Positions 1 through 64,000 of a stretch of 64,000 bases of DNA are shown in pieces. The notes under the pieces were generated by a model. The model searched no databases and was not told where the DNA came from. It saw only the letters and a list, made by a program, of their open reading frames with translations. The position numbers were made by a program, and so were the translations under genes. Position 1 is the stretch's first letter. The number at the start of each line of letters is the position of its first letter. Source of the stretch: Prevotella sp. (GTDB lineage Bacteria; Bacteroidota; Bacteroidia; Bacteroidales; Bacteroidaceae); NCBI GenBank assembly GCA_017645645.1, contig JAGCOB010000011.1, positions 57,238-121,237 on the forward strand, in the 5' to 3' direction.

Positions 1-1053
1 AGTCCTGACATGCCGCCATCGGAGCAGACCATCAATAAATTATGTGAAGTGGCTCACCAACCTAATGCACATGGCTATCAGCCCACGATGGGAACACCTG
101 AGTTGCGCGAGGCAATGGCAGGTTTCTATCAGCGTTGGTATGATGTCGATCTGGATGCGAAGACAGAAATCCTTCCATTGATTGGTTCGAAGGAGGGTAT
201 TCTCCATGTAACGCTGGCTTTCGTCAATCCTGGCGATGCCGTATTGGTACCTAATCCTGGTTATCCTACCTATACTTCTTTGTCGAAGATTCTGGGTGCC
301 AACGTCGTTTATTATAACCTGAAGGAGGACAACGGCTGGCAGCCCGACTTCGAGCAGTTGGAGGACATCATACATCATACATCTAACATCAGACTTCTTT
401 GGACCAACTATCCCAATATGCCGACGGGTGGGAGAGCCCAACGCAAGACCTACGAGCGTCTGGTGCAGTTTGCCAAGGACGACGGCATCGTCGTGGTCAA
501 CGATAACCCCTACAGTTTCATCCTCAACGAAGAGCACCTCAGTATTCTTCAGGTGCCAGGTGCGAAAGACTGCTGTATCGAGTTCAACTCAATGTCGAAG
601 TCACATAACATGCCTGGTTGGCGTGTGGGTTTGTGTGCTACCAATGCCGAGTTCATCTCATGGATCCTGAAGGTACAGTCGAATATCGAGAGCGGTACCT
701 TCCGTGGTATCCAACTGGCTGCCGCTGAGGCTTACAACAATAGCGAGGAGTGGCATCGTGAGTATAATATCAATACCTATGCACGTCGTCGTCAATGGGC
801 AGAAAAGATTATGGATGTCTTAGGCTGTACGTACGACAAGAACCAGGTAGGTATGTTCCTCTGGGGAAAGATACCTGAGCACATTCAGAACGTGGAAGAC
901 TTGACGGAAAAGGTATTGCATGAGGCACGTGTCTTCATCACCCCAGGATTTATCTTTGGCTCGAATGGTGAGCGATATATCCGCATCTCTCTTTGTGCCA
1001 AAGAAGAGAAGATACAGCAAGCCCTCGAACGCATCAAGAAAATTGTAAAATAG
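1..1053 (+). CDS. Pyridoxal-phosphate aminotransferase class I/II, 5' truncated by window edge
   Basis: The reading frame is open from base 1, so the start codon lies upstream; the first in-frame ATG at 10 is probably internal. The fold-type I PLP motif SMSKSHNMPGWRVG holds the Schiff-base lysine, and NPGYPTY and NYPNMPTG match the aspartate/LL-diaminopimelate aminotransferase group. It sits 28 bp before a DAHP synthase-chorismate mutase and a prephenate dehydrogenase. An aromatic amino acid transamination role is therefore likely, with prephenate dehydratase probably upstream (inference). A 7-bp tandem array at 364-398 is translated in frame within the protein, and the stop codon lies in an 8-bp array. 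Confidence 0.9.
   Translation, partial: SPDMPPSEQTINKLCEVAHQPNAHGYQPTMGTPELREAMAGFYQRWYDVDLDAKTEILPLIGSKEGILHVTLAFVNPGDAVLVPNPGYPTYTSLSKILGANVVYYNLKEDNGWQPDFEQLEDIIHHTSNIRLLWTNYPNMPTGGRAQRKTYERLVQFAKDDGIVVVNDNPYSFILNEEHLSILQVPGAKDCCIEFNSMSKSHNMPGWRVGLCATNAEFISWILKVQSNIESGTFRGIQLAAAEAYNNSEEWHREYNINTYARRRQWAEKIMDVLGCTYDKNQVGMFLWGKIPEHIQNVEDLTEKVLHEARVFITPGFIFGSNGERYIRISLCAKEEKIQQALERIKKIVK
364..398. repeat. Intragenic 7-bp tandem array (5 units)
   Basis: Units are GACATCA, TACATCA, TACATCT, AACATCA and GACTTCT, inside the aminotransferase gene and in frame. Confidence 0.75.
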
Positions 1054-1080
1054 TGAAATTGTAAAATTGTAAAATATAAT
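1041..1080. repeat. 8-bp tandem array over a stop codon
   Basis: Units are AATTGTAA, AATAGTGA, AATTGTAA, AATTGTAA and AATATAAT. The array contains the TAG stop of the aminotransferase (1051-1053) and fills the gap to the next start codon. Confidence 0.75.
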
Positions 1081-1081
1081 C

Positions 1082-2146
1082 ATGGAATTGGAATTAGAAC
1101 CCCTGAGATTACCGAGTGACAACGAACGCCCCTTCGTCATTGCAGGTCCCTGTAGTGCTGAGAGTGAGGAGCAAGTGATGACTACCGCCAAGCAACTGGC
1201 GATGTATGGCTGTCATAATTTCCGTGCAGGAGTGTGGAAGCCTCGTACGAAGCCCGGAGGTTTCGAAGGACACGGAGAGCCTGCCCTTGTGTGGTTGCAG
1301 CAGGTGAAGAAAGAGACAAAGATGCTGGTGGCTACGGAAGTGGCAACGCCTGAGCATGTGGAACTCTGTCTGAAGTATGGTATCGATATCCTGTGGATTG
1401 GCGCCCGTACGACGGCTAATCCCTTTGCGATGCAGGCTCTTGCCGATTCACTGAAAGGTGTGGATGTCCCTGTATTTGTGAAGAATCCTGTCAACCCCGA
1501 CTTGGAATTGTGGATTGGTGCACTGGAGCGTTTGAATCAGGCAGGTGTGAAGCGCATGGCGGCTATCCATCGTGGTTTCTCTAGTTACGACAAGAAGATC
1601 TATCGTAATATGCCGATGTGGCAGATACCTATCGAACTGCATCGTCGTATTCCAGAGTTGCCTATCATCAACGACCCCAGTCATATCGGTGGTCGTCGTG
1701 AGTTGATTGCTCCGTTGTGCCAGCAGGCGATGGACTTAGGCTTTGACGGACTGATTGTAGAGAGCCATTGTGATCCCGACAAGGCGTGGAGTGATGCCAA
1801 GCAGCAGGTAACGCCTGATGTCCTTGACTATATCCTCTCTCTGCTCGTCATCCGTGATGAGCATACCACTACCGAGGGTATTCAGACACTGCGTAAACAG
1901 ATTGACGAACTCGACAACCAGTTGATGGAGTTATTGGCCAAGCGTATGCGTGTCTGTCGTGAGATTGGTCACTATAAGAAAGAACATAACATGACTGTGT
2001 TGCAGACGTCCCGTTATAACGAGATTCTGGACAAACGTGGTGCACAGGGTTCACTCTTAGGCATGGGACCAGAGTTCGTTGCCCATGTGTTTGAGAATAT
2101 CCACGAGGAGAGTGTTCGTCAGCAAATAGAGATCATTAATAAGTAA
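1082..2146 (+). CDS. Bifunctional 3-deoxy-7-phosphoheptulonate synthase / chorismate mutase
   Basis: The N-terminal two thirds (about residues 10-260) is a type I DAHP synthase of the KdsA-like class: FVIAGPCSAESEEQ, FRAGVWKPRTKPGGFEG, HRGFSS and NDPSHIGGRR. It condenses PEP and erythrose 4-phosphate. The C-terminal 90 residues (from TTEGIQTLRKQIDELD) form an AroQ-type chorismate mutase helical domain with the expected ELLAKRM and ExGxYKKEH-like segments. This fusion is typical of Bacteroidetes. It lies between the aminotransferase and tyrA (3-bp gap), so one polypeptide supplies both the entry and branch-point steps of Phe/Tyr synthesis. Confidence 0.95.
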   Translation: MELELEPLRLPSDNERPFVIAGPCSAESEEQVMTTAKQLAMYGCHNFRAGVWKPRTKPGGFEGHGEPALVWLQQVKKETKMLVATEVATPEHVELCLKYGIDILWIGARTTANPFAMQALADSLKGVDVPVFVKNPVNPDLELWIGALERLNQAGVKRMAAIHRGFSSYDKKIYRNMPMWQIPIELHRRIPELPIINDPSHIGGRRELIAPLCQQAMDLGFDGLIVESHCDPDKAWSDAKQQVTPDVLDYILSLLVIRDEHTTTEGIQTLRKQIDELDNQLMELLAKRMRVCREIGHYKKEHNMTVLQTSRYNEILDKRGAQGSLLGMGPEFVAHVFENIHEESVRQQIEIINK

Positions 2147-2149
2147 GGT

Positions 2150-2944
2150 ATGAAAATACTTGTATTAGGTGCAGGTAAGATGGGAAGTTTCTTCATCGAC
2201 CTGCTGAGTTTTGACCATGAGGTAGCGGTTTATGAGAAAGACCCTAAGCGCATGCGGTTTACTTATAACTGTCAGCGTTTCACGGATATGGAGGAGATCA
2301 GGGGTTTTGCACCTGAACTCGTCATCAATGCTGTTACGCTGAAGTACACCATCCCTGTGTTTGAAGAGGTCATCCCTTATCTGCCCAAGGAGTGTATCAT
2401 CAGCGATATTGCCAGTGTGAAGACCGATTTGAAAGAATTCTATGAGCGGGCAGGGATGCGCTATGTCTCCACACACCCGATGTTCGGACCAACTTTCGCC
2501 AACCTGCAACAACTCAGCGAGGAGAATGCCATCATCATTAGTGAGGGTGACTATATGGGACGTATCTTCTTCAAGGACCTCTACCAGAAGTTAGGACTCA
2601 ATATCTACGAATATACTTTCGAGGAACACGACAAGACAGTGGCTTACTCACTGAGTATCCCGTTTGTCTCTACCTTTGTCTTTGCTGCCGTCATGAAGCA
2701 TCAGGATGCACCAGGTACTACCTTTAAGCGTCACATGCGGATAGCCAAGGGGGTATTGAACGAGGACGACTACCTCTTGCAGGAAATCCTTTTCAACCCC
2801 TATACACATGATCAGGTCAGCCAGATTCGTACCGAGTTGAAGGAACTCTTGGAGATTATCGATGAGAAGGATGCCAAAGGCATGAAGGCATACCTCACGA
2901 AGATTCGAAATAACGTCAAACGAGACATTGAAATCAAGAGATAG
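2150..2944 (+). CDS. tyrA: Prephenate dehydrogenase
   Basis: The N-terminal Rossmann motif ILVLGAGKMGSFF binds NAD(P). The segments SDIASVKTDL and STHPMFGP are hallmark TyrA motifs (oxidative decarboxylation of prephenate to 4-hydroxyphenylpyruvate). At 264 residues it is a monofunctional form without a mutase or ACT domain, consistent with the mutase being carried by the preceding gene. It starts 3 bp after the upstream stop, so the three genes are very likely one operon. A promoter and a small-transcript candidate follow directly. Confidence 0.93.
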   Translation: MKILVLGAGKMGSFFIDLLSFDHEVAVYEKDPKRMRFTYNCQRFTDMEEIRGFAPELVINAVTLKYTIPVFEEVIPYLPKECIISDIASVKTDLKEFYERAGMRYVSTHPMFGPTFANLQQLSEENAIIISEGDYMGRIFFKDLYQKLGLNIYEYTFEEHDKTVAYSLSIPFVSTFVFAAVMKHQDAPGTTFKRHMRIAKGVLNEDDYLLQEILFNPYTHDQVSQIRTELKELLEIIDEKDAKGMKAYLTKIRNNVKRDIEIKR

Positions 2945-2975
2945 GAAGTTTTTTATAATTTTTTTTTCAAATTAT

Positions 2976-3006
2976 TTTGCAGATTAAATAAAAAGTTCTA
3001 TCTTTG
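2976..3006 (+). promoter_or_regulatory. Bacteroidetes-type promoter for a putative small RNA
   Basis: TTTG at 2976-2979, 19-bp spacer, TATCTTTG at 2999-3006. This is an exact match in sequence and spacing to the -33/-7 consensus of the Bacteroidetes primary sigma factor. The next thing downstream is not an ORF but a hairpin-rich 80-nt segment ending in a terminator. Confidence 0.75.
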
Positions 3007-3012
3007 CACCAT

Positions 3013-3092
3013 CCCCAGTTGGGGAGAACAATGAATAGTTGATAAATTTGTTGATCGTTCCTTTGCCGTGAGGCAGGGGAACGATTTTTTTT
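3013..3092 (+). ncRNA. Candidate small RNA (about 80 nt)
   Basis: Between the promoter at 2976-3006 and an intrinsic terminator ending at 3092 there is no ORF longer than three codons. A perfect 5' hairpin (TCCCCA-GT-TGGGGA, 3012-3025) is followed by an A/U-rich linker and the terminator stem. No known family is recognised. It could also be an untranslated leader ended by an attenuator, but the next gene has its own promoter. Confidence 0.5.
3054..3092 (+). terminator. Intrinsic terminator
   Basis: Stem ATCGTTCC (3054-3061) with GGAACGAT (3078-3085), an inner TGCC/GGCA helix around a GTGA loop, then eight T residues. Confidence 0.85.
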
Positions 3093-3098
3093 ATTTTG

Positions 3099-3130
3099 TT
3101 TGGTTTTTCACACAAATTACACTATCTTTG
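3099..3130 (+). promoter_or_regulatory. Promoter of the HD-domain gene
   Basis: TTTG at 3099-3102, 20-bp spacer, TATCTTTG at 3123-3130, 20 bp before the ATG at 3151. This placement argues against the upstream in-frame TTG at 3100 as a start. Confidence 0.65.
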
Positions 3131-3150
3131 CCCCAAAATATCAAAAGAAA

Positions 3151-3813
3151 ATGACAAGAAACGAATTTGAGGCATTGATGGAGAAGTATGCCGACAAGAT
3201 TGAAGATATCCGGCAGTCGGCACATGAACTGCATCGCAGTGTCAATCAGACGTATGGTGACGACTTGCCGTATGGCTATCATTTGGATATGGTGGTAAAC
3301 GGTATCAGGGATTTCGGACACTTGGTGTGTGCCTGTGAGAATGATGTGCTGCCATTGTTTTTCGGAGGCTATTATCACGACAGTATCGAGGATGCTCGTC
3401 TGACGTATAATGACGTGTTGAAAATAGCTCGAGAGATGTTGACTGAGGAGCAGGCATTGATGGCAACGGAGATTGCCTATGCGCTCACGAATGACAAAGG
3501 ACGTACTCGTGCAGAGAGGGCTGGAGAGAAATATTATAAAGGAATCCGCGAGACTCCCTATGCACCATTTGTCAAACTCTGTGACCGTTTGGCGAATATC
3601 AGTTATAGTTGTTCGGGAATGAATGCCCACAGTCTCCGAATGAAGGAGATCTACAAGGGTGAGGTTCCTCATTTCCTTGCCTCTATCAATCCGCGTAGCA
3701 AAGACCAGCGTTTTTTGGTGCCTCAGGAGGTGGTCTATAAACTGGCAGAGTGTCTGATTGACGATCTGGAGCGTGAGGAGCAGAACCAATCGGCATGGTG
3801 GCACGAGTACTAG
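3151..3813 (+). CDS. RelA/SpoT-type HD-domain phosphohydrolase (small alarmone hydrolase-like)
   Basis: The protein has an HD metal site: YGYHLDM, then YYHDSIEDA (the HDxxED motif), then VKLCDRLANIS, as in the hydrolase domain of RelA/SpoT and small alarmone hydrolases. There is no synthetase, TGS or ACT domain. Hydrolysis of (p)ppGpp or a related nucleotide is the family-based guess; the substrate cannot be read from the sequence. The start at 3151 follows a clear promoter. It is 36 bp upstream of the DnaJ-like gene, with a 7-bp array in that gap. Confidence 0.8.
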   Translation: MTRNEFEALMEKYADKIEDIRQSAHELHRSVNQTYGDDLPYGYHLDMVVNGIRDFGHLVCACENDVLPLFFGGYYHDSIEDARLTYNDVLKIAREMLTEEQALMATEIAYALTNDKGRTRAERAGEKYYKGIRETPYAPFVKLCDRLANISYSCSGMNAHSLRMKEIYKGEVPHFLASINPRSKDQRFLVPQEVVYKLAECLIDDLEREEQNQSAWWHEY

Positions 3814-3839
3814 TTTAAAGTTTATAGTTTATAGTTGAG
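3812..3839. repeat. 7-bp tandem array at a gene end
   Basis: AGTTTAA, AGTTTAT, AGTTTAT, AGTTGAG. It begins within the stop codon of the HD-domain gene. Confidence 0.7.
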
Positions 3840-3848
3840 AGATAAAAT

Positions 3849-4661
3849 ATGGCATTTGGAGCTTGGATAGGTGGTTTTCTGGGATGGATGACGGCAGGAC
3901 CGTTAGGTGCACTGGCTGGTATCGTGTTGGGTAAGTTCTTCGACTCGATGATGGATTCCGTCAACACACCAGAGACGCAAGGTACGTTTGAGAATCCTTT
4001 CGGACAACAGGCGGCAAATAGTTATCAGCAGGCAAGACAGCGTACGGACTACGGACAGCGTAACAGTTTCCTGTTCTCGATGCTGGTACTCTCATCCTAT
4101 ATCATCAAGGCTGATGGCAAGGTGATGCACTCAGAGATGGAGATGGTGCGTCAGATGTTACGTCAGAACTTTGGAGAACAAGCTGTCATCCAGGGTAATG
4201 ATATCCTGAAGAAACTCTTTGACGAACAGAAAAGGGTGGGGATGTCGAACTTTAGACAGACAGTGGCAGACTGTTGTCAGCAGATAGCCCGTAACATGAG
4301 TTATTCCCAACGGTTGCAGCTGCTGAATTTCCTCGTGATGGTGGCACAGGCTGATGGTAGCGTTCCCCAGAGTGAGATAACAGCCCTGAAAGAGTGTACC
4401 CAGTGGATGCGGATGTCTGCCGATGAGGTCGACTCGATGCTGGGACTTGGCAAAGATGACTTGGAGTCTGCCTACCGCGTACTGGGTGTATCACCGAATG
4501 CTACTGATGACGAGGTGAAGAAGGCCTATCGCCAGTTAGCACTGAAGCATCATCCTGATAAGGTGGCTGCCCTTGGCGATGATATCCGTAAGGCTGCCGA
4601 GAAGAAATTCCAAGAGATTAATGCGGCGAAAGACCGAATATGGAAAGCAAGAGGATTATAG
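3849..4661 (+). CDS. TerB/DnaJ-domain protein (DjlA-like co-chaperone)
   Basis: An N-terminal glycine-rich hydrophobic segment (about residues 5-30) could insert in the membrane. A TerB-like helical domain follows (about 75-200; [14 protein letters not shown] and [12 protein letters not shown] are its paired acidic motifs). A C-terminal J domain (about 205-268) carries the HPD tripeptide in KHHPDKVA. This is the layout of DjlA-family co-chaperones that stimulate DnaK ATPase. Its end overlaps the next gene by 22 bp. Confidence 0.88.
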
Positions 4662-5236
4662 TGCCAGACGGTGTGCATGAGGTATTGTTACATGCCTGTT
4701 GTGCGCCTTGTTCATCTGCCATTGTCGAGTGGATGATACAGCACGATATCCGTCCTACGATTTTCTATTATAATCCCAATATCTACCCTCGTGAAGAGTA
4801 TGATATCCGTAAGAATGAAAGCAAGCGGCATGCAGAGAGTCTCGGACTGTCATGGATAGACGGAGATTACAATCATGAGCAGTGGCGACAGGATATCTGC
4901 GGACTGGAAGACGAACCAGAACGGGGACGACGTTGTGAGCAGTGTTTCGTGCTTCGGTTGACAGAGGCAGCCCGACAGGCTAAGAAACTTGGAATACGCT
5001 ATTTCACTACCACTTTAGCTTCCTCGAGATGGAAGAGTATCGAACAGATAGAACGTGCTGGACATCTTGCAGAACAAGCTGTGGAGGGTACGATATTCTG
5101 GGCACAGAACTGGCGCAAGGGTGGACTCTATGAGCGTCGCAACCAACTGTTGAAGGAGTATGCCTTCTATAACCAACAGTATTGTGGTTGCGAGTTCTCC
5201 CAACGGAAAGTATTAACAGATAACAATAACCAATAA
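4640..5236 (+). CDS. queH: Epoxyqueuosine reductase QueH
   Basis: [10 protein letters not shown] near the N-terminus, [10 protein letters not shown], a CEQCFVLRL motif and a terminal YCGCEFS supply the cysteines of the QueH (former DUF208) family. These ligate an Fe-S cluster and reduce epoxyqueuosine to queuosine in tRNA. At 198 residues the length is normal. The ATG at 4640 lies inside the preceding gene (22-bp overlap), suggesting translational coupling. Confidence 0.9.
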
Positions 5237-5248
5237 ACCGACAAAACA

Positions 5249-5944
5249 ATGAAAAAAGTAGCTTTAGTGATTTTAGGTGTTGCCTTGTTCGCACTTCAGG
5301 CAAATGCACAGATGAAACCCGACAAAAAGTATGCACCAGCTTATACGTATGACTCTTATGAGGATATGGACATGGTGAAATGCGGCAAGGGTTGGGCTAC
5401 ACGTCCCATCAAGGTGAAGGGTGGTGGTAAGGCTCCTGATATTGTCAAATTGACCAAGGCTTTCAACGACGTATGGAGGATTTATGTAGTCAGTGGCATC
5501 TTGAAACAGGCCAAGAATCCGAAGTTCACCAGTCAGAAGTACCCGGAGTACGATTCAGAAGATATCGTAGATCGTCCCAATGGCTATATGTGTGTTGATT
5601 CAGGAGGTACGGACAGTGACTATATGGAGTCGTGCGTATGGCGTTGCGATAACGGCCATCGTCTCTTTGCCATTCTCTTGGGCGGTCCTACCGACCCGGA
5701 GATAGAACTTGTCTGCTTCTATGATTACGACCCGGACACCGAGACGATGACTCCCGTGGTAAGTCCTGCTGACACGTTCAAGCCTAAGGCAGAGTATTAC
5801 AGCTATAACCTGCCTCGTAAAGGTAAGGACTTCATCATCACGGAGTATTTCTTAGATACGGATAGTAATACGGAGCATGTCTATACCTTTGACGGCCAAA
5901 AGCATGTGTATGCCTTTGACCGTGTCATCAAGGAAAACAAATAA
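5249..5944 (+). CDS. Secreted protein of unknown function
   Basis: A signal peptide (residues 1-20, cleavage after ANA) precedes about 210 residues with no recognised domain. The mature part is rich in Asp and Tyr and has an even number of cysteines (for example MVKCGKGW, YMCVDSGG, ESCVWRC), so disulfides are possible in the periplasm or outside the cell. It follows queH by 12 bp and may be read from the same transcript. It converges with the aldo/keto reductase gene, with stop codons only 5 bp apart. Confidence 0.7.
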   Translation: MKKVALVILGVALFALQANAQMKPDKKYAPAYTYDSYEDMDMVKCGKGWATRPIKVKGGGKAPDIVKLTKAFNDVWRIYVVSGILKQAKNPKFTSQKYPEYDSEDIVDRPNGYMCVDSGGTDSDYMESCVWRCDNGHRLFAILLGGPTDPEIELVCFYDYDPDTETMTPVVSPADTFKPKAEYYSYNLPRKGKDFIITEYFLDTDSNTEHVYTFDGQKHVYAFDRVIKENK

Positions 5945-5949
5945 TCCGT

Positions 5950-7311
5950 CTATTTCTTCCTGACACGCAGGGTCTCTACGATGCGACTCATCTGATTGGG
6001 AATACGTATCTGTTGCGGACACTTGGATAAACACTCCTCGCAGTCCTGACAGGCACGTGCCCAGGTGTTGGCATCGGGCAATGCCTTGCGATAACCCTCG
6101 ATAAACTGCTGCTGACGTTCTGCATAATTGGCATCGGAGGAAGCGGGTAGGGGAAGAAGATGGTCTGTCACCGCCTCATTGTAATAGGCGAAATTCTTGG
6201 GAATATCGACACCATAGGGACAAGGCATGCAATAGCTGCAGGTCGTACAGGGAATGGTTGGGAAGCCAGACATCTGGTCGGCGATGTCTGCTAACAGGGC
6301 ATTTTCTGCCTCTGTGCATATTTCAAGCGGTGAGAAGGTCTTGATATTCTCTTCCAAATGGTCCATGCGGTTCATACCGCTGAGGGTGGTGAGAATATTC
6401 GGATACGAACCTACCCAACGGAATGCCCAGCGTGCCGTGCTGTCGTCTGGACGACGTTCCTTCAGTTGGTCGATGAGTTCCTGTGCCATACGTCCGAAGG
6501 CTCCGCCACGAAGAGGTTCCATCACCACACACTGGATATCCAGTTTCTCACATTTATTATACAGGTATTCCGCATCGGCATCCTTCCTCCATCCACTTGT
6601 GTTGAGGGAGGCATGTCGCCAGTCGAGGAAGTTCATCTGTATCTGTACGAAGTCCCAGTGATAGTCGTCGTTATGGTCAAGTAGCCAGTCGAAGGCTCTG
6701 ACATCTCCATGATAAGAAAAGCCCAGATGACGGATACGTCCTGCCTCACGTTCTTTTAGTAGGAAGTCGAGTAGGCCGTTATTGAGAAAACGTTCTTTGA
6801 GCGTGTCTACACCTCCGCCTCCGATGCTGTGCAGGAGATAGTAGTCTATATGGTCTGTCTTTAGGCGTTGGAAGGACTGGTAGTACATCTTCATAGCTTC
6901 ATCGATGTCCCATAAACTTCTGTTCTGATTTGACATCTTCGTTGCAATGTAATACTTCTCACGAGGATGGCGGGTAAGGGCATTGCCTGTAAGTACTTCC
7001 GACTGTCCTCCCATGTACATCGGAGCCGTGTCGAAATAGTTCACGCCATGTTCAATAGCATAATCAACCAACTGGTTGACTTCCTCTTGGTCATTGGGTA
7101 GTCGCATCATACCGAAGCCGAGTAGAGAGATTTGTTCCCCAGAGCCATGTTGCACACGATAGGTCATTCGGTTCGTAATAATCTGCTTCTTTTCGTCTTG
7201 TGCCAGAATCTTTAACGGTTCCATAGCCATCAAAGCGGCTGCAGATCCCATCCCCATACCAAGTCTGCGAAGAAATTCGCGACGATTCATGTTAGGTCTT
7301 TTCTTTTGCAT
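5950..7311 (-). CDS. Exported aldo/keto reductase with C-terminal 4Fe-4S domain
   Basis: The N-terminus has NRREFLRRLGMGMG and a hydrophobic stretch, which looks like a Tat signal. Translation may start at the second Met (7290). An aldo/keto reductase barrel follows: GFGMMRLP, FDTAPMY, IATKMS and DYYLLHSIG. The C-terminal 110 residues carry two cysteine clusters (CTTCSYCMPCPYG and CQDCEECLSKCPQ) for Fe-S clusters. Proteins of this type are presumed redox enzymes; substrate and electron partner are unknown. Confidence 0.88.
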   Translation of the reverse strand: MQKKRPNMNRREFLRRLGMGMGSAAALMAMEPLKILAQDEKKQIITNRMTYRVQHGSGEQISLLGFGMMRLPNDQEEVNQLVDYAIEHGVNYFDTAPMYMGGQSEVLTGNALTRHPREKYYIATKMSNQNRSLWDIDEAMKMYYQSFQRLKTDHIDYYLLHSIGGGGVDTLKERFLNNGLLDFLLKEREAGRIRHLGFSYHGDVRAFDWLLDHNDDYHWDFVQIQMNFLDWRHASLNTSGWRKDADAEYLYNKCEKLDIQCVVMEPLRGGAFGRMAQELIDQLKERRPDDSTARWAFRWVGSYPNILTTLSGMNRMDHLEENIKTFSPLEICTEAENALLADIADQMSGFPTIPCTTCSYCMPCPYGVDIPKNFAYYNEAVTDHLLPLPASSDANYAERQQQFIEGYRKALPDANTWARACQDCEECLSKCPQQIRIPNQMSRIVETLRVRKK

Positions 7312-7349
7312 TTTAGTAGTATTTGTGTTAGATGTTTAGTTTTCATGGG

Positions 7350-7357
7350 CAAAGATA
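7350..7357 (-). promoter_or_regulatory. Probable -7 box for the aldo/keto reductase gene
   Basis: On the minus strand this reads TATCTTTG, 39 bp before the start. A good -33 TTTG at the right spacing is not visible. Confidence 0.4.
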
Positions 7358-7400
7358 ATAAAAAAGAAGGAAGAAAGAATGAAATTTCAAATAAAAGTTG

Positions 7401-7408
7401 TACCTTTG
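7401..7408 (+). promoter_or_regulatory. Probable -7 box for ffh
   Basis: TACCTTTG, 24 bp before the ffh ATG; no clear -33 box. Confidence 0.45.
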
Positions 7409-7431
7409 CACCCTAAAATTAATAATGTATT

Positions 7432-8784
7432 ATGTTTGAGAACTTAAGTGACAGACTTGAACGGTCGTTTAAGATACTGAAAGGTGAAGGTAAAATCACC
7501 GAGATTAACGTGGCCGAGACCTTGAAGGATGTGCGTCGCGCCCTGTTGGATGCCGATGTCAACTATAAGGTTGCCAAGACGTTTACCGATACTGTCAAGC
7601 AGAAGGCAATGGGTATGAATGTGCTCACTGCCGTGAAGCCAGGACAGTTGATGGTGAAGATCGTTCACGATGAACTTGCAGAGTTAATGGGCGGTAAGGC
7701 TTCAGAGTTGAAACTGGAGAATCGTCCTGCTATCATCCTGATGTCGGGTTTGCAAGGCTCTGGTAAGACCACCTTCAGCGGTAAACTTGCCAACATGCTG
7801 AAGAATAAGCAGCATAAGAATCCGTTGCTTGTTGCCTGTGACGTTTATCGTCCTGCTGCCATCCAACAGTTGCATGTTGTTGGTGAGAGTGTTGGTGTTC
7901 CCGTCTATTCGGAGCCTGACAATAAGAATGTGGTGAAGATAGCCAACAACGCTATCCGTGAGGCAAAGGCAAAGAACTATAACGTTGTCATCATTGATAC
8001 CGCTGGTCGTCTGGCCGTTGATGAGGAGATGATGAACGAGATTGCCACGTTGAAGGAGGCTGTCAATCCTGATGAGACTTTGTTCGTCGTTGACTCGATG
8101 ACAGGTCAGGATGCCGTGAATACTGCCAAGGAGTTCAACGATCGTCTCGATTTCGATGGTGTCGTACTCACCAAGTTGGATGGTGATACCCGTGGCGGTG
8201 CTGCCCTCTCTATCCGTACTGTCGTCACGAAACCTATCAAGTTCGTGGGAACGGGTGAGAAGATGGAGGCTATTGACGTGTTCCACCCAGAGCGTATGGC
8301 TGACCGTATCCTCGGTATGGGTGATATCGTCTCGCTGGTAGAGCGTGCTCAGGAACAGTTTGATGAGAAGCAGGCTCGTGAACTGGAGAAGAAGATCCGT
8401 AAGAATAAGTTTGACTTCAATGACTTCATGGGTCAGATCCAGCAGATTAAGAAGATGGGTAACCTCAAAGACCTTGCAGGTATGATTCCTGGAGTAGGGA
8501 AGGCCATCAAGGATATTGATATCGACGATGATGCTTTCAAGGGAATTGAGGCCATTATTAATTCTATGACTCCAAAAGAGCGTACCAATCCTGACATCAT
8601 TAATCAGAGTCGCAGGCTGCGTATCGCCAATGGCTCTGGTACGAAGATAGAAGAGGTGAACCGTCTGATGAAGCAGTTCGACCAGATGCGTAAGATGATG
8701 AAGATGATAACTGCCGGAGGCAATTCAAAGATGGCGCAGATGGCTGCAGCTATGAAGATGCGCGGTGGGATGCCGAAGTTATAA
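7432..8784 (+). CDS. ffh: Signal recognition particle protein Ffh
   Basis: This is the GTPase that delivers signal-sequence-bearing ribosomes to FtsY. The N domain (1-90) is followed by the G domain with GLQGSGKTT (P-loop), [25 protein letters not shown] and the closing loop. The methionine-rich M domain (about 325-450) ends in [17 protein letters not shown], which binds SRP RNA and signal peptides. At 450 residues the length is standard. folD starts 17 bp downstream. Confidence 0.97.
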
Positions 8785-8801
8785 CGAGAAAAGAAAAAAG
8801 A

Positions 8802-9680
8802 ATGCAGTTAATAGATGGAAAAGCAACGGCAACAGCCATTAAGGCGGAGATTGCCGAAGAGGTAAAGAAGATTGTAGCAAATGGCGGTAAACAGCCCCAT
8901 CTTGCTGCTGTATTAGTAGGTCACGATGGTGGCAGTGAGACGTATGTGAAGAACAAGGTGCTTGCCTGTGAGGCTTGTGGCTTTAAGTCGACGCTCATCC
9001 GCTATGAGGATGATATCACGGAGGAGGAACTATTGCAGTGTGTCGACCGCCTGAATAAAAACGGCGATGTTGATGGCTTTATCGTGCAACTGCCCCTTCC
9101 CAAACATATCGATGAACAGAAGATCATCGAGGCTATTGACTATCGTAAGGATGTCGACGGCTTCCATCCCATCAATGTGGGACGTATGGCTATTGGTCTT
9201 CCATGTTTTATCTCTGCTACTCCACTAGGTATCATCACTCTGTTGAAGCGCTATGGCATTGAGACCTCTGGTAAGAAGTGTGTCATCCTCGGACGCTCCA
9301 ATATTGTAGGCAAGCCTATGGCACAGTTGATGATGCAGAAACAGTATGGCGACGCTACAGTGACGGTATGCCACTCCCGTTCAAAGACACTGAAAGAGGA
9401 GTGCCGTGAGGCGGATATCATCATTGCCGCTATCGGTCAGCCCGATTTTGTGACAGCGGATATGGTGAAAGAGGGTGCCGTCATTATTGATGTGGGTACT
9501 ACTCGTGTCCCCGATGCCACTCGTAAGAGTGGTTTCCGCCTGAACGGTGACGTGAAATTCGACGAAGTAGCTCCGAAATGTTCTTTCATCACTCCCGTTC
9601 CTGGTGGAGTAGGTCCCATGACTATCTGTTCGTTGATGAAGAATACCCTCGCTGCCGGCAAGAAGGAATATTATAAATGA
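8802..9680 (+). CDS. folD: Methylenetetrahydrofolate dehydrogenase / cyclohydrolase
   Basis: Bifunctional one-carbon enzyme converting 5,10-methylene-THF to 10-formyl-THF. Motifs: [10 protein letters not shown] (with the catalytic YxxxK), [35 protein letters not shown] (NADP site) and [11 protein letters not shown]. At 292 residues it is full length. Its stop codon overlaps the start of a 59-codon TPR gene by 4 bp (ATGA). Confidence 0.97.
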
Positions 9681-9856
9681 CCGCCGAGGAGTATTATGAG
9701 CAGGGCAATGCCTACCGGAAGGCAGGCAACTGGCAAGAGGCTATCAACTGCTATATCAAGGCAGTGGAACTCGACCCCGACAGTCCGGCGGCGGAGGCAA
9801 AGCGAATGCTCGACGACATTATGAATTATTATCACAAGGATTATTATAATCCATAA
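9677..9856 (+). CDS. 59-residue single-TPR protein
   Basis: The ORF starts in the ATGA overlap with folD and ends 15 bp before the ferredoxin gene. The product contains one complete TPR-like helix pair: [19 protein letters not shown], then [20 protein letters not shown], ending in a Tyr-rich tail. No signal peptide. The position between folD and the ferredoxin oxidoreductase operon and the tight spacing support it as a real gene. It may act in assembly or as an adaptor for the oxidoreductase (inference only). Confidence 0.75.
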
Positions 9857-9871
9857 AGTAAATACAAAGAA

Positions 9872-10102
9872 ATGGCTAAACTGAAAGGTGCTATTGTGGT
9901 GAATACCGACCGTTGCAAGGGATGTGTGCTCTGTGTGAGTGCTTGTCCGCAGGGTGTCATCGCATTAGCTAATCGTGTCAATGTACATGGCTATCCCTAT
10001 GTGGAGCCGGTACAGATAGACAAGTGCACGGGCTGTACCTCATGTGCAGTAGTATGTCCAGATGGATGTATCACGGTCTATCGTAAAAAAGTAGAGGAGT
10101 AA
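9872..10102 (+). CDS. korD: 2-oxoacid:ferredoxin oxidoreductase, delta (4Fe-4S ferredoxin) subunit
   Basis: A 76-residue protein with two CxxCxxCxxxCP clusters (CKGCVLCVSACPQG and CTGCTSCAVVCPDG), each binding a 4Fe-4S cluster. It is first of four genes for a 2-oxoacid:ferredoxin oxidoreductase, where it passes electrons from the TPP subunit to ferredoxin. The spacing to the alpha gene is 4 bp. Confidence 0.88.
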   Translation: MAKLKGAIVVNTDRCKGCVLCVSACPQGVIALANRVNVHGYPYVEPVQIDKCTGCTSCAVVCPDGCITVYRKKVEE

Positions 10103-10106
10103 AAAG

Positions 10107-11186
10107 ATGGCAGAGCAGGAAGTAACTTTGATGAAGGGCAACGAGGCGATAGCCCACGCTGCCATCCGCTGTGGTGCAGACGGATATTTCGGATATCCCA
10201 TTACACCGCAGAGTGAGGTGATTGAGACGCTTGCAGAGCTGAAACCTTGGGAGACGACAGGAATGGTCGTGTTGCAGGCTGAGAGCGAGCTGGCTTCTAT
10301 TAATATGATCTATGGAGGTGCCGCCGCTGGTAAGCGTGTGCTGACCTCTTCTTCTTCACCTGGCATTGCCTTGATGCAGGAGGGTATCACCTATATGGCT
10401 GGTGCTGAACTGCCGGGCGTGTTTGTCAATGTACAGCGTGGAGGTCCCGGACTGGGAACTATTCAGCCATCGCAGGGCGATTATTTTCAGGCGACACGCG
10501 GTGGAGGTAACGGTGACTATAACACGATTGTGCTTGCTCCGAACTCCGTACAGGAGATGGCAGACTTCGTCGACCTCGCTTTTGAGTTGGCGTTCAAGTA
10601 CCGCAACCCTGCCATGATCCTTGCTGACGGTGTCATCGGACAGATGATGGAGAAGATAGTGCTCCCCCCTTATAAGCCCCGTCGCACCGAGGAGGAGATT
10701 CGTCAGCAGTGTCCATGGGCTACCATCGGGCGCACCAAGGACCGCAAGCCGAATATCATCACCTCACTGGAACTGAAGCCGGAGGTGATGGAGGCGCGCA
10801 ACCTCCATTTACAGAAGAAATATGCTGAGATTCGGGAGAAGGAGGTTCGCTATGAGACCTTATATACAGAGGATGCCGAACTGCTGATTGTGGCCTTCGG
10901 ATCTGCTGCCCGTCTGACACAGAAAGCCATCGAGATGGCTCGTGAGGAGGGTATCAAGGTCGGTATGCTGCGTCCTATCACGCTGTGGCCGTTCCCCTCA
11001 AAGGCGATTGCCGAGGAGGCAAAGGGTAAGAAGGGTGTGCTCGTCGTGGAGATCAATGCCGGACAGATGGTACAGGACGTGCGTCTTGCCATCAACGGGG
11101 CATTGCCTGTCGAGCAGTTCGGTCGTTTGGGCGGTATCGTTCCTGAGCCCGAGGAAATTGTTGAAGAATTAAAGAAGATGATGTAA
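10107..11186 (+). CDS. korA: 2-oxoacid:ferredoxin oxidoreductase, alpha subunit
   Basis: Contains the pyrimidine-binding (domain I) motif with YPITPQSEVIE, then SSSSPGIALMQEGI and, in domain II, LIVAFGSAARLT and MLRPITLWPFP. 359 residues is typical of the Kor/Vor alpha chain. Together with the beta, gamma and delta subunits it oxidatively decarboxylates 2-oxoglutarate or branched-chain 2-oxoacids to the acyl-CoA, or runs reductively in anaerobes. Which substrate cannot be settled from motifs alone. Confidence 0.9.
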   Translation: MAEQEVTLMKGNEAIAHAAIRCGADGYFGYPITPQSEVIETLAELKPWETTGMVVLQAESELASINMIYGGAAAGKRVLTSSSSPGIALMQEGITYMAGAELPGVFVNVQRGGPGLGTIQPSQGDYFQATRGGGNGDYNTIVLAPNSVQEMADFVDLAFELAFKYRNPAMILADGVIGQMMEKIVLPPYKPRRTEEEIRQQCPWATIGRTKDRKPNIITSLELKPEVMEARNLHLQKKYAEIREKEVRYETLYTEDAELLIVAFGSAARLTQKAIEMAREEGIKVGMLRPITLWPFPSKAIAEEAKGKKGVLVVEINAGQMVQDVRLAINGALPVEQFGRLGGIVPEPEEIVEELKKMM

Positions 11187-11189
11187 GCG

Positions 11190-11951
11190 ATGGAGAATAA
11201 TATCATTTCACCAGAGAACCTGGTATATCAGAAACCGACACTGATGAACGACAACCTCATGCACTACTGCCCGGGTTGCTCACACGGTGTGGTACATAAA
11301 CTCGTGGCTGAGGTCATCGAGGAGATGGGCATGGAGGAGAAGACCGTCGGTGTATCACCTGTCGGCTGTGCCGTCTTTGCCTATAATTATCTGGATATCG
11401 ACTGGCAGGAGGCTGCCCATGGTCGTGCTCCTGCTGTGGCTACTGCCATCAAGCGTCTGTGGCCTGACCGTCTCGTGTTCACCTATCAGGGTGACGGCGA
11501 CCTTGCCTGTATCGGTACCTGTGAGACCATTCACGCCCTGAACCGTGGCGAGAATATCACCATCATCTTCATCAATAACGCCATTTACGGCATGACGGGT
11601 GGACAGATGGCTCCTACGACACTGATGGGTATGAAGACTTCTACGTGTCCTTATGGTCGTCGTGCCGACCTGCACGGCTATCCCTTGCATATCACCGAGA
11701 TTGCCGCCACATTGGAGGGTACCTGCTATGTCACCCGCCAGAGTGTGGAGACTGTCGCAGCCATCCGTAGTGCGAAGAAGGCAATCCGCAAAGCTTTCGA
11801 GGCTTCAATGGCTGGCAAGGGCAGTAGTCTCGTAGAAATCGTTTCCACCTGTAATAGTGGTTGGAAGATGTCACCAAAGGCTGCCAATGACTGGATGGAG
11901 GAACACATGTTCAAGTATTATCCGAAAGGAGATTTAAAGGATACAATATGA
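11190..11951 (+). CDS. korB: 2-oxoacid:ferredoxin oxidoreductase, beta (TPP-binding) subunit
   Basis: YCPGCSHGVVH at the N-terminus and the thiamine diphosphate/Mg motif GDGDLACIG...NNAIYGMTGGQMAPTT mark the TPP-binding subunit. 253 residues, full length. It starts 3 bp after the alpha gene and overlaps the gamma gene by 4 bp. Confidence 0.93.
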   Translation: MENNIISPENLVYQKPTLMNDNLMHYCPGCSHGVVHKLVAEVIEEMGMEEKTVGVSPVGCAVFAYNYLDIDWQEAAHGRAPAVATAIKRLWPDRLVFTYQGDGDLACIGTCETIHALNRGENITIIFINNAIYGMTGGQMAPTTLMGMKTSTCPYGRRADLHGYPLHITEIAATLEGTCYVTRQSVETVAAIRSAKKAIRKAFEASMAGKGSSLVEIVSTCNSGWKMSPKAANDWMEEHMFKYYPKGDLKDTI

Positions 11952-12490
11952 AAAAAGAGATAATTATCAGCGGTTTCGGAGGACAGGGTGTCCTCTCCAT
12001 GGGTAAGATCCTGGCCTATTCAGGACTGATGGACGACAAGGAGGTGACATGGATGCCTGCCTACGGTCCCGAACAGCGTGGCGGTACGGCAAATGTCACT
12101 GTCATTGTCAGCGATGAGAAGATATCGTCACCGATCCTCAGTAAGTTCGATGTCGCCGTAGTGCTGAACCAGCCCTCATTGGAGAAGTTTGAACCGAAGA
12201 TCAAACCTGGCGGCATCCTGATATACGATGGCTTTGGCATTATTAACAAGCCGACACGTAAGGATATCACGATCTATCGTATCGACGCGATGGACAAGGC
12301 GGCGGAGATGAAGAATGCCAAGGTGTTCAATATGATAGTCCTCGGCGGACTTCTCAAAGTAGCCCCCGTCGTCAGTACGAAGGGTGTGGAGAAGGCTCTT
12401 CGCAAGACACTCCCCGAGCGTCACCATGAGATGATTCCTCTCAATATGCAAGCTATTGAGGAGGGTGGAAAGTTGATAGTAAAGATGTAG
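11948..12490 (+). CDS. korC: 2-oxoacid:ferredoxin oxidoreductase, gamma subunit
   Basis: SGFGGQGVLSMGKILA and PAYGPEQRGGTANVTV are the signature motifs of the gamma domain (180 residues). It overlaps the beta gene by 4 bp and is followed by a terminator, closing the delta-alpha-beta-gamma operon. Confidence 0.92.
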   Translation: MKKEIIISGFGGQGVLSMGKILAYSGLMDDKEVTWMPAYGPEQRGGTANVTVIVSDEKISSPILSKFDVAVVLNQPSLEKFEPKIKPGGILIYDGFGIINKPTRKDITIYRIDAMDKAAEMKNAKVFNMIVLGGLLKVAPVVSTKGVEKALRKTLPERHHEMIPLNMQAIEEGGKLIVKM

Positions 12491-12524
12491 CTATTTATAT
12501 TATTAATTATTAATAAGGTATAAT

Positions 12525-12560
12525 AAAGGGCATGGGGAATTCTCTTCATGCCCTTTTATT
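12525..12560 (+). terminator. Intrinsic terminator after the oxidoreductase operon
   Basis: AAAGGGCATG (12525-12534) pairs with CATGCCCTTT (12547-12556) across a 12-nt loop, followed by a T-rich run. Confidence 0.8.
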
Positions 12561-12632
12561 GTTTTTATAAGTCTATTTGTTCAATTTACGTATTTTTGTT
12601 GTCATTTTTTCGGTCATATCATTTATTATTTG

Positions 12633-12640
12633 TATATTTG
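12633..12640 (+). promoter_or_regulatory. -7 box for the FadL-type porin gene
   Basis: TATATTTG, 27 bp before the ATG at 12668. The -33 position shows only a T-run (TTTCGG), so activity may depend on other factors. Confidence 0.5.
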
Positions 12641-12667
12641 CAACCGAAAACCATTAAGAAAAGAAAA

Positions 12668-13984
12668 ATGAAGAAGATCTTTACTCTTGCAACAATCTTG
12701 TGTGTATCTGTTGGCATCCGTGCAGGCGGACTGATGACCAACACGAATTATCATATCGCCTTCGACCGTATGATGGCGCGTGGTGCTACGTTTGATATTG
12801 ATGCCGCCTATAGCAATCCTGCAGGACTGGTATGGGGACATGAAGGCTGGCAACTGTCTTTGAACTTCCAGAAGCCCTGGCAGAACCGTGATATTGAAAC
12901 CAGTATACCAGGTTTTATGGGTGGTTTTAATCAGAAATACAATGGCAAGGCTTCGGCTCCCATCGTACCGGCACTTTTCGCTTCCTACAAGAAAAATCGT
13001 TTTGTGGTTTCGGCAATGATAGGTATTGTGGGCAGTGGTGGTTTTGTGGAATATAAAGACGGTGTTCCGATGTTTAATGTCCCGTTGACGGCACTGCTTG
13101 CCCAACAGGGGGTGACACCTGACATGTATACACTCGACTCACAGATGAAAGGTAAACAGTACATCTATGGTGGTCAAATCAACTTCACTTATAAGATTGC
13201 AGATTTCCTCTCTGCTGCTGTTGGTTTCCGTGCCAACTATTATGACGGTTATTATCGTGGTCATGTGGTTGCCGATATGGGGGGAACCAAACTTGTTAAT
13301 CTACAACTTGACTGTAATCAGCGCGGCTGGGGCTTTGCACCGATTATCAGTCTGAACTATCATGAGGGACCTGTTACCTTGGCAGGTCGTTATGAGTTCC
13401 GTACGAAGATCAATGTGCCTAATGACACAAAAGAACTGACCGCTGAGATTGCAGGAATGACACCAGAGCAAACAGCGGCAATACTGGGAAGTAAAGTCGG
13501 TGCTTATATGGATGGTGTAAAGACACGCTATGATATGCCTGCCTTATTGGTTCTTGCTGTGGGTGTTGATTTCTCTTCAAAGTTACGTGGAACATTGGAA
13601 TACCATTATTTCGATGACTTGCATGCTAAAATGGGTGGAGACCGACAGAAAACGTTGACGCATGGAACTCAGGAGGTACTTGCAGGAATAGAGTATGATA
13701 TTAATGAGAAATTTACGATTAGTTGCGGTGCCCAGCATACTGACTACGGATTGAGTGACGACTATCAGCAGAACACCTCGTTTGCCTGTGACAGTTGGTC
13801 GATTGGTCTTGGTGGTGCCTGGAACATTAATGAGAAAATCCGCTTGAATGCCGGATACTTCATCAGTCTATATAGCGACTATAAGAAGACTCAGAGCAGT
13901 TATCAGGGGCTGGGGATTGCAGGAACGGACATCTATTCTCGTACCAATAACGTGATTGGTATCGGTATTGATTATAAGTTCTAA
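12668..13984 (+). CDS. OmpP1/FadL/TodX-family outer-membrane transport protein
   Basis: The start at 12668 gives a clean signal peptide (MKKIFTLATILCVSVGIRA). An upstream in-frame ATG at 12548 lies in the terminator and is unlikely. The mature protein begins GGLMTNTNYHIAFDRMMARGATFDIDAAYSNPAGL, the plug-like N-terminus with an NPAG motif seen in FadL-type porins for hydrophobic compounds, and ends in a C-terminal aromatic strand (GIGIDYKF) typical of beta-barrels. About 438 residues. Confidence 0.85.
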   Translation: MKKIFTLATILCVSVGIRAGGLMTNTNYHIAFDRMMARGATFDIDAAYSNPAGLVWGHEGWQLSLNFQKPWQNRDIETSIPGFMGGFNQKYNGKASAPIVPALFASYKKNRFVVSAMIGIVGSGGFVEYKDGVPMFNVPLTALLAQQGVTPDMYTLDSQMKGKQYIYGGQINFTYKIADFLSAAVGFRANYYDGYYRGHVVADMGGTKLVNLQLDCNQRGWGFAPIISLNYHEGPVTLAGRYEFRTKINVPNDTKELTAEIAGMTPEQTAAILGSKVGAYMDGVKTRYDMPALLVLAVGVDFSSKLRGTLEYHYFDDLHAKMGGDRQKTLTHGTQEVLAGIEYDINEKFTISCGAQHTDYGLSDDYQQNTSFACDSWSIGLGGAWNINEKIRLNAGYFISLYSDYKKTQSSYQGLGIAGTDIYSRTNNVIGIGIDYKF

Positions 13985-14181
13985 TATGTATGTTATTTTT
14001 ACATAAATGCATAAAATATTTCAGAAATTACTCGAATTAATCAAAAAATGCAATTAAAATCGTATTTTTTACACGATTTTCTTGGAACTTATTGTTTTTT
14101 TTATTTACTTTGCACCCGAAATTAAAAAAGAATAGGTAGATTTTTATTTATAAATAATTAATTAAAGTTAGTAAAAAGATT
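13985..14181. other. Intergenic region before the OmpA-family gene
   Basis: AT-rich. It holds a weak hairpin (AAAATCGT 14056-14063 with ACGATTTT 14073-14080), possibly ending the porin transcript. A likely promoter follows: TTGG at 14082-14085 and TTACTTTG at 14105-14112. The A-rich untranslated leader of about 60 nt fits strong expression of the outer-membrane gene. Confidence 0.45.
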
Positions 14182-15306
14182 ATGAAAAAACTTTTTTTAA
14201 TGCTTGCTGTTGCTGCTCTGTCAGCACAGAGTGTATCTGCTCAGACCGTTCTGGAGAGCAAGAATTTTGACAACTGGTATATTGGTATCAATGGTGGTGT
14301 TAATATTCCCGGTGCAGACTTTAAGTTCAAGAACATGAACTATGACGCTGGACTTCGTATTGGTCGTTGGATTACCCCGGTATTAGGTATTGGTGTAGAA
14401 GGACAGGCTTACTTTGGAAAGAAGTATGGTTTTGAATTTATCAAGACTACCGTAAAGGCTACCAATGTTAGCGCTTTCGGTACCATCAACTTCAGCAACT
14501 GGTTTGGTGGCTATCCTGGCACTCCTCGTGTATTTGAGTTGATTGGTGTTGTAGGTCTTGGCTGGTACCACACCTATGATATTAAGACAAATGCAATGAC
14601 TGCTAAGTTGGGTCTTGACTTTGCTTTCAACTTCGGTTCAGACAAGCAGTGGCAGATTTATGCTGAGCCCAACATTCTCTATAACATCGCTCAGAGCTAT
14701 CAGCCCGTACACTTTAACAAGAACCGTTCTCTGATTGGTTTGAACATCGGTGTTAACTACAAGTTCGGTAACAGCAACGGTACTCACAACTTCAAGATTG
14801 CTGAGCTCCGCGACCAGGCTGAGATCGACGCTCTGAACGCTAAGATCAATGAGCTGCGTTCTGATGTTGATTCTAAGAACGGTCAGATCAACGCTGCTAA
14901 CCAGACCATCGCTGACCTGAAGAAGAAGCTCGCTGACTGCGAGGCTCGTCCTACTCAGATTGTTGAGGAGAAGAAGGAGACCACTCTCCAGCCTATCGTT
15001 ATCTTCCGTCAGGGTAAGAGCACTATTGACGCTGCTCAGTATGCAAGTGTTGAGATGGTAGCTAAGTACCTGAAGAATCATCCTGAGTCTAAGGTTCTCG
15101 TTAAGGGTTATGCTTCTCCAGAGGGTCCTGCTGAGCTGAACCAGAAGCTTTCTGAGGCTCGTGCAACTGCAGTTGCTAACGCTCTGATTAAGCGTTACAA
15201 GATCTCTAAGGATCGTATCACCACTCAGGGTCTGGGTGCTACCAGCGAAATCTCTGAGGAGAACGACTTCAACCGTGTTGCTATGTTCGTTGATACTACA
15301 AAGTAA
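14182..15306 (+). CDS. OmpA-family outer-membrane beta-barrel protein
   Basis: Signal peptide (residues 1-20, ending VSAQ), an eight-strand-type barrel region (about 25-195), a helical linker (about 205-250, LNAKINELRSDVDSKNGQI) and a C-terminal OmpA domain (about 265-370). The peptidoglycan-binding part contains VLVKGYASPEGPAELNQKLSEAR and a terminal NRVAMF. It anchors the outer membrane to the wall. Codon use is strongly biased (GCT, GGT, AAG, CGT), as in very highly expressed genes, and a strong terminator follows. Confidence 0.92.
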   Translation: MKKLFLMLAVAALSAQSVSAQTVLESKNFDNWYIGINGGVNIPGADFKFKNMNYDAGLRIGRWITPVLGIGVEGQAYFGKKYGFEFIKTTVKATNVSAFGTINFSNWFGGYPGTPRVFELIGVVGLGWYHTYDIKTNAMTAKLGLDFAFNFGSDKQWQIYAEPNILYNIAQSYQPVHFNKNRSLIGLNIGVNYKFGNSNGTHNFKIAELRDQAEIDALNAKINELRSDVDSKNGQINAANQTIADLKKKLADCEARPTQIVEEKKETTLQPIVIFRQGKSTIDAAQYASVEMVAKYLKNHPESKVLVKGYASPEGPAELNQKLSEARATAVANALIKRYKISKDRITTQGLGATSEISEENDFNRVAMFVDTTK

Positions 15307-15330
15307 TTGACTACAATAGATAAGTATGAG

Positions 15331-15366
15331 AAAAGCCCCGCAGATTTCCTGCGGGGCTTTTTTTTG
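15331..15366 (+). terminator. Strong intrinsic terminator
   Basis: AAAGCCCCGCAG (15332-15343) pairs perfectly with CTGCGGGGCTTT (15349-15360) around ATTTC, followed by a T-run. Confidence 0.95.
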
Positions 15367-15415
15367 TCAAAAACATATAAATTTGTCTCATACTTTTATT
15401 TTTTGTGTATAAAGT

Positions 15416-15447
15416 ATTGTCTGTTATTGGTTTTAATTGTATATTTG
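15416..15447 (+). promoter_or_regulatory. Promoter of the GH115 gene
   Basis: ATTG (15416-15419), 20-bp spacer, TATATTTG (15440-15447), 28 bp before the ATG at 15476. Confidence 0.55.
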
Positions 15448-15475
15448 CATCAATAACAAACAATATAACATATCT

Positions 15476-18004
15476 ATGAAACAAATGATTCTTGCTTTTC
15501 GGAGTATTTTTTATCTTGTGGTAACATGTTTGATGCTCATGACGAGTATGACAGGTATGGCCGCATCCCGATTCGTTGATTTTCAGTCTGGGGATGTATT
15601 GCTTACCGATGGACTTGTTACTATCAGTTATGATATGGCAGATGCCAAGGCTGTTACCATTGCCGTCAAGACGTTGGCTGCAGATTTTGAAAGGGTGACA
15701 GGTCAATTGGCTCAGGTGGGAAATGGATCTGATGCCAAGATATTAATAGGTACAGTAGGACATTCCGTCCTGATAGACCAACTTGTGGAGCAAAAGAAAC
15801 TGGATGTGACTCAGTTGAAGGGAAAACGGGAGAAATTCATCATCACGATAATCGGTCAACAGTTAGTCATTGCAGGCAGTGACCGTCGTGGTACCGTCTA
15901 TGGTATCTATGAGCTATCGGAGCAGATGGGTGTTTCTCCCTGGTATTACTGGGCAGATGTTCCTGTAGCGCATCATGAGCATATATATATTAATAAAGGT
16001 GTATACACAGATGGTGAGCCGGCAGTGGAGTTCCGTGGTATCTTCTTGAATGACGAGGCACCGTGTCTGACCTCATGGGTGAAGAACACTTTTGGTACGG
16101 ACTATGGTGACCATCGTTTCTATGAGAAGGTCTTTGAACTGATTCTCCGTCTGCGTGGCAATATGATGTGGCCTGCCATGTGGGGATGGGCTTTCTATGC
16201 CGATGACCCGTTGAACTCCAAGACGGCAGATGATATGGGTATCATCATGGGTACTTCGCACCATGAGCCGATGGCACGTAATCATCAGGAGTATGTCCGT
16301 CACCGTGATGAGTGGGGACCTTGGAACTACCAGAAGAACAAACAAAAACTCGACCAGTTCTTCCGTGAAGGTATCGAGCGGATGAAAGGCACGGAGGATA
16401 TGGTGACCATTGGTATGCGTGGTGACGGTGATGAGGCAATGAGCGAGGATGCCGATACCAGACTGTTACAGCGCGTTGTGAAGAATCAGCGTCGTATCAT
16501 CAGTCAGGTGACAGGAAAGAAAGCAAAGGAAACCACACAGGTCTGGGCTTTATATAAAGAGGTGTTAGACTATTACGACAAGGGGATGCGTGTACCTGAT
16601 GATGTCATCATGCTGTTGTGTGATGACAACTGGGGCAATGTGCGTCGTGTACCGAATATGAAGGAGCGTCAGCATCCAGGTGGATGGGGACTTTATTATC
16701 ATGTCGACTATGTCGGTGCACCCCGTAATACCAAATGGTTGAACGTGACTCCGACGCAGAATATGTGGGAGCAGTTGCATCTAGCCTATGTCAATGGTAT
16801 CGGACGTATGTGGATATTGAATGTGGGTGACTTAAAGCCGATGGAGTATCCTATCACGTTCTTTATGGACATGGCATGGAATCCGCAGATGTGTGATGCA
16901 GGTACCATTACTCGTCATACCTTGGATTTCTGTCGTCAGCAGTTTGGAGAGATACAAGCTGCCGAGGCTGCACGATTGTTGAACCTCTGTTGTAAGATGA
17001 GTGGTCGTGTCACGGCAGAGATGCTGGATGCGCGTACCTATAATATATATACAGGCGAATGGCGACAAGTTGCCGATGACTATATGCGGTTGGAGGCAGA
17101 GGCGTTACGTCAGTATCTGACACTTGATGAACGTTATCATGATGCTTACCAGCAGTTGATACTGTTCCCCATCCAGGCGATGTCGAATATCTATCAGATG
17201 TATTATGCCCAGGCGATGAATCAGAAATTGTATAAAGAAGGAAATCCTGACTGTAACCTGTGGGCAGACAGAGTGGAGCAGACTTTCCGTCGTGATTCCA
17301 TGCTGTGTGCCGACTATAACTACAAGATTGCCAATGGCAAGTGGAACGGAATGATGACACAGAAGCATATCGGCTATACGTCATGGAATGATGATTTTCC
17401 TGCAGACCGCATGCCTCAGGTGAAACGTATGGAGACAGGAGAGATGGGTGGCTATCTCTTTACAATGAAGAACGGGGTGGTATCCATGGAAGCAGAGCAT
17501 TTCTTCGAGGCGCAGAGCTCTGAAAAAACGACATGGACAGTGATACCAGATATGGGACGTACTCGTAGTGCTGTGGTGCTGATGCCGTATACAGAGCCGG
17601 TCACAGGTGCCCGATTGTCATATTGTTTCAAGACCGATCATACTTCCATACAGATGGTTAAGGTACATGTCGTCGTGAAATCCACGCTCGACTATCTCAA
17701 CAAAGGTGGTCTGACTTATCAGGTGTCTATGGATGGCAGTAGTCCTGTTACTGTTAATTTTAATCATAATCTGAACGAGACCAAGGAGAATATTTATTCT
17801 ATCTATTATCCTACGGTTGCCAGTCGGGTGGTTGATAGTGTTGTGGAACTTCCTATGGGAACAGGAGATGTACATACACTCACGATACAGCCGGATGATC
17901 CTGCCATCGTCTTTGAGAAGATCGTGGTTGACGCAGGAGGCTATCAGCCTTCCTATCTCTTCATGGACGAGTCGCCATGCAGGATTGATGCAGGTCAAAA
18001 ATAA
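15476..18004 (+). CDS. Glycoside hydrolase family 115 (xylan alpha-1,2-glucuronidase)
   Basis: Start at 15476 (MKQMILAFRS...), giving a signal peptide ending near GMAAS; the frame stays open a little upstream. The N-terminal domain precedes the catalytic barrel with FRGIFLNDEAP, GNMMWPAMWGWAF, TSHHEPMARNH and TIGMRGDGDEAMSE. The stretch DDNWGNVRRVP...GGWGLYYHVDYVGAPRNTKWL is highly characteristic of GH115. The C-terminal part from about residue 670 is the beta-rich accessory domain (VSMEAEHF). The family releases (4-O-methyl)glucuronic acid from xylan. No SusC/SusD pair or other xylanase gene lies nearby. Confidence 0.9.
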   Translation: MKQMILAFRSIFYLVVTCLMLMTSMTGMAASRFVDFQSGDVLLTDGLVTISYDMADAKAVTIAVKTLAADFERVTGQLAQVGNGSDAKILIGTVGHSVLIDQLVEQKKLDVTQLKGKREKFIITIIGQQLVIAGSDRRGTVYGIYELSEQMGVSPWYYWADVPVAHHEHIYINKGVYTDGEPAVEFRGIFLNDEAPCLTSWVKNTFGTDYGDHRFYEKVFELILRLRGNMMWPAMWGWAFYADDPLNSKTADDMGIIMGTSHHEPMARNHQEYVRHRDEWGPWNYQKNKQKLDQFFREGIERMKGTEDMVTIGMRGDGDEAMSEDADTRLLQRVVKNQRRIISQVTGKKAKETTQVWALYKEVLDYYDKGMRVPDDVIMLLCDDNWGNVRRVPNMKERQHPGGWGLYYHVDYVGAPRNTKWLNVTPTQNMWEQLHLAYVNGIGRMWILNVGDLKPMEYPITFFMDMAWNPQMCDAGTITRHTLDFCRQQFGEIQAAEAARLLNLCCKMSGRVTAEMLDARTYNIYTGEWRQVADDYMRLEAEALRQYLTLDERYHDAYQQLILFPIQAMSNIYQMYYAQAMNQKLYKEGNPDCNLWADRVEQTFRRDSMLCADYNYKIANGKWNGMMTQKHIGYTSWNDDFPADRMPQVKRMETGEMGGYLFTMKNGVVSMEAEHFFEAQSSEKTTWTVIPDMGRTRSAVVLMPYTEPVTGARLSYCFKTDHTSIQMVKVHVVVKSTLDYLNKGGLTYQVSMDGSSPVTVNFNHNLNETKENIYSIYYPTVASRVVDSVVELPMGTGDVHTLTIQPDDPAIVFEKIVVDAGGYQPSYLFMDESPCRIDAGQK

Positions 18005-18148
18005 GCCTTGGGGACTTATTTTCTTCAAGATAAATGAAGGAAGAGAAGGATGATTGACGTATATTTGCACCAGATTTTGAATCCCTTGATAAGAGAAAGC
18101 AATAGAATAGGGGGCTTTTTAGGTAAGAAGATTGTTATAAGGAAAAAT

Positions 18149-18181
18149 ACAGGTTTCTCGTGATGAGAGACCTGTTTTTTT
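18149..18181 (+). terminator. Intrinsic terminator
   Basis: ACAGGTTTCTC (18149-18159) pairs with GAGAGACCTGT (18165-18175, one G-U pair), loop GTGAT, then seven T residues. Confidence 0.88.
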
Positions 18182-18198
18182 GATATTTCTTTATTTTA

Positions 18199-18230
18199 TT
18201 TGGTACTTTCAGAATTATTCTTTATATTTG
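18199..18230 (+). promoter_or_regulatory. Promoter of the first caspase-locus transcription unit
   Basis: TTTG (18199-18202), 20-bp spacer, TATATTTG (18223-18230), 29 bp before the ATG at 18260. Confidence 0.75.
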
Positions 18231-18259
18231 CAACGACTAATAACTAAAAAACGAAGAAG

Positions 18260-18931
18260 ATGAAAAAGGTTTTATTATTTGTTGTTGTCTGCCTGATAGC
18301 AGGAACAACCGTAGGATATGCACAGTTAACCAGTGAGCAGATTCAGGCACGTAAGGAGTTAAAGAAGGCTACCAAGGCTGAGTTGAATGAAAAGGCTACT
18401 AAGACAGCCCGTAAGGAGGCTAAGAAGCTGACTAAAGAGGGATGGAAGGTTTCTCCTGGAGCATTGCCCATGGAGAAACAGTTAGACCGTTCTTATATGA
18501 TGGAAATGGAAATAGATGATGATCTATTTCAGAAGTTCATCATTGGTGAGGCCATGAGTTTCGGTAGTGTCTATGATGCGGCAAAGATGCAGGCAACAGA
18601 ACTTGCCAAACAGGCTTTGGCTGGTAAGATTCAGACTGAGGTGACGGCTCTTATTGAGAATACGGTAGCCAACGAACAAGTAGGCAAAGACGTGGCAAAC
18701 TCCCTTGCCAAGTCGATTATGGCGAATAAGAACCTGATTATTCAAAGCATTGGTCGTGTACTTCCTGTTGTGGAACTCTACCGTGAGAAGCCCAATGGCT
18801 ATGAGGTGCTTGTCCGTATTGCCTATAATAGTAAAATGGCAAAGGCTGCAGCCAAAAAGGCGGCAGGCGAGGAACTGGCTAAGCAAGGTGAGGAAGTACA
18901 GAGGAAACTCGACGATATCCTAGGCTGGTAA
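18260..18931 (+). CDS. Secreted helical protein, caspase-locus gene 1
   Basis: Signal peptide (1-21, VGYAQ), then a Lys/Ala/Glu-rich helical stretch and a region reminiscent of bacterial LPP20-like or FlgT-like domains (AKMQATELAKQALAGKIQTEVTALIENT, then VLPVVELYREKPNGYEVLVRIAYNSKMA). The family is not firmly recognised. It lies 3 bp before the DUF4384 gene, which has a related N-terminal half, so the two products probably act together in the periplasm (inference). Confidence 0.7.
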   Translation: MKKVLLFVVVCLIAGTTVGYAQLTSEQIQARKELKKATKAELNEKATKTARKEAKKLTKEGWKVSPGALPMEKQLDRSYMMEMEIDDDLFQKFIIGEAMSFGSVYDAAKMQATELAKQALAGKIQTEVTALIENTVANEQVGKDVANSLAKSIMANKNLIIQSIGRVLPVVELYREKPNGYEVLVRIAYNSKMAKAAAKKAAGEELAKQGEEVQRKLDDILGW

Positions 18932-18934
18932 ACA

Positions 18935-19798
18935 ATGAGACAAGCGGTTATCCTCCTGCTGACACTCTTGACTACTTCCGCTTTTGCCCAAAAGGTGAAG
19001 ACGGTGGAGGGAGAATATACCTACCATGCTCCTGAGAATGTGACCATGGAGCAGGCTCGTCGTACCGCTCTGGACCGTGCCAAGATTCAGGCAATAGCCG
19101 ATGAGTTCGGTACTATCGTGCAACAGACCAATACCACGCGGATTCAGAATACGAACGGAGAGGCGGCAACGGATTTCTATAGCATCGGGGGCAGTGAGGT
19201 GAAAGGAGAATGGCTGGAGACTATCGGCAAGCCCGAGTATACTATTACCTATGAGGATAATATGTTGATTGTCACTTGTAAGGTGAAGGGTAAGGCGCGT
19301 GAGATCGTCTCGGCTCAGATTGACTTCAAGGCTCATGTGCTTCGTAACGGTACAGATGATAAGTTCGAGGATGACGACTTCAAGAGCGGAAACGACCTCT
19401 ACCTGTCGTTTGTCTCACCCGTGAAGGGTTTCCTGGCCGTCTATCTCATTGACGCGGACAACAAGGCATTCTGCCTCCTTCCTTATCGTTCGCAGATGGA
19501 GGGTATCTATCCCATCGAGGCCAACCGCCGCTATGTTTTCTTTGATATCAAGAGTGCCTCGCCAGAGGAACGTGCTATGGTTGACGAGTATGTGATGACG
19601 TGTGAGCGTTCCTCAGAACACAACCTCATCTATATTGTATTCTCTCCCAATCCGTTTGCCAAGGCTGCCGACAGTTCCTCGAACGACCTCCTGCCTCGTG
19701 AGTTATCCTTCGAGGACTTCCAGCAGTGGCTCGTCAAATGCCGCAAGCATGATAAGGAGATGAACCTGCGACGGATACCCATTGAGATTACAAAATAA
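18935..19798 (+). CDS. DUF4384-domain secreted protein, caspase-locus gene 2
   Basis: Signal peptide ending AFAQ, then an N-terminal domain with AENVTMEQARRTALDRAK-like helices (compare FlgT-N/LPP20 domains). The C-terminal DUF4384-like beta domain includes LYLSFVSPVKGFLAVYLID, FCLLPYRSQ and the terminal NLIYIVFSPNPF. DUF4384 is found elsewhere fused or linked to caspase-fold (peptidase C14) proteins, which fits the neighbours here. The domain assignment is from motif memory, not a search. Confidence 0.7.
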   Translation: MRQAVILLLTLLTTSAFAQKVKTVEGEYTYHAPENVTMEQARRTALDRAKIQAIADEFGTIVQQTNTTRIQNTNGEAATDFYSIGGSEVKGEWLETIGKPEYTITYEDNMLIVTCKVKGKAREIVSAQIDFKAHVLRNGTDDKFEDDDFKSGNDLYLSFVSPVKGFLAVYLIDADNKAFCLLPYRSQMEGIYPIEANRRYVFFDIKSASPEERAMVDEYVMTCERSSEHNLIYIVFSPNPFAKAADSSSNDLLPRELSFEDFQQWLVKCRKHDKEMNLRRIPIEITK

Positions 19799-19828
19799 AT
19801 ATAAGATATTATTTACTAAAAACCAAAT

Positions 19829-20878
19829 ATGATGAAAAAACTACTATTCTTTTTTGCAGTCCTTTGCATGATAGCATTGGATGCAAGTGCCGGTGGAACT
19901 AAGACCGATTACCGCAATGCGTTGATTCTTGCTTACTCACAGGCAAACAGTGTCTATGAAGATGACAACATCAAGTTGGAGATTTATAACGAGCAGTTGT
20001 GGGCTACCAATAAGACCAAGAAGACCATATTCATCGACAAGGCCCAATGTTTCGTCTTCCATAATGGCCAGGCAAAACCTATGTTCGACTCTGAGCAGAA
20101 CAAGCAAGGTGATGATAAAAAAGCCTCCAAGAAGGGTAAGAGCACCAAGGAGGACGAGTACATCACTGTTGCTCCCAATATCGGTGCTAAGCAGAATGAG
20201 ACATACATCTACAATATGTCGACATCACTTTACAAGAAATATACTACCACAGAGACTACCGACGACGACTTCACGGAGTATGACAAGCGACTGCTTTCTA
20301 TCGTCGAGGAATTGGTGACTGAGTCATTGGAGGGTGACCCAAAGGGCAAGGAGTATAAAGGAACGGTTGTACGTCATTTGACAGAGGATGAGAGTATCAA
20401 CAACATTGGAGCATCTGTAGCCTATGCCTTCAACAAAAAGGCCGAGGATTGGACGAATGTTTCGATGTCCACATGGGTAAGCGATGTTATTTTTGCTCCT
20501 TTTTACGTAGAGATGCCAACCGACCTGAAAAAGAAAGATAAGAAGGGCTTCGGAATCAAAGAGACGACACCGGCAATCATCCATCTCAGAGCCAATAGTC
20601 CCTTTGAGTTTGACGAGGACAAATCGCCTATCATCGTGTGTGACTGGGAGGGTAATTATAAAAAAGGTACCTTTACACTGAATCACACCTGGATATCGAA
20701 GAAAAAGGGTAGTTTCCTTGGCAAGTTCGTAGGTGGTCTGTTTACTTTTGGAGCGTTGTGGTATACGCCTTTCTCCGAGAATGCCTATAAGAAGATTATC
20801 CATTTCGACGGTGCTACCGCAGACTGGGGAAAGCTTAATTATGTCAGCGACATCATGAATACCGGACAAGACGACTGA
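19829..20878 (+). CDS. Secreted protein of unknown function, caspase-locus gene 3
   Basis: Two adjacent ATG codons (19829, 19832); signal peptide ending DASAG. The mature part starts with a beta-rich domain (IKLEIYNEQLWATNKTKKTI), a Lys-rich loop (KKASKKGKSTKEDE), and a C-terminal glycine-rich hydrophobic stretch (SFLGKFVGGLFTFGALWY) that could touch the membrane. No family recognised. Its stop codon overlaps the next start by 1 bp (TGATG), so translation is probably coupled to the caspase gene. Confidence 0.7.
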   Translation: MMKKLLFFFAVLCMIALDASAGGTKTDYRNALILAYSQANSVYEDDNIKLEIYNEQLWATNKTKKTIFIDKAQCFVFHNGQAKPMFDSEQNKQGDDKKASKKGKSTKEDEYITVAPNIGAKQNETYIYNMSTSLYKKYTTTETTDDDFTEYDKRLLSIVEELVTESLEGDPKGKEYKGTVVRHLTEDESINNIGASVAYAFNKKAEDWTNVSMSTWVSDVIFAPFYVEMPTDLKKKDKKGFGIKETTPAIIHLRANSPFEFDEDKSPIIVCDWEGNYKKGTFTLNHTWISKKKGSFLGKFVGGLFTFGALWYTPFSENAYKKIIHFDGATADWGKLNYVSDIMNTGQDD

Positions 20879-22236
20879 TGCGAACATTACTGACGATAGT
20901 GATTTGTTTTTGTTGCCTTCACGGACATAGTGTGACGGTCGACAAACGCACCTCAGAAGCTCTGGGGTTTATCAAGCAGGGCTATATACAATATGGGTTT
21001 GAAGAGCTGAAGAAATCAGCTGCCACCAATGATCTGGCCGCTCAGTATTATCTGGCTGTCTGCTATCAATATGGTATCGGGACCGAGAAAAGCGATTCCG
21101 ATGCCTTTAAGATGTATCGCAAGGCGGCAGAGCGCGGACTTCCTGATGCCATGTACCATATTGCTGCTTTCTACAGAGATGGCATTGCTGTGCCGCAGGA
21201 CACTGCACGTGAGAAGGAGTGGTTGCAGCGCTATAGCAAGAAGGGGGGACAATTCCTGCTCACCGACCTTATACCTATCTATAACGAAGGTGTGAAGTAT
21301 TCGCAGAACTATGCCCTGAACCCCACGGGAAGCAGTGGCACTCCTGCCAACCAGGTGGCTCAGAATACAGTCCAGCAGCCTCAGGTCATCGTACAGGCAC
21401 AACCCATTGCTGTCACTCAGCCTCAGACTGCCAATAAGCCTGCTCAGCAGACAAAGAAGTCAGATGTCGACCAGAACATTCCTACAGGCAAACTGATGCG
21501 TACACATACTTTTGCCCTTATCATTGCTAATGAGAACTATATGGAAGTTGCCAATGTTCCTAATGCATTGAATGATGGTCAGGTCTTTAAAGAATATTGT
21601 CAAAAGACACTCGGCATACCAGAAAGCAATATCCGTTATATACCTGATGCAACACTGAATCGCATGAAGAGGCAGTTGAGCTGGATTACTCAGGTGATGG
21701 AGGCCTATAAGGGTGACGCCAACATCATCTTCTACTATGCTGGTCACGGCATCCCTGACGAGAGTAACCAATCGTCTTACCTGTTACCTGTCGACGGCTA
21801 CGGCTCTGATATAACGACGGGATACAGCCTTGATGAAATCTATCAAATGCTAGGAGAAAAGAAAGCTAAGTCTGTTGTCGTTTTACTTGATGCCTGCTTT
21901 AGCGGTGCCAATCGTGATGGAGCTATGCTAGCTTCGGCCCGTGGTGTGGCTATTAAAGCCAAACAGAGTGCACCTAAAGGCAAGATGGTCATTCTCTCGG
22001 CAGCGCAAGGTGATGAGACAGCCTATCCATACAAAGAGAAAAATCATGGAATGTTTACCTATTATCTGCTGAAGAAACTGAGGGATACAAAAGGCGATGT
22101 GACTTTCGGCGAATTGGCCGACTATGTCACCAGTGAGGTGATGAAGCAGAGTGTCGTCACTAATGGCAAGATGCAGACTCCTCAGGCTATTCCTTCTGAC
22201 AAGGCAGAGGACTGGAAGAAATGGAATTTTAAATAA
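20878..22236 (+). CDS. Sel1-repeat / caspase-like protease (peptidase C14), caspase-locus gene 4
   Basis: Signal peptide (about 1-18), two Sel1-like repeats (AAQYYLAVCYQYGIGTEKSD; DAMYHIAAFYRDGIAVPQD), a Gln/Pro-rich linker (about 140-200), and a C-terminal caspase fold (about 215-430). The catalytic His290 is in YYAGHGIPD and Cys340 in LLDACFSGANRDG; SAAQGDETAYPY forms the S1-side loop. Both residues of the dyad are present, so activity is expected. Substrates are unknown. Predicted location is periplasmic or surface, unlike typical cytoplasmic defence caspases. Confidence 0.88.
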   Translation: MRTLLTIVICFCCLHGHSVTVDKRTSEALGFIKQGYIQYGFEELKKSAATNDLAAQYYLAVCYQYGIGTEKSDSDAFKMYRKAAERGLPDAMYHIAAFYRDGIAVPQDTAREKEWLQRYSKKGGQFLLTDLIPIYNEGVKYSQNYALNPTGSSGTPANQVAQNTVQQPQVIVQAQPIAVTQPQTANKPAQQTKKSDVDQNIPTGKLMRTHTFALIIANENYMEVANVPNALNDGQVFKEYCQKTLGIPESNIRYIPDATLNRMKRQLSWITQVMEAYKGDANIIFYYAGHGIPDESNQSSYLLPVDGYGSDITTGYSLDEIYQMLGEKKAKSVVVLLDACFSGANRDGAMLASARGVAIKAKQSAPKGKMVILSAAQGDETAYPYKEKNHGMFTYYLLKKLRDTKGDVTFGELADYVTSEVMKQSVVTNGKMQTPQAIPSDKAEDWKKWNFK

Positions 22237-22240
22237 GTGT

Positions 22241-22714
22241 ATGCTGACGCCTCTGAGAATGCTCCTGCTGCTCATCATGATGGGTTTTACTACGATGGCA
22301 GTCGCGCAGGATGTCAATCTAGATAGCCTGTATGGGGAGTATGTGACAGAGGACGTGAGAAAGCAACTGGATAAGTTCAAGGAACTGGAAATACAACTGC
22401 AACAGCAGGAACAGGAGCGTGAAAAGAAGAAGACGGTATGGTATCTGATCTTGGCAGGGTGTGCAGTCAGTGCCGCCTTTGTCACGGGAGGTATCTTCCG
22501 TGCTGTATTCAAGGGACAGGAGGGTGCACCGCTCCGTAATAAGCTCTCTGCAGGAGCCATCTGTCTGTGTGGCGGCATCGTCATCTTCCTGCTTGATGTC
22601 GTTTGGTTCTACATGTCCTTTGAGGCCAACCAGAAAGTACAGAAGCTGATTCTCTTTGCCATTCTCCTCGTCTTAGGTATCGCCTTGTGGATTTACACGA
22701 AAAGACAAAAGTGA
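22241..22714 (+). CDS. Small membrane protein with coiled coil, caspase-locus gene 5
   Basis: Starts 4 bp after the caspase gene. Signal peptide (MLTPLRMLLLLIMM...AVAQ), a short helix likely to form a coiled coil (KFKELEIQLQQQEQEREKKK), then three hydrophobic segments (VWYLILAGCAVSAAFVTGG; LSAGAICLCGGIVIFLLDVV; LILFAILLVLGIALWIY). No family recognised. It closes the first transcription unit. Confidence 0.65.
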   Translation: MLTPLRMLLLLIMMGFTTMAVAQDVNLDSLYGEYVTEDVRKQLDKFKELEIQLQQQEQEREKKKTVWYLILAGCAVSAAFVTGGIFRAVFKGQEGAPLRNKLSAGAICLCGGIVIFLLDVVWFYMSFEANQKVQKLILFAILLVLGIALWIYTKRQK

Positions 22715-22738
22715 CCTGATATTATGAATAATTCTGAC

Positions 22739-22773
22739 AAAGTGCCTCAAATTTAGGGGCACTTTTCGTTTTT
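22739..22773 (+). terminator. Intrinsic terminator of the first caspase-locus unit
   Basis: AAAGTGCC (22739-22746) pairs with GGCACTTT (22758-22765), followed by a T-rich tract. Confidence 0.75.
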
Positions 22774-22872
22774 GTTTGCTGCTGGACGCAAATGAGCGAA
22801 ATATAGGATATTTTGGTAAACAACTCATACATAGAGAGTTATCGTTTTGAGAGTGGTATAACTCGAAGGATA

Positions 22873-22911
22873 AGGGGCAAAAACGGTTAAAAAACCACCG
22901 TTTTTGCCCCT
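22873..22911. repeat. Perfect 14-bp inverted repeat
   Basis: AGGGGCAAAAACGG pairs with CCGTTTTTGCCCCT across an 11-nt loop, followed by GTTTTTGC. It could be a second terminator or part of a structured RNA. Confidence 0.8.
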
Positions 22912-22964
22912 GTTTTTGCATAGAAAGGTGCCTCCTTTCGGGTCTTTTGAAGGCACCAAACGGG

Positions 22965-23051
22965 TAGAAAGGAGCCTTCAAACTCCTCGTTAGGTGCGTC
23001 CAAACTCATTTTTTGCTCAAAACAAGCGTCTTGAAGGCTCCTAACTTTCTA
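22965..23051. repeat. Long-range inverted repeat (17 bp with a bulge)
   Basis: TAGAAAG+GAGCCTTCAA (22965-22981) pairs with TTGAAGGCTC (23031-23040), a CTAA bulge, and CTTTCTA (23045-23051). The enclosed loop is 49 nt and repeats related words (AGGTGCGTCCAAACTC compared with GGAGCCTTCAAACTC). Confidence 0.75.
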
Positions 23052-23145
23052 GATGCTCCTAAAATCCGAACAAAATTTCTACCAAACTTCTTGACATTTT
23101 GTGTTTATGCCACTCTGTAGCCATAAAAAAAATAATCCCCAATCT

Positions 23146-23176
23146 TTTGCTAATATCACTTTTTTCATTATATTTG
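23146..23176 (+). promoter_or_regulatory. Promoter of the second caspase-locus transcription unit
   Basis: TTTG (23146-23149), exactly 19-bp spacer, TATATTTG (23169-23176), 21 bp before the ATG at 23198. Confidence 0.8.
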
Positions 23177-23197
23177 CAGGGTATAATATATTATGAT

Positions 23198-24067
23198 ATG
23201 AGGAAAACAAGACTATTATTACTGATGACTTTATTGATTGTCGCAACGACAGTGATGGGACAGAATGATGCCAATGCCAGACGGCAGGTGGCAAGAAAGC
23301 GTGGTGCTAGTGTCACCCGACAGACGACTCAACAGCCTGTTCAGCAACCGGTGCAGGCACAACAGCCGCAGGCGACAGTGCCTACAACCCCTCCGGCACC
23401 GAGTAATATTAAGAATCAAGGACAGTACGACCAGTATATCGAGGCAGCCAAGAAAGGGGATGCTGCCGCAGAACTGAAAGTCGCCCAGAGTCACCAATTC
23501 CCGTCAGAAGGATATTTCTATTGGCTGAAGCGTTCGGCAGAACATGGTGATCATCGTGCTCAAAACGTGCTTGCCTACTGTTATTCCGAAGGACAGGGTA
23601 TAGCGCAAAACAAGAAGCTGGCTTTTGACTGGTGGTTGAAGTCTGCAGAACAGGGCAATGCTCTCTCACAGGGTGCTGTAGGAGCCTACTATTTGAATGG
23701 GGTAGTTGTTCCGAAGAATGAAGAGAAAGCATACTATTGGTATCAGAAAGGAGCAGCACAGAATGATGTCCACAGCCTGGTCATGATGGGGTTTGCCTAC
23801 GAGGGAAAGGGCATTATCCCGGAAGACCCCGTCAAATCCTTTGAATGCTTCAAGAAGGCTGCCGAGTTAGGCAGTGACATGGCAGAACCTCAGGTGGCTT
23901 TCCGCTATTTCTACGGCGACGGTGTGGCACAGGACTACGGACAGGCTGCCTATTGGTTTGAAAAGTGTATTGCCCGTGGTGGCGACCCTGAGGATATCCA
24001 GTACTGGAAGGAATTTCTGGATAAAGCAAAGATGCGACAGCAGATTAAAGATAAGCAGAAGAAATGA
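23198..24067 (+). CDS. Sel1-repeat secreted protein, caspase-locus gene 6
   Basis: The start at 23198 is chosen because it follows the promoter and gives a signal peptide (RKTRLLLLMTLLIVATTVMGQ). A Gln/Pro-rich low-complexity segment (about 35-70) precedes at least four Sel1-like repeats (for example AQNVLAYCYSEGQGIAQNKK, GAVGAYYLNGVVVPKNEEKA, MMGFAYEGKGIIPEDPVKSF, QVAFRYFYGDGVAQDYGQAA). Sel1 repeats are alpha-solenoid protein-binding scaffolds, and the repeats resemble those on the gene-4 caspase. It overlaps the next gene by 4 bp. Confidence 0.82.
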   Translation: MRKTRLLLLMTLLIVATTVMGQNDANARRQVARKRGASVTRQTTQQPVQQPVQAQQPQATVPTTPPAPSNIKNQGQYDQYIEAAKKGDAAAELKVAQSHQFPSEGYFYWLKRSAEHGDHRAQNVLAYCYSEGQGIAQNKKLAFDWWLKSAEQGNALSQGAVGAYYLNGVVVPKNEEKAYYWYQKGAAQNDVHSLVMMGFAYEGKGIIPEDPVKSFECFKKAAELGSDMAEPQVAFRYFYGDGVAQDYGQAAYWFEKCIARGGDPEDIQYWKEFLDKAKMRQQIKDKQKK

Positions 24068-26115
24068 GATACAGGACAATCATACTTGCCGTGTTGCTGA
24101 CTGTTGCAGGCATCGCCTCAGGACAAACGAGACGGCGTGTCGCAACGCAACGGACTACAACCACTACGCAACAGAGACAACAGACACCACAGCCACAGCA
24201 GTCTTCCGATGACGAGTGGAAACTGCTGTATGACGACCTGCGCAAGTGTCGTGCCTCCAACCACTATATGGTCCTCAACGGTCCGTATATCGGACTGTGT
24301 GCCTCGGACGGTGAGGAGATTATCAAGCCTGGAATATATGACGGTGTCATCGACTGCAACAGGTCTGAGTATATGTTGCTGCTGAAGAATGACCTGTGGG
24401 GACTCTACGACCTGAAACAACGCAAGGAGGTTATCCCCTGCAAGTACGAGAAAGACGGTGTTCAGGTGTATGATTTGTACAAGGAAGACTATGAAGGTCA
24501 TTTTGCAGAGACACCCGTTCGTGATATCTGTGTGGTGAGCAGGGATGGTAAGAGGGGAATCTATGATGTCAGACAAGGACGTGAGATAGTGCCTTGCGGC
24601 TATTTCGGAGCGGATGTGATGAAAGTGGTTGACGACATGTACCTCGTATGGAACCTGCCGACAGGCAAGGATGTCGCAGAGGGTTCTACGTCACTGCCCT
24701 ATGAAGGTATCTATGATGCACGTCAGCAGAAGCAGCTCACTCCGCTGAAATACGGTATGATATACCTTGACGATTTTGAGAAACAAGACTACTGCCGGGT
24801 ACTGAGCAACCGCGATCCTACTATTCAGCATGAAGAGGGAATTGGAATTGTTGACAGAGAGGGGCGTGAACTGTTGGAGCCGAAGTATACCACACTGATA
24901 CGGTTGGACTTCCTCAATGACAAAAGTTCTATTTTCATCGTGGGTGAGGGAGGACAGCGCAGTGGTGACTTTGGTGATAATTACAGCGAACTCGTCAGTG
25001 ACCGCTATGCCCTCTATGATGTGAAGAAGAAAGCTTTCCTGACAGGTTTTGACTACAAGCGCATCAACCCGTTGAAGGAGGGCATCGTGATATGGGAGGG
25101 GACGCAACTTACAGACTCCAGCAGTCTGGAAGGACTGACCTCTTTCTGTACCAAGGATGACCAGTGGGGCTATATGGACGTAAATGGTAAGATTGTCGTA
25201 CCAGCCCAGTATGAGGCGGTGACGGAATTCGAGGGCGGTGTGGCACAGGTGACCAAGAACGGTGTGACCTCCATGCTCGCCAATCCCTTGAAAGGTACTG
25301 TATTGACGATTGCCAAGGGAACAGAGTCGGGCAAGAACATCGACAGTAACATCCCAGAGACAGGCAGGAAGGACGAGAACCTGTTTGCCTTTGTCTTTGC
25401 TAATGAGAACTATGCCAACCTGAAAGGTGCCGACTATGCCATCAATGACGGAAAGGTGTTCTATGAGTATTGCAGAAAGACACTCGGTATGGTTCCTGAC
25501 AAACAGCTCCATTTCTACGAGGATGCCACCTATGGTAATATGGCGAGTGCCGTCAATACCATCAAGAATGTGGCAACAGTCTTTGACGGAGAGGCGAAGA
25601 TCATCTTCTATTTCGCAGGACTGGGGGCTACAGACAGCAAAACCAAGGAGCGTTACCTGTTGTTGGCCGACGGCTCCTTGCAGACTCTCGGGACGACAGG
25701 CTATAGTGTGACGGAATTGCAGAACACGCTCAATAGTCTGAATACCGTTTATACGCTGGTCATCATTGATGCTCCCTTCTCAAATACGGACCGTAACGGT
25801 AATATGTTGGCAGAGTCGCGTGGTGTACAGATAGCACCGAAGAAAATCCCTGTACAGGGAAAGACCATCTTCTGTGTCAGCAGTACGGACAACGAGACGG
25901 CATATGCCAGCAAGAACTACGGGCACGGACTGTTCACTTTCGGCATCCTGCAGCAACTGCAACAGACGAAAGGGGAGGGGACGTTGAAGGAACTGATAGA
26001 CAATGCCTCGGAATGGACGAAGAAGGAATCGATGAGTGAGTTTAAGCAGGCGCAGACTCCACAGCAGACGGTTTCTATGGAGATGGAAGAGCGATGGCAG
26101 CAATTTAAATTCTGA
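24064..26115 (+). CDS. WG-repeat protein with catalytically degenerate caspase fold, caspase-locus gene 7
   Basis: Signal peptide ending ASGQ, then a series of WG-type beta repeats (WGLYDLKQRKEVIPCKYE, RGIYDVRQGREIVPCGYF, WGYMDVNGKIVVPAQYEAV), then a caspase-like domain (about 440-660) closely matching those of genes 4 and 8. At the two catalytic positions the His is replaced (FYFAGLGATD, Leu520) and the Cys is replaced (IIDAPFSNTDRNG, Pro571). The rest of the fold is kept (NYANLKGADYAINDGKVFYEYC, GHGLFTFGIL). This is therefore most likely a pseudoprotease, perhaps a regulator, decoy or binding partner of the active paralogues. Confidence 0.85.
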   Translation: MRYRTIILAVLLTVAGIASGQTRRRVATQRTTTTTQQRQQTPQPQQSSDDEWKLLYDDLRKCRASNHYMVLNGPYIGLCASDGEEIIKPGIYDGVIDCNRSEYMLLLKNDLWGLYDLKQRKEVIPCKYEKDGVQVYDLYKEDYEGHFAETPVRDICVVSRDGKRGIYDVRQGREIVPCGYFGADVMKVVDDMYLVWNLPTGKDVAEGSTSLPYEGIYDARQQKQLTPLKYGMIYLDDFEKQDYCRVLSNRDPTIQHEEGIGIVDREGRELLEPKYTTLIRLDFLNDKSSIFIVGEGGQRSGDFGDNYSELVSDRYALYDVKKKAFLTGFDYKRINPLKEGIVIWEGTQLTDSSSLEGLTSFCTKDDQWGYMDVNGKIVVPAQYEAVTEFEGGVAQVTKNGVTSMLANPLKGTVLTIAKGTESGKNIDSNIPETGRKDENLFAFVFANENYANLKGADYAINDGKVFYEYCRKTLGMVPDKQLHFYEDATYGNMASAVNTIKNVATVFDGEAKIIFYFAGLGATDSKTKERYLLLADGSLQTLGTTGYSVTELQNTLNSLNTVYTLVIIDAPFSNTDRNGNMLAESRGVQIAPKKIPVQGKTIFCVSSTDNETAYASKNYGHGLFTFGILQQLQQTKGEGTLKELIDNASEWTKKESMSEFKQAQTPQQTVSMEMEERWQQFKF

Positions 26116-26120
26116 ATACG

Positions 26121-27758
26121 ATGAGAAGAATCCTGTTGATATTCCTGTTGGCTGGTGTCTTCCAAGGTTGTCTTGCACAGATAGACTGGTTCGAGGAAGA
26201 CGACAACGGCAAGTTCGGTTTTGTGGATGCTAATCGCAGATGGGTCGTGCAACCCGTCTATGAGGGTGCCAGTTGGAACTCATGGGCTCATGTCGGTACC
26301 TTCGTCGTCAACAGGACTGACCCGACAGTAGGAGCCATCAACCAGAAAGGCGAAGTGATTATCCCGCAGGGGAAATACGATGCGATAGACATTGTGAACT
26401 ATCATTACCAGCGGAACGTAGGACCCTTCTATCTGAAACTGCATGAACTGAACGGCAAGTACGGACTGGCTGACGTGGAGGGAAAAATCATCGTACCCTG
26501 CCGCTATGACAAGATAGATATCAAGGAACAGGGTGTACTTGCCGAGGAGAACGGTGGAAACAGGAGTGTATGGTCTTATGAGGGAAAGGAACTGGCAAAA
26601 AGCAATAGTCTTACTTTCCTCTTGGAAGAGAAATTCATCAAGACGAGGAAGGGGGAGAAGATCTTTGGTGCCTATTCCTATGAGGGTGAACAGGTAGTGC
26701 CTTGTGAGTATGAGGATGTGAAATGGGCTGCCGATGACATCTATATCGTCAAGAAGGACGGGAAGTACGGATACTATGCCCAAGGACGTGAGGTCATACC
26801 CTGTATTTACGACAGTGTCAAACCCTTCGTCAACGATGTGGCTACGATTAAGAAAGACGGTGAGGTGCGGATGCTGAAGAATCCGTTGAAGGATGCCGCG
26901 CAGATATTGACGGACGACAACCTGTTGGCAAACAGGAAGAAGGGCGGTCCTGTACTGAGCCGCTATCCGCCTCCTGACTCTGATGTCGACAAGGATATCC
27001 CTGTAGCGAAAGGAAAACAGGAGAAAGTCTTTGCCTTCATCATCGCCAACGAGAACTATCCCAAGGCTCCAGTACCATATGCATTGAATGACGGACGGAT
27101 ATTCCGGGAGTACTGTATCCAGACACTGGGACTGCCGAAAGATCATGTCAACATCTATGAGGATGCCACCTTTGGCAATATTATCCAGGCTGTGGAGAAG
27201 ATGAAGTCCATCGCTGATGCCTACGACGGTGAGGCGAGTGTCATCTTCTATTACGCAGGACACGGTCTCCCTGACGAGAAACAGTCTACAGCCTATTTAT
27301 TGCCGATAGACGGAAATGTCTCTGATATCACTACGACAGGTTATAGTCTGGCAAAACTCTATAAGGAACTGTCTGTATTGAAACTGAAATCATCTTTGGT
27401 ATTCCTCGATGCCTGCTTCAGTGGGGCGAAACGTGAGGATGACATGCTTGCCACGGGTCGTGGTGTCGCCATCAAGGTCAAGGAGACAGCTCCTCAAGGT
27501 AAGATGATTGTCTTTACTGCTGCACAGGGTGACGAGACCGCCCATCAGTTGGAGGAGAAACATCACGGTATGTTTACCTATTTCCTGCTGAAAGAGTTAC
27601 AGGCAACAGGAGGTGACGTGGATTTAGGAACACTGACGGACTATGTGACGAAACAGGTGAGACGACAGTCGGTGATAATCAATAACAAGATGCAGACACC
27701 CACCGTCATTCCCTCACAGGCATTGGTGAATGACTGGAAACAAATGAAACTGAAATGA
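26121..27758 (+). CDS. WG-repeat / caspase-like protease (peptidase C14), caspase-locus gene 8
   Basis: Signal peptide (MRRILLIFLLAGVFQGCLAQ), then WG-type repeats (FGFVDANRRWVVQPVYEG, YGLADVEGKIIVPCRYDKI, YGYYAQGREVIPCIYDSV), then a caspase fold (about 305-540). His381 (FYYAGHGLPDE) and Cys432 (LDACFSGAKRED) are intact, with TAAQGDETAH after them. Domain order is the same as gene 7, so the pair looks like a tandem duplication in which one copy lost the catalytic dyad. Probably active and exported; substrate unknown. Confidence 0.88.
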   Translation: MRRILLIFLLAGVFQGCLAQIDWFEEDDNGKFGFVDANRRWVVQPVYEGASWNSWAHVGTFVVNRTDPTVGAINQKGEVIIPQGKYDAIDIVNYHYQRNVGPFYLKLHELNGKYGLADVEGKIIVPCRYDKIDIKEQGVLAEENGGNRSVWSYEGKELAKSNSLTFLLEEKFIKTRKGEKIFGAYSYEGEQVVPCEYEDVKWAADDIYIVKKDGKYGYYAQGREVIPCIYDSVKPFVNDVATIKKDGEVRMLKNPLKDAAQILTDDNLLANRKKGGPVLSRYPPPDSDVDKDIPVAKGKQEKVFAFIIANENYPKAPVPYALNDGRIFREYCIQTLGLPKDHVNIYEDATFGNIIQAVEKMKSIADAYDGEASVIFYYAGHGLPDEKQSTAYLLPIDGNVSDITTTGYSLAKLYKELSVLKLKSSLVFLDACFSGAKREDDMLATGRGVAIKVKETAPQGKMIVFTAAQGDETAHQLEEKHHGMFTYFLLKELQATGGDVDLGTLTDYVTKQVRRQSVIINNKMQTPTVIPSQALVNDWKQMKLK

Positions 27759-28903
27759 AAGCATTCGTTCGACATATTATCATCACTATACTGGCATTCG
27801 TGCTGGTAGCGACCTTCGCGCTGATAGCCTATAACATCCCGTTTATGGGACCTATTGCGGAGGCTATCAAGGAGTTTGAGATGACGGATGTGTACTGTCA
27901 GATCCTGCAGGACACGAATGAAGACGACGAAGAGGTGAGTGATGTCATTACTATTGTGGATATGTCGGAACTCTATAACCGTAGGGATTTGGCTAAGGCA
28001 CTGCAGGATATCGAGGCACAACAGCCGAGGGTGATAGGCGTGGATGTCGTGTTTGAGGGACTGAAAGAGGACTCCATTGGGGATGAGATGATGGCGGAGG
28101 TGGCATTGTCGAACGATAATATCGTGTTCTCCTACAAACTCTTGGACTATGTCAACGACTCTGTCGGTCATGAGACAACGGTACATTCTTTCTTTGCTAA
28201 TGAGGAAGGAGCGGTGAATGAAGGTTTTACCAATATGCCTCGTAATCTGTATGGTGGTATCAAACGGAAGCTGAGTCTGGGTGAAAGAGCGGAAGGAAAG
28301 GTGGTTCCTTCCTTTATCACGGTGACAGCCGATATGTATGCGGGGAAAGAGACGGATGCCGTCACGCAGAGTCAGGTAAATATCAATTTCATTCCTCGAC
28401 GCTATAGGGTCGTGCAGCCTGATTCTATCGCCCTTCATCCGGAATGGATCAAAGACAAACTGGTACTCTTCGGAGCGATGAAAGACGAATATGACATGCA
28501 CTATACCCCCTTGGGAAAGATGGCGGGAACGGAACTGCTTGCCTATTCGATAGAGACGTTGTTAAAGAAGAGTGAGATAAAAGAGGTGAACGGATGGTTG
28601 ATGGCTGTCATCACCTTCCTACTGGTACTGTTGACGCAAGTCGTATTCGGTGTCTATATGGAATTTGCCAAGAAACGGAAGAACAGGGTATTGCGCTTCC
28701 TGATGTCAGCCTCCTTTATGCGAGGCTATCTGATGTTCTTCTGGATCGCTGTCTGGATGTGGATTGCTTTTATCCTCTTCTATCAGTTCGACATCTCCTT
28801 GAATATGGGATGGGCGTTGTCGGCAATGGCATTCCTGGTTCTTGCCCAGAGTATTTATGATGAGTTTATAGTCGCAATAAAAGATAAGAAGGATGGTCAA
28901 TAA
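27755..28903 (+). CDS. CHASE2-domain membrane protein without an output domain, caspase-locus gene 9
   Basis: N-terminal membrane anchor (about 7-29), an extracytoplasmic CHASE2-type sensor domain (about 35-280; VITIVDMSELYNRRDLAKALQ, PRVIGVDVVFEG, FINFIPRR-like, KDKLVLFGAM...MAGTELLAYSIETLL). Three C-terminal transmembrane helices follow (about 284-305, 322-345, 350-370) and a 12-residue tail. CHASE2 proteins usually continue into a kinase or cyclase; here nothing follows, so the signal must pass to another protein. It overlaps gene 8 by 4 bp and gene 10 by 11 bp. Confidence 0.82.
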   Translation: MKAFVRHIIITILAFVLVATFALIAYNIPFMGPIAEAIKEFEMTDVYCQILQDTNEDDEEVSDVITIVDMSELYNRRDLAKALQDIEAQQPRVIGVDVVFEGLKEDSIGDEMMAEVALSNDNIVFSYKLLDYVNDSVGHETTVHSFFANEEGAVNEGFTNMPRNLYGGIKRKLSLGERAEGKVVPSFITVTADMYAGKETDAVTQSQVNINFIPRRYRVVQPDSIALHPEWIKDKLVLFGAMKDEYDMHYTPLGKMAGTELLAYSIETLLKKSEIKEVNGWLMAVITFLLVLLTQVVFGVYMEFAKKRKNRVLRFLMSASFMRGYLMFFWIAVWMWIAFILFYQFDISLNMGWALSAMAFLVLAQSIYDEFIVAIKDKKDGQ

Positions 28904-30521
28904 AATTGTAATCATACTATTTGCCCTGCTGGTGGTGGGTGCAAATGGAGAAGTCATGGCACAGCAGAAAAAGAAGTCTGTATCGAAAGTGTCAAAGCAG
29001 TATGCCAAGTATGTCAAAGACAAAGCTCAGGGCAAGGAGAAACTTGCCCAGAAGAGGTCGAGTGACCCTGCCACTGTAACCCGTGAGAAGAATGACACGA
29101 TAATCACGGAAGAGCCGCAGGATCCGATGCGTGCTGCCTATGAGTCGTTCAAGCAACAGGCGAAGACAGATTATGAGAACTTCCGTGACAAGGCTAATCG
29201 GGATTATGCGGAGTTCGTCAAAGAAGCATGGAAACAGTTCAATGCCATGCCTGCTGTTCCCCAACCTGTGGAGGAAGAAATTCCCCCTGTTGTTATCAAG
29301 GAAGAGGACTTGAAGAAACCTGTAGAGGACAAACCCCTGCCGATAGAGGAGGAGATAGTGACACTGCCGGCACCCGAGCCACAACCGGTACCTGTAGCCC
29401 CTATTAAGGAACAGCCTGTGACGGTGGAAAAGACAGTCTCTTTTATGGTCTATGGTACAAATCTGAAAGTACGGTTTACAGATGACCAGCGTTTTACACT
29501 GAAGGATTGTAGTGAGAATACCATCTCGGACGCATGGAAGAAGTTGTCAGGCAAGGCCTATAACAATACTATCAGGGACTGTCTGGAGTTGCGTATCACC
29601 AAGAAACTCAGTGATTGGGCTTATCTGAATATGTTATATCAGTTTGCGAAAGCCTGTGTGGGCAATGGCAATGAGGCAGTCTTGCTGGCCGCCTATATTT
29701 ATTGTCAGTCAGGATACAGGATGAGACTGGGAACAAAGAATGGTGAACTGTATCTGCTTTATGCCTCAGAGCATGTCATCTTTAACCGTTCCTATTATGT
29801 AGTAGGGAGTGAGTACTATTATGTGTTCAACAGTGATGAGGTAAGTATGAAACTCTGTGATGTCGCCTTCCCGAAGGAACAGTCGATGTCATTATATATC
29901 CCTCAGGATCAGCAGTTTGACTATGTGTCATCGGAGGAACGTCATCTAAAATCCAAGAGGTATCCAGACATGGATATCACGTCACATGTCAACAAGAATC
30001 TCATCGCCTTCTGTAATGAGTATCCGTCATCATCCATCTGGGATAATGTGATGACACGCTGGGCTATGTTGGCGAATATGCCAATGGAAAAGGAGGTACA
30101 GGATAATATGTATCCTCAGTTACGTGAAAAGATCAAGGGATTAAGTGAGAAGGAGGCGATGGAGAGGCTGCTCAACTGGGTACAGACATCACTGGTTTAT
30201 GAATATGATGACAAGGTATGGGGACATGACCGTGCCTTCTTTGCCGAGGAGTCGCTGTTCTATCCTTATGCTGACTGTGAGGACCGTTCGATATTGATTT
30301 CCCGTCTGGTCCGTGACTTGTTGGGCTTGAAGACTATCTTGATCTATTATCCTGGTCATCTCGCCATGGCTGTCGGCTTTACGGAAGACGTGAAAGGTGA
30401 TTATATCCTGCTTAATGGTCATAAATTTGTGGTCTGTGATCCTACGTATATTGGTGCCCGTGTTGGAGAGACGATGCCCAAGATGGATAATGCGACGGCA
30501 AAGGTCATCTTGTTGGAATAA
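28893..30521 (+). CDS. Secreted transglutaminase-like cysteine peptidase, caspase-locus gene 10
   Basis: Signal peptide (VNKIVIILFALLVVGANGEVMAQ), a Lys/Glu-rich helical region, a Pro/Glu-rich linker (about 125-180), an unassigned middle domain, and a C-terminal transglutaminase-like fold. The Cys-His-Asp triad is visible as Cys462 (PYADCEDRSILIS), His489 (YYPGHLAMAVGF) and Asp516 (VVCDPTYIGA). Such folds cleave or cross-link proteins or peptidoglycan peptides. Its start lies inside gene 9 (11-bp overlap), so co-expression is very likely. Confidence 0.8.
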   Translation: MVNKIVIILFALLVVGANGEVMAQQKKKSVSKVSKQYAKYVKDKAQGKEKLAQKRSSDPATVTREKNDTIITEEPQDPMRAAYESFKQQAKTDYENFRDKANRDYAEFVKEAWKQFNAMPAVPQPVEEEIPPVVIKEEDLKKPVEDKPLPIEEEIVTLPAPEPQPVPVAPIKEQPVTVEKTVSFMVYGTNLKVRFTDDQRFTLKDCSENTISDAWKKLSGKAYNNTIRDCLELRITKKLSDWAYLNMLYQFAKACVGNGNEAVLLAAYIYCQSGYRMRLGTKNGELYLLYASEHVIFNRSYYVVGSEYYYVFNSDEVSMKLCDVAFPKEQSMSLYIPQDQQFDYVSSEERHLKSKRYPDMDITSHVNKNLIAFCNEYPSSSIWDNVMTRWAMLANMPMEKEVQDNMYPQLREKIKGLSEKEAMERLLNWVQTSLVYEYDDKVWGHDRAFFAEESLFYPYADCEDRSILISRLVRDLLGLKTILIYYPGHLAMAVGFTEDVKGDYILLNGHKFVVCDPTYIGARVGETMPKMDNATAKVILLE

Positions 30522-30556
30522 AATCGTAAGGATTCTCTTGTTTTAAGTTACGAATT

Positions 30557-30586
30557 AAAAGCAGATACGAAAAATATCTGCTTTTT
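30557..30586 (+). terminator. Intrinsic terminator of the second caspase-locus unit
   Basis: AAAAGCAGATA (30557-30567) pairs with TATCTGCTTTT (30575-30585) around CGAAAAA. Confidence 0.85.
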
Positions 30587-30588
30587 CG

Positions 30589-30619
30589 TTGGTGTTTAAA
30601 GGGAAAATGCGTAATTTTG
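30589..30619 (+). promoter_or_regulatory. Promoter of ilvD
   Basis: TTG (30589-30591), 20-bp spacer, TAATTTTG (30612-30619), 32 bp before the ilvD ATG. Confidence 0.5.
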
Positions 30620-30651
30620 CGCCTTATAACGAAAAAGTTAACTAAACAGAT

Positions 30652-32460
30652 ATGGAATACAAGCATCCACTACGTAGTGCAGTATGCACAGAAGGTAGAA
30701 GAATGGCAGGAGCGCGTGCGCTCTGGGTTGCCACAGGTATGAAACACGAACAGTTCGGTAAACCGATCATCGCTGTCGTCAATTCCTTCACCCAGTTTGT
30801 GCCGGGACATACACATCTGCATGAGATAGGACAGATCGTCCGTGAGGAGATAGAAAAGATGGGCTGTTATGCCGCAGAGTTCAATACCATCGCCATTGAC
30901 GACGGTATCGCCATGGGACATGACGGTATGCTCTATTCCTTGCCCTCACGCGATATCATCGCTGACTCAGTGGAGTATATGGTGAACGCTCATAAGGCGG
31001 ATGCGATGATATGTATCTCCAACTGTGACAAGGTGACACCAGGTATGCTGATGGCATCGATGCGTCTGAATATCCCCACCATCTTCTGCTCTGGCGGTCC
31101 GATGGAGGCAGGAAAGTGGCGTGGTGAGAATGCCGACCTCATCACGGCGATGGTGAAAGGTGCCGATCCTTCTGTAACGGATGAGGAGATGAAAGAGATA
31201 GAAGGTTGTGCCTGTCCAGGCTGCGGTAGCTGTTCGGGTATGTTTACCGCTAACTCGATGAACTCCTTGACGGAGGCTATCGGACTCTCTCTGCCTGGCA
31301 ATGGTACCATTCTCGCTACCCATACTAACCGTGTGGAGTTGTTTAAGCAGGCTGCCCGTCAGATCGTGAAGAATGCCTTTGCGTACTATGAGGACGGTGA
31401 CGAGAGCGTGTTGCCTCGTAACATTGCCACCCGTCAGGCATTCCTGAATGCCATGACACTGGATATCGCCATGGGTGGAAGTACCAATACGGTACTCCAC
31501 CTGTTAGCTGTTGCACAAGAAGCTGGTGCAGACTTCACCATCAATGATATTGACGCATTGAGTCGTAAGACCCCATGTCTCTGCAAACTGGCTCCTAATA
31601 CCCAGAAGTATAGTGTACAGGAGTGTAACCGCGCAGGTGGTATCCTTGGTATTATGCATGAATTATCCAAGGGCGGACTTATCGAGAAGTCGGCACCTCG
31701 TGTCGATGGTATGACGATCGGAGAGGCAATGGACAAGTATTGTATCACGGACGGACGTGTTGACTATGACGCTAATCGTATCTACCAGAGTGCTCCAGGT
31801 AACCGTTTCTCGACAAAGATGGGAAGTCAGAGTGAGGAGTGGGGCACCCTTGATACCGACCGTGCCAACGGGTGTATCCGTGACTTGGAGCATGCCTACA
31901 CAAAAGACGGCGGTCTTGCCGTACTTTTTGGAAATATCGCACAGGACGGTTGCGTGGTGAAGACCGCCGGTGTGGATGAAAGCCTGTGGCATTTCGAAGG
32001 TCCTGCCGTCTGCTTCGACTCACAGGAAGATGCCTGTGAGGGAATCCTTGGCGGTAAGGTGAAGAAAGGCGACTGTGTCGTCATCACTCACGAGGGACCG
32101 AAGGGCGGACCAGGTATGCAGGAGATGTTATATCCTACCAGTTATATCAAGTCAATGCATATGGGTAAAGAGTGTGCCCTGATAACTGACGGACGTTTCT
32201 CCGGCGGTACCAGTGGACTCTCTATCGGACATATCTCACCAGAGGCTGCCGCTGGTGGTAATATCGGTAAGATTAAGGATGGTGACATTATAGTAATAGA
32301 CATTCCTAACCGCAGTATCAATGTAAAACTCTCTGACGAGGAGCTGGCGGCACGTCCGCAGCAGCCGCTGAAACGCCAGCGTGAGATCAGTAAGGCACTG
32401 AGAGCTTACGCCCAGAGTGTCAGCTCAGCCGATAAGGGAGGAGTAAGAATTATAGACTAG
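30652..32460 (+). CDS. ilvD: Dihydroxy-acid dehydratase
   Basis: Fe-S dehydratase of valine and isoleucine synthesis. [30 protein letters not shown] (cluster cysteines), [24 protein letters not shown] and [22 protein letters not shown] are diagnostic of the IlvD/Edd family, and the IlvD subtype fits the context. 602 residues is normal. It is first in a run with ilvB, ilvN and a thioesterase; a 9-bp repeat fills the gap to ilvB. Confidence 0.96.
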
Positions 32461-32505
32461 AGCATCTAGAGCATCTAGAGCATCTAGAAAATCTAGATCA
32501 TCTAG
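32461..32505. repeat. 9-bp tandem array between ilvD and ilvB
   Basis: Three perfect AGCATCTAG units followed by AAAATCTAG and ATCATCTAG. Confidence 0.9.
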
Positions 32506-32519
32506 AAAAAATAAGAATT

Positions 32520-34223
32520 ATGAGAGACAGAATTACAGGATCGAAGGCGCTGATGCGTGCCTTACAGGCAGAAGGGGTAAAGACCATCTTTGGTTACCCG
32601 GGCGGAAGTATCATGCCCGTCTATGACGCACTCTTCGACTATACACGAGGTGAAAAGAAGTGTTTTGACCATATCTTGGTACGCCATGAACAAGGTGCTA
32701 CCCATGCCGCAGAGGGCTATGCCCGTGTCTCTGGCGAGGTGGGTGTCGCCCTGGTGACCAGTGGTCCTGGTGTGACAAACACACTGACAGGTATTGCTGA
32801 TGCGATGTTGGACTCTACGCCCATCGTGGTGATTGCCGGACAGGTAGCCATCAATGCGTTGGGTACTGATGCCTTTCAGGAGGTTGACCTCGTGGGTGTC
32901 GCCCAGCCAATCTCCAAATGGAGCTATCAGATCCGTCATGCCGAGGATGTCGCATGGGCAGTGAGTCGTGCTTTCTATATTGCCCGTACGGGTAGACCAG
33001 GTCCTGTCGTCCTTGACTTCCCTCGTAACGCACAGGTGGAAGAGATAGACTGGGAACCTGCGAAGGTGGACTTCGTCCGTTCTTATGTGGCATATCCGAA
33101 ACTGAACATGGAGGCTGTCCGTGAGGCTGCCGACCTGATCAATAACGCCAAGAGACCTCTTGCGCTGGTAGGGCAGGGTGTAGAGTTAGGTCATGCTCAG
33201 GAAGAGCTGAAGACTTTCTTGGAGAAAGCGGATATCCCCGCTGGTCGTACGATGCTCGGACTGAGTGCCTTACCCTCTGACCATCCGCTGAATGTAGGTA
33301 TGCTGGGTATGCATGGTAACTACGCTGTTAACCTGAAGGAGCAGGAGTGTGACGTGCTGATAGCTATCGGTATGCGTTTCAGTGACCGTGTGACGGGTAA
33401 TACCAAGACCTATGCCAAGCAGGCGAAGATCATCCATCTGGATATCGACCGCAGTGAGATAGACAAGAATGTGAAGACCGATGTGGCTGTCGTCGCCGAC
33501 TGTAAGGAGTCATTACCTGCCATTACGGCATTGTTGAATAAGAACAAGCATACGGAATGGCGTAACTCGTTCAGGGAGTTGGATGAGAAGGAGCGTACGA
33601 AAGTCATCGAGCCTGCCATCCATCCCAAGGAAGGACCGCTATTGATGGGTGAGGTCGTCAACGCCGTCGCAGAGAAAGCCCCGAAGGGAACAGTCCTCGT
33701 AACGGATGTGGGACAGAATCAGCTCTTTGCCACCCGTTACTTCAAATATCCACAGAAGCGTAGTATCTGTACCAGTGGTGGTCTGGGTACGATGGGCTAT
33801 GGTATGCCTGCCGCCATCGGTGCTACATTTGCCACTGACCGCACCGTGGTCTGTTTCATGGGTGACGGTGGTTTCCAGATGAACATCCAGGAGTTAGGTA
33901 CTATCATGGAGCAGCAGGCTCCTGTGAAGATGATAGTCATGAACAATAACTATCTGGGTAATGTGCGCCAGTGGCAGGATATGTTCTGGCGTCGTCGTAA
34001 GTCGTTCACGAAGATGCTCAACCCCTGTTACGAGCTGATAGCGAAGGGCTATGGTATTGCCTATGAGGCAGTGACCGACCGTGCCAACCTTGCCGCTGCC
34101 GTGGAGAAGATGCTGGCGACCAAGGGTCCGTATATCTTGGAGTGTGCCATCAAGGAGGATGATGACGTGTTGCCGATGACACCTCCGGGAATGAATGTGA
34201 ATGACATGATGTTGGAGATTTGA
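32520..34223 (+). CDS. ilvB: Acetolactate synthase, large subunit
   Basis: TPP enzyme for the first shared step of branched-chain amino acid synthesis. IFGYPGGSIMPVYDAL and HEQGATHAAEGYAR (catalytic Glu), then TSGPGVTNTLTGIADA, RTGRPGPVVLDFPRN and the TPP motif GDGGFQMNIQELGTI...NNNYLGNVRQWQ. 567 residues, full length. The small subunit starts 13 bp downstream across a 7-bp array. Confidence 0.96.
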   Translation: MRDRITGSKALMRALQAEGVKTIFGYPGGSIMPVYDALFDYTRGEKKCFDHILVRHEQGATHAAEGYARVSGEVGVALVTSGPGVTNTLTGIADAMLDSTPIVVIAGQVAINALGTDAFQEVDLVGVAQPISKWSYQIRHAEDVAWAVSRAFYIARTGRPGPVVLDFPRNAQVEEIDWEPAKVDFVRSYVAYPKLNMEAVREAADLINNAKRPLALVGQGVELGHAQEELKTFLEKADIPAGRTMLGLSALPSDHPLNVGMLGMHGNYAVNLKEQECDVLIAIGMRFSDRVTGNTKTYAKQAKIIHLDIDRSEIDKNVKTDVAVVADCKESLPAITALLNKNKHTEWRNSFRELDEKERTKVIEPAIHPKEGPLLMGEVVNAVAEKAPKGTVLVTDVGQNQLFATRYFKYPQKRSICTSGGLGTMGYGMPAAIGATFATDRTVVCFMGDGGFQMNIQELGTIMEQQAPVKMIVMNNNYLGNVRQWQDMFWRRRKSFTKMLNPCYELIAKGYGIAYEAVTDRANLAAAVEKMLATKGPYILECAIKEDDDVLPMTPPGMNVNDMMLEI

Positions 34224-34241
34224 TGTAAGAAGTAAGATGAA
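34221..34241. repeat. 7-bp tandem array over the ilvB stop and ilvN start
   Basis: TGATGTA, AGAAGTA, AGATGAA. It contains the end of the ilvB stop codon and the ilvN ATG. Confidence 0.6.
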
Positions 34242-34782
34242 AGAGAAGAATAAACTATATACACTGCTGGTATACTCAGAGAACGTCGCAGGTATCCTGA
34301 ATCAGATCACGGCTGTCTTTACGCGCCGTCAGGTGAATATCGAGAGTCTGAACGTGTCGGCATCGAGTATTGAGGGAGTACATAAGTACACCATCACCGC
34401 CTGGAGCGATGAGGACCAGATTATCAAGATCACCAAACAGATTGAGAAGAAAATTGACGTGGTGAAGGCAAACTATTTCACCGATGACCAGTTGTTTATC
34501 CGTGAGACAGGACTTTATAAGTTGTCCACGGACTTAGTGATGCAGAATCCGGAGATATCACGCACCATCCGCAGGTCTGACGCTAGTATCACGGAAGTCA
34601 ATCCCACCTATATCATCGTGATGAAGAATGGTCGTACGGAGGACATCATCTCTCTCTATCGTGCTCTGAATGAGTTCGGTTGCGTACTCCAGTACACCCG
34701 CAGCGGACGTATCGCCGTCACCCGTGGTATGCAGGAGCAGGTCAGCGAGTTCTTAGAGGAAAGGGAACGCCAGCATGGATAA
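34237..34782 (+). CDS. ilvN: Acetolactate synthase, small (regulatory) subunit
   Basis: N-terminal ACT domain (LYTLLVYSENVAGILNQITAVFTRRQVNIESL) that senses valine and activates the large subunit; the C-terminal half is ALS_ss-like (DDQLFIRETGLYKL). 181 residues. It overlaps the following thioesterase gene by 8 bp. Confidence 0.93.
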   Translation: MKEKNKLYTLLVYSENVAGILNQITAVFTRRQVNIESLNVSASSIEGVHKYTITAWSDEDQIIKITKQIEKKIDVVKANYFTDDQLFIRETGLYKLSTDLVMQNPEISRTIRRSDASITEVNPTYIIVMKNGRTEDIISLYRALNEFGCVLQYTRSGRIAVTRGMQEQVSEFLEERERQHG

Positions 34783-35536
34783 GGTCGGTTGTTATCCTTT
34801 TATGGCAGAGCCGTTCCACTGTGACTTCAGTGGCAGACTGTTTATGGGGCATCTGGGAAACCACATGCTCAATGCCGCAGATTTCCATAGCTCGGCACGT
34901 GGTTTCGGTATGAAGTACCTCATGACGATCAAGCGTTCATGGGTGCTGTCACGCCTCGCCATCGAGATGGAGGAGATGCCGTTGCAATACACGAAGTTTA
35001 ATGTGGAGACATGGGTGGAGAGTGCTATGCGCTATTTCACCAGTCGTAACTTCGCGGTTGTCGATGAGTCTGGCAAGGTATATGGATACGGTCGCTCTAT
35101 CTGGGCGATGATAGACACCGAGAGTCGCCAGCCCACTGATATCTACGCCATCGACAATGGTGCCATCGAACAGTGGATCGTCAAGGACAAGGAGTGTCCT
35201 ATCGACAAGGGTGGGAGAGTGAAGATGAGTGACGATGCCGAACTGGTGCGTACCATCGATACCTATTATAATGATGTGGATATCAACGGGCATATCAACT
35301 CAGTGAAGTATATCGAGCATGTGCTTGACCTCTGGGACATGGAGTGGTACCGCACTCATCAGATCAAGCGTTTCGAGATTGCCTATGTCGCTGAGGCACA
35401 TGCCGGTGACCAACTGTCTTTCTATATGGAGAAGGAAGAACTCTCCACTCTAAATTCTCCATTTTGCACTTTCAACATTCGCATCATCCGCAGCGACGGT
35501 ACGGAATGTTGTCGAAGTAAGGTTAAATTCCTATAA
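34775..35536 (+). CDS. Acyl-ACP thioesterase (double hotdog)
   Basis: PFHCDFSGRLFMGHLGNHMLNAAD at the N-terminus and YYNDVDINGHINSVKYIEHVLD in the second half are the two hotdog motifs of FatA/FatB-type acyl-ACP thioesterases, with the catalytic Asn/His in VDINGHIN. It releases fatty acids from ACP in the cytoplasm. Linkage to ilvBN suggests a link with branched acyl chains made from branched-chain amino acid precursors (inference). The C-terminal region contains a degenerate 7-bp array in frame. Confidence 0.88.
   Translation: MDKVGCYPFMAEPFHCDFSGRLFMGHLGNHMLNAADFHSSARGFGMKYLMTIKRSWVLSRLAIEMEEMPLQYTKFNVETWVESAMRYFTSRNFAVVDESGKVYGYGRSIWAMIDTESRQPTDIYAIDNGAIEQWIVKDKECPIDKGGRVKMSDDAELVRTIDTYYNDVDINGHINSVKYIEHVLDLWDMEWYRTHQIKRFEIAYVAEAHAGDQLSFYMEKEELSTLNSPFCTFNIRIIRSDGTECCRSKVKFL
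35443..35477. repeat. Intragenic degenerate 7-bp array
   Basis: CTCCACT, CTAAATT, CTCCATT, TTGCACT, TTCAACA; translated as ELSTLNSPFCTFN in the thioesterase. Confidence 0.55.
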
Positions 35537-35550
35537 ACAATAGAAGATTA

Positions 35551-35582
35551 TTTGGCAGTATGATTACTATTTAGTAAATTTG
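35551..35582 (+). promoter_or_regulatory. Promoter of ilvC
   Basis: TTTG (35551-35554), 20-bp spacer, TAAATTTG (35575-35582). The ATG is 135 bp further on, leaving a long leader. Confidence 0.75.
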
Positions 35583-35588
35583 CAGCCA

Positions 35589-35717
35589 ATTATTTAGTTA
35601 AGCCCTCGTCGGTACTTCGCGTAAGTGCTGAGCAGACTGGCAAGACGACGGCTCTCGGGTAGGGCTGGCATAGTCGGCAAGGGATAAGTATAACATTTTA
35701 AACAACAAATCGCAATT
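35589..35717 (+). promoter_or_regulatory. Structured leader of ilvC, possible cis-regulatory RNA
   Basis: The roughly 129-nt untranslated leader is GC-rich compared with other intergenic DNA. Visible pairing: AGCCCT (35601-35606) with AGGGCT (35661-35666) and CGTCG (35607-35611) with CGACG (35646-35650), closing a domain that holds a small hairpin ACTT-CGCGT-AAGT (35614-35626). No leader peptide rich in Ile/Val/Leu codons and no known riboswitch family was recognised. Confidence 0.45.
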
Positions 35718-36767
35718 ATGGCAGAAATGAATTTTGGTGGCGTGATGGAGACTGTAGTCACCAGCAAGGAGTTCTCTTTGGAGAAAGCACGTGAGGTTTT
35801 GAAGGATGAGGTTATCGCAGTCATCGGTTATGGTGTGCAGGGTCCCGGACAGGCTTGCAACCTCCGTGACAACGGCTTTAACGTGATCGTTGGACAGCGT
35901 CAGGGTAAGACCTATGACAAGGCTGTTGCTGACGGCTGGGTTCCTGGTAAGACACTGTTCTCTATCGAGGAGGCTGCCGAGAAGGGTACTATCCTCTGCA
36001 TGCTGCTCTCTGATGCTGGTCAGATGCAGCAGTGGCCTACCATCAAGCAATATCTGAAGCCCGGTAAGACCTTGTACTACAGTCATGGTTTCGCTATCAA
36101 CTGGAGCGACCGCACAGGTGTTGTCCCCCCGAAGGATGTTGACGTTATCATGGTGGCTCCTAAGGGTTCCGGTACCTCTCTCCGCACGATGTTCTGCGAG
36201 GGCCGTGGCCTGAACTGCTCTTATGCTGTTTACCAGGATGCTACTGGTAAGGCTAAGGAGAAGACACTCGCCTTCGGTATCGGTATCGGTGCTGGTTATA
36301 TGTTCGAGACGACCTTCCAGCGTGAGGCTACCTCTGACCTCACTGGTGAGCGTGGCTCACTGATGGGTGCTATCCAGGGCTTGCTGCTCGCACAGTATGA
36401 GGTGCTCCGTGAGAACGGTCACTCTCCCTCTGAGGCTTTCAACGAGACCGTTGAGGAGCTGACCCAGAGCCTTGGTCCGTTGTTTGGTGCCAAAGGTATG
36501 GACTGGATGTATGCTAACTGCTCTACTACCGCACAGCGTGGTGCCCTCGACTGGGCTCCTCGTTTCCACGACGCTATCAAGCCTGTCATGGAGTGGCTGT
36601 ACTACTCTGTGAAGACGGGTAATGAGGCTCAGATCACCATCGACGCTAACTCTAAGCCCGACTATCGTGCCGGTCTGGAGAAGGAACTCGAGGCTATGCG
36701 CAACCAGGAGATGTGGCGCGCCGGTGAGACTGTCCGCAAACTGCGTCCGGAGAACCAGGAAGACTAA
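35718..36767 (+). CDS. ilvC: Ketol-acid reductoisomerase
   Basis: NADPH-binding GYGVQGPGQACNLRDNG at about residue 35, then PKGSGTSLR and the knotted C-terminal domain with FGIGIGAGYMFETTFQREATSDLTGERG (metal-binding Asp/Glu). 349 residues, close to class I length. Second step of valine and isoleucine synthesis. Codon use is strongly biased, as for highly expressed genes. It has its own promoter and a long structured leader. Confidence 0.96.
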   Translation: MAEMNFGGVMETVVTSKEFSLEKAREVLKDEVIAVIGYGVQGPGQACNLRDNGFNVIVGQRQGKTYDKAVADGWVPGKTLFSIEEAAEKGTILCMLLSDAGQMQQWPTIKQYLKPGKTLYYSHGFAINWSDRTGVVPPKDVDVIMVAPKGSGTSLRTMFCEGRGLNCSYAVYQDATGKAKEKTLAFGIGIGAGYMFETTFQREATSDLTGERGSLMGAIQGLLLAQYEVLRENGHSPSEAFNETVEELTQSLGPLFGAKGMDWMYANCSTTAQRGALDWAPRFHDAIKPVMEWLYYSVKTGNEAQITIDANSKPDYRAGLEKELEAMRNQEMWRAGETVRKLRPENQED

Positions 36768-36784
36768 TCGTATTAGAATTCATT

Positions 36785-36822
36785 CCGCCTCGTGTGCCCT
36801 TCTGCTCACGAGGCGGTTTTTT
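36785..36822 (+). terminator. Intrinsic terminator of ilvC
   Basis: CCGCCTCGTG (36785-36794) pairs with CACGAGGCGG (36807-36816), then six T residues. Confidence 0.93.
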
Positions 36823-36837
36823 GTGCCTTTTTGTTTG

Positions 36838-36872
36838 GAAGGCGGCACCTCCTCCCTGCGAAGGCGGCACCT
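36838..36872. repeat. 13-bp direct repeat, 22-bp period
   Basis: Two identical copies of GAAGGCGGCACCT. Related words (GAAGGCACC, GAAGGCTCC) occur in the structured region at 22927-23041. Confidence 0.7.
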
Positions 36873-36992
36873 AATGGTGTTAACCGTATGTTAACTTCCT
36901 GATAAAAAGATTATTCGGGTTTCACTCACTCACTATACTCCAAACATCAGAATGGAGCGACGACACTTGTGTCGACGTGCGATGACGATATA

Positions 36993-37024
36993 CGGTTTGT
37001 CCTGCATTCGTGCAGGGCAAGCCG
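36993..37024. repeat. 14-bp hairpin with TTCG tetraloop
   Basis: CGGTTTGTCCTGCA pairs with TGCAGGGCAAGCCG (two G-U/T-G wobbles) around TTCG. There is no strong T-run directly after it. Confidence 0.75.
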
Positions 37025-37115
37025 CTGTGTTTTTATGCCCAACAGAACAAATGACTCATCCCCTTGTGAGGTTGGCACAACAGTTATCTTTGTAGATATT
37101 TGGCTCTGGTTCTTG

Positions 37116-39026
37116 TCAGACAAGCAGCAGATAGCCGTCCTGCTGTATGATATACTCCTCTTGCAACAGGTAGGTGAGGGCAGCATCCTGTTCTTCTTTG
37201 GGTAGTCGCAGGCGGAGAAGCTCTGTGACGTGGTGGCGCTTGCGGTCGGATAATAAGGAGAGGATCTGCTGTTGTGCCTGTTTAGTGTCGTGAGGCCGAT
37301 GAGACTGGCATACGTCACACTGTCCACAGTCCTTGGTGCCTTTCTCCCCGAAATACTCCAACAACAGTCGACTACGGCATTTCTCCTTGCTCTTCGTATA
37401 GTGGAGCATGGCGTTGATGCGTTCTTGGTATTGGTGAAGCCGTTCCTCATAGACCTCTTTCGACAGTCGCACATGCTCACTGTCCTCACGTCGCTGCATA
37501 TAGCGGATATAGGGAACCTGTTTGCGGGGGATGAAATGGATGACGTGCTTCATGGAGAGTTCCTTGAGGATATCGTAGACCTCATGAGACTTCAAGGCAC
37601 ACTGATGAGCTATCAGGCTCTCGTCGATGAAGCCGTAGTCAGCAAACAATCCTCCGTAGTTGCGTAGCAGGGCGATGATGACTTTCTCCTCGTTGGGATT
37701 CTCGCCTCGGAGACGGTACAGGTCGTCACGGGTCACCAAGAACTTGACTCGTGCCTGATTGTCCTGTTCCTCCGTATACTCGATATAACCGGCACGCTGC
37801 AGGATCTGCAGGGCGGAATGTACACGGATGGGGAAATGGTTGAACTTATGACAGAAGTCGTCGATATTGAACTCACGCGATACGCCATAGCCGTCGCCTG
37901 TGGCTATCTGATAATAGTAGGCGAGATGGTCGTACACCTTACGGATATAGTCTTTCTCCGGGAAGGTGTCGCTGATGCGCTTGATGAGTTTCGGTTCGTC
38001 AGCATTATTATATAATAGGATCGCACGCGCAGATTGTCCGTCACGTCCTGCTCGTCCTGCCTCTTGGAAGTATGCCTCGATGGAGTCGGGGAGGTCGTAA
38101 TGTGCCACGATACGCACATCAGGTTTGTCGATACCCATGCCGAAAGCATTCGTCGCCACCATGATACGCACCCGGTCGTGCTGCCAGTCACGCTGCCGCT
38201 TGTCTTTCTCCGCATGCTCCAGTCCAGCATGGTAGAAGGTGGCGCTGAGACCTGCCTCTGTCAGATGCTCCGCAATCTCACGGGCATGGCGGCGACTGCG
38301 TACATAGACGATGGCAGCGCCTTTCTTTCCCTCCAAGAGTCGGATGAGTTCCGTTCGCTTGTCCATCGCATGGTGGACGAGGTAGACAAGGTTCTTGCGC
38401 TCGAAGGACATGCGGAAGACGTGGAAGGGCTGTTGGCTATTGGCTGTTAGCGGTTGGCTTAACTTCTCGCAGATATCCTCGACGACGCGAAGGGTTGCTG
38501 TAGCGGTGAGGGCAAGGACGGGAATATCGGGGCATATACGGCGGATATCGGCAATATGCAGGTAGGAGGGCCGGAAGTCATAGCCCCATTGCGAGATACA
38601 GTGTGCCTCGTCGACGGTGATAAAACTCACCTGCATGTGGCGGAGTTTCGTCTGGAAGAGTTCACTGCCTAAACGTTCAGGTGAGATATAGAGCAGTTTG
38701 GTGCTACCAAGGATGCAGTTCTCCAAGATACGGATGATATCATCACGCTGCATACCGCTATAAACGGCAGCCGCATTGATTCCCTTTTGACGCAGATGAT
38801 GCACCTGGTCTTTCATTAAAGCGATAAGGGGAGTGATGACAATGCAGACACCCTCCATGGCGAGGGCAGGCACTTGGAATGTCACAGACTTACCGCCACC
38901 TGTAGGCATCAGTCCCAACGTGTCATGACCATTGCCTATCGACTCGATAATCTCCCGTTGAATACCACGGAAGTCATCGTAGCCCCAGTACTTCTTCAGG
39001 ATTAATTGATAACTCTCAATTTTCAA
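37116..39026 (-). CDS. recQ: ATP-dependent DNA helicase RecQ
   Basis: 3'-5' helicase. MPTGGGKSVTFQVPAL (Walker A), TVDEAHCISQWGYDFRPSY (motif II, DEAH), ALTATAT (III), YHAGL, AFGMGIDKPDVR and DLPDSIEAYFQEAGRAGRDG (IV-VI). An RQC-type region with zinc-binding cysteines (CRSRLLLEYFGE...CGQCDVC) is followed by a short C-terminal region; there is no HRDC domain. The only plausible start is a TTG at 39026, inside a 7-bp array just after recJ. A second array (38429-38463) is translated in frame as part of SQPLTANSQQP. Confidence 0.93.
   Translation of the reverse strand: MKIESYQLILKKYWGYDDFRGIQREIIESIGNGHDTLGLMPTGGGKSVTFQVPALAMEGVCIVITPLIALMKDQVHHLRQKGINAAAVYSGMQRDDIIRILENCILGSTKLLYISPERLGSELFQTKLRHMQVSFITVDEAHCISQWGYDFRPSYLHIADIRRICPDIPVLALTATATLRVVEDICEKLSQPLTANSQQPFHVFRMSFERKNLVYLVHHAMDKRTELIRLLEGKKGAAIVYVRSRRHAREIAEHLTEAGLSATFYHAGLEHAEKDKRQRDWQHDRVRIMVATNAFGMGIDKPDVRIVAHYDLPDSIEAYFQEAGRAGRDGQSARAILLYNNADEPKLIKRISDTFPEKDYIRKVYDHLAYYYQIATGDGYGVSREFNIDDFCHKFNHFPIRVHSALQILQRAGYIEYTEEQDNQARVKFLVTRDDLYRLRGENPNEEKVIIALLRNYGGLFADYGFIDESLIAHQCALKSHEVYDILKELSMKHVIHFIPRKQVPYIRYMQRREDSEHVRLSKEVYEERLHQYQERINAMLHYTKSKEKCRSRLLLEYFGEKGTKDCGQCDVCQSHRPHDTKQAQQQILSLLSDRKRHHVTELLRLRLPKEEQDAALTYLLQEEYIIQQDGYLLLV
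38429..38463. repeat. Intragenic 7-bp array in recQ
   Basis: GCTGTTG, GCTATTG, GCTGTTA, GCGGTTG, GCTTAAC; it falls between helicase motifs III and IV. Confidence 0.75.
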
Positions 39027-39041
39027 TTCTCAATTCTCAAT
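39014..39041. repeat. 7-bp tandem array at the recJ-recQ junction
   Basis: TCTCAAT, TTTCAAT, TCTCAAT, TCTCAAT. It ends at the recJ stop and contains the recQ TTG start. Confidence 0.85.
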
Positions 39042-40762
39042 TATTCCTCCGACGGTCGGATGTCCTCTATCTGCAACTGTACCTCACCACGCTTGTAGGT
39101 GTTTTCCTCAATGGTGTAAACGATATCGAACGAACGTTTCGACTTGATATAGTGAGCCTCGGCACTCTGCCCGAAGGCAATACCGTTCATCACCACCGCT
39201 GACTTGGAGTCGACAAGTTCCAGTTTGATATGCTCCTGATGGCGACCTACCACCTTTGATGTGCCATAATCGTACACATTACGGGTGAGGAACAAAGGTT
39301 TTGGATTGCTGGGTCCGTGTGGAGCCAATCGGCGCAACTCGTTATACAGTCGCTTGGAGACATCCTTGAAGTCTACCTCCTCATCGATATCAAGGGTTGG
39401 CAATGTCTGCTCTGGCAGGATATGTCCGTTGACGTATTCCTGGAAACGACGGCGGAACTCAGGGATATTCTCTTGTTTGAGTGTCAGTCCGACAGCGTAG
39501 GTATGTCCGCCGAAGTTCTCCAACAGGTCGCGACAACTCTTGATGGCATCATAAACGTCAAAGCCAGCCACACTACGTGCTGAGCCAGAGGCCATACCAT
39601 CAATGATGGTTAATACGACGGTGGGGCGGAAATAGAGTTCCGTCAGTCGGGAGGCGACGATGCCTACCACACCTTTCTTCCATCCTTCGTCATAGAGTAC
39701 GATGGACTGCAAGTGTCGTTGACTTTCCAGACGTGCCACAATCTCGTTGGCTTCCTTCGTCATCTCCTTGTCGACATCCTTGCGTTGCTCATTATACTCA
39801 TTGATGCGGTTGGCTTCTGTCAATGCTTTCTGTAAGTCACGCTCCACCAACAACTCCACGGCCTCCTTACCGTTTTGCATACGTCCACTGGCATTGATAC
39901 GCGGTCCAATTTTAAAGACGATGTCACTCATCGTGAGTTCACGTCCTGTTAGTCCGCAGATCTCGATAATCGCTTTCAGACCAATAGACGGACTGATATT
40001 CAACTGTTTCAGTCCGTGGAAGGCAAGGATACGGTTCTCACCCGTCACAGGTACTAAATCGGCGGCAATGCTGACAGCGCAGAAGTCGAGTAGGGGAATC
40101 AGTCGTGCAAACGGAATACCGTTGTTTTTGGCAAACGCTTGCATGAGTTTGAAGCCTACGCCACAGCCGCAGAGATCCTTGAAAGGATAGGTAGAGTCTT
40201 CCCGTTTGGGATTCAGAATAGCGACAGCAGGGGGCATCACCTCGTCTGGGACATGATGGTCACAGATGATGAAGTCGATACCCTGTTCCTTCGCATAGGC
40301 AATCTCCTCGATGGCTTTGATACCACAATCGAGAACGATAATGAGTTTAACACCTGTTTCCTTCGCATAGTCTATTCCTTTAATGCTGACACCATAGCCC
40401 TCTTCCTCGCGGTTAGGTATATAGTAATCTATGTTCGAATAGAACTGCTGCAGAAACTTGTACACCAGTGCCACCGCAGTACACCCGTCGACATCGTAGT
40501 CGCCATACACCATGATACGCTCTTTGCGTCCCATCGCATCATTCAAGCGGTCTACCGCTATGTCCATGTCGTTCATCAGGAACGGGTCAATCAGTTCGTT
40601 CATCATCGGTCTGAAGAACCTTTTGGCTGCTGACTCCGTCTTGATGCCGCGTTGGATGAGCAGGTCGGCGACGATTGGACTCATTCCAATCTTCTCCGCG
40701 AGCTCTTTAGCCGCTTGTTGTCTTTCGGGTGTAGGTGGTTCGTAATTCCATTGATAGTGCAT
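39041..40762 (-). CDS. recJ: Single-stranded-DNA exonuclease RecJ
   Basis: DHH-superfamily nuclease: YGDYDVDGCTAVALVY, VLDCGIKA and FIICDHHVPDE supply the metal-binding aspartates and histidines. DHHA1 is GGHTYAVGLTL and an OB-like C-terminal domain follows. 573 residues, full length. It degrades ssDNA 5'-3' in recombination and repair. It is upstream of recQ on the same strand with a 14-bp gap, so the pair probably forms an operon and acts in the RecF pathway. Confidence 0.94.
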   Translation of the reverse strand: MHYQWNYEPPTPERQQAAKELAEKIGMSPIVADLLIQRGIKTESAAKRFFRPMMNELIDPFLMNDMDIAVDRLNDAMGRKERIMVYGDYDVDGCTAVALVYKFLQQFYSNIDYYIPNREEEGYGVSIKGIDYAKETGVKLIIVLDCGIKAIEEIAYAKEQGIDFIICDHHVPDEVMPPAVAILNPKREDSTYPFKDLCGCGVGFKLMQAFAKNNGIPFARLIPLLDFCAVSIAADLVPVTGENRILAFHGLKQLNISPSIGLKAIIEICGLTGRELTMSDIVFKIGPRINASGRMQNGKEAVELLVERDLQKALTEANRINEYNEQRKDVDKEMTKEANEIVARLESQRHLQSIVLYDEGWKKGVVGIVASRLTELYFRPTVVLTIIDGMASGSARSVAGFDVYDAIKSCRDLLENFGGHTYAVGLTLKQENIPEFRRRFQEYVNGHILPEQTLPTLDIDEEVDFKDVSKRLYNELRRLAPHGPSNPKPLFLTRNVYDYGTSKVVGRHQEHIKLELVDSKSAVVMNGIAFGQSAEAHYIKSKRSFDIVYTIEENTYKRGEVQLQIEDIRPSEE

Positions 40763-40937
40763 TTATAATTTTGTTTTTATTCTTATCGTCTCAGGGTGCA
40801 TCAGCCAACGATAGGCACATAATGCGGTGTAAAGTTACGAAGAAAAACCAAATAAAGAATAGATACCTTTGTAAATTTAACAGAATTTGTATTTTCTAAT
40901 TTCCAATTTTCCGTATCGTATTTCGGAAAAAAAGTTG

Positions 40938-40945
40938 TAACTTTG
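40938..40945 (+). promoter_or_regulatory. -7 box for the SpoIIE phosphatase gene
   Basis: TAACTTTG, 43 bp before the ATG at 40989. No convincing -33 element. The remaining 226-bp gap to recJ is AT-rich and must also hold the recJ promoter, which I could not place. Confidence 0.4.
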
Positions 40946-40988
40946 TGGCGTTCAAAAGATATCAACCAAAACGGAATAAGGACAACAA

Positions 40989-43109
40989 ATGAATAAACGA
41001 GTGAAGAAATGGATTAAGCGCGTGCTGCTGTGGGCGGTCGGACTACCCGTGGTACTTGTTATAGCGCTGTATGTTACTCTTGAATGCTTACCGCAAGAGT
41101 ATAGCAATCGTGTTTTTGAATGGGGTCTGTCGTTCTTCGTACCTTTTCACGACTATGAAGAGGCAGATAAGGATTCTGACCTGATATTTGAGCAGTTAAA
41201 ACTTAAAAACTATGATGCAGCACTCACTCTTTGCGATAGTCTAGAAGGGCGTACGAAGTTACCAGCGACATCACTCAATGGCCTTAGAGCAAACGTTTAT
41301 CTACAGCAGGACCAACCCAAGGTGGGGGAATTCTATCTTAGAAAAACGCTGGAATCTTTTACTGGCGATGACTATGAGTTGCTTGACTATGCTTCAGCGG
41401 GATATCGACTCAGCATCTTGCTAAACGCCAAGAATGACTATGAAGGTGCACTAAAAGTACTCATGCCCGTTATCGCCACAATCAAGGAACATGAGGCCAA
41501 TATCTTTTTGACATATAGTAATTTGTCCCTTTTATTAATGTCGATGGGCAAAAACTTGGTGGCCTTGGACCGCTTTGACGAGGGCGAGCAACAATTCCAG
41601 GAAGCCATAGAGGCTTACAAACGCAATGAGTCGCGGTATGAAATCAGTAGTGATTTCACCAACGACACCACCTTTTACGACGTAAGGCAACAGGTCGCTG
41701 CAGTCGCCTCACAAGCGTATCTCAACAAGGGACGTTACGAACGTGCTGCCTCCTGGCTCGAGGAGAGCAAGGAGACCCTTCGTTATCTTCAGAAGCATTG
41801 CGACTCGGCACGGCAAAATATTGGCAACCGGCTCTTCCGCCAGCAACTCACTGAGGCGCGGCTACTGGCACATCAAGGCAAACCGGAAAAAGCCGAAATG
41901 GTGTTTCGTCAGTGTTACGACGCCAATCGTGACATGAGTGAGGAAACAAAGCGCGAATGTGCACAGTATCTGCTCGAAACTCACCAATGGCAGGAGGCTA
42001 TTGATCTGTATCACAGAAGAGACTCGTCAGACATCGACTTTACACAGATGACCCTCGACGGCATCACCCAAATGCTTGTTCCGCAGTACAAGGCATGGCG
42101 TAGCATGGGAAATAACCAGAAAGCGATTATGATGGCTGACAGTATTGCCAGCGTCATCGACAGTGCCGTTGTGCGCTGGCGCAACAGCGATGCCATGGAA
42201 CTTGCCACCATCTATGACACGCAGGGTAAGGAGGCACAGATTGCCCAGAAACAGGCTGCGCTGACGCGACTTTGGTGGATTGCCACGATGGTTGTGCTTG
42301 GACTGGTGATTCTGTCGTTCATCATCTACACCATCTACCGTCGCCGCATCACGAAGATGCAGGCCGCACAGGAGCGCATAGAATCGGAGCTGCGCATTGC
42401 CCGCGACATCCAGATGTCGATGGTGCCAAGTAAATTCCCAGAGCGTGAGGGCTTGGATATGTATGCCTCGATGATACCGGCCAAGGAGGTTGGTGGTGAC
42501 CTGTACGGTTATCTGTTACAAGGCGACAAGCTCTACTTTGCTGTTGGTGACGTGTCAGGCAAGGGCGTGCCGGCCTCGTTGTTTATGGCACAAGCCACCC
42601 GACTGTTCCTCACCCTCGCCAAACAGGGTATGATGCCAGCAGAGATTTGCACTCGCATGAACGATGCACTCAGCGGCGATGACAACGAGAACGGTATGTT
42701 CGTCACCTTCTGGCTCGGATTGATAGACCTCACGACAGGTCATCTTGACTTTTGCAATGCCGGTCATAATCCGCCTGTCATTGGTGGTGGCGAACATCAT
42801 GGTGAATTTCTTGACATGATTACCAATGCGCCCCTCGGCTTGTGGTCTGGTCTCGAATACGAAGGGGAGGAGATAGACTCCATTAAAGGCCGTCCGTTGT
42901 TTATCTATACCGACGGACTCAACGAAGCCGAGAACCCGCAGCAGGAACAGTTCGGCGACGACCGCCTGCTGGAGTTCTTGCGCAACACACATTTCGATAC
43001 GGTCCAGCAGGTCATTGAAGCCCTTAAGGCTGAGGTTGAAACCCACCGCAACGGTGCTGAGCCAAACGATGACCTCACGATGATGTGTCTGCGGGTAGAT
43101 AAGGCTTGA
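40989..43109 (+). CDS. Membrane-anchored TPR / PP2C-type (SpoIIE) serine phosphatase
   Basis: N-terminal membrane helix (about 12-30), an extracytoplasmic TPR-like region (about 55-410), a second membrane helix (LWWIATMVVLGLVILSFIIYTI, about 430-452), a short coiled-coil linker (QAAQERIESELRIARDIQMS), and a cytoplasmic SpoIIE phosphatase domain (about 490-705). The metal-binding acidic residues are in VGGDLYGY, FAVGDVSGKGVPASLFMA, LFIYTDGLNEAEN and PNDDLTMM. By analogy it dephosphorylates an anti-anti-sigma factor or another phosphoprotein; no such partner gene is adjacent. Confidence 0.88.
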   Translation: MNKRVKKWIKRVLLWAVGLPVVLVIALYVTLECLPQEYSNRVFEWGLSFFVPFHDYEEADKDSDLIFEQLKLKNYDAALTLCDSLEGRTKLPATSLNGLRANVYLQQDQPKVGEFYLRKTLESFTGDDYELLDYASAGYRLSILLNAKNDYEGALKVLMPVIATIKEHEANIFLTYSNLSLLLMSMGKNLVALDRFDEGEQQFQEAIEAYKRNESRYEISSDFTNDTTFYDVRQQVAAVASQAYLNKGRYERAASWLEESKETLRYLQKHCDSARQNIGNRLFRQQLTEARLLAHQGKPEKAEMVFRQCYDANRDMSEETKRECAQYLLETHQWQEAIDLYHRRDSSDIDFTQMTLDGITQMLVPQYKAWRSMGNNQKAIMMADSIASVIDSAVVRWRNSDAMELATIYDTQGKEAQIAQKQAALTRLWWIATMVVLGLVILSFIIYTIYRRRITKMQAAQERIESELRIARDIQMSMVPSKFPEREGLDMYASMIPAKEVGGDLYGYLLQGDKLYFAVGDVSGKGVPASLFMAQATRLFLTLAKQGMMPAEICTRMNDALSGDDNENGMFVTFWLGLIDLTTGHLDFCNAGHNPPVIGGGEHHGEFLDMITNAPLGLWSGLEYEGEEIDSIKGRPLFIYTDGLNEAENPQQEQFGDDRLLEFLRNTHFDTVQQVIEALKAEVETHRNGAEPNDDLTMMCLRVDKA

Positions 43110-43137
43110 AATAATAGATATTAAATCTCTATACAAC

Positions 43138-43170
43138 AGAAGCCCCTCGTCACAAACGAGGGGCTTCTGT
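43138..43170. terminator. Bidirectional intrinsic terminator
   Basis: CAGAAGCCCCTCGT (43138-43151) pairs perfectly with ACGAGGGGCTTCTG (43157-43170). It separates the convergent phosphatase and C1 peptidase genes. Confidence 0.9.
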
Positions 43171-43187
43171 TATTATTGGGAGGAATG

Positions 43188-44390
43188 TTAGAGTCCGAGT
43201 TTCTTGCGGATATCTTTGGGAATGGCGTTTTTGTTGACGGTATAGTCCATCGTATTGGCAGCGATGAAAGTCTTGGTCATGTACCAGATACCTTTGTAAT
43301 CGCCTGTCTCGCCCCATGAGTTCTTCACCATATAGTACTCCTTGCCGTTCTGGTCCTTGGCGATACCGAAGATCAGCATACCATGGTCGTCGGTGAGTTC
43401 CCAGTTGTCGTAACGCTCCTGACGCATCTCCTGGGTAGGAACGATCTCGGGAACAGTGCACCCGAGGGAGTCGATGAGGTTACGTTTCTTGGCGGTAGTC
43501 ATCTTCAGCCATTTCGCCATGTCACTGCCCTGCAGGCTCTCTGTCTTTTTGGTGTCGATGGCATAGGCGAGTCCGCTGCGTGTAAAGCCATCCTCACTGA
43601 CATCACCGCCCCAAGCTACGGTATAGCCGTTCATGACGGCATTGTCGATGATCTGCATCATCTCGTCCATGGGGACATTGTATGAAAGGGGATTGCGCCA
43701 GTTGTCCTGAACTTCTACAGCAAATGAGGTGTAGAAGGGATGGTGGGTATAGCTAGTGATGCTCACATAGTCGTTCCAGTCGAGTCCGAGGCTTTGTGCG
43801 AAGGTCTGCGGAGTATAGGTCTTACCCTCATAGGTGAAGGTCTCGGGACATTTGCCCAGATAGGCATCGAGGATGCCCTGCAAACCCACCTTCCACTGTC
43901 CGGAGATTTTCTTAGCCTTGTTCTTGGCAACGGCATTCACGTATGGCTCCAATAGGGAGAAAAATTCATTGAAGTTGTTCAGGGAGTCGCCATAAAGAGA
44001 ACCAGGGAACGGCATGGCATCCTCAGGACAGATACCATAGTGTTGCAGGACATAGTGGACATCGTAGGCGGAGCCTCCCTGTGCAAACTGGCAGTCACCA
44101 TGTAGGCGTACCACCTGGATGGCGCGGTCCATATAGGTTTTGTTGGCAACGAACGCCTCACAGAGGTTGTAGGTCTTGCCGCTCTTCTTCAAAATCTCAG
44201 ATTCAAAGTAGGAGAGGGTAGAGTAGTCCCAGCATGTACCGCTGCGGTTCTGGTCTTTGATAGAGGTGATGGGGTTCTCCTTAATGACCGTGAATACGGG
44301 CTTGTTCTTGTTGACAGAGTCTTTCTTTTCCTCTGCCTGTGCACCTACAGCCACGAGGGCCAGCAGGGCGAGTGTCATTAGCTTTTTCAT
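43188..44390 (-). CDS. Secreted C1B-type papain-like peptidase (bleomycin hydrolase/PepC-like)
   Basis: Signal peptide (MKKLMTLALLALVAVGAQAE), then a papain-fold domain with the active-site Cys in QNRSGTCWDYSTLS, the His in DDHGMLIFGIAKD and the Asn in YMVKNSWGE. The order and spacing match family C1B aminopeptidases, but the signal peptide places it in the periplasm or outside. 400 residues. An 8-bp array fills the leader between it and the upstream M24 peptidase gene, with which it is probably co-transcribed. Confidence 0.88.
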   Translation of the reverse strand: MKKLMTLALLALVAVGAQAEEKKDSVNKNKPVFTVIKENPITSIKDQNRSGTCWDYSTLSYFESEILKKSGKTYNLCEAFVANKTYMDRAIQVVRLHGDCQFAQGGSAYDVHYVLQHYGICPEDAMPFPGSLYGDSLNNFNEFFSLLEPYVNAVAKNKAKKISGQWKVGLQGILDAYLGKCPETFTYEGKTYTPQTFAQSLGLDWNDYVSITSYTHHPFYTSFAVEVQDNWRNPLSYNVPMDEMMQIIDNAVMNGYTVAWGGDVSEDGFTRSGLAYAIDTKKTESLQGSDMAKWLKMTTAKKRNLIDSLGCTVPEIVPTQEMRQERYDNWELTDDHGMLIFGIAKDQNGKEYYMVKNSWGETGDYKGIWYMTKTFIAANTMDYTVNKNAIPKDIRKKLGL

Positions 44391-44404
44391 TTTTCTTTTC
44401 TTTT

Positions 44405-44436
44405 ATTTCGTTATATCGTGATTTCATTATATCGAG
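44405..44436. repeat. 8-bp tandem array between two peptidase genes
   Basis: ATTTCGTT, ATATCGTG, ATTTCATT, ATATCGAG. It contains the stop codon of the M24 peptidase (44427-44429). Confidence 0.7.
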
Positions 44437-45821
44437 TTGTTAGCCATAAAGGCTTCGAGTTCCTTTGGGTGATAGGGGATGCGTTTGCTGCCCAGGAAGC
44501 GACAACCGTCCTTGGTAATCAGTACGTCGTCCTCGATGCGGATACCGCCGAAGTCTTTGTAGGTCTCTAACTTGTCGAAGTCCAGGAATTCCTTGCAGTG
44601 TCCGCTTGCCTTCCACTCGTCGATGAGGGCAGGGATGAAATAGATGCCAGGTTCATCAGTGACGACAAAGCCTTCTTCTAATTTACGTCCCATGCGCAAA
44701 CAGTTAGTACCGAACTGTTCGAGGTTCGGGCGTGTCTCCTCGTCAAAGCCTACGTATATCTGTCCGAGTCCTTCCATGTCGTGTACATCCATACCCATCA
44801 TGTGTCCTAAGCCGTGAGGCAGGAACATCGCATGGGCTCCGGCACGTACGGCCTCATCGGTATCACCTTTCATTAGTCCGAGTTCCTTTAACCGTTCCGT
44901 CATCATGCGGCATACGGCAAAATGGACATCCCTGTATCTTACTCCTGGTTTAGCTACTTCCAATACATAGTCGTGACAGGCTTCCACGATGGAGTATATC
45001 TCCAACTGGCGCTGGGAGAACTTGCCCGTGACAGGCATCGTACGGGTATGGTCGCTGCAATAGTCTTCGAGTTCACAACCAGCATCACACAAAACTAGTC
45101 GACCTGCCTCTAATTGGGCATCAGAGGGATTACCGTGCATGATCTCACCATGTTGACTGAAGATGGTGGCGAAACTCACACCGCTTGACAGTGAACGGGC
45201 AATACCATCTACCTGTCCGCCAATGAAGCGTTCTGTCACACCGGGCTTGATGAGCAACTGTGCCGTGGTATGCATGACATAGCCCACATCACAGGCACTG
45301 TCGATGACGGCAATCTCCTGTGGCTCCTTTGTGGCACGCATCTTCACGACAGCCTGGATCAGTTTCAGTGAAGCAGCCTCCTTCTGTTTGGAGGGATGGA
45401 TGCCAGTAAGGTCCATGATCTGGATCTTCGTGTCGTGGCGGTAGGGAGGAAGGAAGTGGAGTTGAGATGTCTGATGTTTGATGTAAGACGTAAGATGTGC
45501 TAAAGGGGCGGTCTTTGTGATACCTACTTCAGCAGCCAAGTCGCTGACTGATGGGGTGAAGCCCATCCACACGATGTCCTCTACGTCGATGTCGTCTCCG
45601 AAGAGCCATTCCTCGTCGTTGTCGATGTCAATGACTCCTACCAGTCCGTCACGATGCTGTCCGAAATAGTAAAGGAAGGAGGAGTCCTGACGCATGGGAG
45701 CGTAGCAGTTGGCGGGATAGTTGCATGGTGCCTCGTTATTGCCGAAGAGCACGATCATGCCTTTTCCAACCCGTTTTTTGAGCGTTGTGCGACGCTGAAT
45801 ATATGTATTCTTATCAAACAT
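44427..45821 (-). CDS. pepP: Xaa-Pro aminopeptidase (M24B)
   Basis: Start set at 45821 (MFDKNTYIQRR), since upstream codons run through the promoter. An N-terminal AMP_N domain (about 1-130) precedes the pita-bread catalytic domain. Metal ligands are visible in LVLCDAGCELEDYCSDHTRTMP (Asp, Asp), MFLPHGLGHMMGMDVHD (His), VVTDEPGIYF (Glu) and GGIRIEDDVLIT (Glu). It removes N-terminal residues preceding proline. 464 residues. A five-unit 7-bp array (45464-45498) is translated in frame between the two domains. Confidence 0.92.
   Translation of the reverse strand: MFDKNTYIQRRTTLKKRVGKGMIVLFGNNEAPCNYPANCYAPMRQDSSFLYYFGQHRDGLVGVIDIDNDEEWLFGDDIDVEDIVWMGFTPSVSDLAAEVGITKTAPLAHLTSYIKHQTSQLHFLPPYRHDTKIQIMDLTGIHPSKQKEAASLKLIQAVVKMRATKEPQEIAVIDSACDVGYVMHTTAQLLIKPGVTERFIGGQVDGIARSLSSGVSFATIFSQHGEIMHGNPSDAQLEAGRLVLCDAGCELEDYCSDHTRTMPVTGKFSQRQLEIYSIVEACHDYVLEVAKPGVRYRDVHFAVCRMMTERLKELGLMKGDTDEAVRAGAHAMFLPHGLGHMMGMDVHDMEGLGQIYVGFDEETRPNLEQFGTNCLRMGRKLEEGFVVTDEPGIYFIPALIDEWKASGHCKEFLDFDKLETYKDFGGIRIEDDVLITKDGCRFLGSKRIPYHPKELEAFMANNSI
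45464..45498. repeat. Intragenic 7-bp array in pepP
   Basis: GAGATGT, CTGATGT, TTGATGT, AAGACGT, AAGATGT; translated as part of HLTSYIKHQTSQLHF. Confidence 0.8.
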
Positions 45822-45857
45822 ATGTCTATTATTCGGTAATATTATCCAATTAGTTCG

Positions 45858-45895
45858 CAAAGTTACACATTATTTGTGAAATTATACTACCTTTG
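45858..45895. promoter_or_regulatory. Divergent promoter region, pepP / patatin
   Basis: A minus-strand -7 box TAACTTTG (45865-45858) for pepP and a plus-strand -7 box TACCTTTG (45888-45895) for the patatin gene lie back to back. Clear -33 boxes at standard spacing are not visible for either. Confidence 0.5.
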
Positions 45896-45914
45896 CATCA
45901 TAAAAAGCATTAAA

Positions 45915-46757
45915 ATGCAAATAACATCTAACACAGGATTGGTTCTCGAGGGTGGAGGGATGCGTGGTGTGTTCACCTCCGGTGTACTTGACGCATTCAT
46001 GAAGCATGAGGTCTATTTCCCTTATGTGGTAGCCGTGTCGGCAGGTGCCTGTAACGGATTGTCGTATATGAGCCGTCAACCGCGTCGTGCCCGTTTCTCG
46101 AATATTGACATGCTGCAGAAGTATGATTACATCTCACTGAAGAATCTGATAGTCAATGGCAGCATCTTCGACCCGGAAATCCTGTATGAGCGTTTCCCTA
46201 ATGAGATTGTGCCGTTTGACTATGACACCTATGAGAAGAATCCCTGTGTTTTTGAGGCGGTAGCCACCAACTGTAAGACAGGACGTGCCATGTATCTCTC
46301 AGAGAAACATGACCACCGTCGCCTGACACAGATTATCAAGGCATCCAGTTCACTGCCTTTCGTGGCACATATCACGACGGTTGATGGAATACCGATGCTC
46401 GATGGCGGTATCGTTGACAGTATTCCTATTGTTCGTGCCATCGATACGGGGCATCAGGAGAATGTGGTGATACTGACCCGCAACCGTGGCTACCGCTCAT
46501 CGGAACTTGATTTCAAGACACCTAAGTTCATCTATAGGAACTATCCTCGTCTTCGCGTCGCATTAAGTCACAGGACGGCGGAGTATAATAAGCAGTTAGA
46601 CTTGATTGAGCGCATGGAGGACTGGGGTGAGGTCATCGTCATCCGTCCTGAGCGTCCTCTGGAGGTGGGGCGTATCACGGAGGATACAGAAAAACTGGAA
46701 CGCCTCTACGAAGAGGGGTTCCGTCTGGGTGAGCGTTTCGTCAGTGAGCATATCTGA
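45915..46757 (+). CDS. Patatin-like phospholipase (first of two in window)
   Basis: Start at 45915 follows the -7 box. Patatin fold: oxyanion loop LVLEGGGMRGVF, nucleophile Ser in AVSAGACNG (the first Gly of GxSxG is Ala), and catalytic Asp in MLDGGIVDSIP. 280 residues, no signal peptide, so cytoplasmic. It is probably a lipid acyl hydrolase of unknown substrate. A paralogue with the same layout lies at 52671-53519 on the other side of the sugar-acid operon. Confidence 0.87.
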   Translation: MQITSNTGLVLEGGGMRGVFTSGVLDAFMKHEVYFPYVVAVSAGACNGLSYMSRQPRRARFSNIDMLQKYDYISLKNLIVNGSIFDPEILYERFPNEIVPFDYDTYEKNPCVFEAVATNCKTGRAMYLSEKHDHRRLTQIIKASSSLPFVAHITTVDGIPMLDGGIVDSIPIVRAIDTGHQENVVILTRNRGYRSSELDFKTPKFIYRNYPRLRVALSHRTAEYNKQLDLIERMEDWGEVIVIRPERPLEVGRITEDTEKLERLYEEGFRLGERFVSEHI

Positions 46758-46765
46758 CAGTCCCT

Positions 46766-47947
46766 TTATTGTTGTGAAGGAGTGCATCCGTCAAATGCCT
46801 TATAGGTCAGCGCATACTCCCGGTGACCGAGTGCCTCCGATTTGGTGGGACAGCCTGATGCGACACGTTCGATATTATTTAGAATCTGTTGACGTATGTC
46901 CTGAAAGGTCATACCCTCGGTGACGATGGCACCGGCATTGATGTCCATGTCGTCAGTCATACGCTGGTAGGTGTCGGGATTGGAGCATACCTTCATGACA
47001 GGAGCGATTGCCGAACCTGCCACAGAGCCACGCCCTGTGGTGTAGAGCACCAGATGACAGCCACATGCGATCATCTCCATAATCTCTGCATTGTCGTTGA
47101 TATTGGGGAAGCCCCAGCGTGCCTCTCCGTCAGGTACCACATCCATCATCCACAGTCCGGGTTTGTCGGGACGGATACCCGGGTAGGTGAGTCCTTGGAT
47201 CTGTCGTGAACCGCTCTTACAATAGGAGCCCAGCGATTTCTCCTCGATGGTCGTCAGTCCTCCTGTGGCATTACCTGCGGAGAAACTGTCATGTCCCATC
47301 TGTTTGTAGTATTTGTCGGCTTTCACGATACAGTTGTATAGGCGTTGCCCTAAGACTGGGTCGGTGGCGCGCTGTTGTAGCAGGGTCTCACAACCGATGA
47401 GTTCACCCGGTTCCTCGAAGATACAGGTGGCTCCGTGATCTACTAACCAGTCGAAGGTAGCCCCGACGGAGGGATTGGCAGTGATACCGCTATAGCCGTC
47501 ACTACCGCCACAGACCGTACCTATCATGAGGTCGCTCCAGTCGAGATCCACCTGTGGGGTGTTGTTGATGTCATGCAGCATCATATCCACGGCACGGATG
47601 CCCTGGTCGATGGAGGAACGGGTGCCCCCCTGTTCCTGAATGACGATGAGGGAAGCGGGGCGTCCGCTGTCTTTGATGTCCTGTAACAGATGGTCACGCT
47701 GGAAGTTCTCACACCCCAGTGACACTATGAGGACGGCACCCACGTTGGGGTGGGTACACAACTGTAGCATCATTAGTTCGGCATAGTCGTTGGGCGCACA
47801 GCCGCTGAACCCGATCAGGTGGACATCATCCTTCAGGTAATGGTGGGCGATGCAGGATGCCACATGGTGGGCACACTCCACGAGATACGTGACAACCACC
47901 ACGTTGCGGATTCCTTTCCGACCGTCTTTGCGAAGATAGGCTTTCAT
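46766..47947 (-). CDS. UxaA-type sugar-acid dehydratase, large (C-terminal) domain only
   Basis: Start at 47947 (MKAYLRKDGRKGIRN); earlier in-frame codons are translated repeat array. The KAYLRKDGRKGIRN, SGCAPNDYAEL, GGSDGYSGITANPSVG and FSAGNATGGLTTIEEKS motifs match the large domain of altronate/galactarate dehydratases. The N-terminal SAF domain is absent, as in split forms. It is last in an operon with RraA-like, SDR, MFS and enolase-superfamily genes, which points to breakdown of an unknown aldonic or uronic acid. Confidence 0.82.
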   Translation of the reverse strand: MKAYLRKDGRKGIRNVVVVTYLVECAHHVASCIAHHYLKDDVHLIGFSGCAPNDYAELMMLQLCTHPNVGAVLIVSLGCENFQRDHLLQDIKDSGRPASLIVIQEQGGTRSSIDQGIRAVDMMLHDINNTPQVDLDWSDLMIGTVCGGSDGYSGITANPSVGATFDWLVDHGATCIFEEPGELIGCETLLQQRATDPVLGQRLYNCIVKADKYYKQMGHDSFSAGNATGGLTTIEEKSLGSYCKSGSRQIQGLTYPGIRPDKPGLWMMDVVPDGEARWGFPNINDNAEIMEMIACGCHLVLYTTGRGSVAGSAIAPVMKVCSNPDTYQRMTDDMDINAGAIVTEGMTFQDIRQQILNNIERVASGCPTKSEALGHREYALTYKAFDGCTPSQQ

Positions 47948-47950
47948 TTT

Positions 47951-48014
47951 TCTTTCGGCATTTCGGCATTTCGAAATTTCGGCATTTCGAAATTTCATTA
48001 TTCCGAGATTTCTT
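47951..48014. repeat. 8-bp tandem array, eight units
   Basis: Core TTTCG: TCTTTCGG, CATTTCGG, CATTTCGA, AATTTCGG, CATTTCGA, AATTTCAT, TATTCCGA, GATTTCTT. It lies in the leader of the UxaA-like gene and covers the stop of the upstream enolase-superfamily gene. Confidence 0.9.
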
Positions 48015-49116
48015 TATATGACACGCAGTTATTCCGGATGAGCTCCCAATCGAGTTCCACTCCGATACCGGGAGCCTTGGGGACAGTGATGTTCCCCTCG
48101 TTATCAATCGGTAGTAATCCCTTCATCGGGAACTGGAAGTCCTCCTCTGGTACGAAATACTCGAACCATTTACAGTTGCGTATCGCACATGACACATGCA
48201 GGTTCACAATGTCCATATAGTTCATCGTCGTGGTATGTATCTCACAGTTTAGACCGAAAGCCTCTGCCAGATGGGCTATCTTCAGGGTTCCCGTGATACC
48301 GCATTTCCACGACACGTCAGCACGTACGATGTCCGCCGCTTTCTGGTTGATGACCTGTGCCACCCCCCAATGACAGCCTCGGGTGGTCTCCGTGGCAGCA
48401 ATGGGGATGTCCAGTGTTTCACAAAGTTGTGTATATTTGTATAGCTCGAAGTCACGGAAGGGTTCTTCCAGCCAGATATAGTTCAGACGTTCCAACTGGC
48501 GACCCACGCGGATGGCTTCGTCTAGCGTGTACTCTGCCACTGGGTCTGACATCAGTCCGAAATCATCCCCGACAGCCTTCCGTAAGTGGTCATGGATACG
48601 CATGTCCGTCTCGATGGGTCCCGGGGGGTGTACCTTATAGCACTTGATGCCCCGTTCCTGGTAGTATAGCGCTTCATCGATATACTCCTGTTCCGTCGTA
48701 TGGAACAGTCCACTGGCATAGACAGGCAGTTGTTCACGGTAAGCTCCCAGGTGTTGATAGAGGGGCAGTCCTGCCGCTTTGGCACAGATGTCCCACAATG
48801 CCACGTCGATAGGTCCTGGCAGATAGACGGGGAAGAACGTCAGATGACGGTCAATGTTCCATAACTCATGCCATATCTTCTCGTGGTCATAAGGGGAGCG
48901 TCCTAATACCACAGGGGCGATATTGTCGTGGATATATGCCTCCGTGACATTTCCCGAACGGGCTGCCAAGGCGGTGGCGATACCCTCGATACCCGTGTCT
49001 GTCGTCAGTTTCAGGACCAGCACGTCCCAATCCATGGCACTCTTACCTTTGCGCTTGTCGTCAAACAGACATTTGTCACGGCGCACCCACCATGTCTCAA
49101 TCTTTTGTATTATCAT
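47998..49116 (-). CDS. Enolase-superfamily (mandelate racemase-type) sugar-acid dehydratase
   Basis: N-terminal capping domain (1-125) and barrel. A KxK-type base is in KCYKVHPPGP. Metal ligands are in LMSDPVAEY (Asp), WLEEPF (Glu) and AATETTRG (Glu). The Asp of RADVSWKCGITG and His of EIHTTTMN give the usual His-Asp dyad. 372 residues. These residues fit an acid-sugar dehydratase; the substrate is not predictable. It is followed by a 64-bp repeat array before the UxaA-like gene. Confidence 0.88.
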   Translation of the reverse strand: MIIQKIETWWVRRDKCLFDDKRKGKSAMDWDVLVLKLTTDTGIEGIATALAARSGNVTEAYIHDNIAPVVLGRSPYDHEKIWHELWNIDRHLTFFPVYLPGPIDVALWDICAKAAGLPLYQHLGAYREQLPVYASGLFHTTEQEYIDEALYYQERGIKCYKVHPPGPIETDMRIHDHLRKAVGDDFGLMSDPVAEYTLDEAIRVGRQLERLNYIWLEEPFRDFELYKYTQLCETLDIPIAATETTRGCHWGVAQVINQKAADIVRADVSWKCGITGTLKIAHLAEAFGLNCEIHTTTMNYMDIVNLHVSCAIRNCKWFEYFVPEEDFQFPMKGLLPIDNEGNITVPKAPGIGVELDWELIRNNCVSYKEISE

Positions 49117-49124
49117 AATGGTCG

Positions 49125-50396
49125 TTATTTTGATTCGAATTTAATCTGTCGGATGGGTACGAACAGTCGCAGCGTGAGCCATGCCAGCAGGTACATGGTA
49201 CTGGCTATCATGAAGATGGTAGCATAACTGCCTGTCCACTCAAGGATGAGTCCCACAAACGTGGATGCCAGGGCTCCACCGACAGCGCCACCCACACTAC
49301 TGATCCCCGTCATACTGCCTACCACCTGCTTGGGATAGACATCGGAGACGATGGTGAAGATGTTGGAAGCCCATGCCTGATGGGTACTGGTAGCCAGTCC
49401 GATGATCAATACCACAATCCACATGTTGTCGATATAGGGTACCGCATTCAGTGGCAATACCAATAGCGCAAATAACAGGATGGTCGTCTTGCGGGCGAAG
49501 TCGATGCTGCGTCCTAAGCGGATAAACTGTGACGACACGTGTCCACCGTAGATACCGCCAATGCTCGACATGGTGTAGATGACAATCAATGGCAGTACGG
49601 TAGCCTTGAGATCCACCCCTTGTGTCTTGTTTAGGAAATCGGGTGTCCAGAACAGGAAGAACCACCATACCCAGTCCGTGACGAAACGGGAGAAGAGGAT
49701 GGCATAGGTCTGACGATGACTGAATAGTTCCCGCCATGTGACGGTACGTCCTTGTGGTATGTCATCCGCCTCTTGCTTGTCATCCGCTGATTTGATATAT
49801 GCTAACTCCTTCGCACTCACTTTCGGATGTTGCTCAGGCGACTTGTACATCAACCACCAGACGACCACCCAGATAAAACCTAACAAACCCGTGATGATGA
49901 ACGCCCATCGCCAGCCCCATTCCAAGGTGATGGCTGTCACAATGATGGGGGCGATGACGGCACCAATAGTGGTTCCAGAGTTAAACACGCCGGTGGCAAA
50001 AGCCCTGTCGCGCTTAGGGAACCATTCCGCTATCACTTTCACTGCAGCGGGGAAGTTTCCTGCCTCGCCCAATCCCAATACGGCACGGGCGGCACCAAAT
50101 CCTGTCACTGTGCGTGCAAAAGCATGGAGTACCGCACCCAGGCTCCATACGATGATGGCTATGGAATATCCTATTTTACTGCCTAACCAGTCGAGCATGC
50201 GTCCACATACCAGCATACCGATACCATATGCCACCTGAAAAGCGGTGACGATATAGCCATAGTCAGCCTCTGTCCATCCCAGGTCGTCTTGGATATAGGG
50301 TTTCAGTAATCCAATGACCTGTCTGTCAATATAGTTGACGGTCGTGGCAAAGAAAATCAGTGCCACTACGGTCCAACGGACATTTGTTTTCTTCAT
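49125..50396 (-). CDS. MFS hexuronate/sugar-acid transporter
   Basis: Start at 50396 (MKKTNVRWTVVALIFFATTVNYIDRQV), since earlier in-frame codons are repeat array. Twelve predicted helices in 423 residues. The NYIDRQVIGLLKPYIQ and GLGEAGNFPAAVKVIAEWFPKRDRAFATG motifs are typical of the ExuT-like anion:cation symporters. It stands between the SDR and dehydratase genes, so it is probably the uptake system for the operon substrate. Confidence 0.9.
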   Translation of the reverse strand: MKKTNVRWTVVALIFFATTVNYIDRQVIGLLKPYIQDDLGWTEADYGYIVTAFQVAYGIGMLVCGRMLDWLGSKIGYSIAIIVWSLGAVLHAFARTVTGFGAARAVLGLGEAGNFPAAVKVIAEWFPKRDRAFATGVFNSGTTIGAVIAPIIVTAITLEWGWRWAFIITGLLGFIWVVVWWLMYKSPEQHPKVSAKELAYIKSADDKQEADDIPQGRTVTWRELFSHRQTYAILFSRFVTDWVWWFFLFWTPDFLNKTQGVDLKATVLPLIVIYTMSSIGGIYGGHVSSQFIRLGRSIDFARKTTILLFALLVLPLNAVPYIDNMWIVVLIIGLATSTHQAWASNIFTIVSDVYPKQVVGSMTGISSVGGAVGGALASTFVGLILEWTGSYATIFMIASTMYLLAWLTLRLFVPIRQIKFESK

Positions 50397-50405
50397 AATC
50401 GTTTT

Positions 50406-50445
50406 TTTTTCGATATTTCGGAATTTCGGAATTTCGATATTTCGA
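50406..50445. repeat. 8-bp tandem array, five units
   Basis: TTTTTCGA, TATTTCGG, AATTTCGG, AATTTCGA, TATTTCGA, in the leader of the MFS gene; same TTTCG core as the arrays at 47951 and 51211. Confidence 0.88.
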
Positions 50446-50454
50446 TTTCTTTTG

Positions 50455-51198
50455 TTAGAAGGCTTCCGATGCGCCGGCATCGACAGGCAGAAAGACACCA
50501 TTCACATAGTTGCCCGCAGGCGAAGAGAGATAGAGGGCAGCATAGCCGATATCCTCAGGTTGTCCGAAGGTCTTCATGGGAATACGACGCAGGATGTTCG
50601 CCTTCCGCTGCGGGTCGGTGTCTGTCGCCTTGTGGAACATCGGGGTGTCAATCCATCCTGGAGCAATGGTGTTGACACGTACACCCTTTGGTGACAGCTC
50701 CGCCACAAGACTACGCTGCAATCCTAAGATGGCTGACTTCGCCGTGGTGTATGCCACCACTTGCTCCATACCCATAATCGCTGTCATGGAACTGATGAGG
50801 ACAATACTGCCCTTGCCCTGTTCCACCATCAGTTTGGCAAACTCACGGCTGAGGGCAAAGACACTCATCACATGGACGTTCAACACTTCCAAGAACTCTT
50901 TGTCTGTCACGTCGAGTGCCCACTTCTTCAGGTGTATGCCAGCACAGTTGACCAGGATGTCGACAGTACCAATCTTCTTCACTAAGGCGGGAATCTCCTC
51001 CAATTTTGTCACGTCAAAGGCACAATAGGAGCAACGCTCACCCAGTTGTTCACTCGCTTCACGCAATTTCTCCTCATGGCGTCCTATGATAATCACTTCG
51101 GCACCAGCCTCTATAAATACTTTGGCAATGCCCAGTCCTAATCCTGAGCCGCCACCCGTCACTACGGCACGCTGACCGTCTATTCTGAATGAATTCAT
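50455..51198 (-). CDS. Short-chain dehydrogenase/reductase
   Basis: Classical SDR of 247 residues: cofactor motif VTGGGSGLGLGIA (TGxxxGxG), NCAG, catalytic Ser (LISSMTA) and Tyr-x-x-x-Lys (YTTAK), then the PGWIDTPM loop. In this operon it probably oxidises or reduces a hydroxyl of the sugar acid or its 2-keto-3-deoxy derivative (inference). Confidence 0.88.
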   Translation of the reverse strand: MNSFRIDGQRAVVTGGGSGLGLGIAKVFIEAGAEVIIIGRHEEKLREASEQLGERCSYCAFDVTKLEEIPALVKKIGTVDILVNCAGIHLKKWALDVTDKEFLEVLNVHVMSVFALSREFAKLMVEQGKGSIVLISSMTAIMGMEQVVAYTTAKSAILGLQRSLVAELSPKGVRVNTIAPGWIDTPMFHKATDTDPQRKANILRRIPMKTFGQPEDIGYAALYLSSPAGNYVNGVFLPVDAGASEAF

Positions 51199-51210
51199 AT
51201 TGTTTTTAGT

Positions 51211-51274
51211 TGTTTCGTTGTTTCGAGATTTCGGAATTTCGGTATTACGACATTACGGGATTTCGACATTACAT
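51211..51274. repeat. 8-bp tandem array, eight units
   Basis: TGTTTCGT, TGTTTCGA, GATTTCGG, AATTTCGG, TATTACGA, CATTACGG, GATTTCGA, CATTACAT. In the SDR leader and over the stop of the RraA-like gene. Confidence 0.88.
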
Positions 51275-51964
51275 GATTCCGAATTTGGCGAAAGCCTCGA
51301 CAGTTGACATACCTTGTTCCAAAGCGGCTTTCACCTGTTTCTCACCACGAGCCTTCTCAATGGCTCCCGCAAACGCTTCCTCCTCTGCTTCACGGGGGAC
51401 GACGATAACACCATCCAAATCCCCGAAGACGATGTCGCCGGGACGGACGGGGATACCGCCGAACTCAATGGGGACACGGTAGTCAATAACCTTACCGCGA
51501 GGTCCTTGGTCTTGTGCGTAAGTACCTTGTGAGAAAGTAGGGAAGTTAAGGCGCAGGATTTCATTGGTGTCACGAGAGAAACCGTCGACGACAGCACCGG
51601 CAGCACCAATGGCAATGGCTCTCGTTGACATCAGTCCTCCCCATAGGGCATAACGGGGTGAAGAACCGCTACAGATATATACCTCACCGGGTTTCAGTTG
51701 GTCAAGTGCCTCAAACATGATACCGAAAGGCTTGCGCATCACGTCCAGTTTTGTGTCCTGCTGACGTTCTGCGAAGACATCTGCCTCCAGTACAGGCATG
51801 GCTCGTCCGATGACGATCATGTCACGTCTGAGGGGCTTGATGTGTGGGGGCAGGAACTGGTGGAGGTAACCCATCTTGTCCAGTACGTCACCCACCAGAG
51901 CCGTAAATAATTCTGTCCGAGCTATTGAGAAAAGCTCTTCGTCATTCTTCCATAGGTTTGTCAT
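51269..51964 (-). CDS. RraA-like / HMG-CHA aldolase family protein
   Basis: LVGDVLDKMGYLHQFLPP, GGLMSTRAIAIGAAGAVVDGFSRDT and GDIVFGDLDGVIVVPRE are the motifs of the RraA / 4-hydroxy-4-methyl-2-oxoglutarate aldolase family; the GG-x-RD region binds metal and pyruvate enolate. 231 residues. As first gene of the operon it could split a keto-deoxy acid, giving pyruvate plus an aldehyde or acid (inference). It starts 32 bp after trmD with no visible promoter between. Confidence 0.85.
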   Translation of the reverse strand: MTNLWKNDEELFSIARTELFTALVGDVLDKMGYLHQFLPPHIKPLRRDMIVIGRAMPVLEADVFAERQQDTKLDVMRKPFGIMFEALDQLKPGEVYICSGSSPRYALWGGLMSTRAIAIGAAGAVVDGFSRDTNEILRLNFPTFSQGTYAQDQGPRGKVIDYRVPIEFGGIPVRPGDIVFGDLDGVIVVPREAEEEAFAGAIEKARGEKQVKAALEQGMSTVEAFAKFGIM

Positions 51965-51996
51965 ATTGTCTTGTTTTAGTTAGTATCGTTCGTTAG

Positions 51997-52674
51997 TCAT
52001 TCTTTTAGGAGGTCGGGACGGAGTCGCCGGGTGCGCTCCATCGCCTGTTCTAACTCCCATTCTCGAATTTTCGCCTCATTGCCTGAGAGCAGGATGTCGG
52101 GTACCTTCCATCCTTTATAGTCGGCAGGACGGGTATAGATAGGGGCGGCGAGGATGTCATCCTGAAAACAGTCGGACAAGGCACTCTGCTCGTCGCCAAT
52201 AACGCCGGGTAACACACGGACGACAGCATCTACAATCATGGCAGCAACGAGTTCACCACCAGTCAATACAAAGTCACCGATGGAAATCTCCTTGGTGATG
52301 AGGTGGTCGCGGACACGCTGGTCAATCCCTTTATAATGTCCTGCAAGGATAATGAGATTGCCTTTGAGAGACAACTCATTCGCCATGTGCTGGTCGAAGC
52401 GTTCTCCGTCGGGAGAGGTGTAGATGACCTCGTCATAGTCACGTTCCGCCTTCAATGCCGTGATACAACGGTCGATGGGTTCGCACTGCATCACCATCCC
52501 TGCAGAGCCTCCATAAGGGTAGTCGTCTACCCGTCGCCATTTGTCGAGGGTATAGTCACGTAGGTTATGCAGCCGTATTTCGGCCAGTCCTTTCTTTTCG
52601 GCACGGGCAAGGATGCTCTCATGGACGAAGCCTTCCAGCATCTCAGGGAGTACGGTGATGATGTCTATTCTCAT
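51997..52674 (-). CDS. trmD: tRNA (guanine-N1)-methyltransferase
   Basis: SPOUT methyltransferase that makes m1G37. [35 protein letters not shown], the knot motifs [52 protein letters not shown] and [16 protein letters not shown]. 225 residues. It overlaps the upstream patatin gene by 4 bp and may be co-transcribed with the sugar-acid genes downstream. Confidence 0.96.
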
Positions 52675-53519
52675 ATCTGATAAAATTCTTTGATTCGTTC
52701 TAAATATCTTTCTCCTACGGCACGTCCTAACTCATAGACATGGCGCATCTCGTCAGGATTGTGTGAGATATGTCCGATGGGTATTTTCTTGTCGGGACGG
52801 ATGACGAGGCAGCGTCCTTGGCGTTCTGCCTCTGCGACATATTCCAGTTCCTGGTTATAGAATATATGCCGCTCATCCATTGCCTTGATCATGAGAGGGT
52901 ATTTCCGCAAGACCATCCGCATCAGGGGCATCAGTCTGAGATATTTTTTCTGATAGCCTGCCGGTTGGGTGAGGATGACGATGTTACGATCGTAGCCTTT
53001 CTTCTCGAAATACTCCAAAGGGATAGAGTCGCCAACACCTCCGTCAAGGAGTTTCCTGCCATCCAGTTCCACCACCTTCGAGAGAAGTGGCATAGAGGCG
53101 GAGGCACGGATCCAGTCATAGGTGTCTGGGGTCGCCTTCGTGAGAGGCTGGTAGACGGGTTTGCCCGTCTCTACGTCCGTGCAGACCACGATAAATTCCA
53201 TCGGGTTCTGGTTGAAGGCCTCATCGTCGAAGATATCATATTGCTTGGGTACGATATGGTAGCCGAACTCCGCATTGAAATAGTCTCCGCTGGTCAGCAG
53301 GGAGCGTAGTCCGCTATAGCGGGAGTCTTTGGCGAAACGAGTATTGTAGCGGATGGCACGTCCAATCTGCCGAGACTTATAATTACAGCCGAAGGCAGCC
53401 CCGGCGGATACACCGATGAGTCCGTCAGGCCAGATGTCATGCTCCATCATGACATCCGTCACCCCTGCCGTCCATAGTCCACGCATGGCACCGCCTTCCA
53501 ATACCAGTCCTTTTCTCAT
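52671..53519 (-). CDS. Patatin-like phospholipase (second of two)
   Basis: Oxyanion loop [12 protein letters not shown], nucleophile in GVSAGAAFG (GxSxG) and Asp in [11 protein letters not shown]. 282 residues, no signal peptide. Related in layout to the gene at 45915. A -7 box (53535-53528, minus strand) lies only 8 nt before the ATG, so the mRNA is nearly leaderless. Confidence 0.88.
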
Positions 53520-53527
53520 AATGAGCG

Positions 53528-53535
53528 CAAAGGTA
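53528..53535 (-). promoter_or_regulatory. -7 box, second patatin gene
   Basis: TACCTTTG on the minus strand, 8 nt before the start codon at 53519. Confidence 0.6.
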
Positions 53536-53542
53536 CGAAATA

Positions 53543-53577
53543 TTTTTCACTTTTCATTTTTCACTTTTCACTTTTTT
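53543..53577. repeat. 7-bp tandem array inside a divergent promoter
   Basis: TTTTTCA, CTTTTCA, TTTTTCA, CTTTTCA, CTTTTTT. It occupies the space between the two -7 boxes, so unit number would alter spacing to any -33 element. Confidence 0.8.
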
Positions 53578-53580
53578 ATG

Positions 53581-53588
53581 TATCTTTG
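53581..53588 (+). promoter_or_regulatory. -7 box, ketopantoate reductase gene
   Basis: TATCTTTG, five nt before the ATG at 53594; the -33 position lies in the T-rich repeat array. Confidence 0.6.
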
Positions 53589-53593
53589 TGCCC

Positions 53594-54523
53594 ATGTTAA
53601 GTTACACGGTTATTGGGGCAGGAGCCATCGGTGGCTATTATGGCTGTCGACTGGCACATGTGGAAAGACAGGTTCGTTTTCTCTCACACAGTGATTATGA
53701 GTATGTAAGGGAACACGGTTTTCGTATAGATAGTTGTGACGGCAATTTTACCGTCTACCCGGTAGAGGCTTATGCTCATGCGGCAGACATACCCAAGAGC
53801 GATGTCGTTCTGGTGGGACTGAAATCAGTGAATAACCACTTGTTATTAGAGATGCTGCCTCATCTTATATACGAGGACACGGTGGTGGTACTTATCCAGA
53901 ACGGTATAGGATTGGAGGAGGATTTACAGGCACAGTTTCCTGATTTACAAATAGTAGCAGGTCTGGCCTTTATCTGTTCTGCGAAGACAGCCCCGGGACA
54001 TGTCAATCACCAGTGTTATGGAAGCATTAATTTAGGTAATTATTCTTGTGAAGATACTCGCTTCCATGAGATTCTTACTGATTTTCAGGATGCAGGAATC
54101 ACGGCAGCTGAGGTTCCTTATTTGGAGGCCCGTTGGCGGAAAGCTGTATGGAACATGCCATTCAATGGGATGACAGTAGCCTTGAATACCTCAACAGATA
54201 AATTACTGAAGAATCCGTCTACCCGCCAACTCATCTACGATCAGATGATGGAGGTGATAGGTGCTGCCAATGCCCTAGGTGTGAATACATTGACGAGTGA
54301 GTTTGCAGATAAGATGATGGCGATGACGGATGCGATGGTGCCTTATAGTCCTTCGATGAAACTCGATTTCGACTATCATCGTCCGATGGAGATACCTTAT
54401 CTCTATACCCGTCCTATCGCAGAGGCAAAAAAAGTCGGCTTCGACATGCCGAAACTGGCGATGCTCGAAGCCGAGTTGAGGTTTATAGAGGCTCATAGCC
54501 AAAAGCCAAAAGCTAATAGCTAA
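53594..54523 (+). CDS. panE: 2-dehydropantoate 2-reductase (ketopantoate reductase) family
   Basis: The ATG at 53594 is preferred over the GTG at 53588, which overlaps the -7 box. Rossmann motif YTVIGAGAIGGYYGCRLA, then LVGLKSVNN, IQNGIGLEEDL, and the C-terminal helical domain with catalytic Lys in EARWRKAVWNMPFNGM. It reduces ketopantoate to pantoate in pantothenate synthesis, though this superfamily includes other reductases. The last residues (HSQKPKANS) are encoded by a 7-bp array that also contains the pheS stop codon. Confidence 0.85.
   Translation: MLSYTVIGAGAIGGYYGCRLAHVERQVRFLSHSDYEYVREHGFRIDSCDGNFTVYPVEAYAHAADIPKSDVVLVGLKSVNNHLLLEMLPHLIYEDTVVVLIQNGIGLEEDLQAQFPDLQIVAGLAFICSAKTAPGHVNHQCYGSINLGNYSCEDTRFHEILTDFQDAGITAAEVPYLEARWRKAVWNMPFNGMTVALNTSTDKLLKNPSTRQLIYDQMMEVIGAANALGVNTLTSEFADKMMAMTDAMVPYSPSMKLDFDYHRPMEIPYLYTRPIAEAKKVGFDMPKLAMLEAELRFIEAHSQKPKANS
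54495..54522. repeat. 7-bp tandem array over two convergent stop codons
   Basis: ATAGCCA, AAAGCCA, AAAGCTA, ATAGCTA; contains parts of the stops of both panE (plus) and pheS (minus). Confidence 0.82.
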
Positions 54524-55578
54524 TTCGCTGATTCGAATTCCTTCAAGAAACGGACATCGTTCTCTGAGAACATACGGAGGTCGCTGACCTGATACTTCAG
54601 GTTGGTGATACGTTCCACACCCATACCGAAGGCATAGCCGCTGTATTCCTTGGAGTCGATACCGCACTGTTCCAAGACATTGGGGTCTACCATACCACAT
54701 CCTAAGATTTCTACCCATCCGGTGTGTTTGCAGAAACCGCAACCCTCACCGCCACAGATGAAACAGGAGATGTCCATCTCGGCACTGGGCTCCGTGAAGG
54801 GGAAATAACTGGGACGCAGACGGATCTTCGTATCGGCACCGAACATCTCACGGGCAAATGATAATAGCACTTGTTTGAGGTCGGTAAACGACACGTTCTT
54901 GTCGATATAAAGTCCTTCCACCTGATGGAAGAAACAGTGGGCACGGGCGGTAATCGCCTCGTTACGATAGACACGACCCGGACAGATGACACGGATAGGA
55001 GCTGTTAACTTACCGTCCTCAGTATGCATATGCTCCATCACACGAGCCTGAACACTGGAGGTATGACTGCGTAATAGGATATTCTTTGTCACATCGTTGG
55101 GATGCTGACTGACGAAGAAGGTGTCCTGCATGTCACGGGCGGGATGGTCGGCGGCAAAGTTCATCTTGGTGAACACATGCAGGTCGTCCTCTACCTCAGG
55201 ACCGTCGGCAAGGACAAAGCCCATGCGTGAGAAGATATCGATAATCTCGTTGGTGACGATGGTCAGCGGATGACGGGTGCCTAACTGGACAGGGTAGGGG
55301 GTACGGGTCAGGTCAATAGCCTCGCCGTCGCTCTCCTGTGTCTGACATTCCTCACGCAGTTGGTTGATGCGCTCGGTGGCAAGTGTCTTCAGCTCATTAA
55401 TCTTCATACCAACCGTTTTCTTCTGGTCGGCAGCCACATTGCGGAAGTCATTCATCAATGCGGTAATCTCACCCTTCTTACTGAGGTATTTCAGTCGGAG
55501 TTGCTCCACTTCCTCTGCGTTCTTGGCACTCAGCGTCTGCACTTCTTTCAGCAGTTCGTCTATCTTATCAAGTATCAT
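54520..55578 (-). CDS. pheS: Phenylalanyl-tRNA synthetase, alpha subunit
   Basis: N-terminal coiled coil (about 1-90) and class II catalytic core: RHPLTIVTNEIIDIFSRMGF, FFVSQHPNDVTKNILLRSHTS, motif 2 VYRNEAITARAHCFFHQVEG and motif 3 GFAMGVER-like (YAFGMGVERITNL). A cysteine-rich insert (SCFICGGEGCGFCKHTGW) is present. 352 residues. Convergent with panE with stop codons overlapping by 2-3 bp. Confidence 0.96.
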   Translation of the reverse strand: MILDKIDELLKEVQTLSAKNAEEVEQLRLKYLSKKGEITALMNDFRNVAADQKKTVGMKINELKTLATERINQLREECQTQESDGEAIDLTRTPYPVQLGTRHPLTIVTNEIIDIFSRMGFVLADGPEVEDDLHVFTKMNFAADHPARDMQDTFFVSQHPNDVTKNILLRSHTSSVQARVMEHMHTEDGKLTAPIRVICPGRVYRNEAITARAHCFFHQVEGLYIDKNVSFTDLKQVLLSFAREMFGADTKIRLRPSYFPFTEPSAEMDISCFICGGEGCGFCKHTGWVEILGCGMVDPNVLEQCGIDSKEYSGYAFGMGVERITNLKYQVSDLRMFSENDVRFLKEFESAN

Positions 55579-55621
55579 ATTCTTGGATTAAAATAAAATT
55601 TGCGTGCAAAATTACAAAATA

Positions 55622-55656
55622 ATTATCAATTATGAATTATGAATTAAGAATTATTT
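55622..55656. repeat. 7-bp tandem array next to a promoter
   Basis: ATTATCA, ATTATGA, ATTATGA, ATTAAGA, ATTATTT, ending one base before the -7 box at 55658, so it occupies the -33 region. Confidence 0.8.
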
Positions 55657-55657
55657 G

Positions 55658-55665
55658 TACCTTTG
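55658..55665 (+). promoter_or_regulatory. -7 box, DUF4348 lipoprotein gene
   Basis: TACCTTTG, 39 bp before the ATG at 55705. Confidence 0.5.
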
Positions 55666-55704
55666 CATCAAATTTGAGAGTTATAGACCATCAGTGAGTG
55701 AAGG

Positions 55705-56550
55705 ATGAAACGGATTTGGATGGCGTTTTTCGTTGTAGGTTTATTGTTTCTCGCCTGTCAAGGCAATAAGAGCGGAAACAATGAGGCGGAGCAATCTACC
55801 GATTCCATACAGGCGGCAGACACCACAGCTATGACTGTTCAGGAGGAGGTGGCATCAGAGGAGACACCGATGCCGAAAGCCGCTGACGAACTCTTCGATG
55901 ATTTCATCTTCAATTTTGCTGCCAACCGTACCTTACAGGCTTCCCGTATTAAGTTCCCGTTGAAGATCCAGCGTGGCGAAGAGGTCAGCTATGTCAAGAA
56001 AGGACAGTGGCAGATGGAGTATTTCTTCATGAACCAAGACTTCTATACCCTGTTGTTTGACAGCGAGAAGGAGATGGAGCATGTAAAGGAAGCGACAGAT
56101 ATCCATCATGCCGTTGTGGAGAAGATCTATTTCGGGGCAAAGACCGTGAAGCAGTTTGTCTTTGACCGTGTCAACGGGATATGGATGCTTCAGGAGGTCA
56201 TCCACATGCCGATGAGTGAGTCACACAACTCCTCGTTCCTTTATTTTTATGAGCAGTTTGCTTCCAGTCCGGAATTTCAGGCGAAACACCTCATGGATAA
56301 TGTGAAGTTTACGGGTCCTGATCCTGATGACGACTTTGCACAGATGGAGGGTGTGATTACTCCTGACACTTGGGAGGCATTTGCCCCGGACCTGCCTTCT
56401 GGTATGATCTATAATATCGTATACGGACAGCCTCAGAAAGAGACAGGACGTAAGATTTTCGTGTTGCGTGGTATTGCCAACGGACTGGAAATGGAACTGA
56501 CCTTCAAACAGGAGGGCGGTAAGTGGAAACTGGAGAAATTAGCGACCTGA
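55705..56550 (+). CDS. DUF4348-type lipoprotein
   Basis: Lipoprotein signal with lipobox LFLAC (Cys18), a Ser/Glu/Thr-rich linker, then a domain starting ADELFDDFIFNFAANRTLQASRIKFPLKI that matches the DUF4348 family of Bacteroidetes. Function unknown; the location is the inner or outer membrane, periplasmic face. murB starts 2 bp after its stop codon. Confidence 0.8.
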   Translation: MKRIWMAFFVVGLLFLACQGNKSGNNEAEQSTDSIQAADTTAMTVQEEVASEETPMPKAADELFDDFIFNFAANRTLQASRIKFPLKIQRGEEVSYVKKGQWQMEYFFMNQDFYTLLFDSEKEMEHVKEATDIHHAVVEKIYFGAKTVKQFVFDRVNGIWMLQEVIHMPMSESHNSSFLYFYEQFASSPEFQAKHLMDNVKFTGPDPDDDFAQMEGVITPDTWEAFAPDLPSGMIYNIVYGQPQKETGRKIFVLRGIANGLEMELTFKQEGGKWKLEKLAT

Positions 56551-56552
56551 CC

Positions 56553-57554
56553 ATGAAGGATATACAAAATTATTCCCTACTGTCACATAACACCTTCGGT
56601 ATCGAGGCGAAATGCTGTCGTTATCTGGAATATGCTGATATCAAGGAGGCACAGCAAGTGGCAGCTATCCTGCGTGATACCGACTTACCCTATATGATAA
56701 TAGGCGGTGGCAGTAACCTTTTATTGACGCAAGACTATGATGGTATCGTAGTGCGCTCTGCCATCAAAGGACTCTCAACTCTCAACTCTCAACTGACTTG
56801 CGGTAGCGGAGAAGTATGGGATGATGTGGTGGCCTATTGCGTCGACCATCAATTATATGGAACCGAGAATCTTTCCTTGATTCCAGGCGATGTGGGAGCC
56901 AGTGCCGTACAGAATATCGGAGCCTATGGCGTGGAGGTGAAAGACCTGATCACGGAGGTAGAGGCGGTAGAGATAGCCACTGGTCATATCCGTGTCTTCC
57001 AAAATGAGGAATGCGGCTATTCCTATCGCCAGAGTCGTTTCAAACACGAGTGGAAGAACCGTTATCTCATCATGCATGTCACCTATCAGTTACAATCTGT
57101 CTTCGAACCCCGTCTGGAATATGGGAATATCCGTGCAGAACTGGAACGTAAGGGAATCACAAAACCTACAGCACAACAACTGCGTCAGGTGATTATTGAT
57201 ATCCGTAATGCCAAACTCCCTGATCCGAAAATAATGGGTAATGCAGGCAGCTTCTTTATGAATCCCATTGTTCCCAAGGAGAAATACGAACAACTTGCCA
57301 GCCTATATGAGGGAATGCCCCATTATACTGTGGATGCAGATCATGAGAAGATCCCTGCCGGATGGATGATAGACCAGTGTGGCTGGAAGGGTAAGTCGAT
57401 GGGACGTGCCGGTGTTCACGACAAACAGGCATTGGTGTTGGTCAATCGGGGTGGGGCGACGGGTAAGGAAATCGTTGCCTTGTGTGAGACGATCCAGCGT
57501 GATGTCAAAGAGAAATTTGGTATTGATATCTATCCTGAGGTGAATATTATATGA
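56553..57554 (+). CDS. murB: UDP-N-acetylenolpyruvoylglucosamine reductase
   Basis: Flavoenzyme completing UDP-MurNAc. FAD-binding HNTFGIEAKCCRYLEY, IGGGSNLLL, ENLSLIPGDVGASAVQNIGAYGVEVKD; catalytic Ser in GNAGSFFMNP; Glu in IYPEVNII. Start at 56553, since the earlier GTG overlaps the preceding gene. A perfect three-unit 7-bp array (56774-56794) is translated in frame as STLNSQL between two FAD-domain strands, where family members normally have a short turn (from memory). Confidence 0.95.
   Translation: MKDIQNYSLLSHNTFGIEAKCCRYLEYADIKEAQQVAAILRDTDLPYMIIGGGSNLLLTQDYDGIVVRSAIKGLSTLNSQLTCGSGEVWDDVVAYCVDHQLYGTENLSLIPGDVGASAVQNIGAYGVEVKDLITEVEAVEIATGHIRVFQNEECGYSYRQSRFKHEWKNRYLIMHVTYQLQSVFEPRLEYGNIRAELERKGITKPTAQQLRQVIIDIRNAKLPDPKIMGNAGSFFMNPIVPKEKYEQLASLYEGMPHYTVDADHEKIPAGWMIDQCGWKGKSMGRAGVHDKQALVLVNRGGATGKEIVALCETIQRDVKEKFGIDIYPEVNII
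56774..56794. repeat. Perfect intragenic 7-bp array in murB
   Basis: CTCAACT three times (21 bp, 7 codons). Confidence 0.9.
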
Positions 57555-58339
57555 AACTGACATTCTTAGGAACAGGAACATCGTGTGGCGTACCGACCAT
57601 CGGTTGTCAGTGTTATACCTGTAGCAGTACGGATCCGCATGACAAGCGGTTACGGTGCTCAGCCCTCATAGAGACGGATACCACCCGTGTTCTGATAGAC
57701 TGCGGTCCGGATTTCCGACAGCAGATCATGCCACAGCCCTTTCGTAAGATTGACGGAATCCTGATTACCCATGCCCATTACGACCACATGGGAGGGATGG
57801 ACGATATCCGTCCTTACTGTCAGTTTGGTGAGATCAATGTCTATGCCGACCCTATAGCCCGTCAGGCGATGCTGGAAATGCTGCCCTACTGTTTTGCAGA
57901 ACACCGTTATCCGGGAGTACCTGCCATCCAGCTGCATGAGATTCACAAGCATGAGCCTTTTACGATTGGCGACCTTGACATCATGCCCATAGAAGTGATG
58001 CATCATGACCTGCCCATTCTCGGCTTCTGCATCTCACCTCTTACCTCAGACCTCTTACCTCAGACTTCTTTAGCATATATCACCGATATGAAGACGATTG
58101 ATGAGGGGGAACTCGACTACCTGCAAGGTGTCGACACCCTGATAGTCAATGCCCTGCGTCAGAAGCCCCACCACTCCCATCAGACTCTGGATGAGGCTGT
58201 GACATTCGCCCGTCGGGTAGGAGCCCGTCAGACATGGCTTATCCATTCCAGTCATGATATCGGTCGTCATGAGGAGGTCAATGCCTCCTTGCCCTCTGAC
58301 ATTCAGATGGCATACGACGGACAGATGATAGAGATATAG
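57551..58339 (+). CDS. Metallo-beta-lactamase-fold hydrolase, PhnP-like
   Basis: LTFLGTGTSCGVPTIGCQCYTCSSTD (the zinc-binding N-terminal cysteines of PhnP-like proteins), metal motif THAHYDHMGGMDD, then MPIEVMHHDLPILGF and IHSSHDIGRH. 262 residues. Likely a cyclic phosphodiesterase (phosphoribosyl 1,2-cyclic phosphate or a similar substrate; inference). It overlaps murB by 4 bp. A 7-bp array at 58031-58065 is translated as SPLTSDLLPQTS. Confidence 0.87.
   Translation: MKLTFLGTGTSCGVPTIGCQCYTCSSTDPHDKRLRCSALIETDTTRVLIDCGPDFRQQIMPQPFRKIDGILITHAHYDHMGGMDDIRPYCQFGEINVYADPIARQAMLEMLPYCFAEHRYPGVPAIQLHEIHKHEPFTIGDLDIMPIEVMHHDLPILGFCISPLTSDLLPQTSLAYITDMKTIDEGELDYLQGVDTLIVNALRQKPHHSHQTLDEAVTFARRVGARQTWLIHSSHDIGRHEEVNASLPSDIQMAYDGQMIEI
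58031..58065. repeat. Intragenic 7-bp array (14-bp double unit repeated)
   Basis: ATCTCAC, CTCTTAC, CTCAGAC, CTCTTAC, CTCAGAC. Confidence 0.85.
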
Positions 58340-58342
58340 TGG

Positions 58343-58621
58343 CTATTTCTTCCGTTTCTTTTTGAAACCGAAGAGACTTCCGTAGTTCTTGAATAGTTTT
58401 CTGACGACTAAGAATGCGTCGATTGCTGTGATGCTGTTGGCGATGAGTCCCGTAACAAACTCTGCCTTGCTGCTGGACTCCTTAGAAACAAACAACTGGT
58501 GCCACTTCGTGCCGAATTCACTGTTGTCGGCATTCAGTTGCTCCAACAACTGATCCTTACGCTCACGAATCTCGTCAAGCGTCTGAGGGGGTTGGGGCTT
58601 GGGTTTCTGTACGGGTAGCAT
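58343..58621 (-). CDS. Small cytoplasmic protein linked to holin/YtxH genes
   Basis: 92 residues: a Pro-rich N-terminus, a charged helical part (LDEIRERKDQLLEQLNADNS), a weakly hydrophobic helix (EFVTGLIANSITAIDAFLVV) and a very basic tail (FGFKKKRKK). No family recognised. Third gene of a minus-strand trio (YtxH, holin-like, this), 10 bp after the holin gene. Confidence 0.65.
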   Translation of the reverse strand: MLPVQKPKPQPPQTLDEIRERKDQLLEQLNADNSEFGTKWHQLFVSKESSSKAEFVTGLIANSITAIDAFLVVRKLFKNYGSLFGFKKKRKK

Positions 58622-58631
58622 ACGATAATGT

Positions 58632-58982
58632 TTAGTTTCCTAACATGAGATTGACGAGAAAACGTACCAGGGGCTTCTCAATCCACTCCTTGCGGAAAAT
58701 GAAGATAACGATCATCAGGAGTATATGAATACCACCTACCACGAGGAAGGCAAGTGCCGTCCCCGTGTAGTTAGCAAGCCAGAAAGCGAGGGCAAACGAA
58801 CAGAATAACACCACACCCACCACAATCAGGAAGAAGATGATGGCAAGGGCCGTGAAGGTCACCAGGCGTACGATCTTGTCAATGACATCCAGCTTCAGAT
58901 ATTCTTTCTGAAGTCCCAGATAATGCTTGACAATCTCCACTAGTTGGGCGATGGTCTCTACATTCTTGTCGCTCGACAGCAT
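58632..58982 (-). CDS. Phage-holin-family (PF07332-like) membrane protein
   Basis: 116 residues with an amphipathic N-terminus (ETIAQLVEIVKHYLGLQKEYLKLDVIDK) and two strong membrane helices (LVTFTALAIIFFLIVVGVVLFC; ALAFLVVGGIHILLMIVIFIF). This is the layout of the holin-3/6-type proteins that are common chromosomal genes in Bacteroidetes and usually not phage-derived. It lies between the YtxH gene and a small partner gene. Confidence 0.78.
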   Translation of the reverse strand: MLSSDKNVETIAQLVEIVKHYLGLQKEYLKLDVIDKIVRLVTFTALAIIFFLIVVGVVLFCSFALAFWLANYTGTALAFLVVGGIHILLMIVIFIFRKEWIEKPLVRFLVNLMLGN

Positions 58983-58984
58983 GA

Positions 58985-59016
58985 TTTCAATTCTTCAATC
59001 TTTCAATTCTTCAATC
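58985..59016. repeat. 8-bp tandem array between the YtxH and holin-like genes
   Basis: TTTCAATT, CTTCAATC, TTTCAATT, CTTCAATC; contains the stop codon of the YtxH gene. Confidence 0.88.
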
Positions 59017-59229
59017 TTCCACCTCAGGAGCAGCTTCTGCGATATCGTCAACGAGGTCGCTGACTTCCTTGCGGCTGAGTTTGATGTTATGTTTCTTCAT
59101 GAAGTCATCCACTGCATCTGTAATCTTTGTACGAGTGTCCTCTCCCTTTTCTGGAGCAAGCAACAAACCAATTACTGCACCGGCGATGGCTCCGCCGATG
59201 AAAGTTCCTAAGATACCTAAACTTCTCAT
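59011..59229 (-). CDS. YtxH-domain protein
   Basis: 72 residues: glycine-rich membrane helix (GILGTFIGGAIAGAVIGLLLAPEKGEDTR, the YtxH signature) followed by an acidic amphipathic helix. Likely a small envelope-stress protein. First gene of the trio; a minus-strand TATATTTG (59279-59272) about 43 bp upstream is the probable -7 box. Confidence 0.82.
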   Translation of the reverse strand: MRSLGILGTFIGGAIAGAVIGLLLAPEKGEDTRTKITDAVDDFMKKHNIKLSRKEVSDLVDDIAEAAPEVED

Positions 59230-59271
59230 AGTCGTATTGTTTTTGAGTTAATATTTTACGTTTTGTATCTG

Positions 59272-59279
59272 CAAATATA
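59272..59279 (-). promoter_or_regulatory. -7 box of the YtxH/holin trio
   Basis: TATATTTG on the minus strand; the nearest TTTG upstream is at a 23-bp spacing, longer than usual. Confidence 0.4.
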
Positions 59280-59456
59280 TAGAAAGTTTTTGAAAAAGAA
59301 GTCAAATTAGGAGACTTTTTTTCATAAAAGGCTTATAATTTCTATATTTAACAAACTTTAGGTACGTTTTTTCGTTTCGTTTGCCCGATATTTTGTAATT
59401 TCGCACGTGATAATTTGAAATTAGGTTTAATCTTTTTAAAATACAAAACAAAAAAC

Positions 59457-59954
59457 ATGAAAAAGTACTTGGTAGTATGCGCCGGTTTGTGCGCAGCAAT
59501 GGCTTTCACAAGTTGTAAATCAAGCGAGAGTGCCTACAAGCAGGCTTATTTGAAGGCAAAGCAGCAGGAGGAAGTACAGCAGCCCGTTGTACAGACCCAG
59601 CAGCCTGAGACAAACGTGGTGGTACCCCTGGAGGAGAAACCCGTTACTCAGACACAGGTGGTTGACAATACGGATAATGTAAAGGTCACTCAGGAGAGGG
59701 TCTCTCTGGTTTCCGGAAACGGTCTGAAGAATTTCAGCGTGGTCGTTGGTGCCTTCCAGTCAAAGGCTAATGCCGACGGACTGCAGCAGCAGTTGATCAA
59801 TGCCGGCTATAATGCTCAGATTGTCAAGAACGAGGAGCGTAACATGTATCGTGTGATTGCCACTACTTTCGATACGAAGGAGGAGGCAGCTGCCAGCCGC
59901 AACGACTTGATAACCAAGTATGCCGGTGCATGGTTGCTCTATAACGTCCGGTAA
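59457..59954 (+). CDS. SPOR-domain lipoprotein
   Basis: Start at 59457 gives a lipoprotein signal (MKKYLVVCAGLCAAMAFTSC, lipobox FTSC). A Gln/Pro-rich linker precedes a C-terminal SPOR domain (about 90-165; NFSVVVGAFQSKANADGLQQ). SPOR domains bind denuded peptidoglycan at the septum. Tight spacing (18 bp) to ruvX and then def. Confidence 0.88.
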   Translation: MKKYLVVCAGLCAAMAFTSCKSSESAYKQAYLKAKQQEEVQQPVVQTQQPETNVVVPLEEKPVTQTQVVDNTDNVKVTQERVSLVSGNGLKNFSVVVGAFQSKANADGLQQQLINAGYNAQIVKNEERNMYRVIATTFDTKEEAAASRNDLITKYAGAWLLYNVR

Positions 59955-59972
59955 AGGCTGAGTAGCACTGGC

Positions 59973-60389
59973 GTGGCAAGAATATTATCTATCGATTACG
60001 GTAAGAAACGTACAGGACTGGCAGTCACCGATCCTCTCCAGATTATAGCGGGGGGATTGGCGACTGTCTCCACGTCAGAGCTGTTTGATTATCTACAGGC
60101 TTATATAGCCCGTGAGGAGGTGGAGCGTATTGTGATTGGCGAACCACGCCAGTCTAACGGACAGCCCAGTGAAAACCTGCAGCGTGTACAGCAGTTCGTC
60201 AACCGTTGGCGCAAGGCAGTGCCTCAGATTCCTATTGAGTTCTATGACGAGCGTTTCACTTCCGTTTTGGCACATCAGGCGATGATTGACGGAGGTCTGA
60301 AGAAAAAGGCACGACAGGATAAGGCGCTTGTTGACGAGATTAGTGCCACCATCATCCTTCAGGACTATATGAGATCAAAGAAACCGTAA
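59973..60389 (+). CDS. ruvX: Holliday junction resolvase-like protein RuvX (YqgF)
   Basis: RNase H-fold: ARILSIDYGKKRTGLAVTDP (first Asp), IVIGEPRQSNGQPSEN, and FYDERFTSVLAHQAM with the terminal VDEISATIILQDYM. 138 residues. The start is a GTG (59973); no ATG fits the conserved N-terminus. Confidence 0.92.
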   Translation: MARILSIDYGKKRTGLAVTDPLQIIAGGLATVSTSELFDYLQAYIAREEVERIVIGEPRQSNGQPSENLQRVQQFVNRWRKAVPQIPIEFYDERFTSVLAHQAMIDGGLKKKARQDKALVDEISATIILQDYMRSKKP

Positions 60390-60436
60390 TTCCGTTATCA
60401 CGTTATTCCGTTATTCCGTTATCACGATATAACGAC
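60389..60436. repeat. 8-bp tandem array, six units
   Basis: ATTCCGTT, ATCACGTT, ATTCCGTT, ATTCCGTT, ATCACGAT, ATAACGAC, between the ruvX stop and def. Confidence 0.9.
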
Positions 60437-60453
60437 AATAATTAAAATTAAAA

Positions 60454-61014
60454 ATGATTCTACCTATTTATATATATGGTCATCCCGTGCTCCGTAAGGT
60501 TGCCGAGGACATCCCTACGGACTATCCCGGCCTGCAGCAGTTGATTGCGGATATGTGGGACACGTTGGCAGAGAGTGAGGGAATCGGTCTCGCTGCTCCG
60601 CAGATAGGCAAGTCCATCCGTGTCGTCATTATCGACCTGGACGTGCTCAGTGATGATATGCCGGAGTACAAGGGTTTCCGCCATGTGTTTATCAATCCGC
60701 ATATCGTCGAGTATGACGACACTAAGACGGAGTCACTGGAGGAGGGATGCCTGTCACTTCCAGCCATCCATGAGAAGGTGACCCGTCCGACCCGTATCCG
60801 CGTACAGTGGTTGGACGAGGAACTGAAACCGCATGACGAATGGGTGGAGGGCTATCTTACCCGTGTCATGCAGCATGAGTTTGACCATCTGGAAGGAAAG
60901 GTTTTTGTCGACCGTATTTCCCCATTACGTAAACAACTTATAAAGAGTAAGTTACATGCACTCACTCAAGGACGCTATCGTTGTGGGTATAAGACGAAAA
61001 GTGTCGTTCGTTGA
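60454..61014 (+). CDS. def: Peptide deformylase
   Basis: Removes the formyl group from nascent chains. The three family motifs are present: [18 protein letters not shown] (metal Cys) and [15 protein letters not shown] (HExxH). 186 residues. The stop codon lies inside the 7-bp array that runs into the next start codon. Confidence 0.96.
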
Positions 61015-61052
61015 CGATTGAACATTGATCATTGAACATTGACGATTGAGAT
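61011..61052. repeat. 7-bp tandem array linking def to the TPR gene
   Basis: TTGACGA, TTGAACA, TTGATCA, TTGAACA, TTGACGA, TTGAGAT. It spans the def stop (61012-61014) and the first two bases of the ATG at 61051. Its CATTGA core is the reverse complement of the TCAATG core of the array at 61105. Confidence 0.88.
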
Positions 61053-61158
61053 GAATTTATTTTTCAGGAAACGATGGATGCTTGTATTGTTGGCATTACT
61101 ATGCTCAATGGTCAATGGTCAATGTGCTACGCCCAGTTCAAGACCGACCGGTTGGTGA
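61051..61158 (+). pseudogene. Out-of-frame signal-peptide ORF of the TPR gene
   Basis: 35 codons. It encodes a textbook signal peptide (MNLFFRKRWMLVLLALLCSM) and then runs out of frame into TGA at 61156. The downstream frame enters the TPR protein at CYAQFKTDRL. The array TCAATGG, TCAATGG, TCAATGT (61105-61125) lies exactly at the switch point. Removing 14 bp would give LLALLCSMCYAQFKTD, a perfect signal peptide with cleavage at CYA-Q; adding 7 bp also restores the frame. Confidence 0.75.
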
Positions 61159-63032
61159 TGATAGGACGTTCTGCGCTCTATTTCGAGGACTATGTCCTTT
61201 CTATCCAGTATTTCAACCAGGCGATATCCGCCAAGCCCTATCTCTATGAGCCTTGGTTCTATCGGGGTGTGGCGAAATACTACCTCGATGACTATGCGGG
61301 AGCGGAGGCAGACTGCTCGGAGGCAATCAAGCGTAATCCCTATGTTGTGGGGATGTACGAGCTTAGAGGGCTCTGTCGTATCCGCCAGAAGAAATATGCG
61401 GATGCCATCAGGGACTATAACCAAGCCCTGCGCTATGACCCTGAGAATCAGAGCCTTTGGCATAACCGGGCCCTTTGCCATATCCAGGAGAAAGACTACG
61501 ATGCCGCCCTTTTGGAGTTGGATACCATCCTGACACGTTGGAGTAAGCATGCTCCGGCCTATGCGATGCAGGCAGAGGTCTATCTGTTGCAGGAGGATAC
61601 CACCAAGGCGATAGCCGCTTTGGATAAGAGCCTGGAGGTAGATCCTTATGATGGTAACCTATGGGGGCAGCGCGCCGTTATCAGTCTCTCCCGTAAGGAA
61701 TGGAAGGAGAGCGAGGAATATCTCTCCAAAGCCATTCACCTGCAACCCAAACAAGCTACTAACTATATCAATCGTGCACTGGCACGTTTCAACCAGAACA
61801 ACCTTCGTGGGACGATGGCGGATTATGATACGGCCCTCGACCTCGATCCCAATAACTTCCTCGGACACTATAACCGAGGACTGCTTCGTGCCCAGGTGGG
61901 TGATGACAACCGCGCCATCATCGACTTCGACTTTGTGTTGAACCTGGAGCCTAATAACCTGATGGCACTCTTCAACCGTGCGTTGCTTTTGGAGAATACT
62001 GGTAACCTGCGTGGCGCTATCCGCGACTACTCAAAGGTCATCGAGGAATTCCCGAATTTCTGGTTCGGCTTACAGCATCGTGCCTCCTGTTATCGGCGTA
62101 TCGGTATGACCAAACAGGCGGAACAGGATGAGTTCCGTATCCTGAAGGCACAGATGGACAAGCGTTATCTGGGCAGACAACCCCGACTTTCCAAAGAGCA
62201 GATGCGTAAGCGTAGTGACCTGGACATTGAGAAATACAACCAGCTCACCGTTGCTGATGAGCAGGAGATGGAGCATGAATACCAGAGTGATTATCGGGGT
62301 AAGGTACAGAATCGTAAGGTGGCACTCGACTATTTGCCGATGTATGTGCTCTCTTATGAGCATGAACAGAATCAGGTGAAACAATATGTAGCCTTCGACA
62401 GGCAGGTGGATGCCTATAATGCCAAGGGGGGACGACAACGTCCGTTGTATATCATCAGCAGTAATCCTGCCTTGGATGAACAGGATACAAAGAAATACTT
62501 CACTTATATTGACACGTTGTCGCGCCAGATTGATCGGGAGCACCAGATACAACGTATAGCCCCCCTGTTGTTCAAACGTGCGATGGCATATACTGTCATC
62601 CAGAACTTCGATGCCGCCATCGAAGACCTGTCAACCTATCTGCAGACTGACTCCGTATCGTCACTTGCCTATTGGCAACGTGCCGCCTGTCAGTCGAAAC
62701 TCAACGACTTCAATGCCTCGCAGGGTACCGATGTGCGGATGAAGACAGCGAATGTGCTCTCTGACTTGACGGAGGCTATCCGTTATAACGAGAGTGCCTA
62801 CCTCTATTACAATCGTGGTAATGTGTATGTACAGCGTAATGACTATGCACATGCCATCGAAGACTATTCCCATGCCATTGCCCTCGACGGAAATCTGGCG
62901 GAGGCATATTACAACCGCGGACTGGCCCGTATTGCCAACAAACAACAGTTGGAGGGCGTCAGCGACCTTTCGAAGGCTGGTGAACTGGGACTTTACACAG
63001 CTTATAGTATTATTAAGAAATACCAAAAATGA
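61074..63032 (+). CDS. TPR-repeat protein, signal peptide frameshifted at a 7-bp repeat
   Basis: About 650 residues, with at least ten TPR units in two blocks separated by a charged region (about 370-490). Example units: EPWFYRGVAKYYLDDYAGAE, ESLWHNRALCHIQEKDYDAA, AYLYYNRGNVYVQRNDYAHA. From the ATG at 61074 the frame is open but the product would begin without an export signal (MDACIVGITML...). The true start is probably 61051 in another frame (see that entry). So in the present sequence the protein is either not exported, poorly made, or subject to slippage switching. The following secreted-protein gene overlaps it by 4 bp. Confidence 0.8.
   Translation: MDACIVGITMLNGQWSMCYAQFKTDRLVMIGRSALYFEDYVLSIQYFNQAISAKPYLYEPWFYRGVAKYYLDDYAGAEADCSEAIKRNPYVVGMYELRGLCRIRQKKYADAIRDYNQALRYDPENQSLWHNRALCHIQEKDYDAALLELDTILTRWSKHAPAYAMQAEVYLLQEDTTKAIAALDKSLEVDPYDGNLWGQRAVISLSRKEWKESEEYLSKAIHLQPKQATNYINRALARFNQNNLRGTMADYDTALDLDPNNFLGHYNRGLLRAQVGDDNRAIIDFDFVLNLEPNNLMALFNRALLLENTGNLRGAIRDYSKVIEEFPNFWFGLQHRASCYRRIGMTKQAEQDEFRILKAQMDKRYLGRQPRLSKEQMRKRSDLDIEKYNQLTVADEQEMEHEYQSDYRGKVQNRKVALDYLPMYVLSYEHEQNQVKQYVAFDRQVDAYNAKGGRQRPLYIISSNPALDEQDTKKYFTYIDTLSRQIDREHQIQRIAPLLFKRAMAYTVIQNFDAAIEDLSTYLQTDSVSSLAYWQRAACQSKLNDFNASQGTDVRMKTANVLSDLTEAIRYNESAYLYYNRGNVYVQRNDYAHAIEDYSHAIALDGNLAEAYYNRGLARIANKQQLEGVSDLSKAGELGLYTAYSIIKKYQK
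61105..61125. repeat. 7-bp tandem array causing a frameshift
   Basis: TCAATGG, TCAATGG, TCAATGT, three units within the signal-peptide coding region. Confidence 0.85.
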
Positions 63033-63652
63033 CCATGCGTAAGTTTTTTCTTTTTTTCATTTTTACATTATTACATTTTTCTGCTTCTGCGCAGACAAGA
63101 TATTGTGCCACTTGGCAGGATTATCTCGACGGCCAGTGGCGAGACGCGGAGGGCAGGGTAGAACTGCAGCCTTCCTCAAGCCAAGATGCCCTTGCGATGG
63201 AAGTGAAGACAGAAAATAAGAAGACACGCAATATCCTCCGAAAGCGTTCCTGCGTGTTGCAGTATCAGGACTCTCTCTACCTCAATCTCCGTCCTTTCAA
63301 TACCTTTGGTGATGTCTATGTCCGTGCCTGGCGTATCGGTGACAAGCTGTTGTTTGCCCGTCAGGATGTTGCTCCTTCGCATTTCAGTATTGCCAACGGT
63401 GATAGCGGAATCCCTTTCACCAGGAAGTCATTTAGCAGCTTGTCGAGGTTAGAGAACCTTGTCTGTTATCTGGCAGCATGGGATCCGAAGCGTGAGGAAC
63501 TCCGCATGGCAAGGGTCACCAAAGAGATGGTGCAGAAACTCCTGACCAATCATCCCCAACAACTGGCCGACTATCAGACGACAGACAAGAAACGCCAGGA
63601 GTCTGCCGATGTTGTCATCAACATCCTTCAAACTGCCCACATTATTCGTTGA
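63029..63652 (+). CDS. Secreted protein of unknown function
   Basis: ATG at 63029 overlaps the TPR stop (ATGA); a second ATG at 63035 is equally possible. Signal peptide ending SASAQ; its hydrophobic core is encoded by an 8-bp array. The mature part starts TRYCATWQDYLDGQWRDAEG and is otherwise without a recognised domain (about 180 residues). Probably works with the TPR protein in the envelope. Confidence 0.7.
   Translation: MTMRKFFLFFIFTLLHFSASAQTRYCATWQDYLDGQWRDAEGRVELQPSSSQDALAMEVKTENKKTRNILRKRSCVLQYQDSLYLNLRPFNTFGDVYVRAWRIGDKLLFARQDVAPSHFSIANGDSGIPFTRKSFSSLSRLENLVCYLAAWDPKREELRMARVTKEMVQKLLTNHPQQLADYQTTDKKRQESADVVINILQTAHIIR
63053..63084. repeat. 8-bp array in a signal-peptide coding region
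   Basis: TTTTTCAT, TTTTACAT, TATTACAT, TTTTCTGC; translated within FFIFTLLHFSA. Confidence 0.65.
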
Positions 63653-63672
63653 TTCTTCCCATGAAATAACTT

Positions 63673-63697
63673 AGGAGTGCCCAAAGCACTCCTTTTT
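63673..63697 (+). terminator. Intrinsic terminator
   Basis: AGGAGTGC (63673-63680) pairs with GCACTCCT (63686-63693) around CCAAA, followed by T residues. Confidence 0.88.
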
Positions 63698-63702
63698 GCA
63701 AA

Positions 63703-63768
63703 TCTGTCGGTACCTGAATACCATTCAGTCGGTAACTGAGTCAAGGTCAGTCGGCATGTGATTTCTCG
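63703..63768. repeat. Imperfect 22-bp tandem repeat, three units
   Basis: Units start TCTGTCGG (63703), TCAGTCGG (63725) and TCAGTCGG (63747), spaced exactly 22 bp; only the first 8-12 bp of each are conserved. Confidence 0.65.
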
Positions 63769-63799
63769 CCACATTGTCCCATTGCCACTTTGCCACATT
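63768..63799. repeat. 8-bp tandem array, four units
   Basis: GCCACATT, GTCCCATT, GCCACTTT, GCCACATT, directly after the 22-bp repeat. Confidence 0.8.
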
Positions 63800-63930
63800 A
63801 AGGAAGTGGTGGAATGTTGAGGTTAGATATATATGTATAAAGTATAATATTATAATTATTACTAAAGTTTCGCAAGTGATGGAACACCTGCATAATTTAA
63901 CATAAAATAGGAATAAAAAAAGCTTTGGAG

Positions 63931-63962
63931 TTTGCTCAACTCACTGAAAATGAGTAACTTTA
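63931..63962 (+). promoter_or_regulatory. Promoter of a gene starting at or beyond the window edge
   Basis: TTTG (63931-63934), 20-bp spacer, TAACTTTA (63955-63962). The final three bases (63998-64000) are ATG, probably the start of the next gene. Confidence 0.6.
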
Positions 63963-64000
63963 TAGTCGCCAAACAATAAAGTTTCAAACCCAAAGCCATG

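Follow-up and report, generated by a model that had tools for sequence, protein, structure and literature searches.

The window analysed here is a 64,000-nt stretch of Prevotella sp. DNA (GCA_017645645.1, contig JAGCOB010000011.1, positions 57,238–121,237 of the forward strand), and its source genome assembly comprises 29 contigs and is 64% complete. Ten co-directional open reading frames, g01 to g10, are all present at positions 18260..30521 of the plus strand, on which all features given below also lie, and are separated from g01 to g10 by +3, +30, −1, +4, +483, −4, +5, −4 and −11 bp; the overlaps of 1, 4, 4 and 11 bp described in a sequence-only reading of this DNA are correct, because these measured gaps agree with them. 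That reading had also placed promoters at 18199 and 23146, and exact matches to a Bacteroidota-type promoter pattern (TTTG-N-TANNTTTG) begin at precisely these positions (18199..18230 for unit 1 and 23146..23176 for unit 2). The form TTTG-N18..23-TANNTTTG, which we take to be the Bacteroidota-type consensus and whose spacing range was picked after the sequence had been read, matches seven times in the whole window against 0.72 matches expected, a number reached in 0 of 100 shuffles. Of the two terminators proposed earlier, the intrinsic-terminator-like hairpin at the end of unit 1 (22739..22765) was reported by a terminator scanner, and the hairpin with a T run at the end of unit 2 (30557..30586) is recognizable by eye but absent from the scanner list. 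A hydrophobic N-terminus was found by hydropathy in all ten proteins, which thus look exported or membrane-bound, in line with the earlier statement that nearly all parts carry signal peptides.

The same ten genes occur in the same order in Prevotella sp. tf2-5. The DNA match between this genome and the window spans 18249–30521 (89%) and ends there, covering only the block, and the flanks of the window match two other contigs of tf2-5, so that the block has sharp ends in two genomes. Such a three-way junction could in principle arise from an assembly chimera; both joints of the block are intergenic and its limits recur in tf2-5, which counts against this. As regards mobile carriage, a search of 72,556 plasmid records with g09 gave no match, and a search of phage records with g10 gave one (33%), to MT839828.1, a 4-kb unannotated “phage” record that was taken for stray bacterial DNA and rejected as evidence of phage carriage.

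Three of the encoded proteins contain a Peptidase_C14 (caspase) domain above the Pfam cut-off, namely g04 (20878..22236; 4.8e-24), g07 (24064..26115; 2.4e-12) and g08 (26121..27758; 2.3e-21), all predicted to be exported. The motifs YYAGHG and DACFSG, which carry the catalytic His/Cys dyad, are present in both g04 and g08, and the corresponding motifs in g07 are YFAGLG and DAPFSN, with L and P at the catalytic positions; the assignment of two caspases with an intact dyad and one without it therefore stands. From these motifs, g04 and g08 are putative proteases with intact active sites, and g07 is a pseudocaspase that is also present in two relatives (dN 0.021 and dS 0.134 against the L056 copy). 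Pfam further identified Sel1 repeats in g04 and in g06 (23198..24067, predicted exported), and WG repeats in g07 and g08. The NCBIfam model for the EACC1-associated caspase (NF047832) gave 80.4, 41.4 and 72.8 bits, all below its cut-off of 140. The generic caspase model of PADLOC matched g04 (8.6e-13) and g08 (2e-13), and at E≤0.1 the only other PADLOC match among the ten proteins was PtuA against g06 (E 0.056), with no defence gene set. A search of solved structures with the g08 sequence returned nothing meaningful. The predicted exported protein g03 (19829..20878) is of unknown family and was found only in L056 and L060 among 72 fetched loci, and clear orthologues of g03, g05 and g06 each occur at two of these loci. 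The small protein g05 (22241..22714) has an N-terminal hydrophobic segment and three further ones and matches no family above cut-off; its assignment to the Cyanobacterial TRADD-N-associated 2TM family was rejected (19.5 bits, cut-off 24.3).

The remaining exported proteins could be assigned to varying degrees. The 223-residue product of g01 (18260..18931), predicted exported and of no known family, is a frequent neighbour of g10 in relatives; its identification as an LPP20 lipoprotein was rejected, with 0 of 30 g01/c10 sequences matching at E≤0.05. Separately, a neighbouring c4 protein scored 23.8 bits against LPP20 (cut-off 25.9). The C-terminal half of g02 (18935..19798, predicted exported) is DUF4384-like: the match of the single protein is weaker than the earlier reading implied and lies below cut-off (19.5 bits against 27, E 0.001), but when its aligned family is scanned, 13 of 15 sequences, counting g02 itself, hit DUF4384 at E≤0.01 (best 1.4e-7). 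Similarly, g10 (28893..30521, predicted exported) can be called transglutaminase-like (TG-like) on account of its C462/H489/D516 triad, which is conserved in order among 56 aligned TG proteins including g10 (C in 56, H in 56, D in 52 and E in 4), but it falls below the Transglut_core cut-off (15.7 bits against 23, E 0.018), again a weaker match than implied earlier; at E≤0.1 the profile matched 5 of 14 members, g10 included (best 7.6e-4). Alignments of g01 and g10 searched by sequence against solved structures gave nothing meaningful.

The central component is g09 (27755..28903), a CHASE2 protein (75.6 bits against a cut-off of 26.3, 6e-21; Pfam) that is predicted to be an inner-membrane receptor. 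Its hydrophobic segments lie at residues 1–35, 275–293, 323–345 and 357–375, the 382-residue chain continues for just 7 residues beyond the last of them, and no Pfam family other than CHASE2 matched at E≤1; the observation that it has no cytoplasmic output domain is thus borne out. What the earlier gene list missed is a partner of the sensor: the output-less CHASE2 protein is one half of a pair, which is completed by c5, a small protein predicted to be exported. Directly downstream of CHASE2, c5 is found free, fused to a TG domain or as a remnant within one at 31 of 35 family loci, and a c5 homologue is adjacent to or fused with CHASE2 at 17 of 25 fetched output-less loci elsewhere in the phylum; the other eight show no detectable c5, and it is beside CHASE2 at neither of the two fetched phylum loci with long ORFs. 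Of the counted loci, 19 supplied sequences for the c5 model, and the detections at L098–L100, L104 and L105, in the fused cases and in the phylum set are independent of its construction. In the window, c5 persists as a remnant near the N-terminus of g10 (28962..29114; residues 24–74 against model positions 91–142; 35.4 bits, i-Evalue 5.5e-12 in a 10-sequence database), and a positional alignment agrees. Fusions of three kinds, CHASE2-c5 in one protein (L177), c5-TG (L061, L089, L112 and L114; 70–119 bits) and a predicted exported c5-C14-outer-membrane-barrel protein (L173), support a functional link among these parts. Despite a likeness by eye, the identification of c5 as FecR was rejected, since 0 of 17 members match PF04773 at E≤0.1 (Pfam) and hhalign gave a probability of 1% against ten PF04773 places (one row mis-framed, one partial). 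A single acquisition of the TG enzyme, which held in a tree of 47 of the 64 CHASE2 ORFs that left out L112 and L114, is no longer claimed, because these two loci make two changes in a tree of 59 of the 64 (two near-copies, one ORF cut by a contig end and two long ORFs left out), a tree that itself carries a long-branch warning.

The gene neighbourhoods of relatives show that the components are linked rather than scattered, as proposed, but not that they form a fixed ten-gene system: all ten occur together at one of the 72 fetched loci (tf2-5), several of the loci being cut by contig ends. The genes g01/g02, CHASE2 and TG-like g10 recur, and the caspases vary. Of the 27 places with g01, 26 have g02, g10 or a C14 gene on the same strand no more than 12 kb away, and g01 and g10 co-occur across 151 genomes (Fisher p = 9.5e-12, uncorrected for relatedness). 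This linkage count leaves aside the 13 shortest entries for g10 (twelve N-terminal pieces of counted genes and one separate fragment in G021), and its C14 list misses g07; of the 89 places with C14 genes, 57 are without a same-strand g01, g02 or g10 in a 12-kb range. CHASE2 is less common than TG, with g09 homologues in 17 and g10 homologues in 46 of the 151 genomes. Also overlooked earlier was a CHAT protease that replaces the TG-like enzyme in other loci, the order CHASE2-c5-CHAT being found at 11 of the 35 family loci. Outside the family, a same-strand C14 gene lies near CHASE2 in L168, L169, L173, L193 and, weakly, L188, and a CHAT gene in L174; the link to effectors there depends on few loci, because 19 of the 25 distant loci show no clear C14, CHAT or TG gene and 6 show one within the approximately 7–13 kb fetched.

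With a probability that we put at roughly 0.45, the block encodes an extracytoplasmic, outward-acting receptor-effector module of the envelope. This model, which we infer from the parts, their linkage and fusions, the conserved catalytic residues and the missing output domain, would place g09 in the inner membrane with its sensory domain facing the periplasm; since it has essentially no cytoplasmic part, it would most likely act outward, through c5, on enzymes in its own compartment. In this Prevotella lineage, c5 would have been reduced and fused into the TG-like effector g10, and further effectors and scaffolds would have been added, namely the caspases g04 and g08, the pseudocaspase g07, the Sel1/WG scaffolds and the DUF4384 and g01 proteins. 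A signal from the periplasm or the cell surface would alter the contact between CHASE2 and c5(g10), and this might free or recruit the TG-like enzyme and the caspases, which could then cut or cross-link envelope proteins, with g07 serving as a partner or regulator of an active caspase. The sensor-protease relay suggested by the sequence-only reading accordingly gains the linkage, the output-less CHASE2 protein and the apparent export; the relay itself is compatible with these.

The nearest competitor, which we consider unlikely but well worth weighing, is constitutive maturation of surface proteins, in which the caspases and the TG-like enzyme would process or cross-link surface proteins encoded nearby and CHASE2 would be a structural anchor. 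Gingipains, which also have a caspase fold, mature Porphyromonas fimbriae. In keeping with such a role, nearby genes in relatives encode outer-membrane barrels (c11), PEGA-plus-barrel proteins (c8), one representative of each having been scanned, and PARCEL-repeat surface proteins (two scanned), and one caspase is itself fused to an outer-membrane barrel. However, the block in the window contains no obvious surface-protein substrate gene, the neighbours differ from locus to locus, and the passages of the literature at hand treat CHASE2 as a sensory domain. It is less probable again that genes of separate functions were merely gathered in a mobile or rearranging block. The restriction of the full set to tf2-5 and the window, the rarity of g03, g05 and g06, the split order of the same genes in L060 and the frequent location of C14 genes elsewhere would fit such an accessory cluster, whereas the overlapping genes, the repeated co-linkage of g01/g02/g09/g10 across genera and the three kinds of c5 fusion argue against it. 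Control of an ECF sigma factor, with the enzymes cleaving an anti-sigma factor as the site-1 step of envelope stress signalling, seems improbable for this block. A small, predicted exported caspase, an ECF sigma factor, an anti-sigma-like gene and g01 or c10 follow one another in L075, L081, L085, L086 and L088, and these genes stand in a different order in L073 (the membrane anti-sigma-like gene of related TG loci being recognized by eye, with no family match); in L080 two TG genes flank an ECF factor, and in L180 an ECF-like gene (1e-4) comes less than 100 bp after CHASE2-CHASE2-c5. Against this, the block has neither a sigma nor an anti-sigma gene, and among CHASE2 loci ECF matches occur only in L180 and, 6 kb away, in L097. 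Least probable is a role in conflict or defence, with caspase effectors killing the cell itself or its competitors; in its favour, the generic PADLOC caspase matches and the inclusion of caspases as effectors in bacterial conflict systems, in the portion of that study available (PMC8195603), are outweighed by the apparent export of the proteins and by the weakness of the PtuA match and of the best EACC1 score.

No description of the gene set was found in searches of an open-access library, consistent with the suggestion that it is undescribed, and the following comparisons extend to the parts of each source that were available. The Burkholderia “BiofilmReg” operon likewise places an exported-partner gene, encoding a FecR/LysM periplasmic protein, beside CHASE2 membrane receptor genes, but its CHASE2 forms one protein with a histidine kinase that has a response regulator (PMC5192318); the present receptor has no cytoplasmic output, c5 does not match FecR, and exported enzymes take the place of the kinase output. 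In Sinorhizobium, the outer-membrane barrel NsrA is encoded upstream of CHASE2 adenylate cyclases and works with them, but the output is cytoplasmic cAMP and the text available describes no exported protease (PMC13001267). Both cases are precedents for CHASE2 proteins with partners in the envelope. Against the proposed module, Sinorhizobium SMc02177, a FecR-domain protein regulated by this pathway, is dispensable for signal perception (PMC5498481), so a protein that is exported and encoded nearby does not necessarily take part in sensing. Caspases are coupled to CHASE2 in the Trichodesmium caspase-CHASE2 fusion and in EACC2-caspase-CHASE2 proteins (PMC3501461, PMC2853523, PMC8195603); these are single proteins, and the Trichodesmium caspase is predicted to lie on the cytoplasmic side (PMC3501461), whereas the caspases of the block are separate and apparently exported to the receptor’s own side. 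For prokaryotic metacaspases, multi-caspase operons in Bacteroidetes have been described, as have OmpA and sigma factors among the operon neighbours, but the sections seen of that survey mention neither a pairing of CHASE2 with an adaptor nor a TG-like enzyme or a block of ten genes (PMC3501461).

CHASE2 receptors have been described as answering inside the cell, and bacterial caspases mostly as effectors of death or conflict; here, receptor and caspases alike seem to be extracytoplasmic, the receptor has no inner signalling route, and its pairing with the adaptor is coupled to three different enzyme types, depending on the lineage. As a more tentative generalization, which we regard as doubtful at present, output-less CHASE2 proteins across the phylum may form a class that gates exchangeable exported caspases, CHAT proteases or TG-like enzymes through a conserved c5; a transmembrane sensor would then govern a cascade of caspases in the periplasm or at the surface, with a pseudocaspase as regulator. 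The c5-caspase-barrel, c5-TG and CHASE2-c5 fusions provide specific candidate proteins and, if the reading as a receptor-effector module is true, both the role of exported caspases in gut and rumen Bacteroidota and the working of output-less CHASE2 proteins would become testable.

The source genome of the window (2.09 Mb in 29 contigs, 64% complete) was taken to belong to a close relative of Prevotella sp. strain tf2-5, because the ilv stretch adjoining the block shares 96% DNA identity with that strain and all 13 loci with g09 matches in named genomes came from Prevotella or Prevotellaceae. Positions 18260–30521 are occupied by ten same-direction genes (g01–g10) in two units, and the promoters and overlaps described in the sequence-only reading were borne out when the window sequence was rechecked. 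Its domain assignments also held, although DUF4384 in g02 and the transglutaminase-like (TG) domain in g10 fall under the Pfam cut-offs; the former is backed by homologues, and the latter by homologues and a conserved C/H/D triad. In g07, a WG-repeat protein, the caspase dyad is lost. Its counterpart in L056, the tf2-5 locus, carries both altered motifs in identical form, and L057 encodes one protein with SGLG/DAPFSN and a second that has AGLG but in which a Cys motif cannot be recognised. The dN/dS between g07 and its L056 counterpart is ~0.16 (dN 0.021, dS 0.134), a value at which this pseudocaspase looks maintained rather than decaying.

Comparison of the window with the 21-kb L056 locus by blastn gave a single match, at 18249–30521 (89%), and none outside that interval. 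Downstream of the block, the window (from 30571) matches at 96% a tf2-5 contig different from that carrying the block, and the upstream stretch (3149–18187) matches a third tf2-5 contig in eight pieces of 76–95%. The sharp ends of the match and the location of the flanks on other contigs thus suggest that the ten genes stay together while their chromosomal place differs between the window and tf2-5. The promoter regions immediately outside the block are, by eye, unlike between the two genomes. The window joints at 18187–18249 and 30521–30571 connect three stretches corresponding to three tf2-5 contigs, and reflect either movement of the block or a chimeric assembly. The gene preceding the block (15437–18004), a putative GH115-type glycoside hydrolase, is matched at E ≤0.001 in 18 of the 30 genus-level genomes compared. 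A 374-aa protein of the neighbour-gene cluster c12 is encoded 3 kb upstream of the block (14182–15306); c12 directly adjoins CHASE2 in L092, L093, L096–L098 and L106, and its placement in the window is perhaps due to chance.

Among 151 family genomes, homologues of g10, g09, g01 and g02 were identified in 46, 17, 24 and 23, respectively, and Pfam C14 (caspase) in 49. When linkage was defined as another of g01, g02, g10 or C14 lying no more than 12 kb away in the same orientation, a linked member accompanied 26 of 27 g01 places (g10 specifically near 23 of them), 23/28 g02 places and 31/66 g10 places, and g01, g02 or g10 lay near 32 of 89 C14 places; these counts are lowered by contig ends in draft genomes. 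Co-occurrence across the 151 genomes, uncorrected for relatedness, gave Fisher p = 9.5e-12 for g01 with g10 and p = 7e-4 for C14 with g10. A g01-like, c10, c9 or LPP20-like c4 gene was present in 52/54 fetched TG loci, a descriptive count, the clusters having been defined on the same loci. The genes first proposed as a ten-gene system form a real and linked block; all ten were found together only in L056 among the 72 fetched loci. In L060 (8446–20563), block genes occur in split order, with g01-g02-g09-g10 first, followed by an opposite-strand caspase fragment, g02 fragments, g03, g04, g05 and two more caspases. A compact version in L083 (genome G052) and L084 (G029) combines g01 and g02 with a tandem TG pair, a gene of the outer-membrane-barrel type and a large caspase, with no CHASE2 within the fetched stretch. 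A g10 relative (33%) is encoded at 427–1881 of MT839828.1, a human faecal record of 4 kb titled 'Bacteriophage sp.' that is probably bacterial DNA inside a phage collection.

The second half of the CHASE2 sensor would be c5, a small exported-looking protein of ~160 aa. The 35 family CHASE2 loci counted comprise the window, 13 named loci (L056–L068), and L089–L107, L112 and L114 from the family search; several are near-copies, and the counts are not of independent events. Free c5 lies next to CHASE2 in 23/35, and c5-TG, or TG with a c5 remnant, in 8/35; in the others, CHASE2 is followed by a C14 gene and then c5 (L100), c5-TG lies elsewhere in the same gene run and the CHASE2 matches are weak, at 32 and 39 bits (L112 and L114), or a contig end cuts the locus (L106). 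The gene order is g01, CHASE2, c5, TG in L062–L068, and CHASE2, c5, CHAT-type protease in L091–L099, L104 and L105, a C14-like ORF preceding CHAT in L095. The one CHAT protein scanned (1131 aa) contains TPRs, a CHAT domain (E 2.3e-52) and, by eye, a hydrophobic N-terminus. The TG proteins of L061, L089, L112 and L114 carry c5 as an N-terminal fusion; in the window, g10 residues 24–74 match the final part of c5 with 35.4 bits and an i-Evalue of 5.5e-12 for a ten-sequence database, and the stretch SDPATVTRE is common to both.

All 14 TG-linked rows group as a single clade (100/99) in a 47-protein CHASE2 tree; the clade's position amid same-family rows linked to CHAT has support of 92/83, short of the tool's threshold. 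A 59-protein tree including L112 and L114, for which the tool warned of possible misplacement of the long rows added, requires two changes for TG, five for CHAT and five for C14; in 90 of 500 shuffles, C14 was clustered at least as strongly. The simplest reading of these trees would be a CHASE2-c5 pair with a changing enzyme partner, having acquired TG once or twice and caspases several times.

Across the phylum, CHASE2 profile matches were found in 98 of 296 genomes, and most CHASE2 places among the matches listed are ORFs of ~700–940 aa, the length expected for receptors with output domains. The 27 places fetched were chosen, mostly as best-scoring short ORFs, and comprise 25 output-less loci (a CHASE2-c5 fusion included) and two long-ORF loci. 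In 17/25 output-less loci, CHASE2 adjoins or is fused to a c5 homologue matched at E ≤1e-3; at this threshold none was found in the other eight (L171, L175, L178, L187, L188, L191–L193) or in either long-ORF locus. A C14, CHAT or TG effector is shown by 6/25: same-strand C14 in L168, L169, L173 and L193 and, weakly (2e-5), in L188, and CHAT in L174. Only a small fragment of C14 occurs in L171, and the stretches fetched for the remaining output-less loci show no clear C14, CHAT or TG. Fusions include CHASE2-c5 in L177 (CHASE2 4.8e-23) and an exported-looking c5-C14-outer-membrane-barrel protein in L173 (C14 2.8e-16, barrel 2.4e-6). In L168 (2509–3870), the protein encoded between c5 and the C14 gene belongs to the papain family (Peptidase_C1 2.7e-13) and also matches DUF4384 below the cut-off, and thus a third protease type may join the module.

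Regulatory and surface-protein genes also occur at these loci. Beside TG in L075, L081, L085, L086 and L088 lies an ordered run of an exported-looking small caspase, an ECF sigma factor, a membrane anti-sigma-like gene (by eye) and a g01- or c10-like gene; L073 has these genes in another order, and L080 has an ECF factor between two TG genes. The two tested ECF proteins, both of cluster c18, matched NCBIfam sigma70-ECF at 3.4e-9 and 4.9e-6, under the cut-off. In L180 (4133–8525), a tandem CHASE2 pair and c5 are followed by an ECF-like gene (1e-4), which may connect the CHASE2-c5 pair to gene regulation. Large surface-type proteins are encoded upstream of g01-CHASE2-c5-TG in L063 and L065–L068, with PARCEL repeats (TIGR02167) in both tested (3e-105 and 1.3e-38; L065 and L068), and PEGA-type genes lie still further upstream in L063, L065, L066 and L068.

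The CHASE2 protein g09 is predicted to place its sensory domain outside, and about 7 residues follow its last hydrophobic segment, which would leave a classical inward signal without a carrier. Together with the export-type appearance of c5, c5-TG and the caspases, this is the basis for proposing outward gating, in which exported enzymes would be held or freed through CHASE2-c5 contact. Periplasmic or outer-membrane partners of CHASE2 are known, in those cases with inward output (PMC5192318, PMC13001267). Other reports describe caspase and CHASE2 coupled within one protein (PMC3501461, PMC8195603, PMC2853523), the caspase of the Trichodesmium protein being predicted on the cytoplasmic side (PMC3501461). 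In a Sinorhizobium pathway, a FecR-domain protein was not needed for perception (PMC5498481), which counts against a general partner role. Searches of an open-access library found no description of the block; it is best seen as a variant of CHASE2 receptors, and the ten-gene set represents a locally elaborated form of a CHASE2-c5 theme that is simpler and widespread and whose enzymes change.
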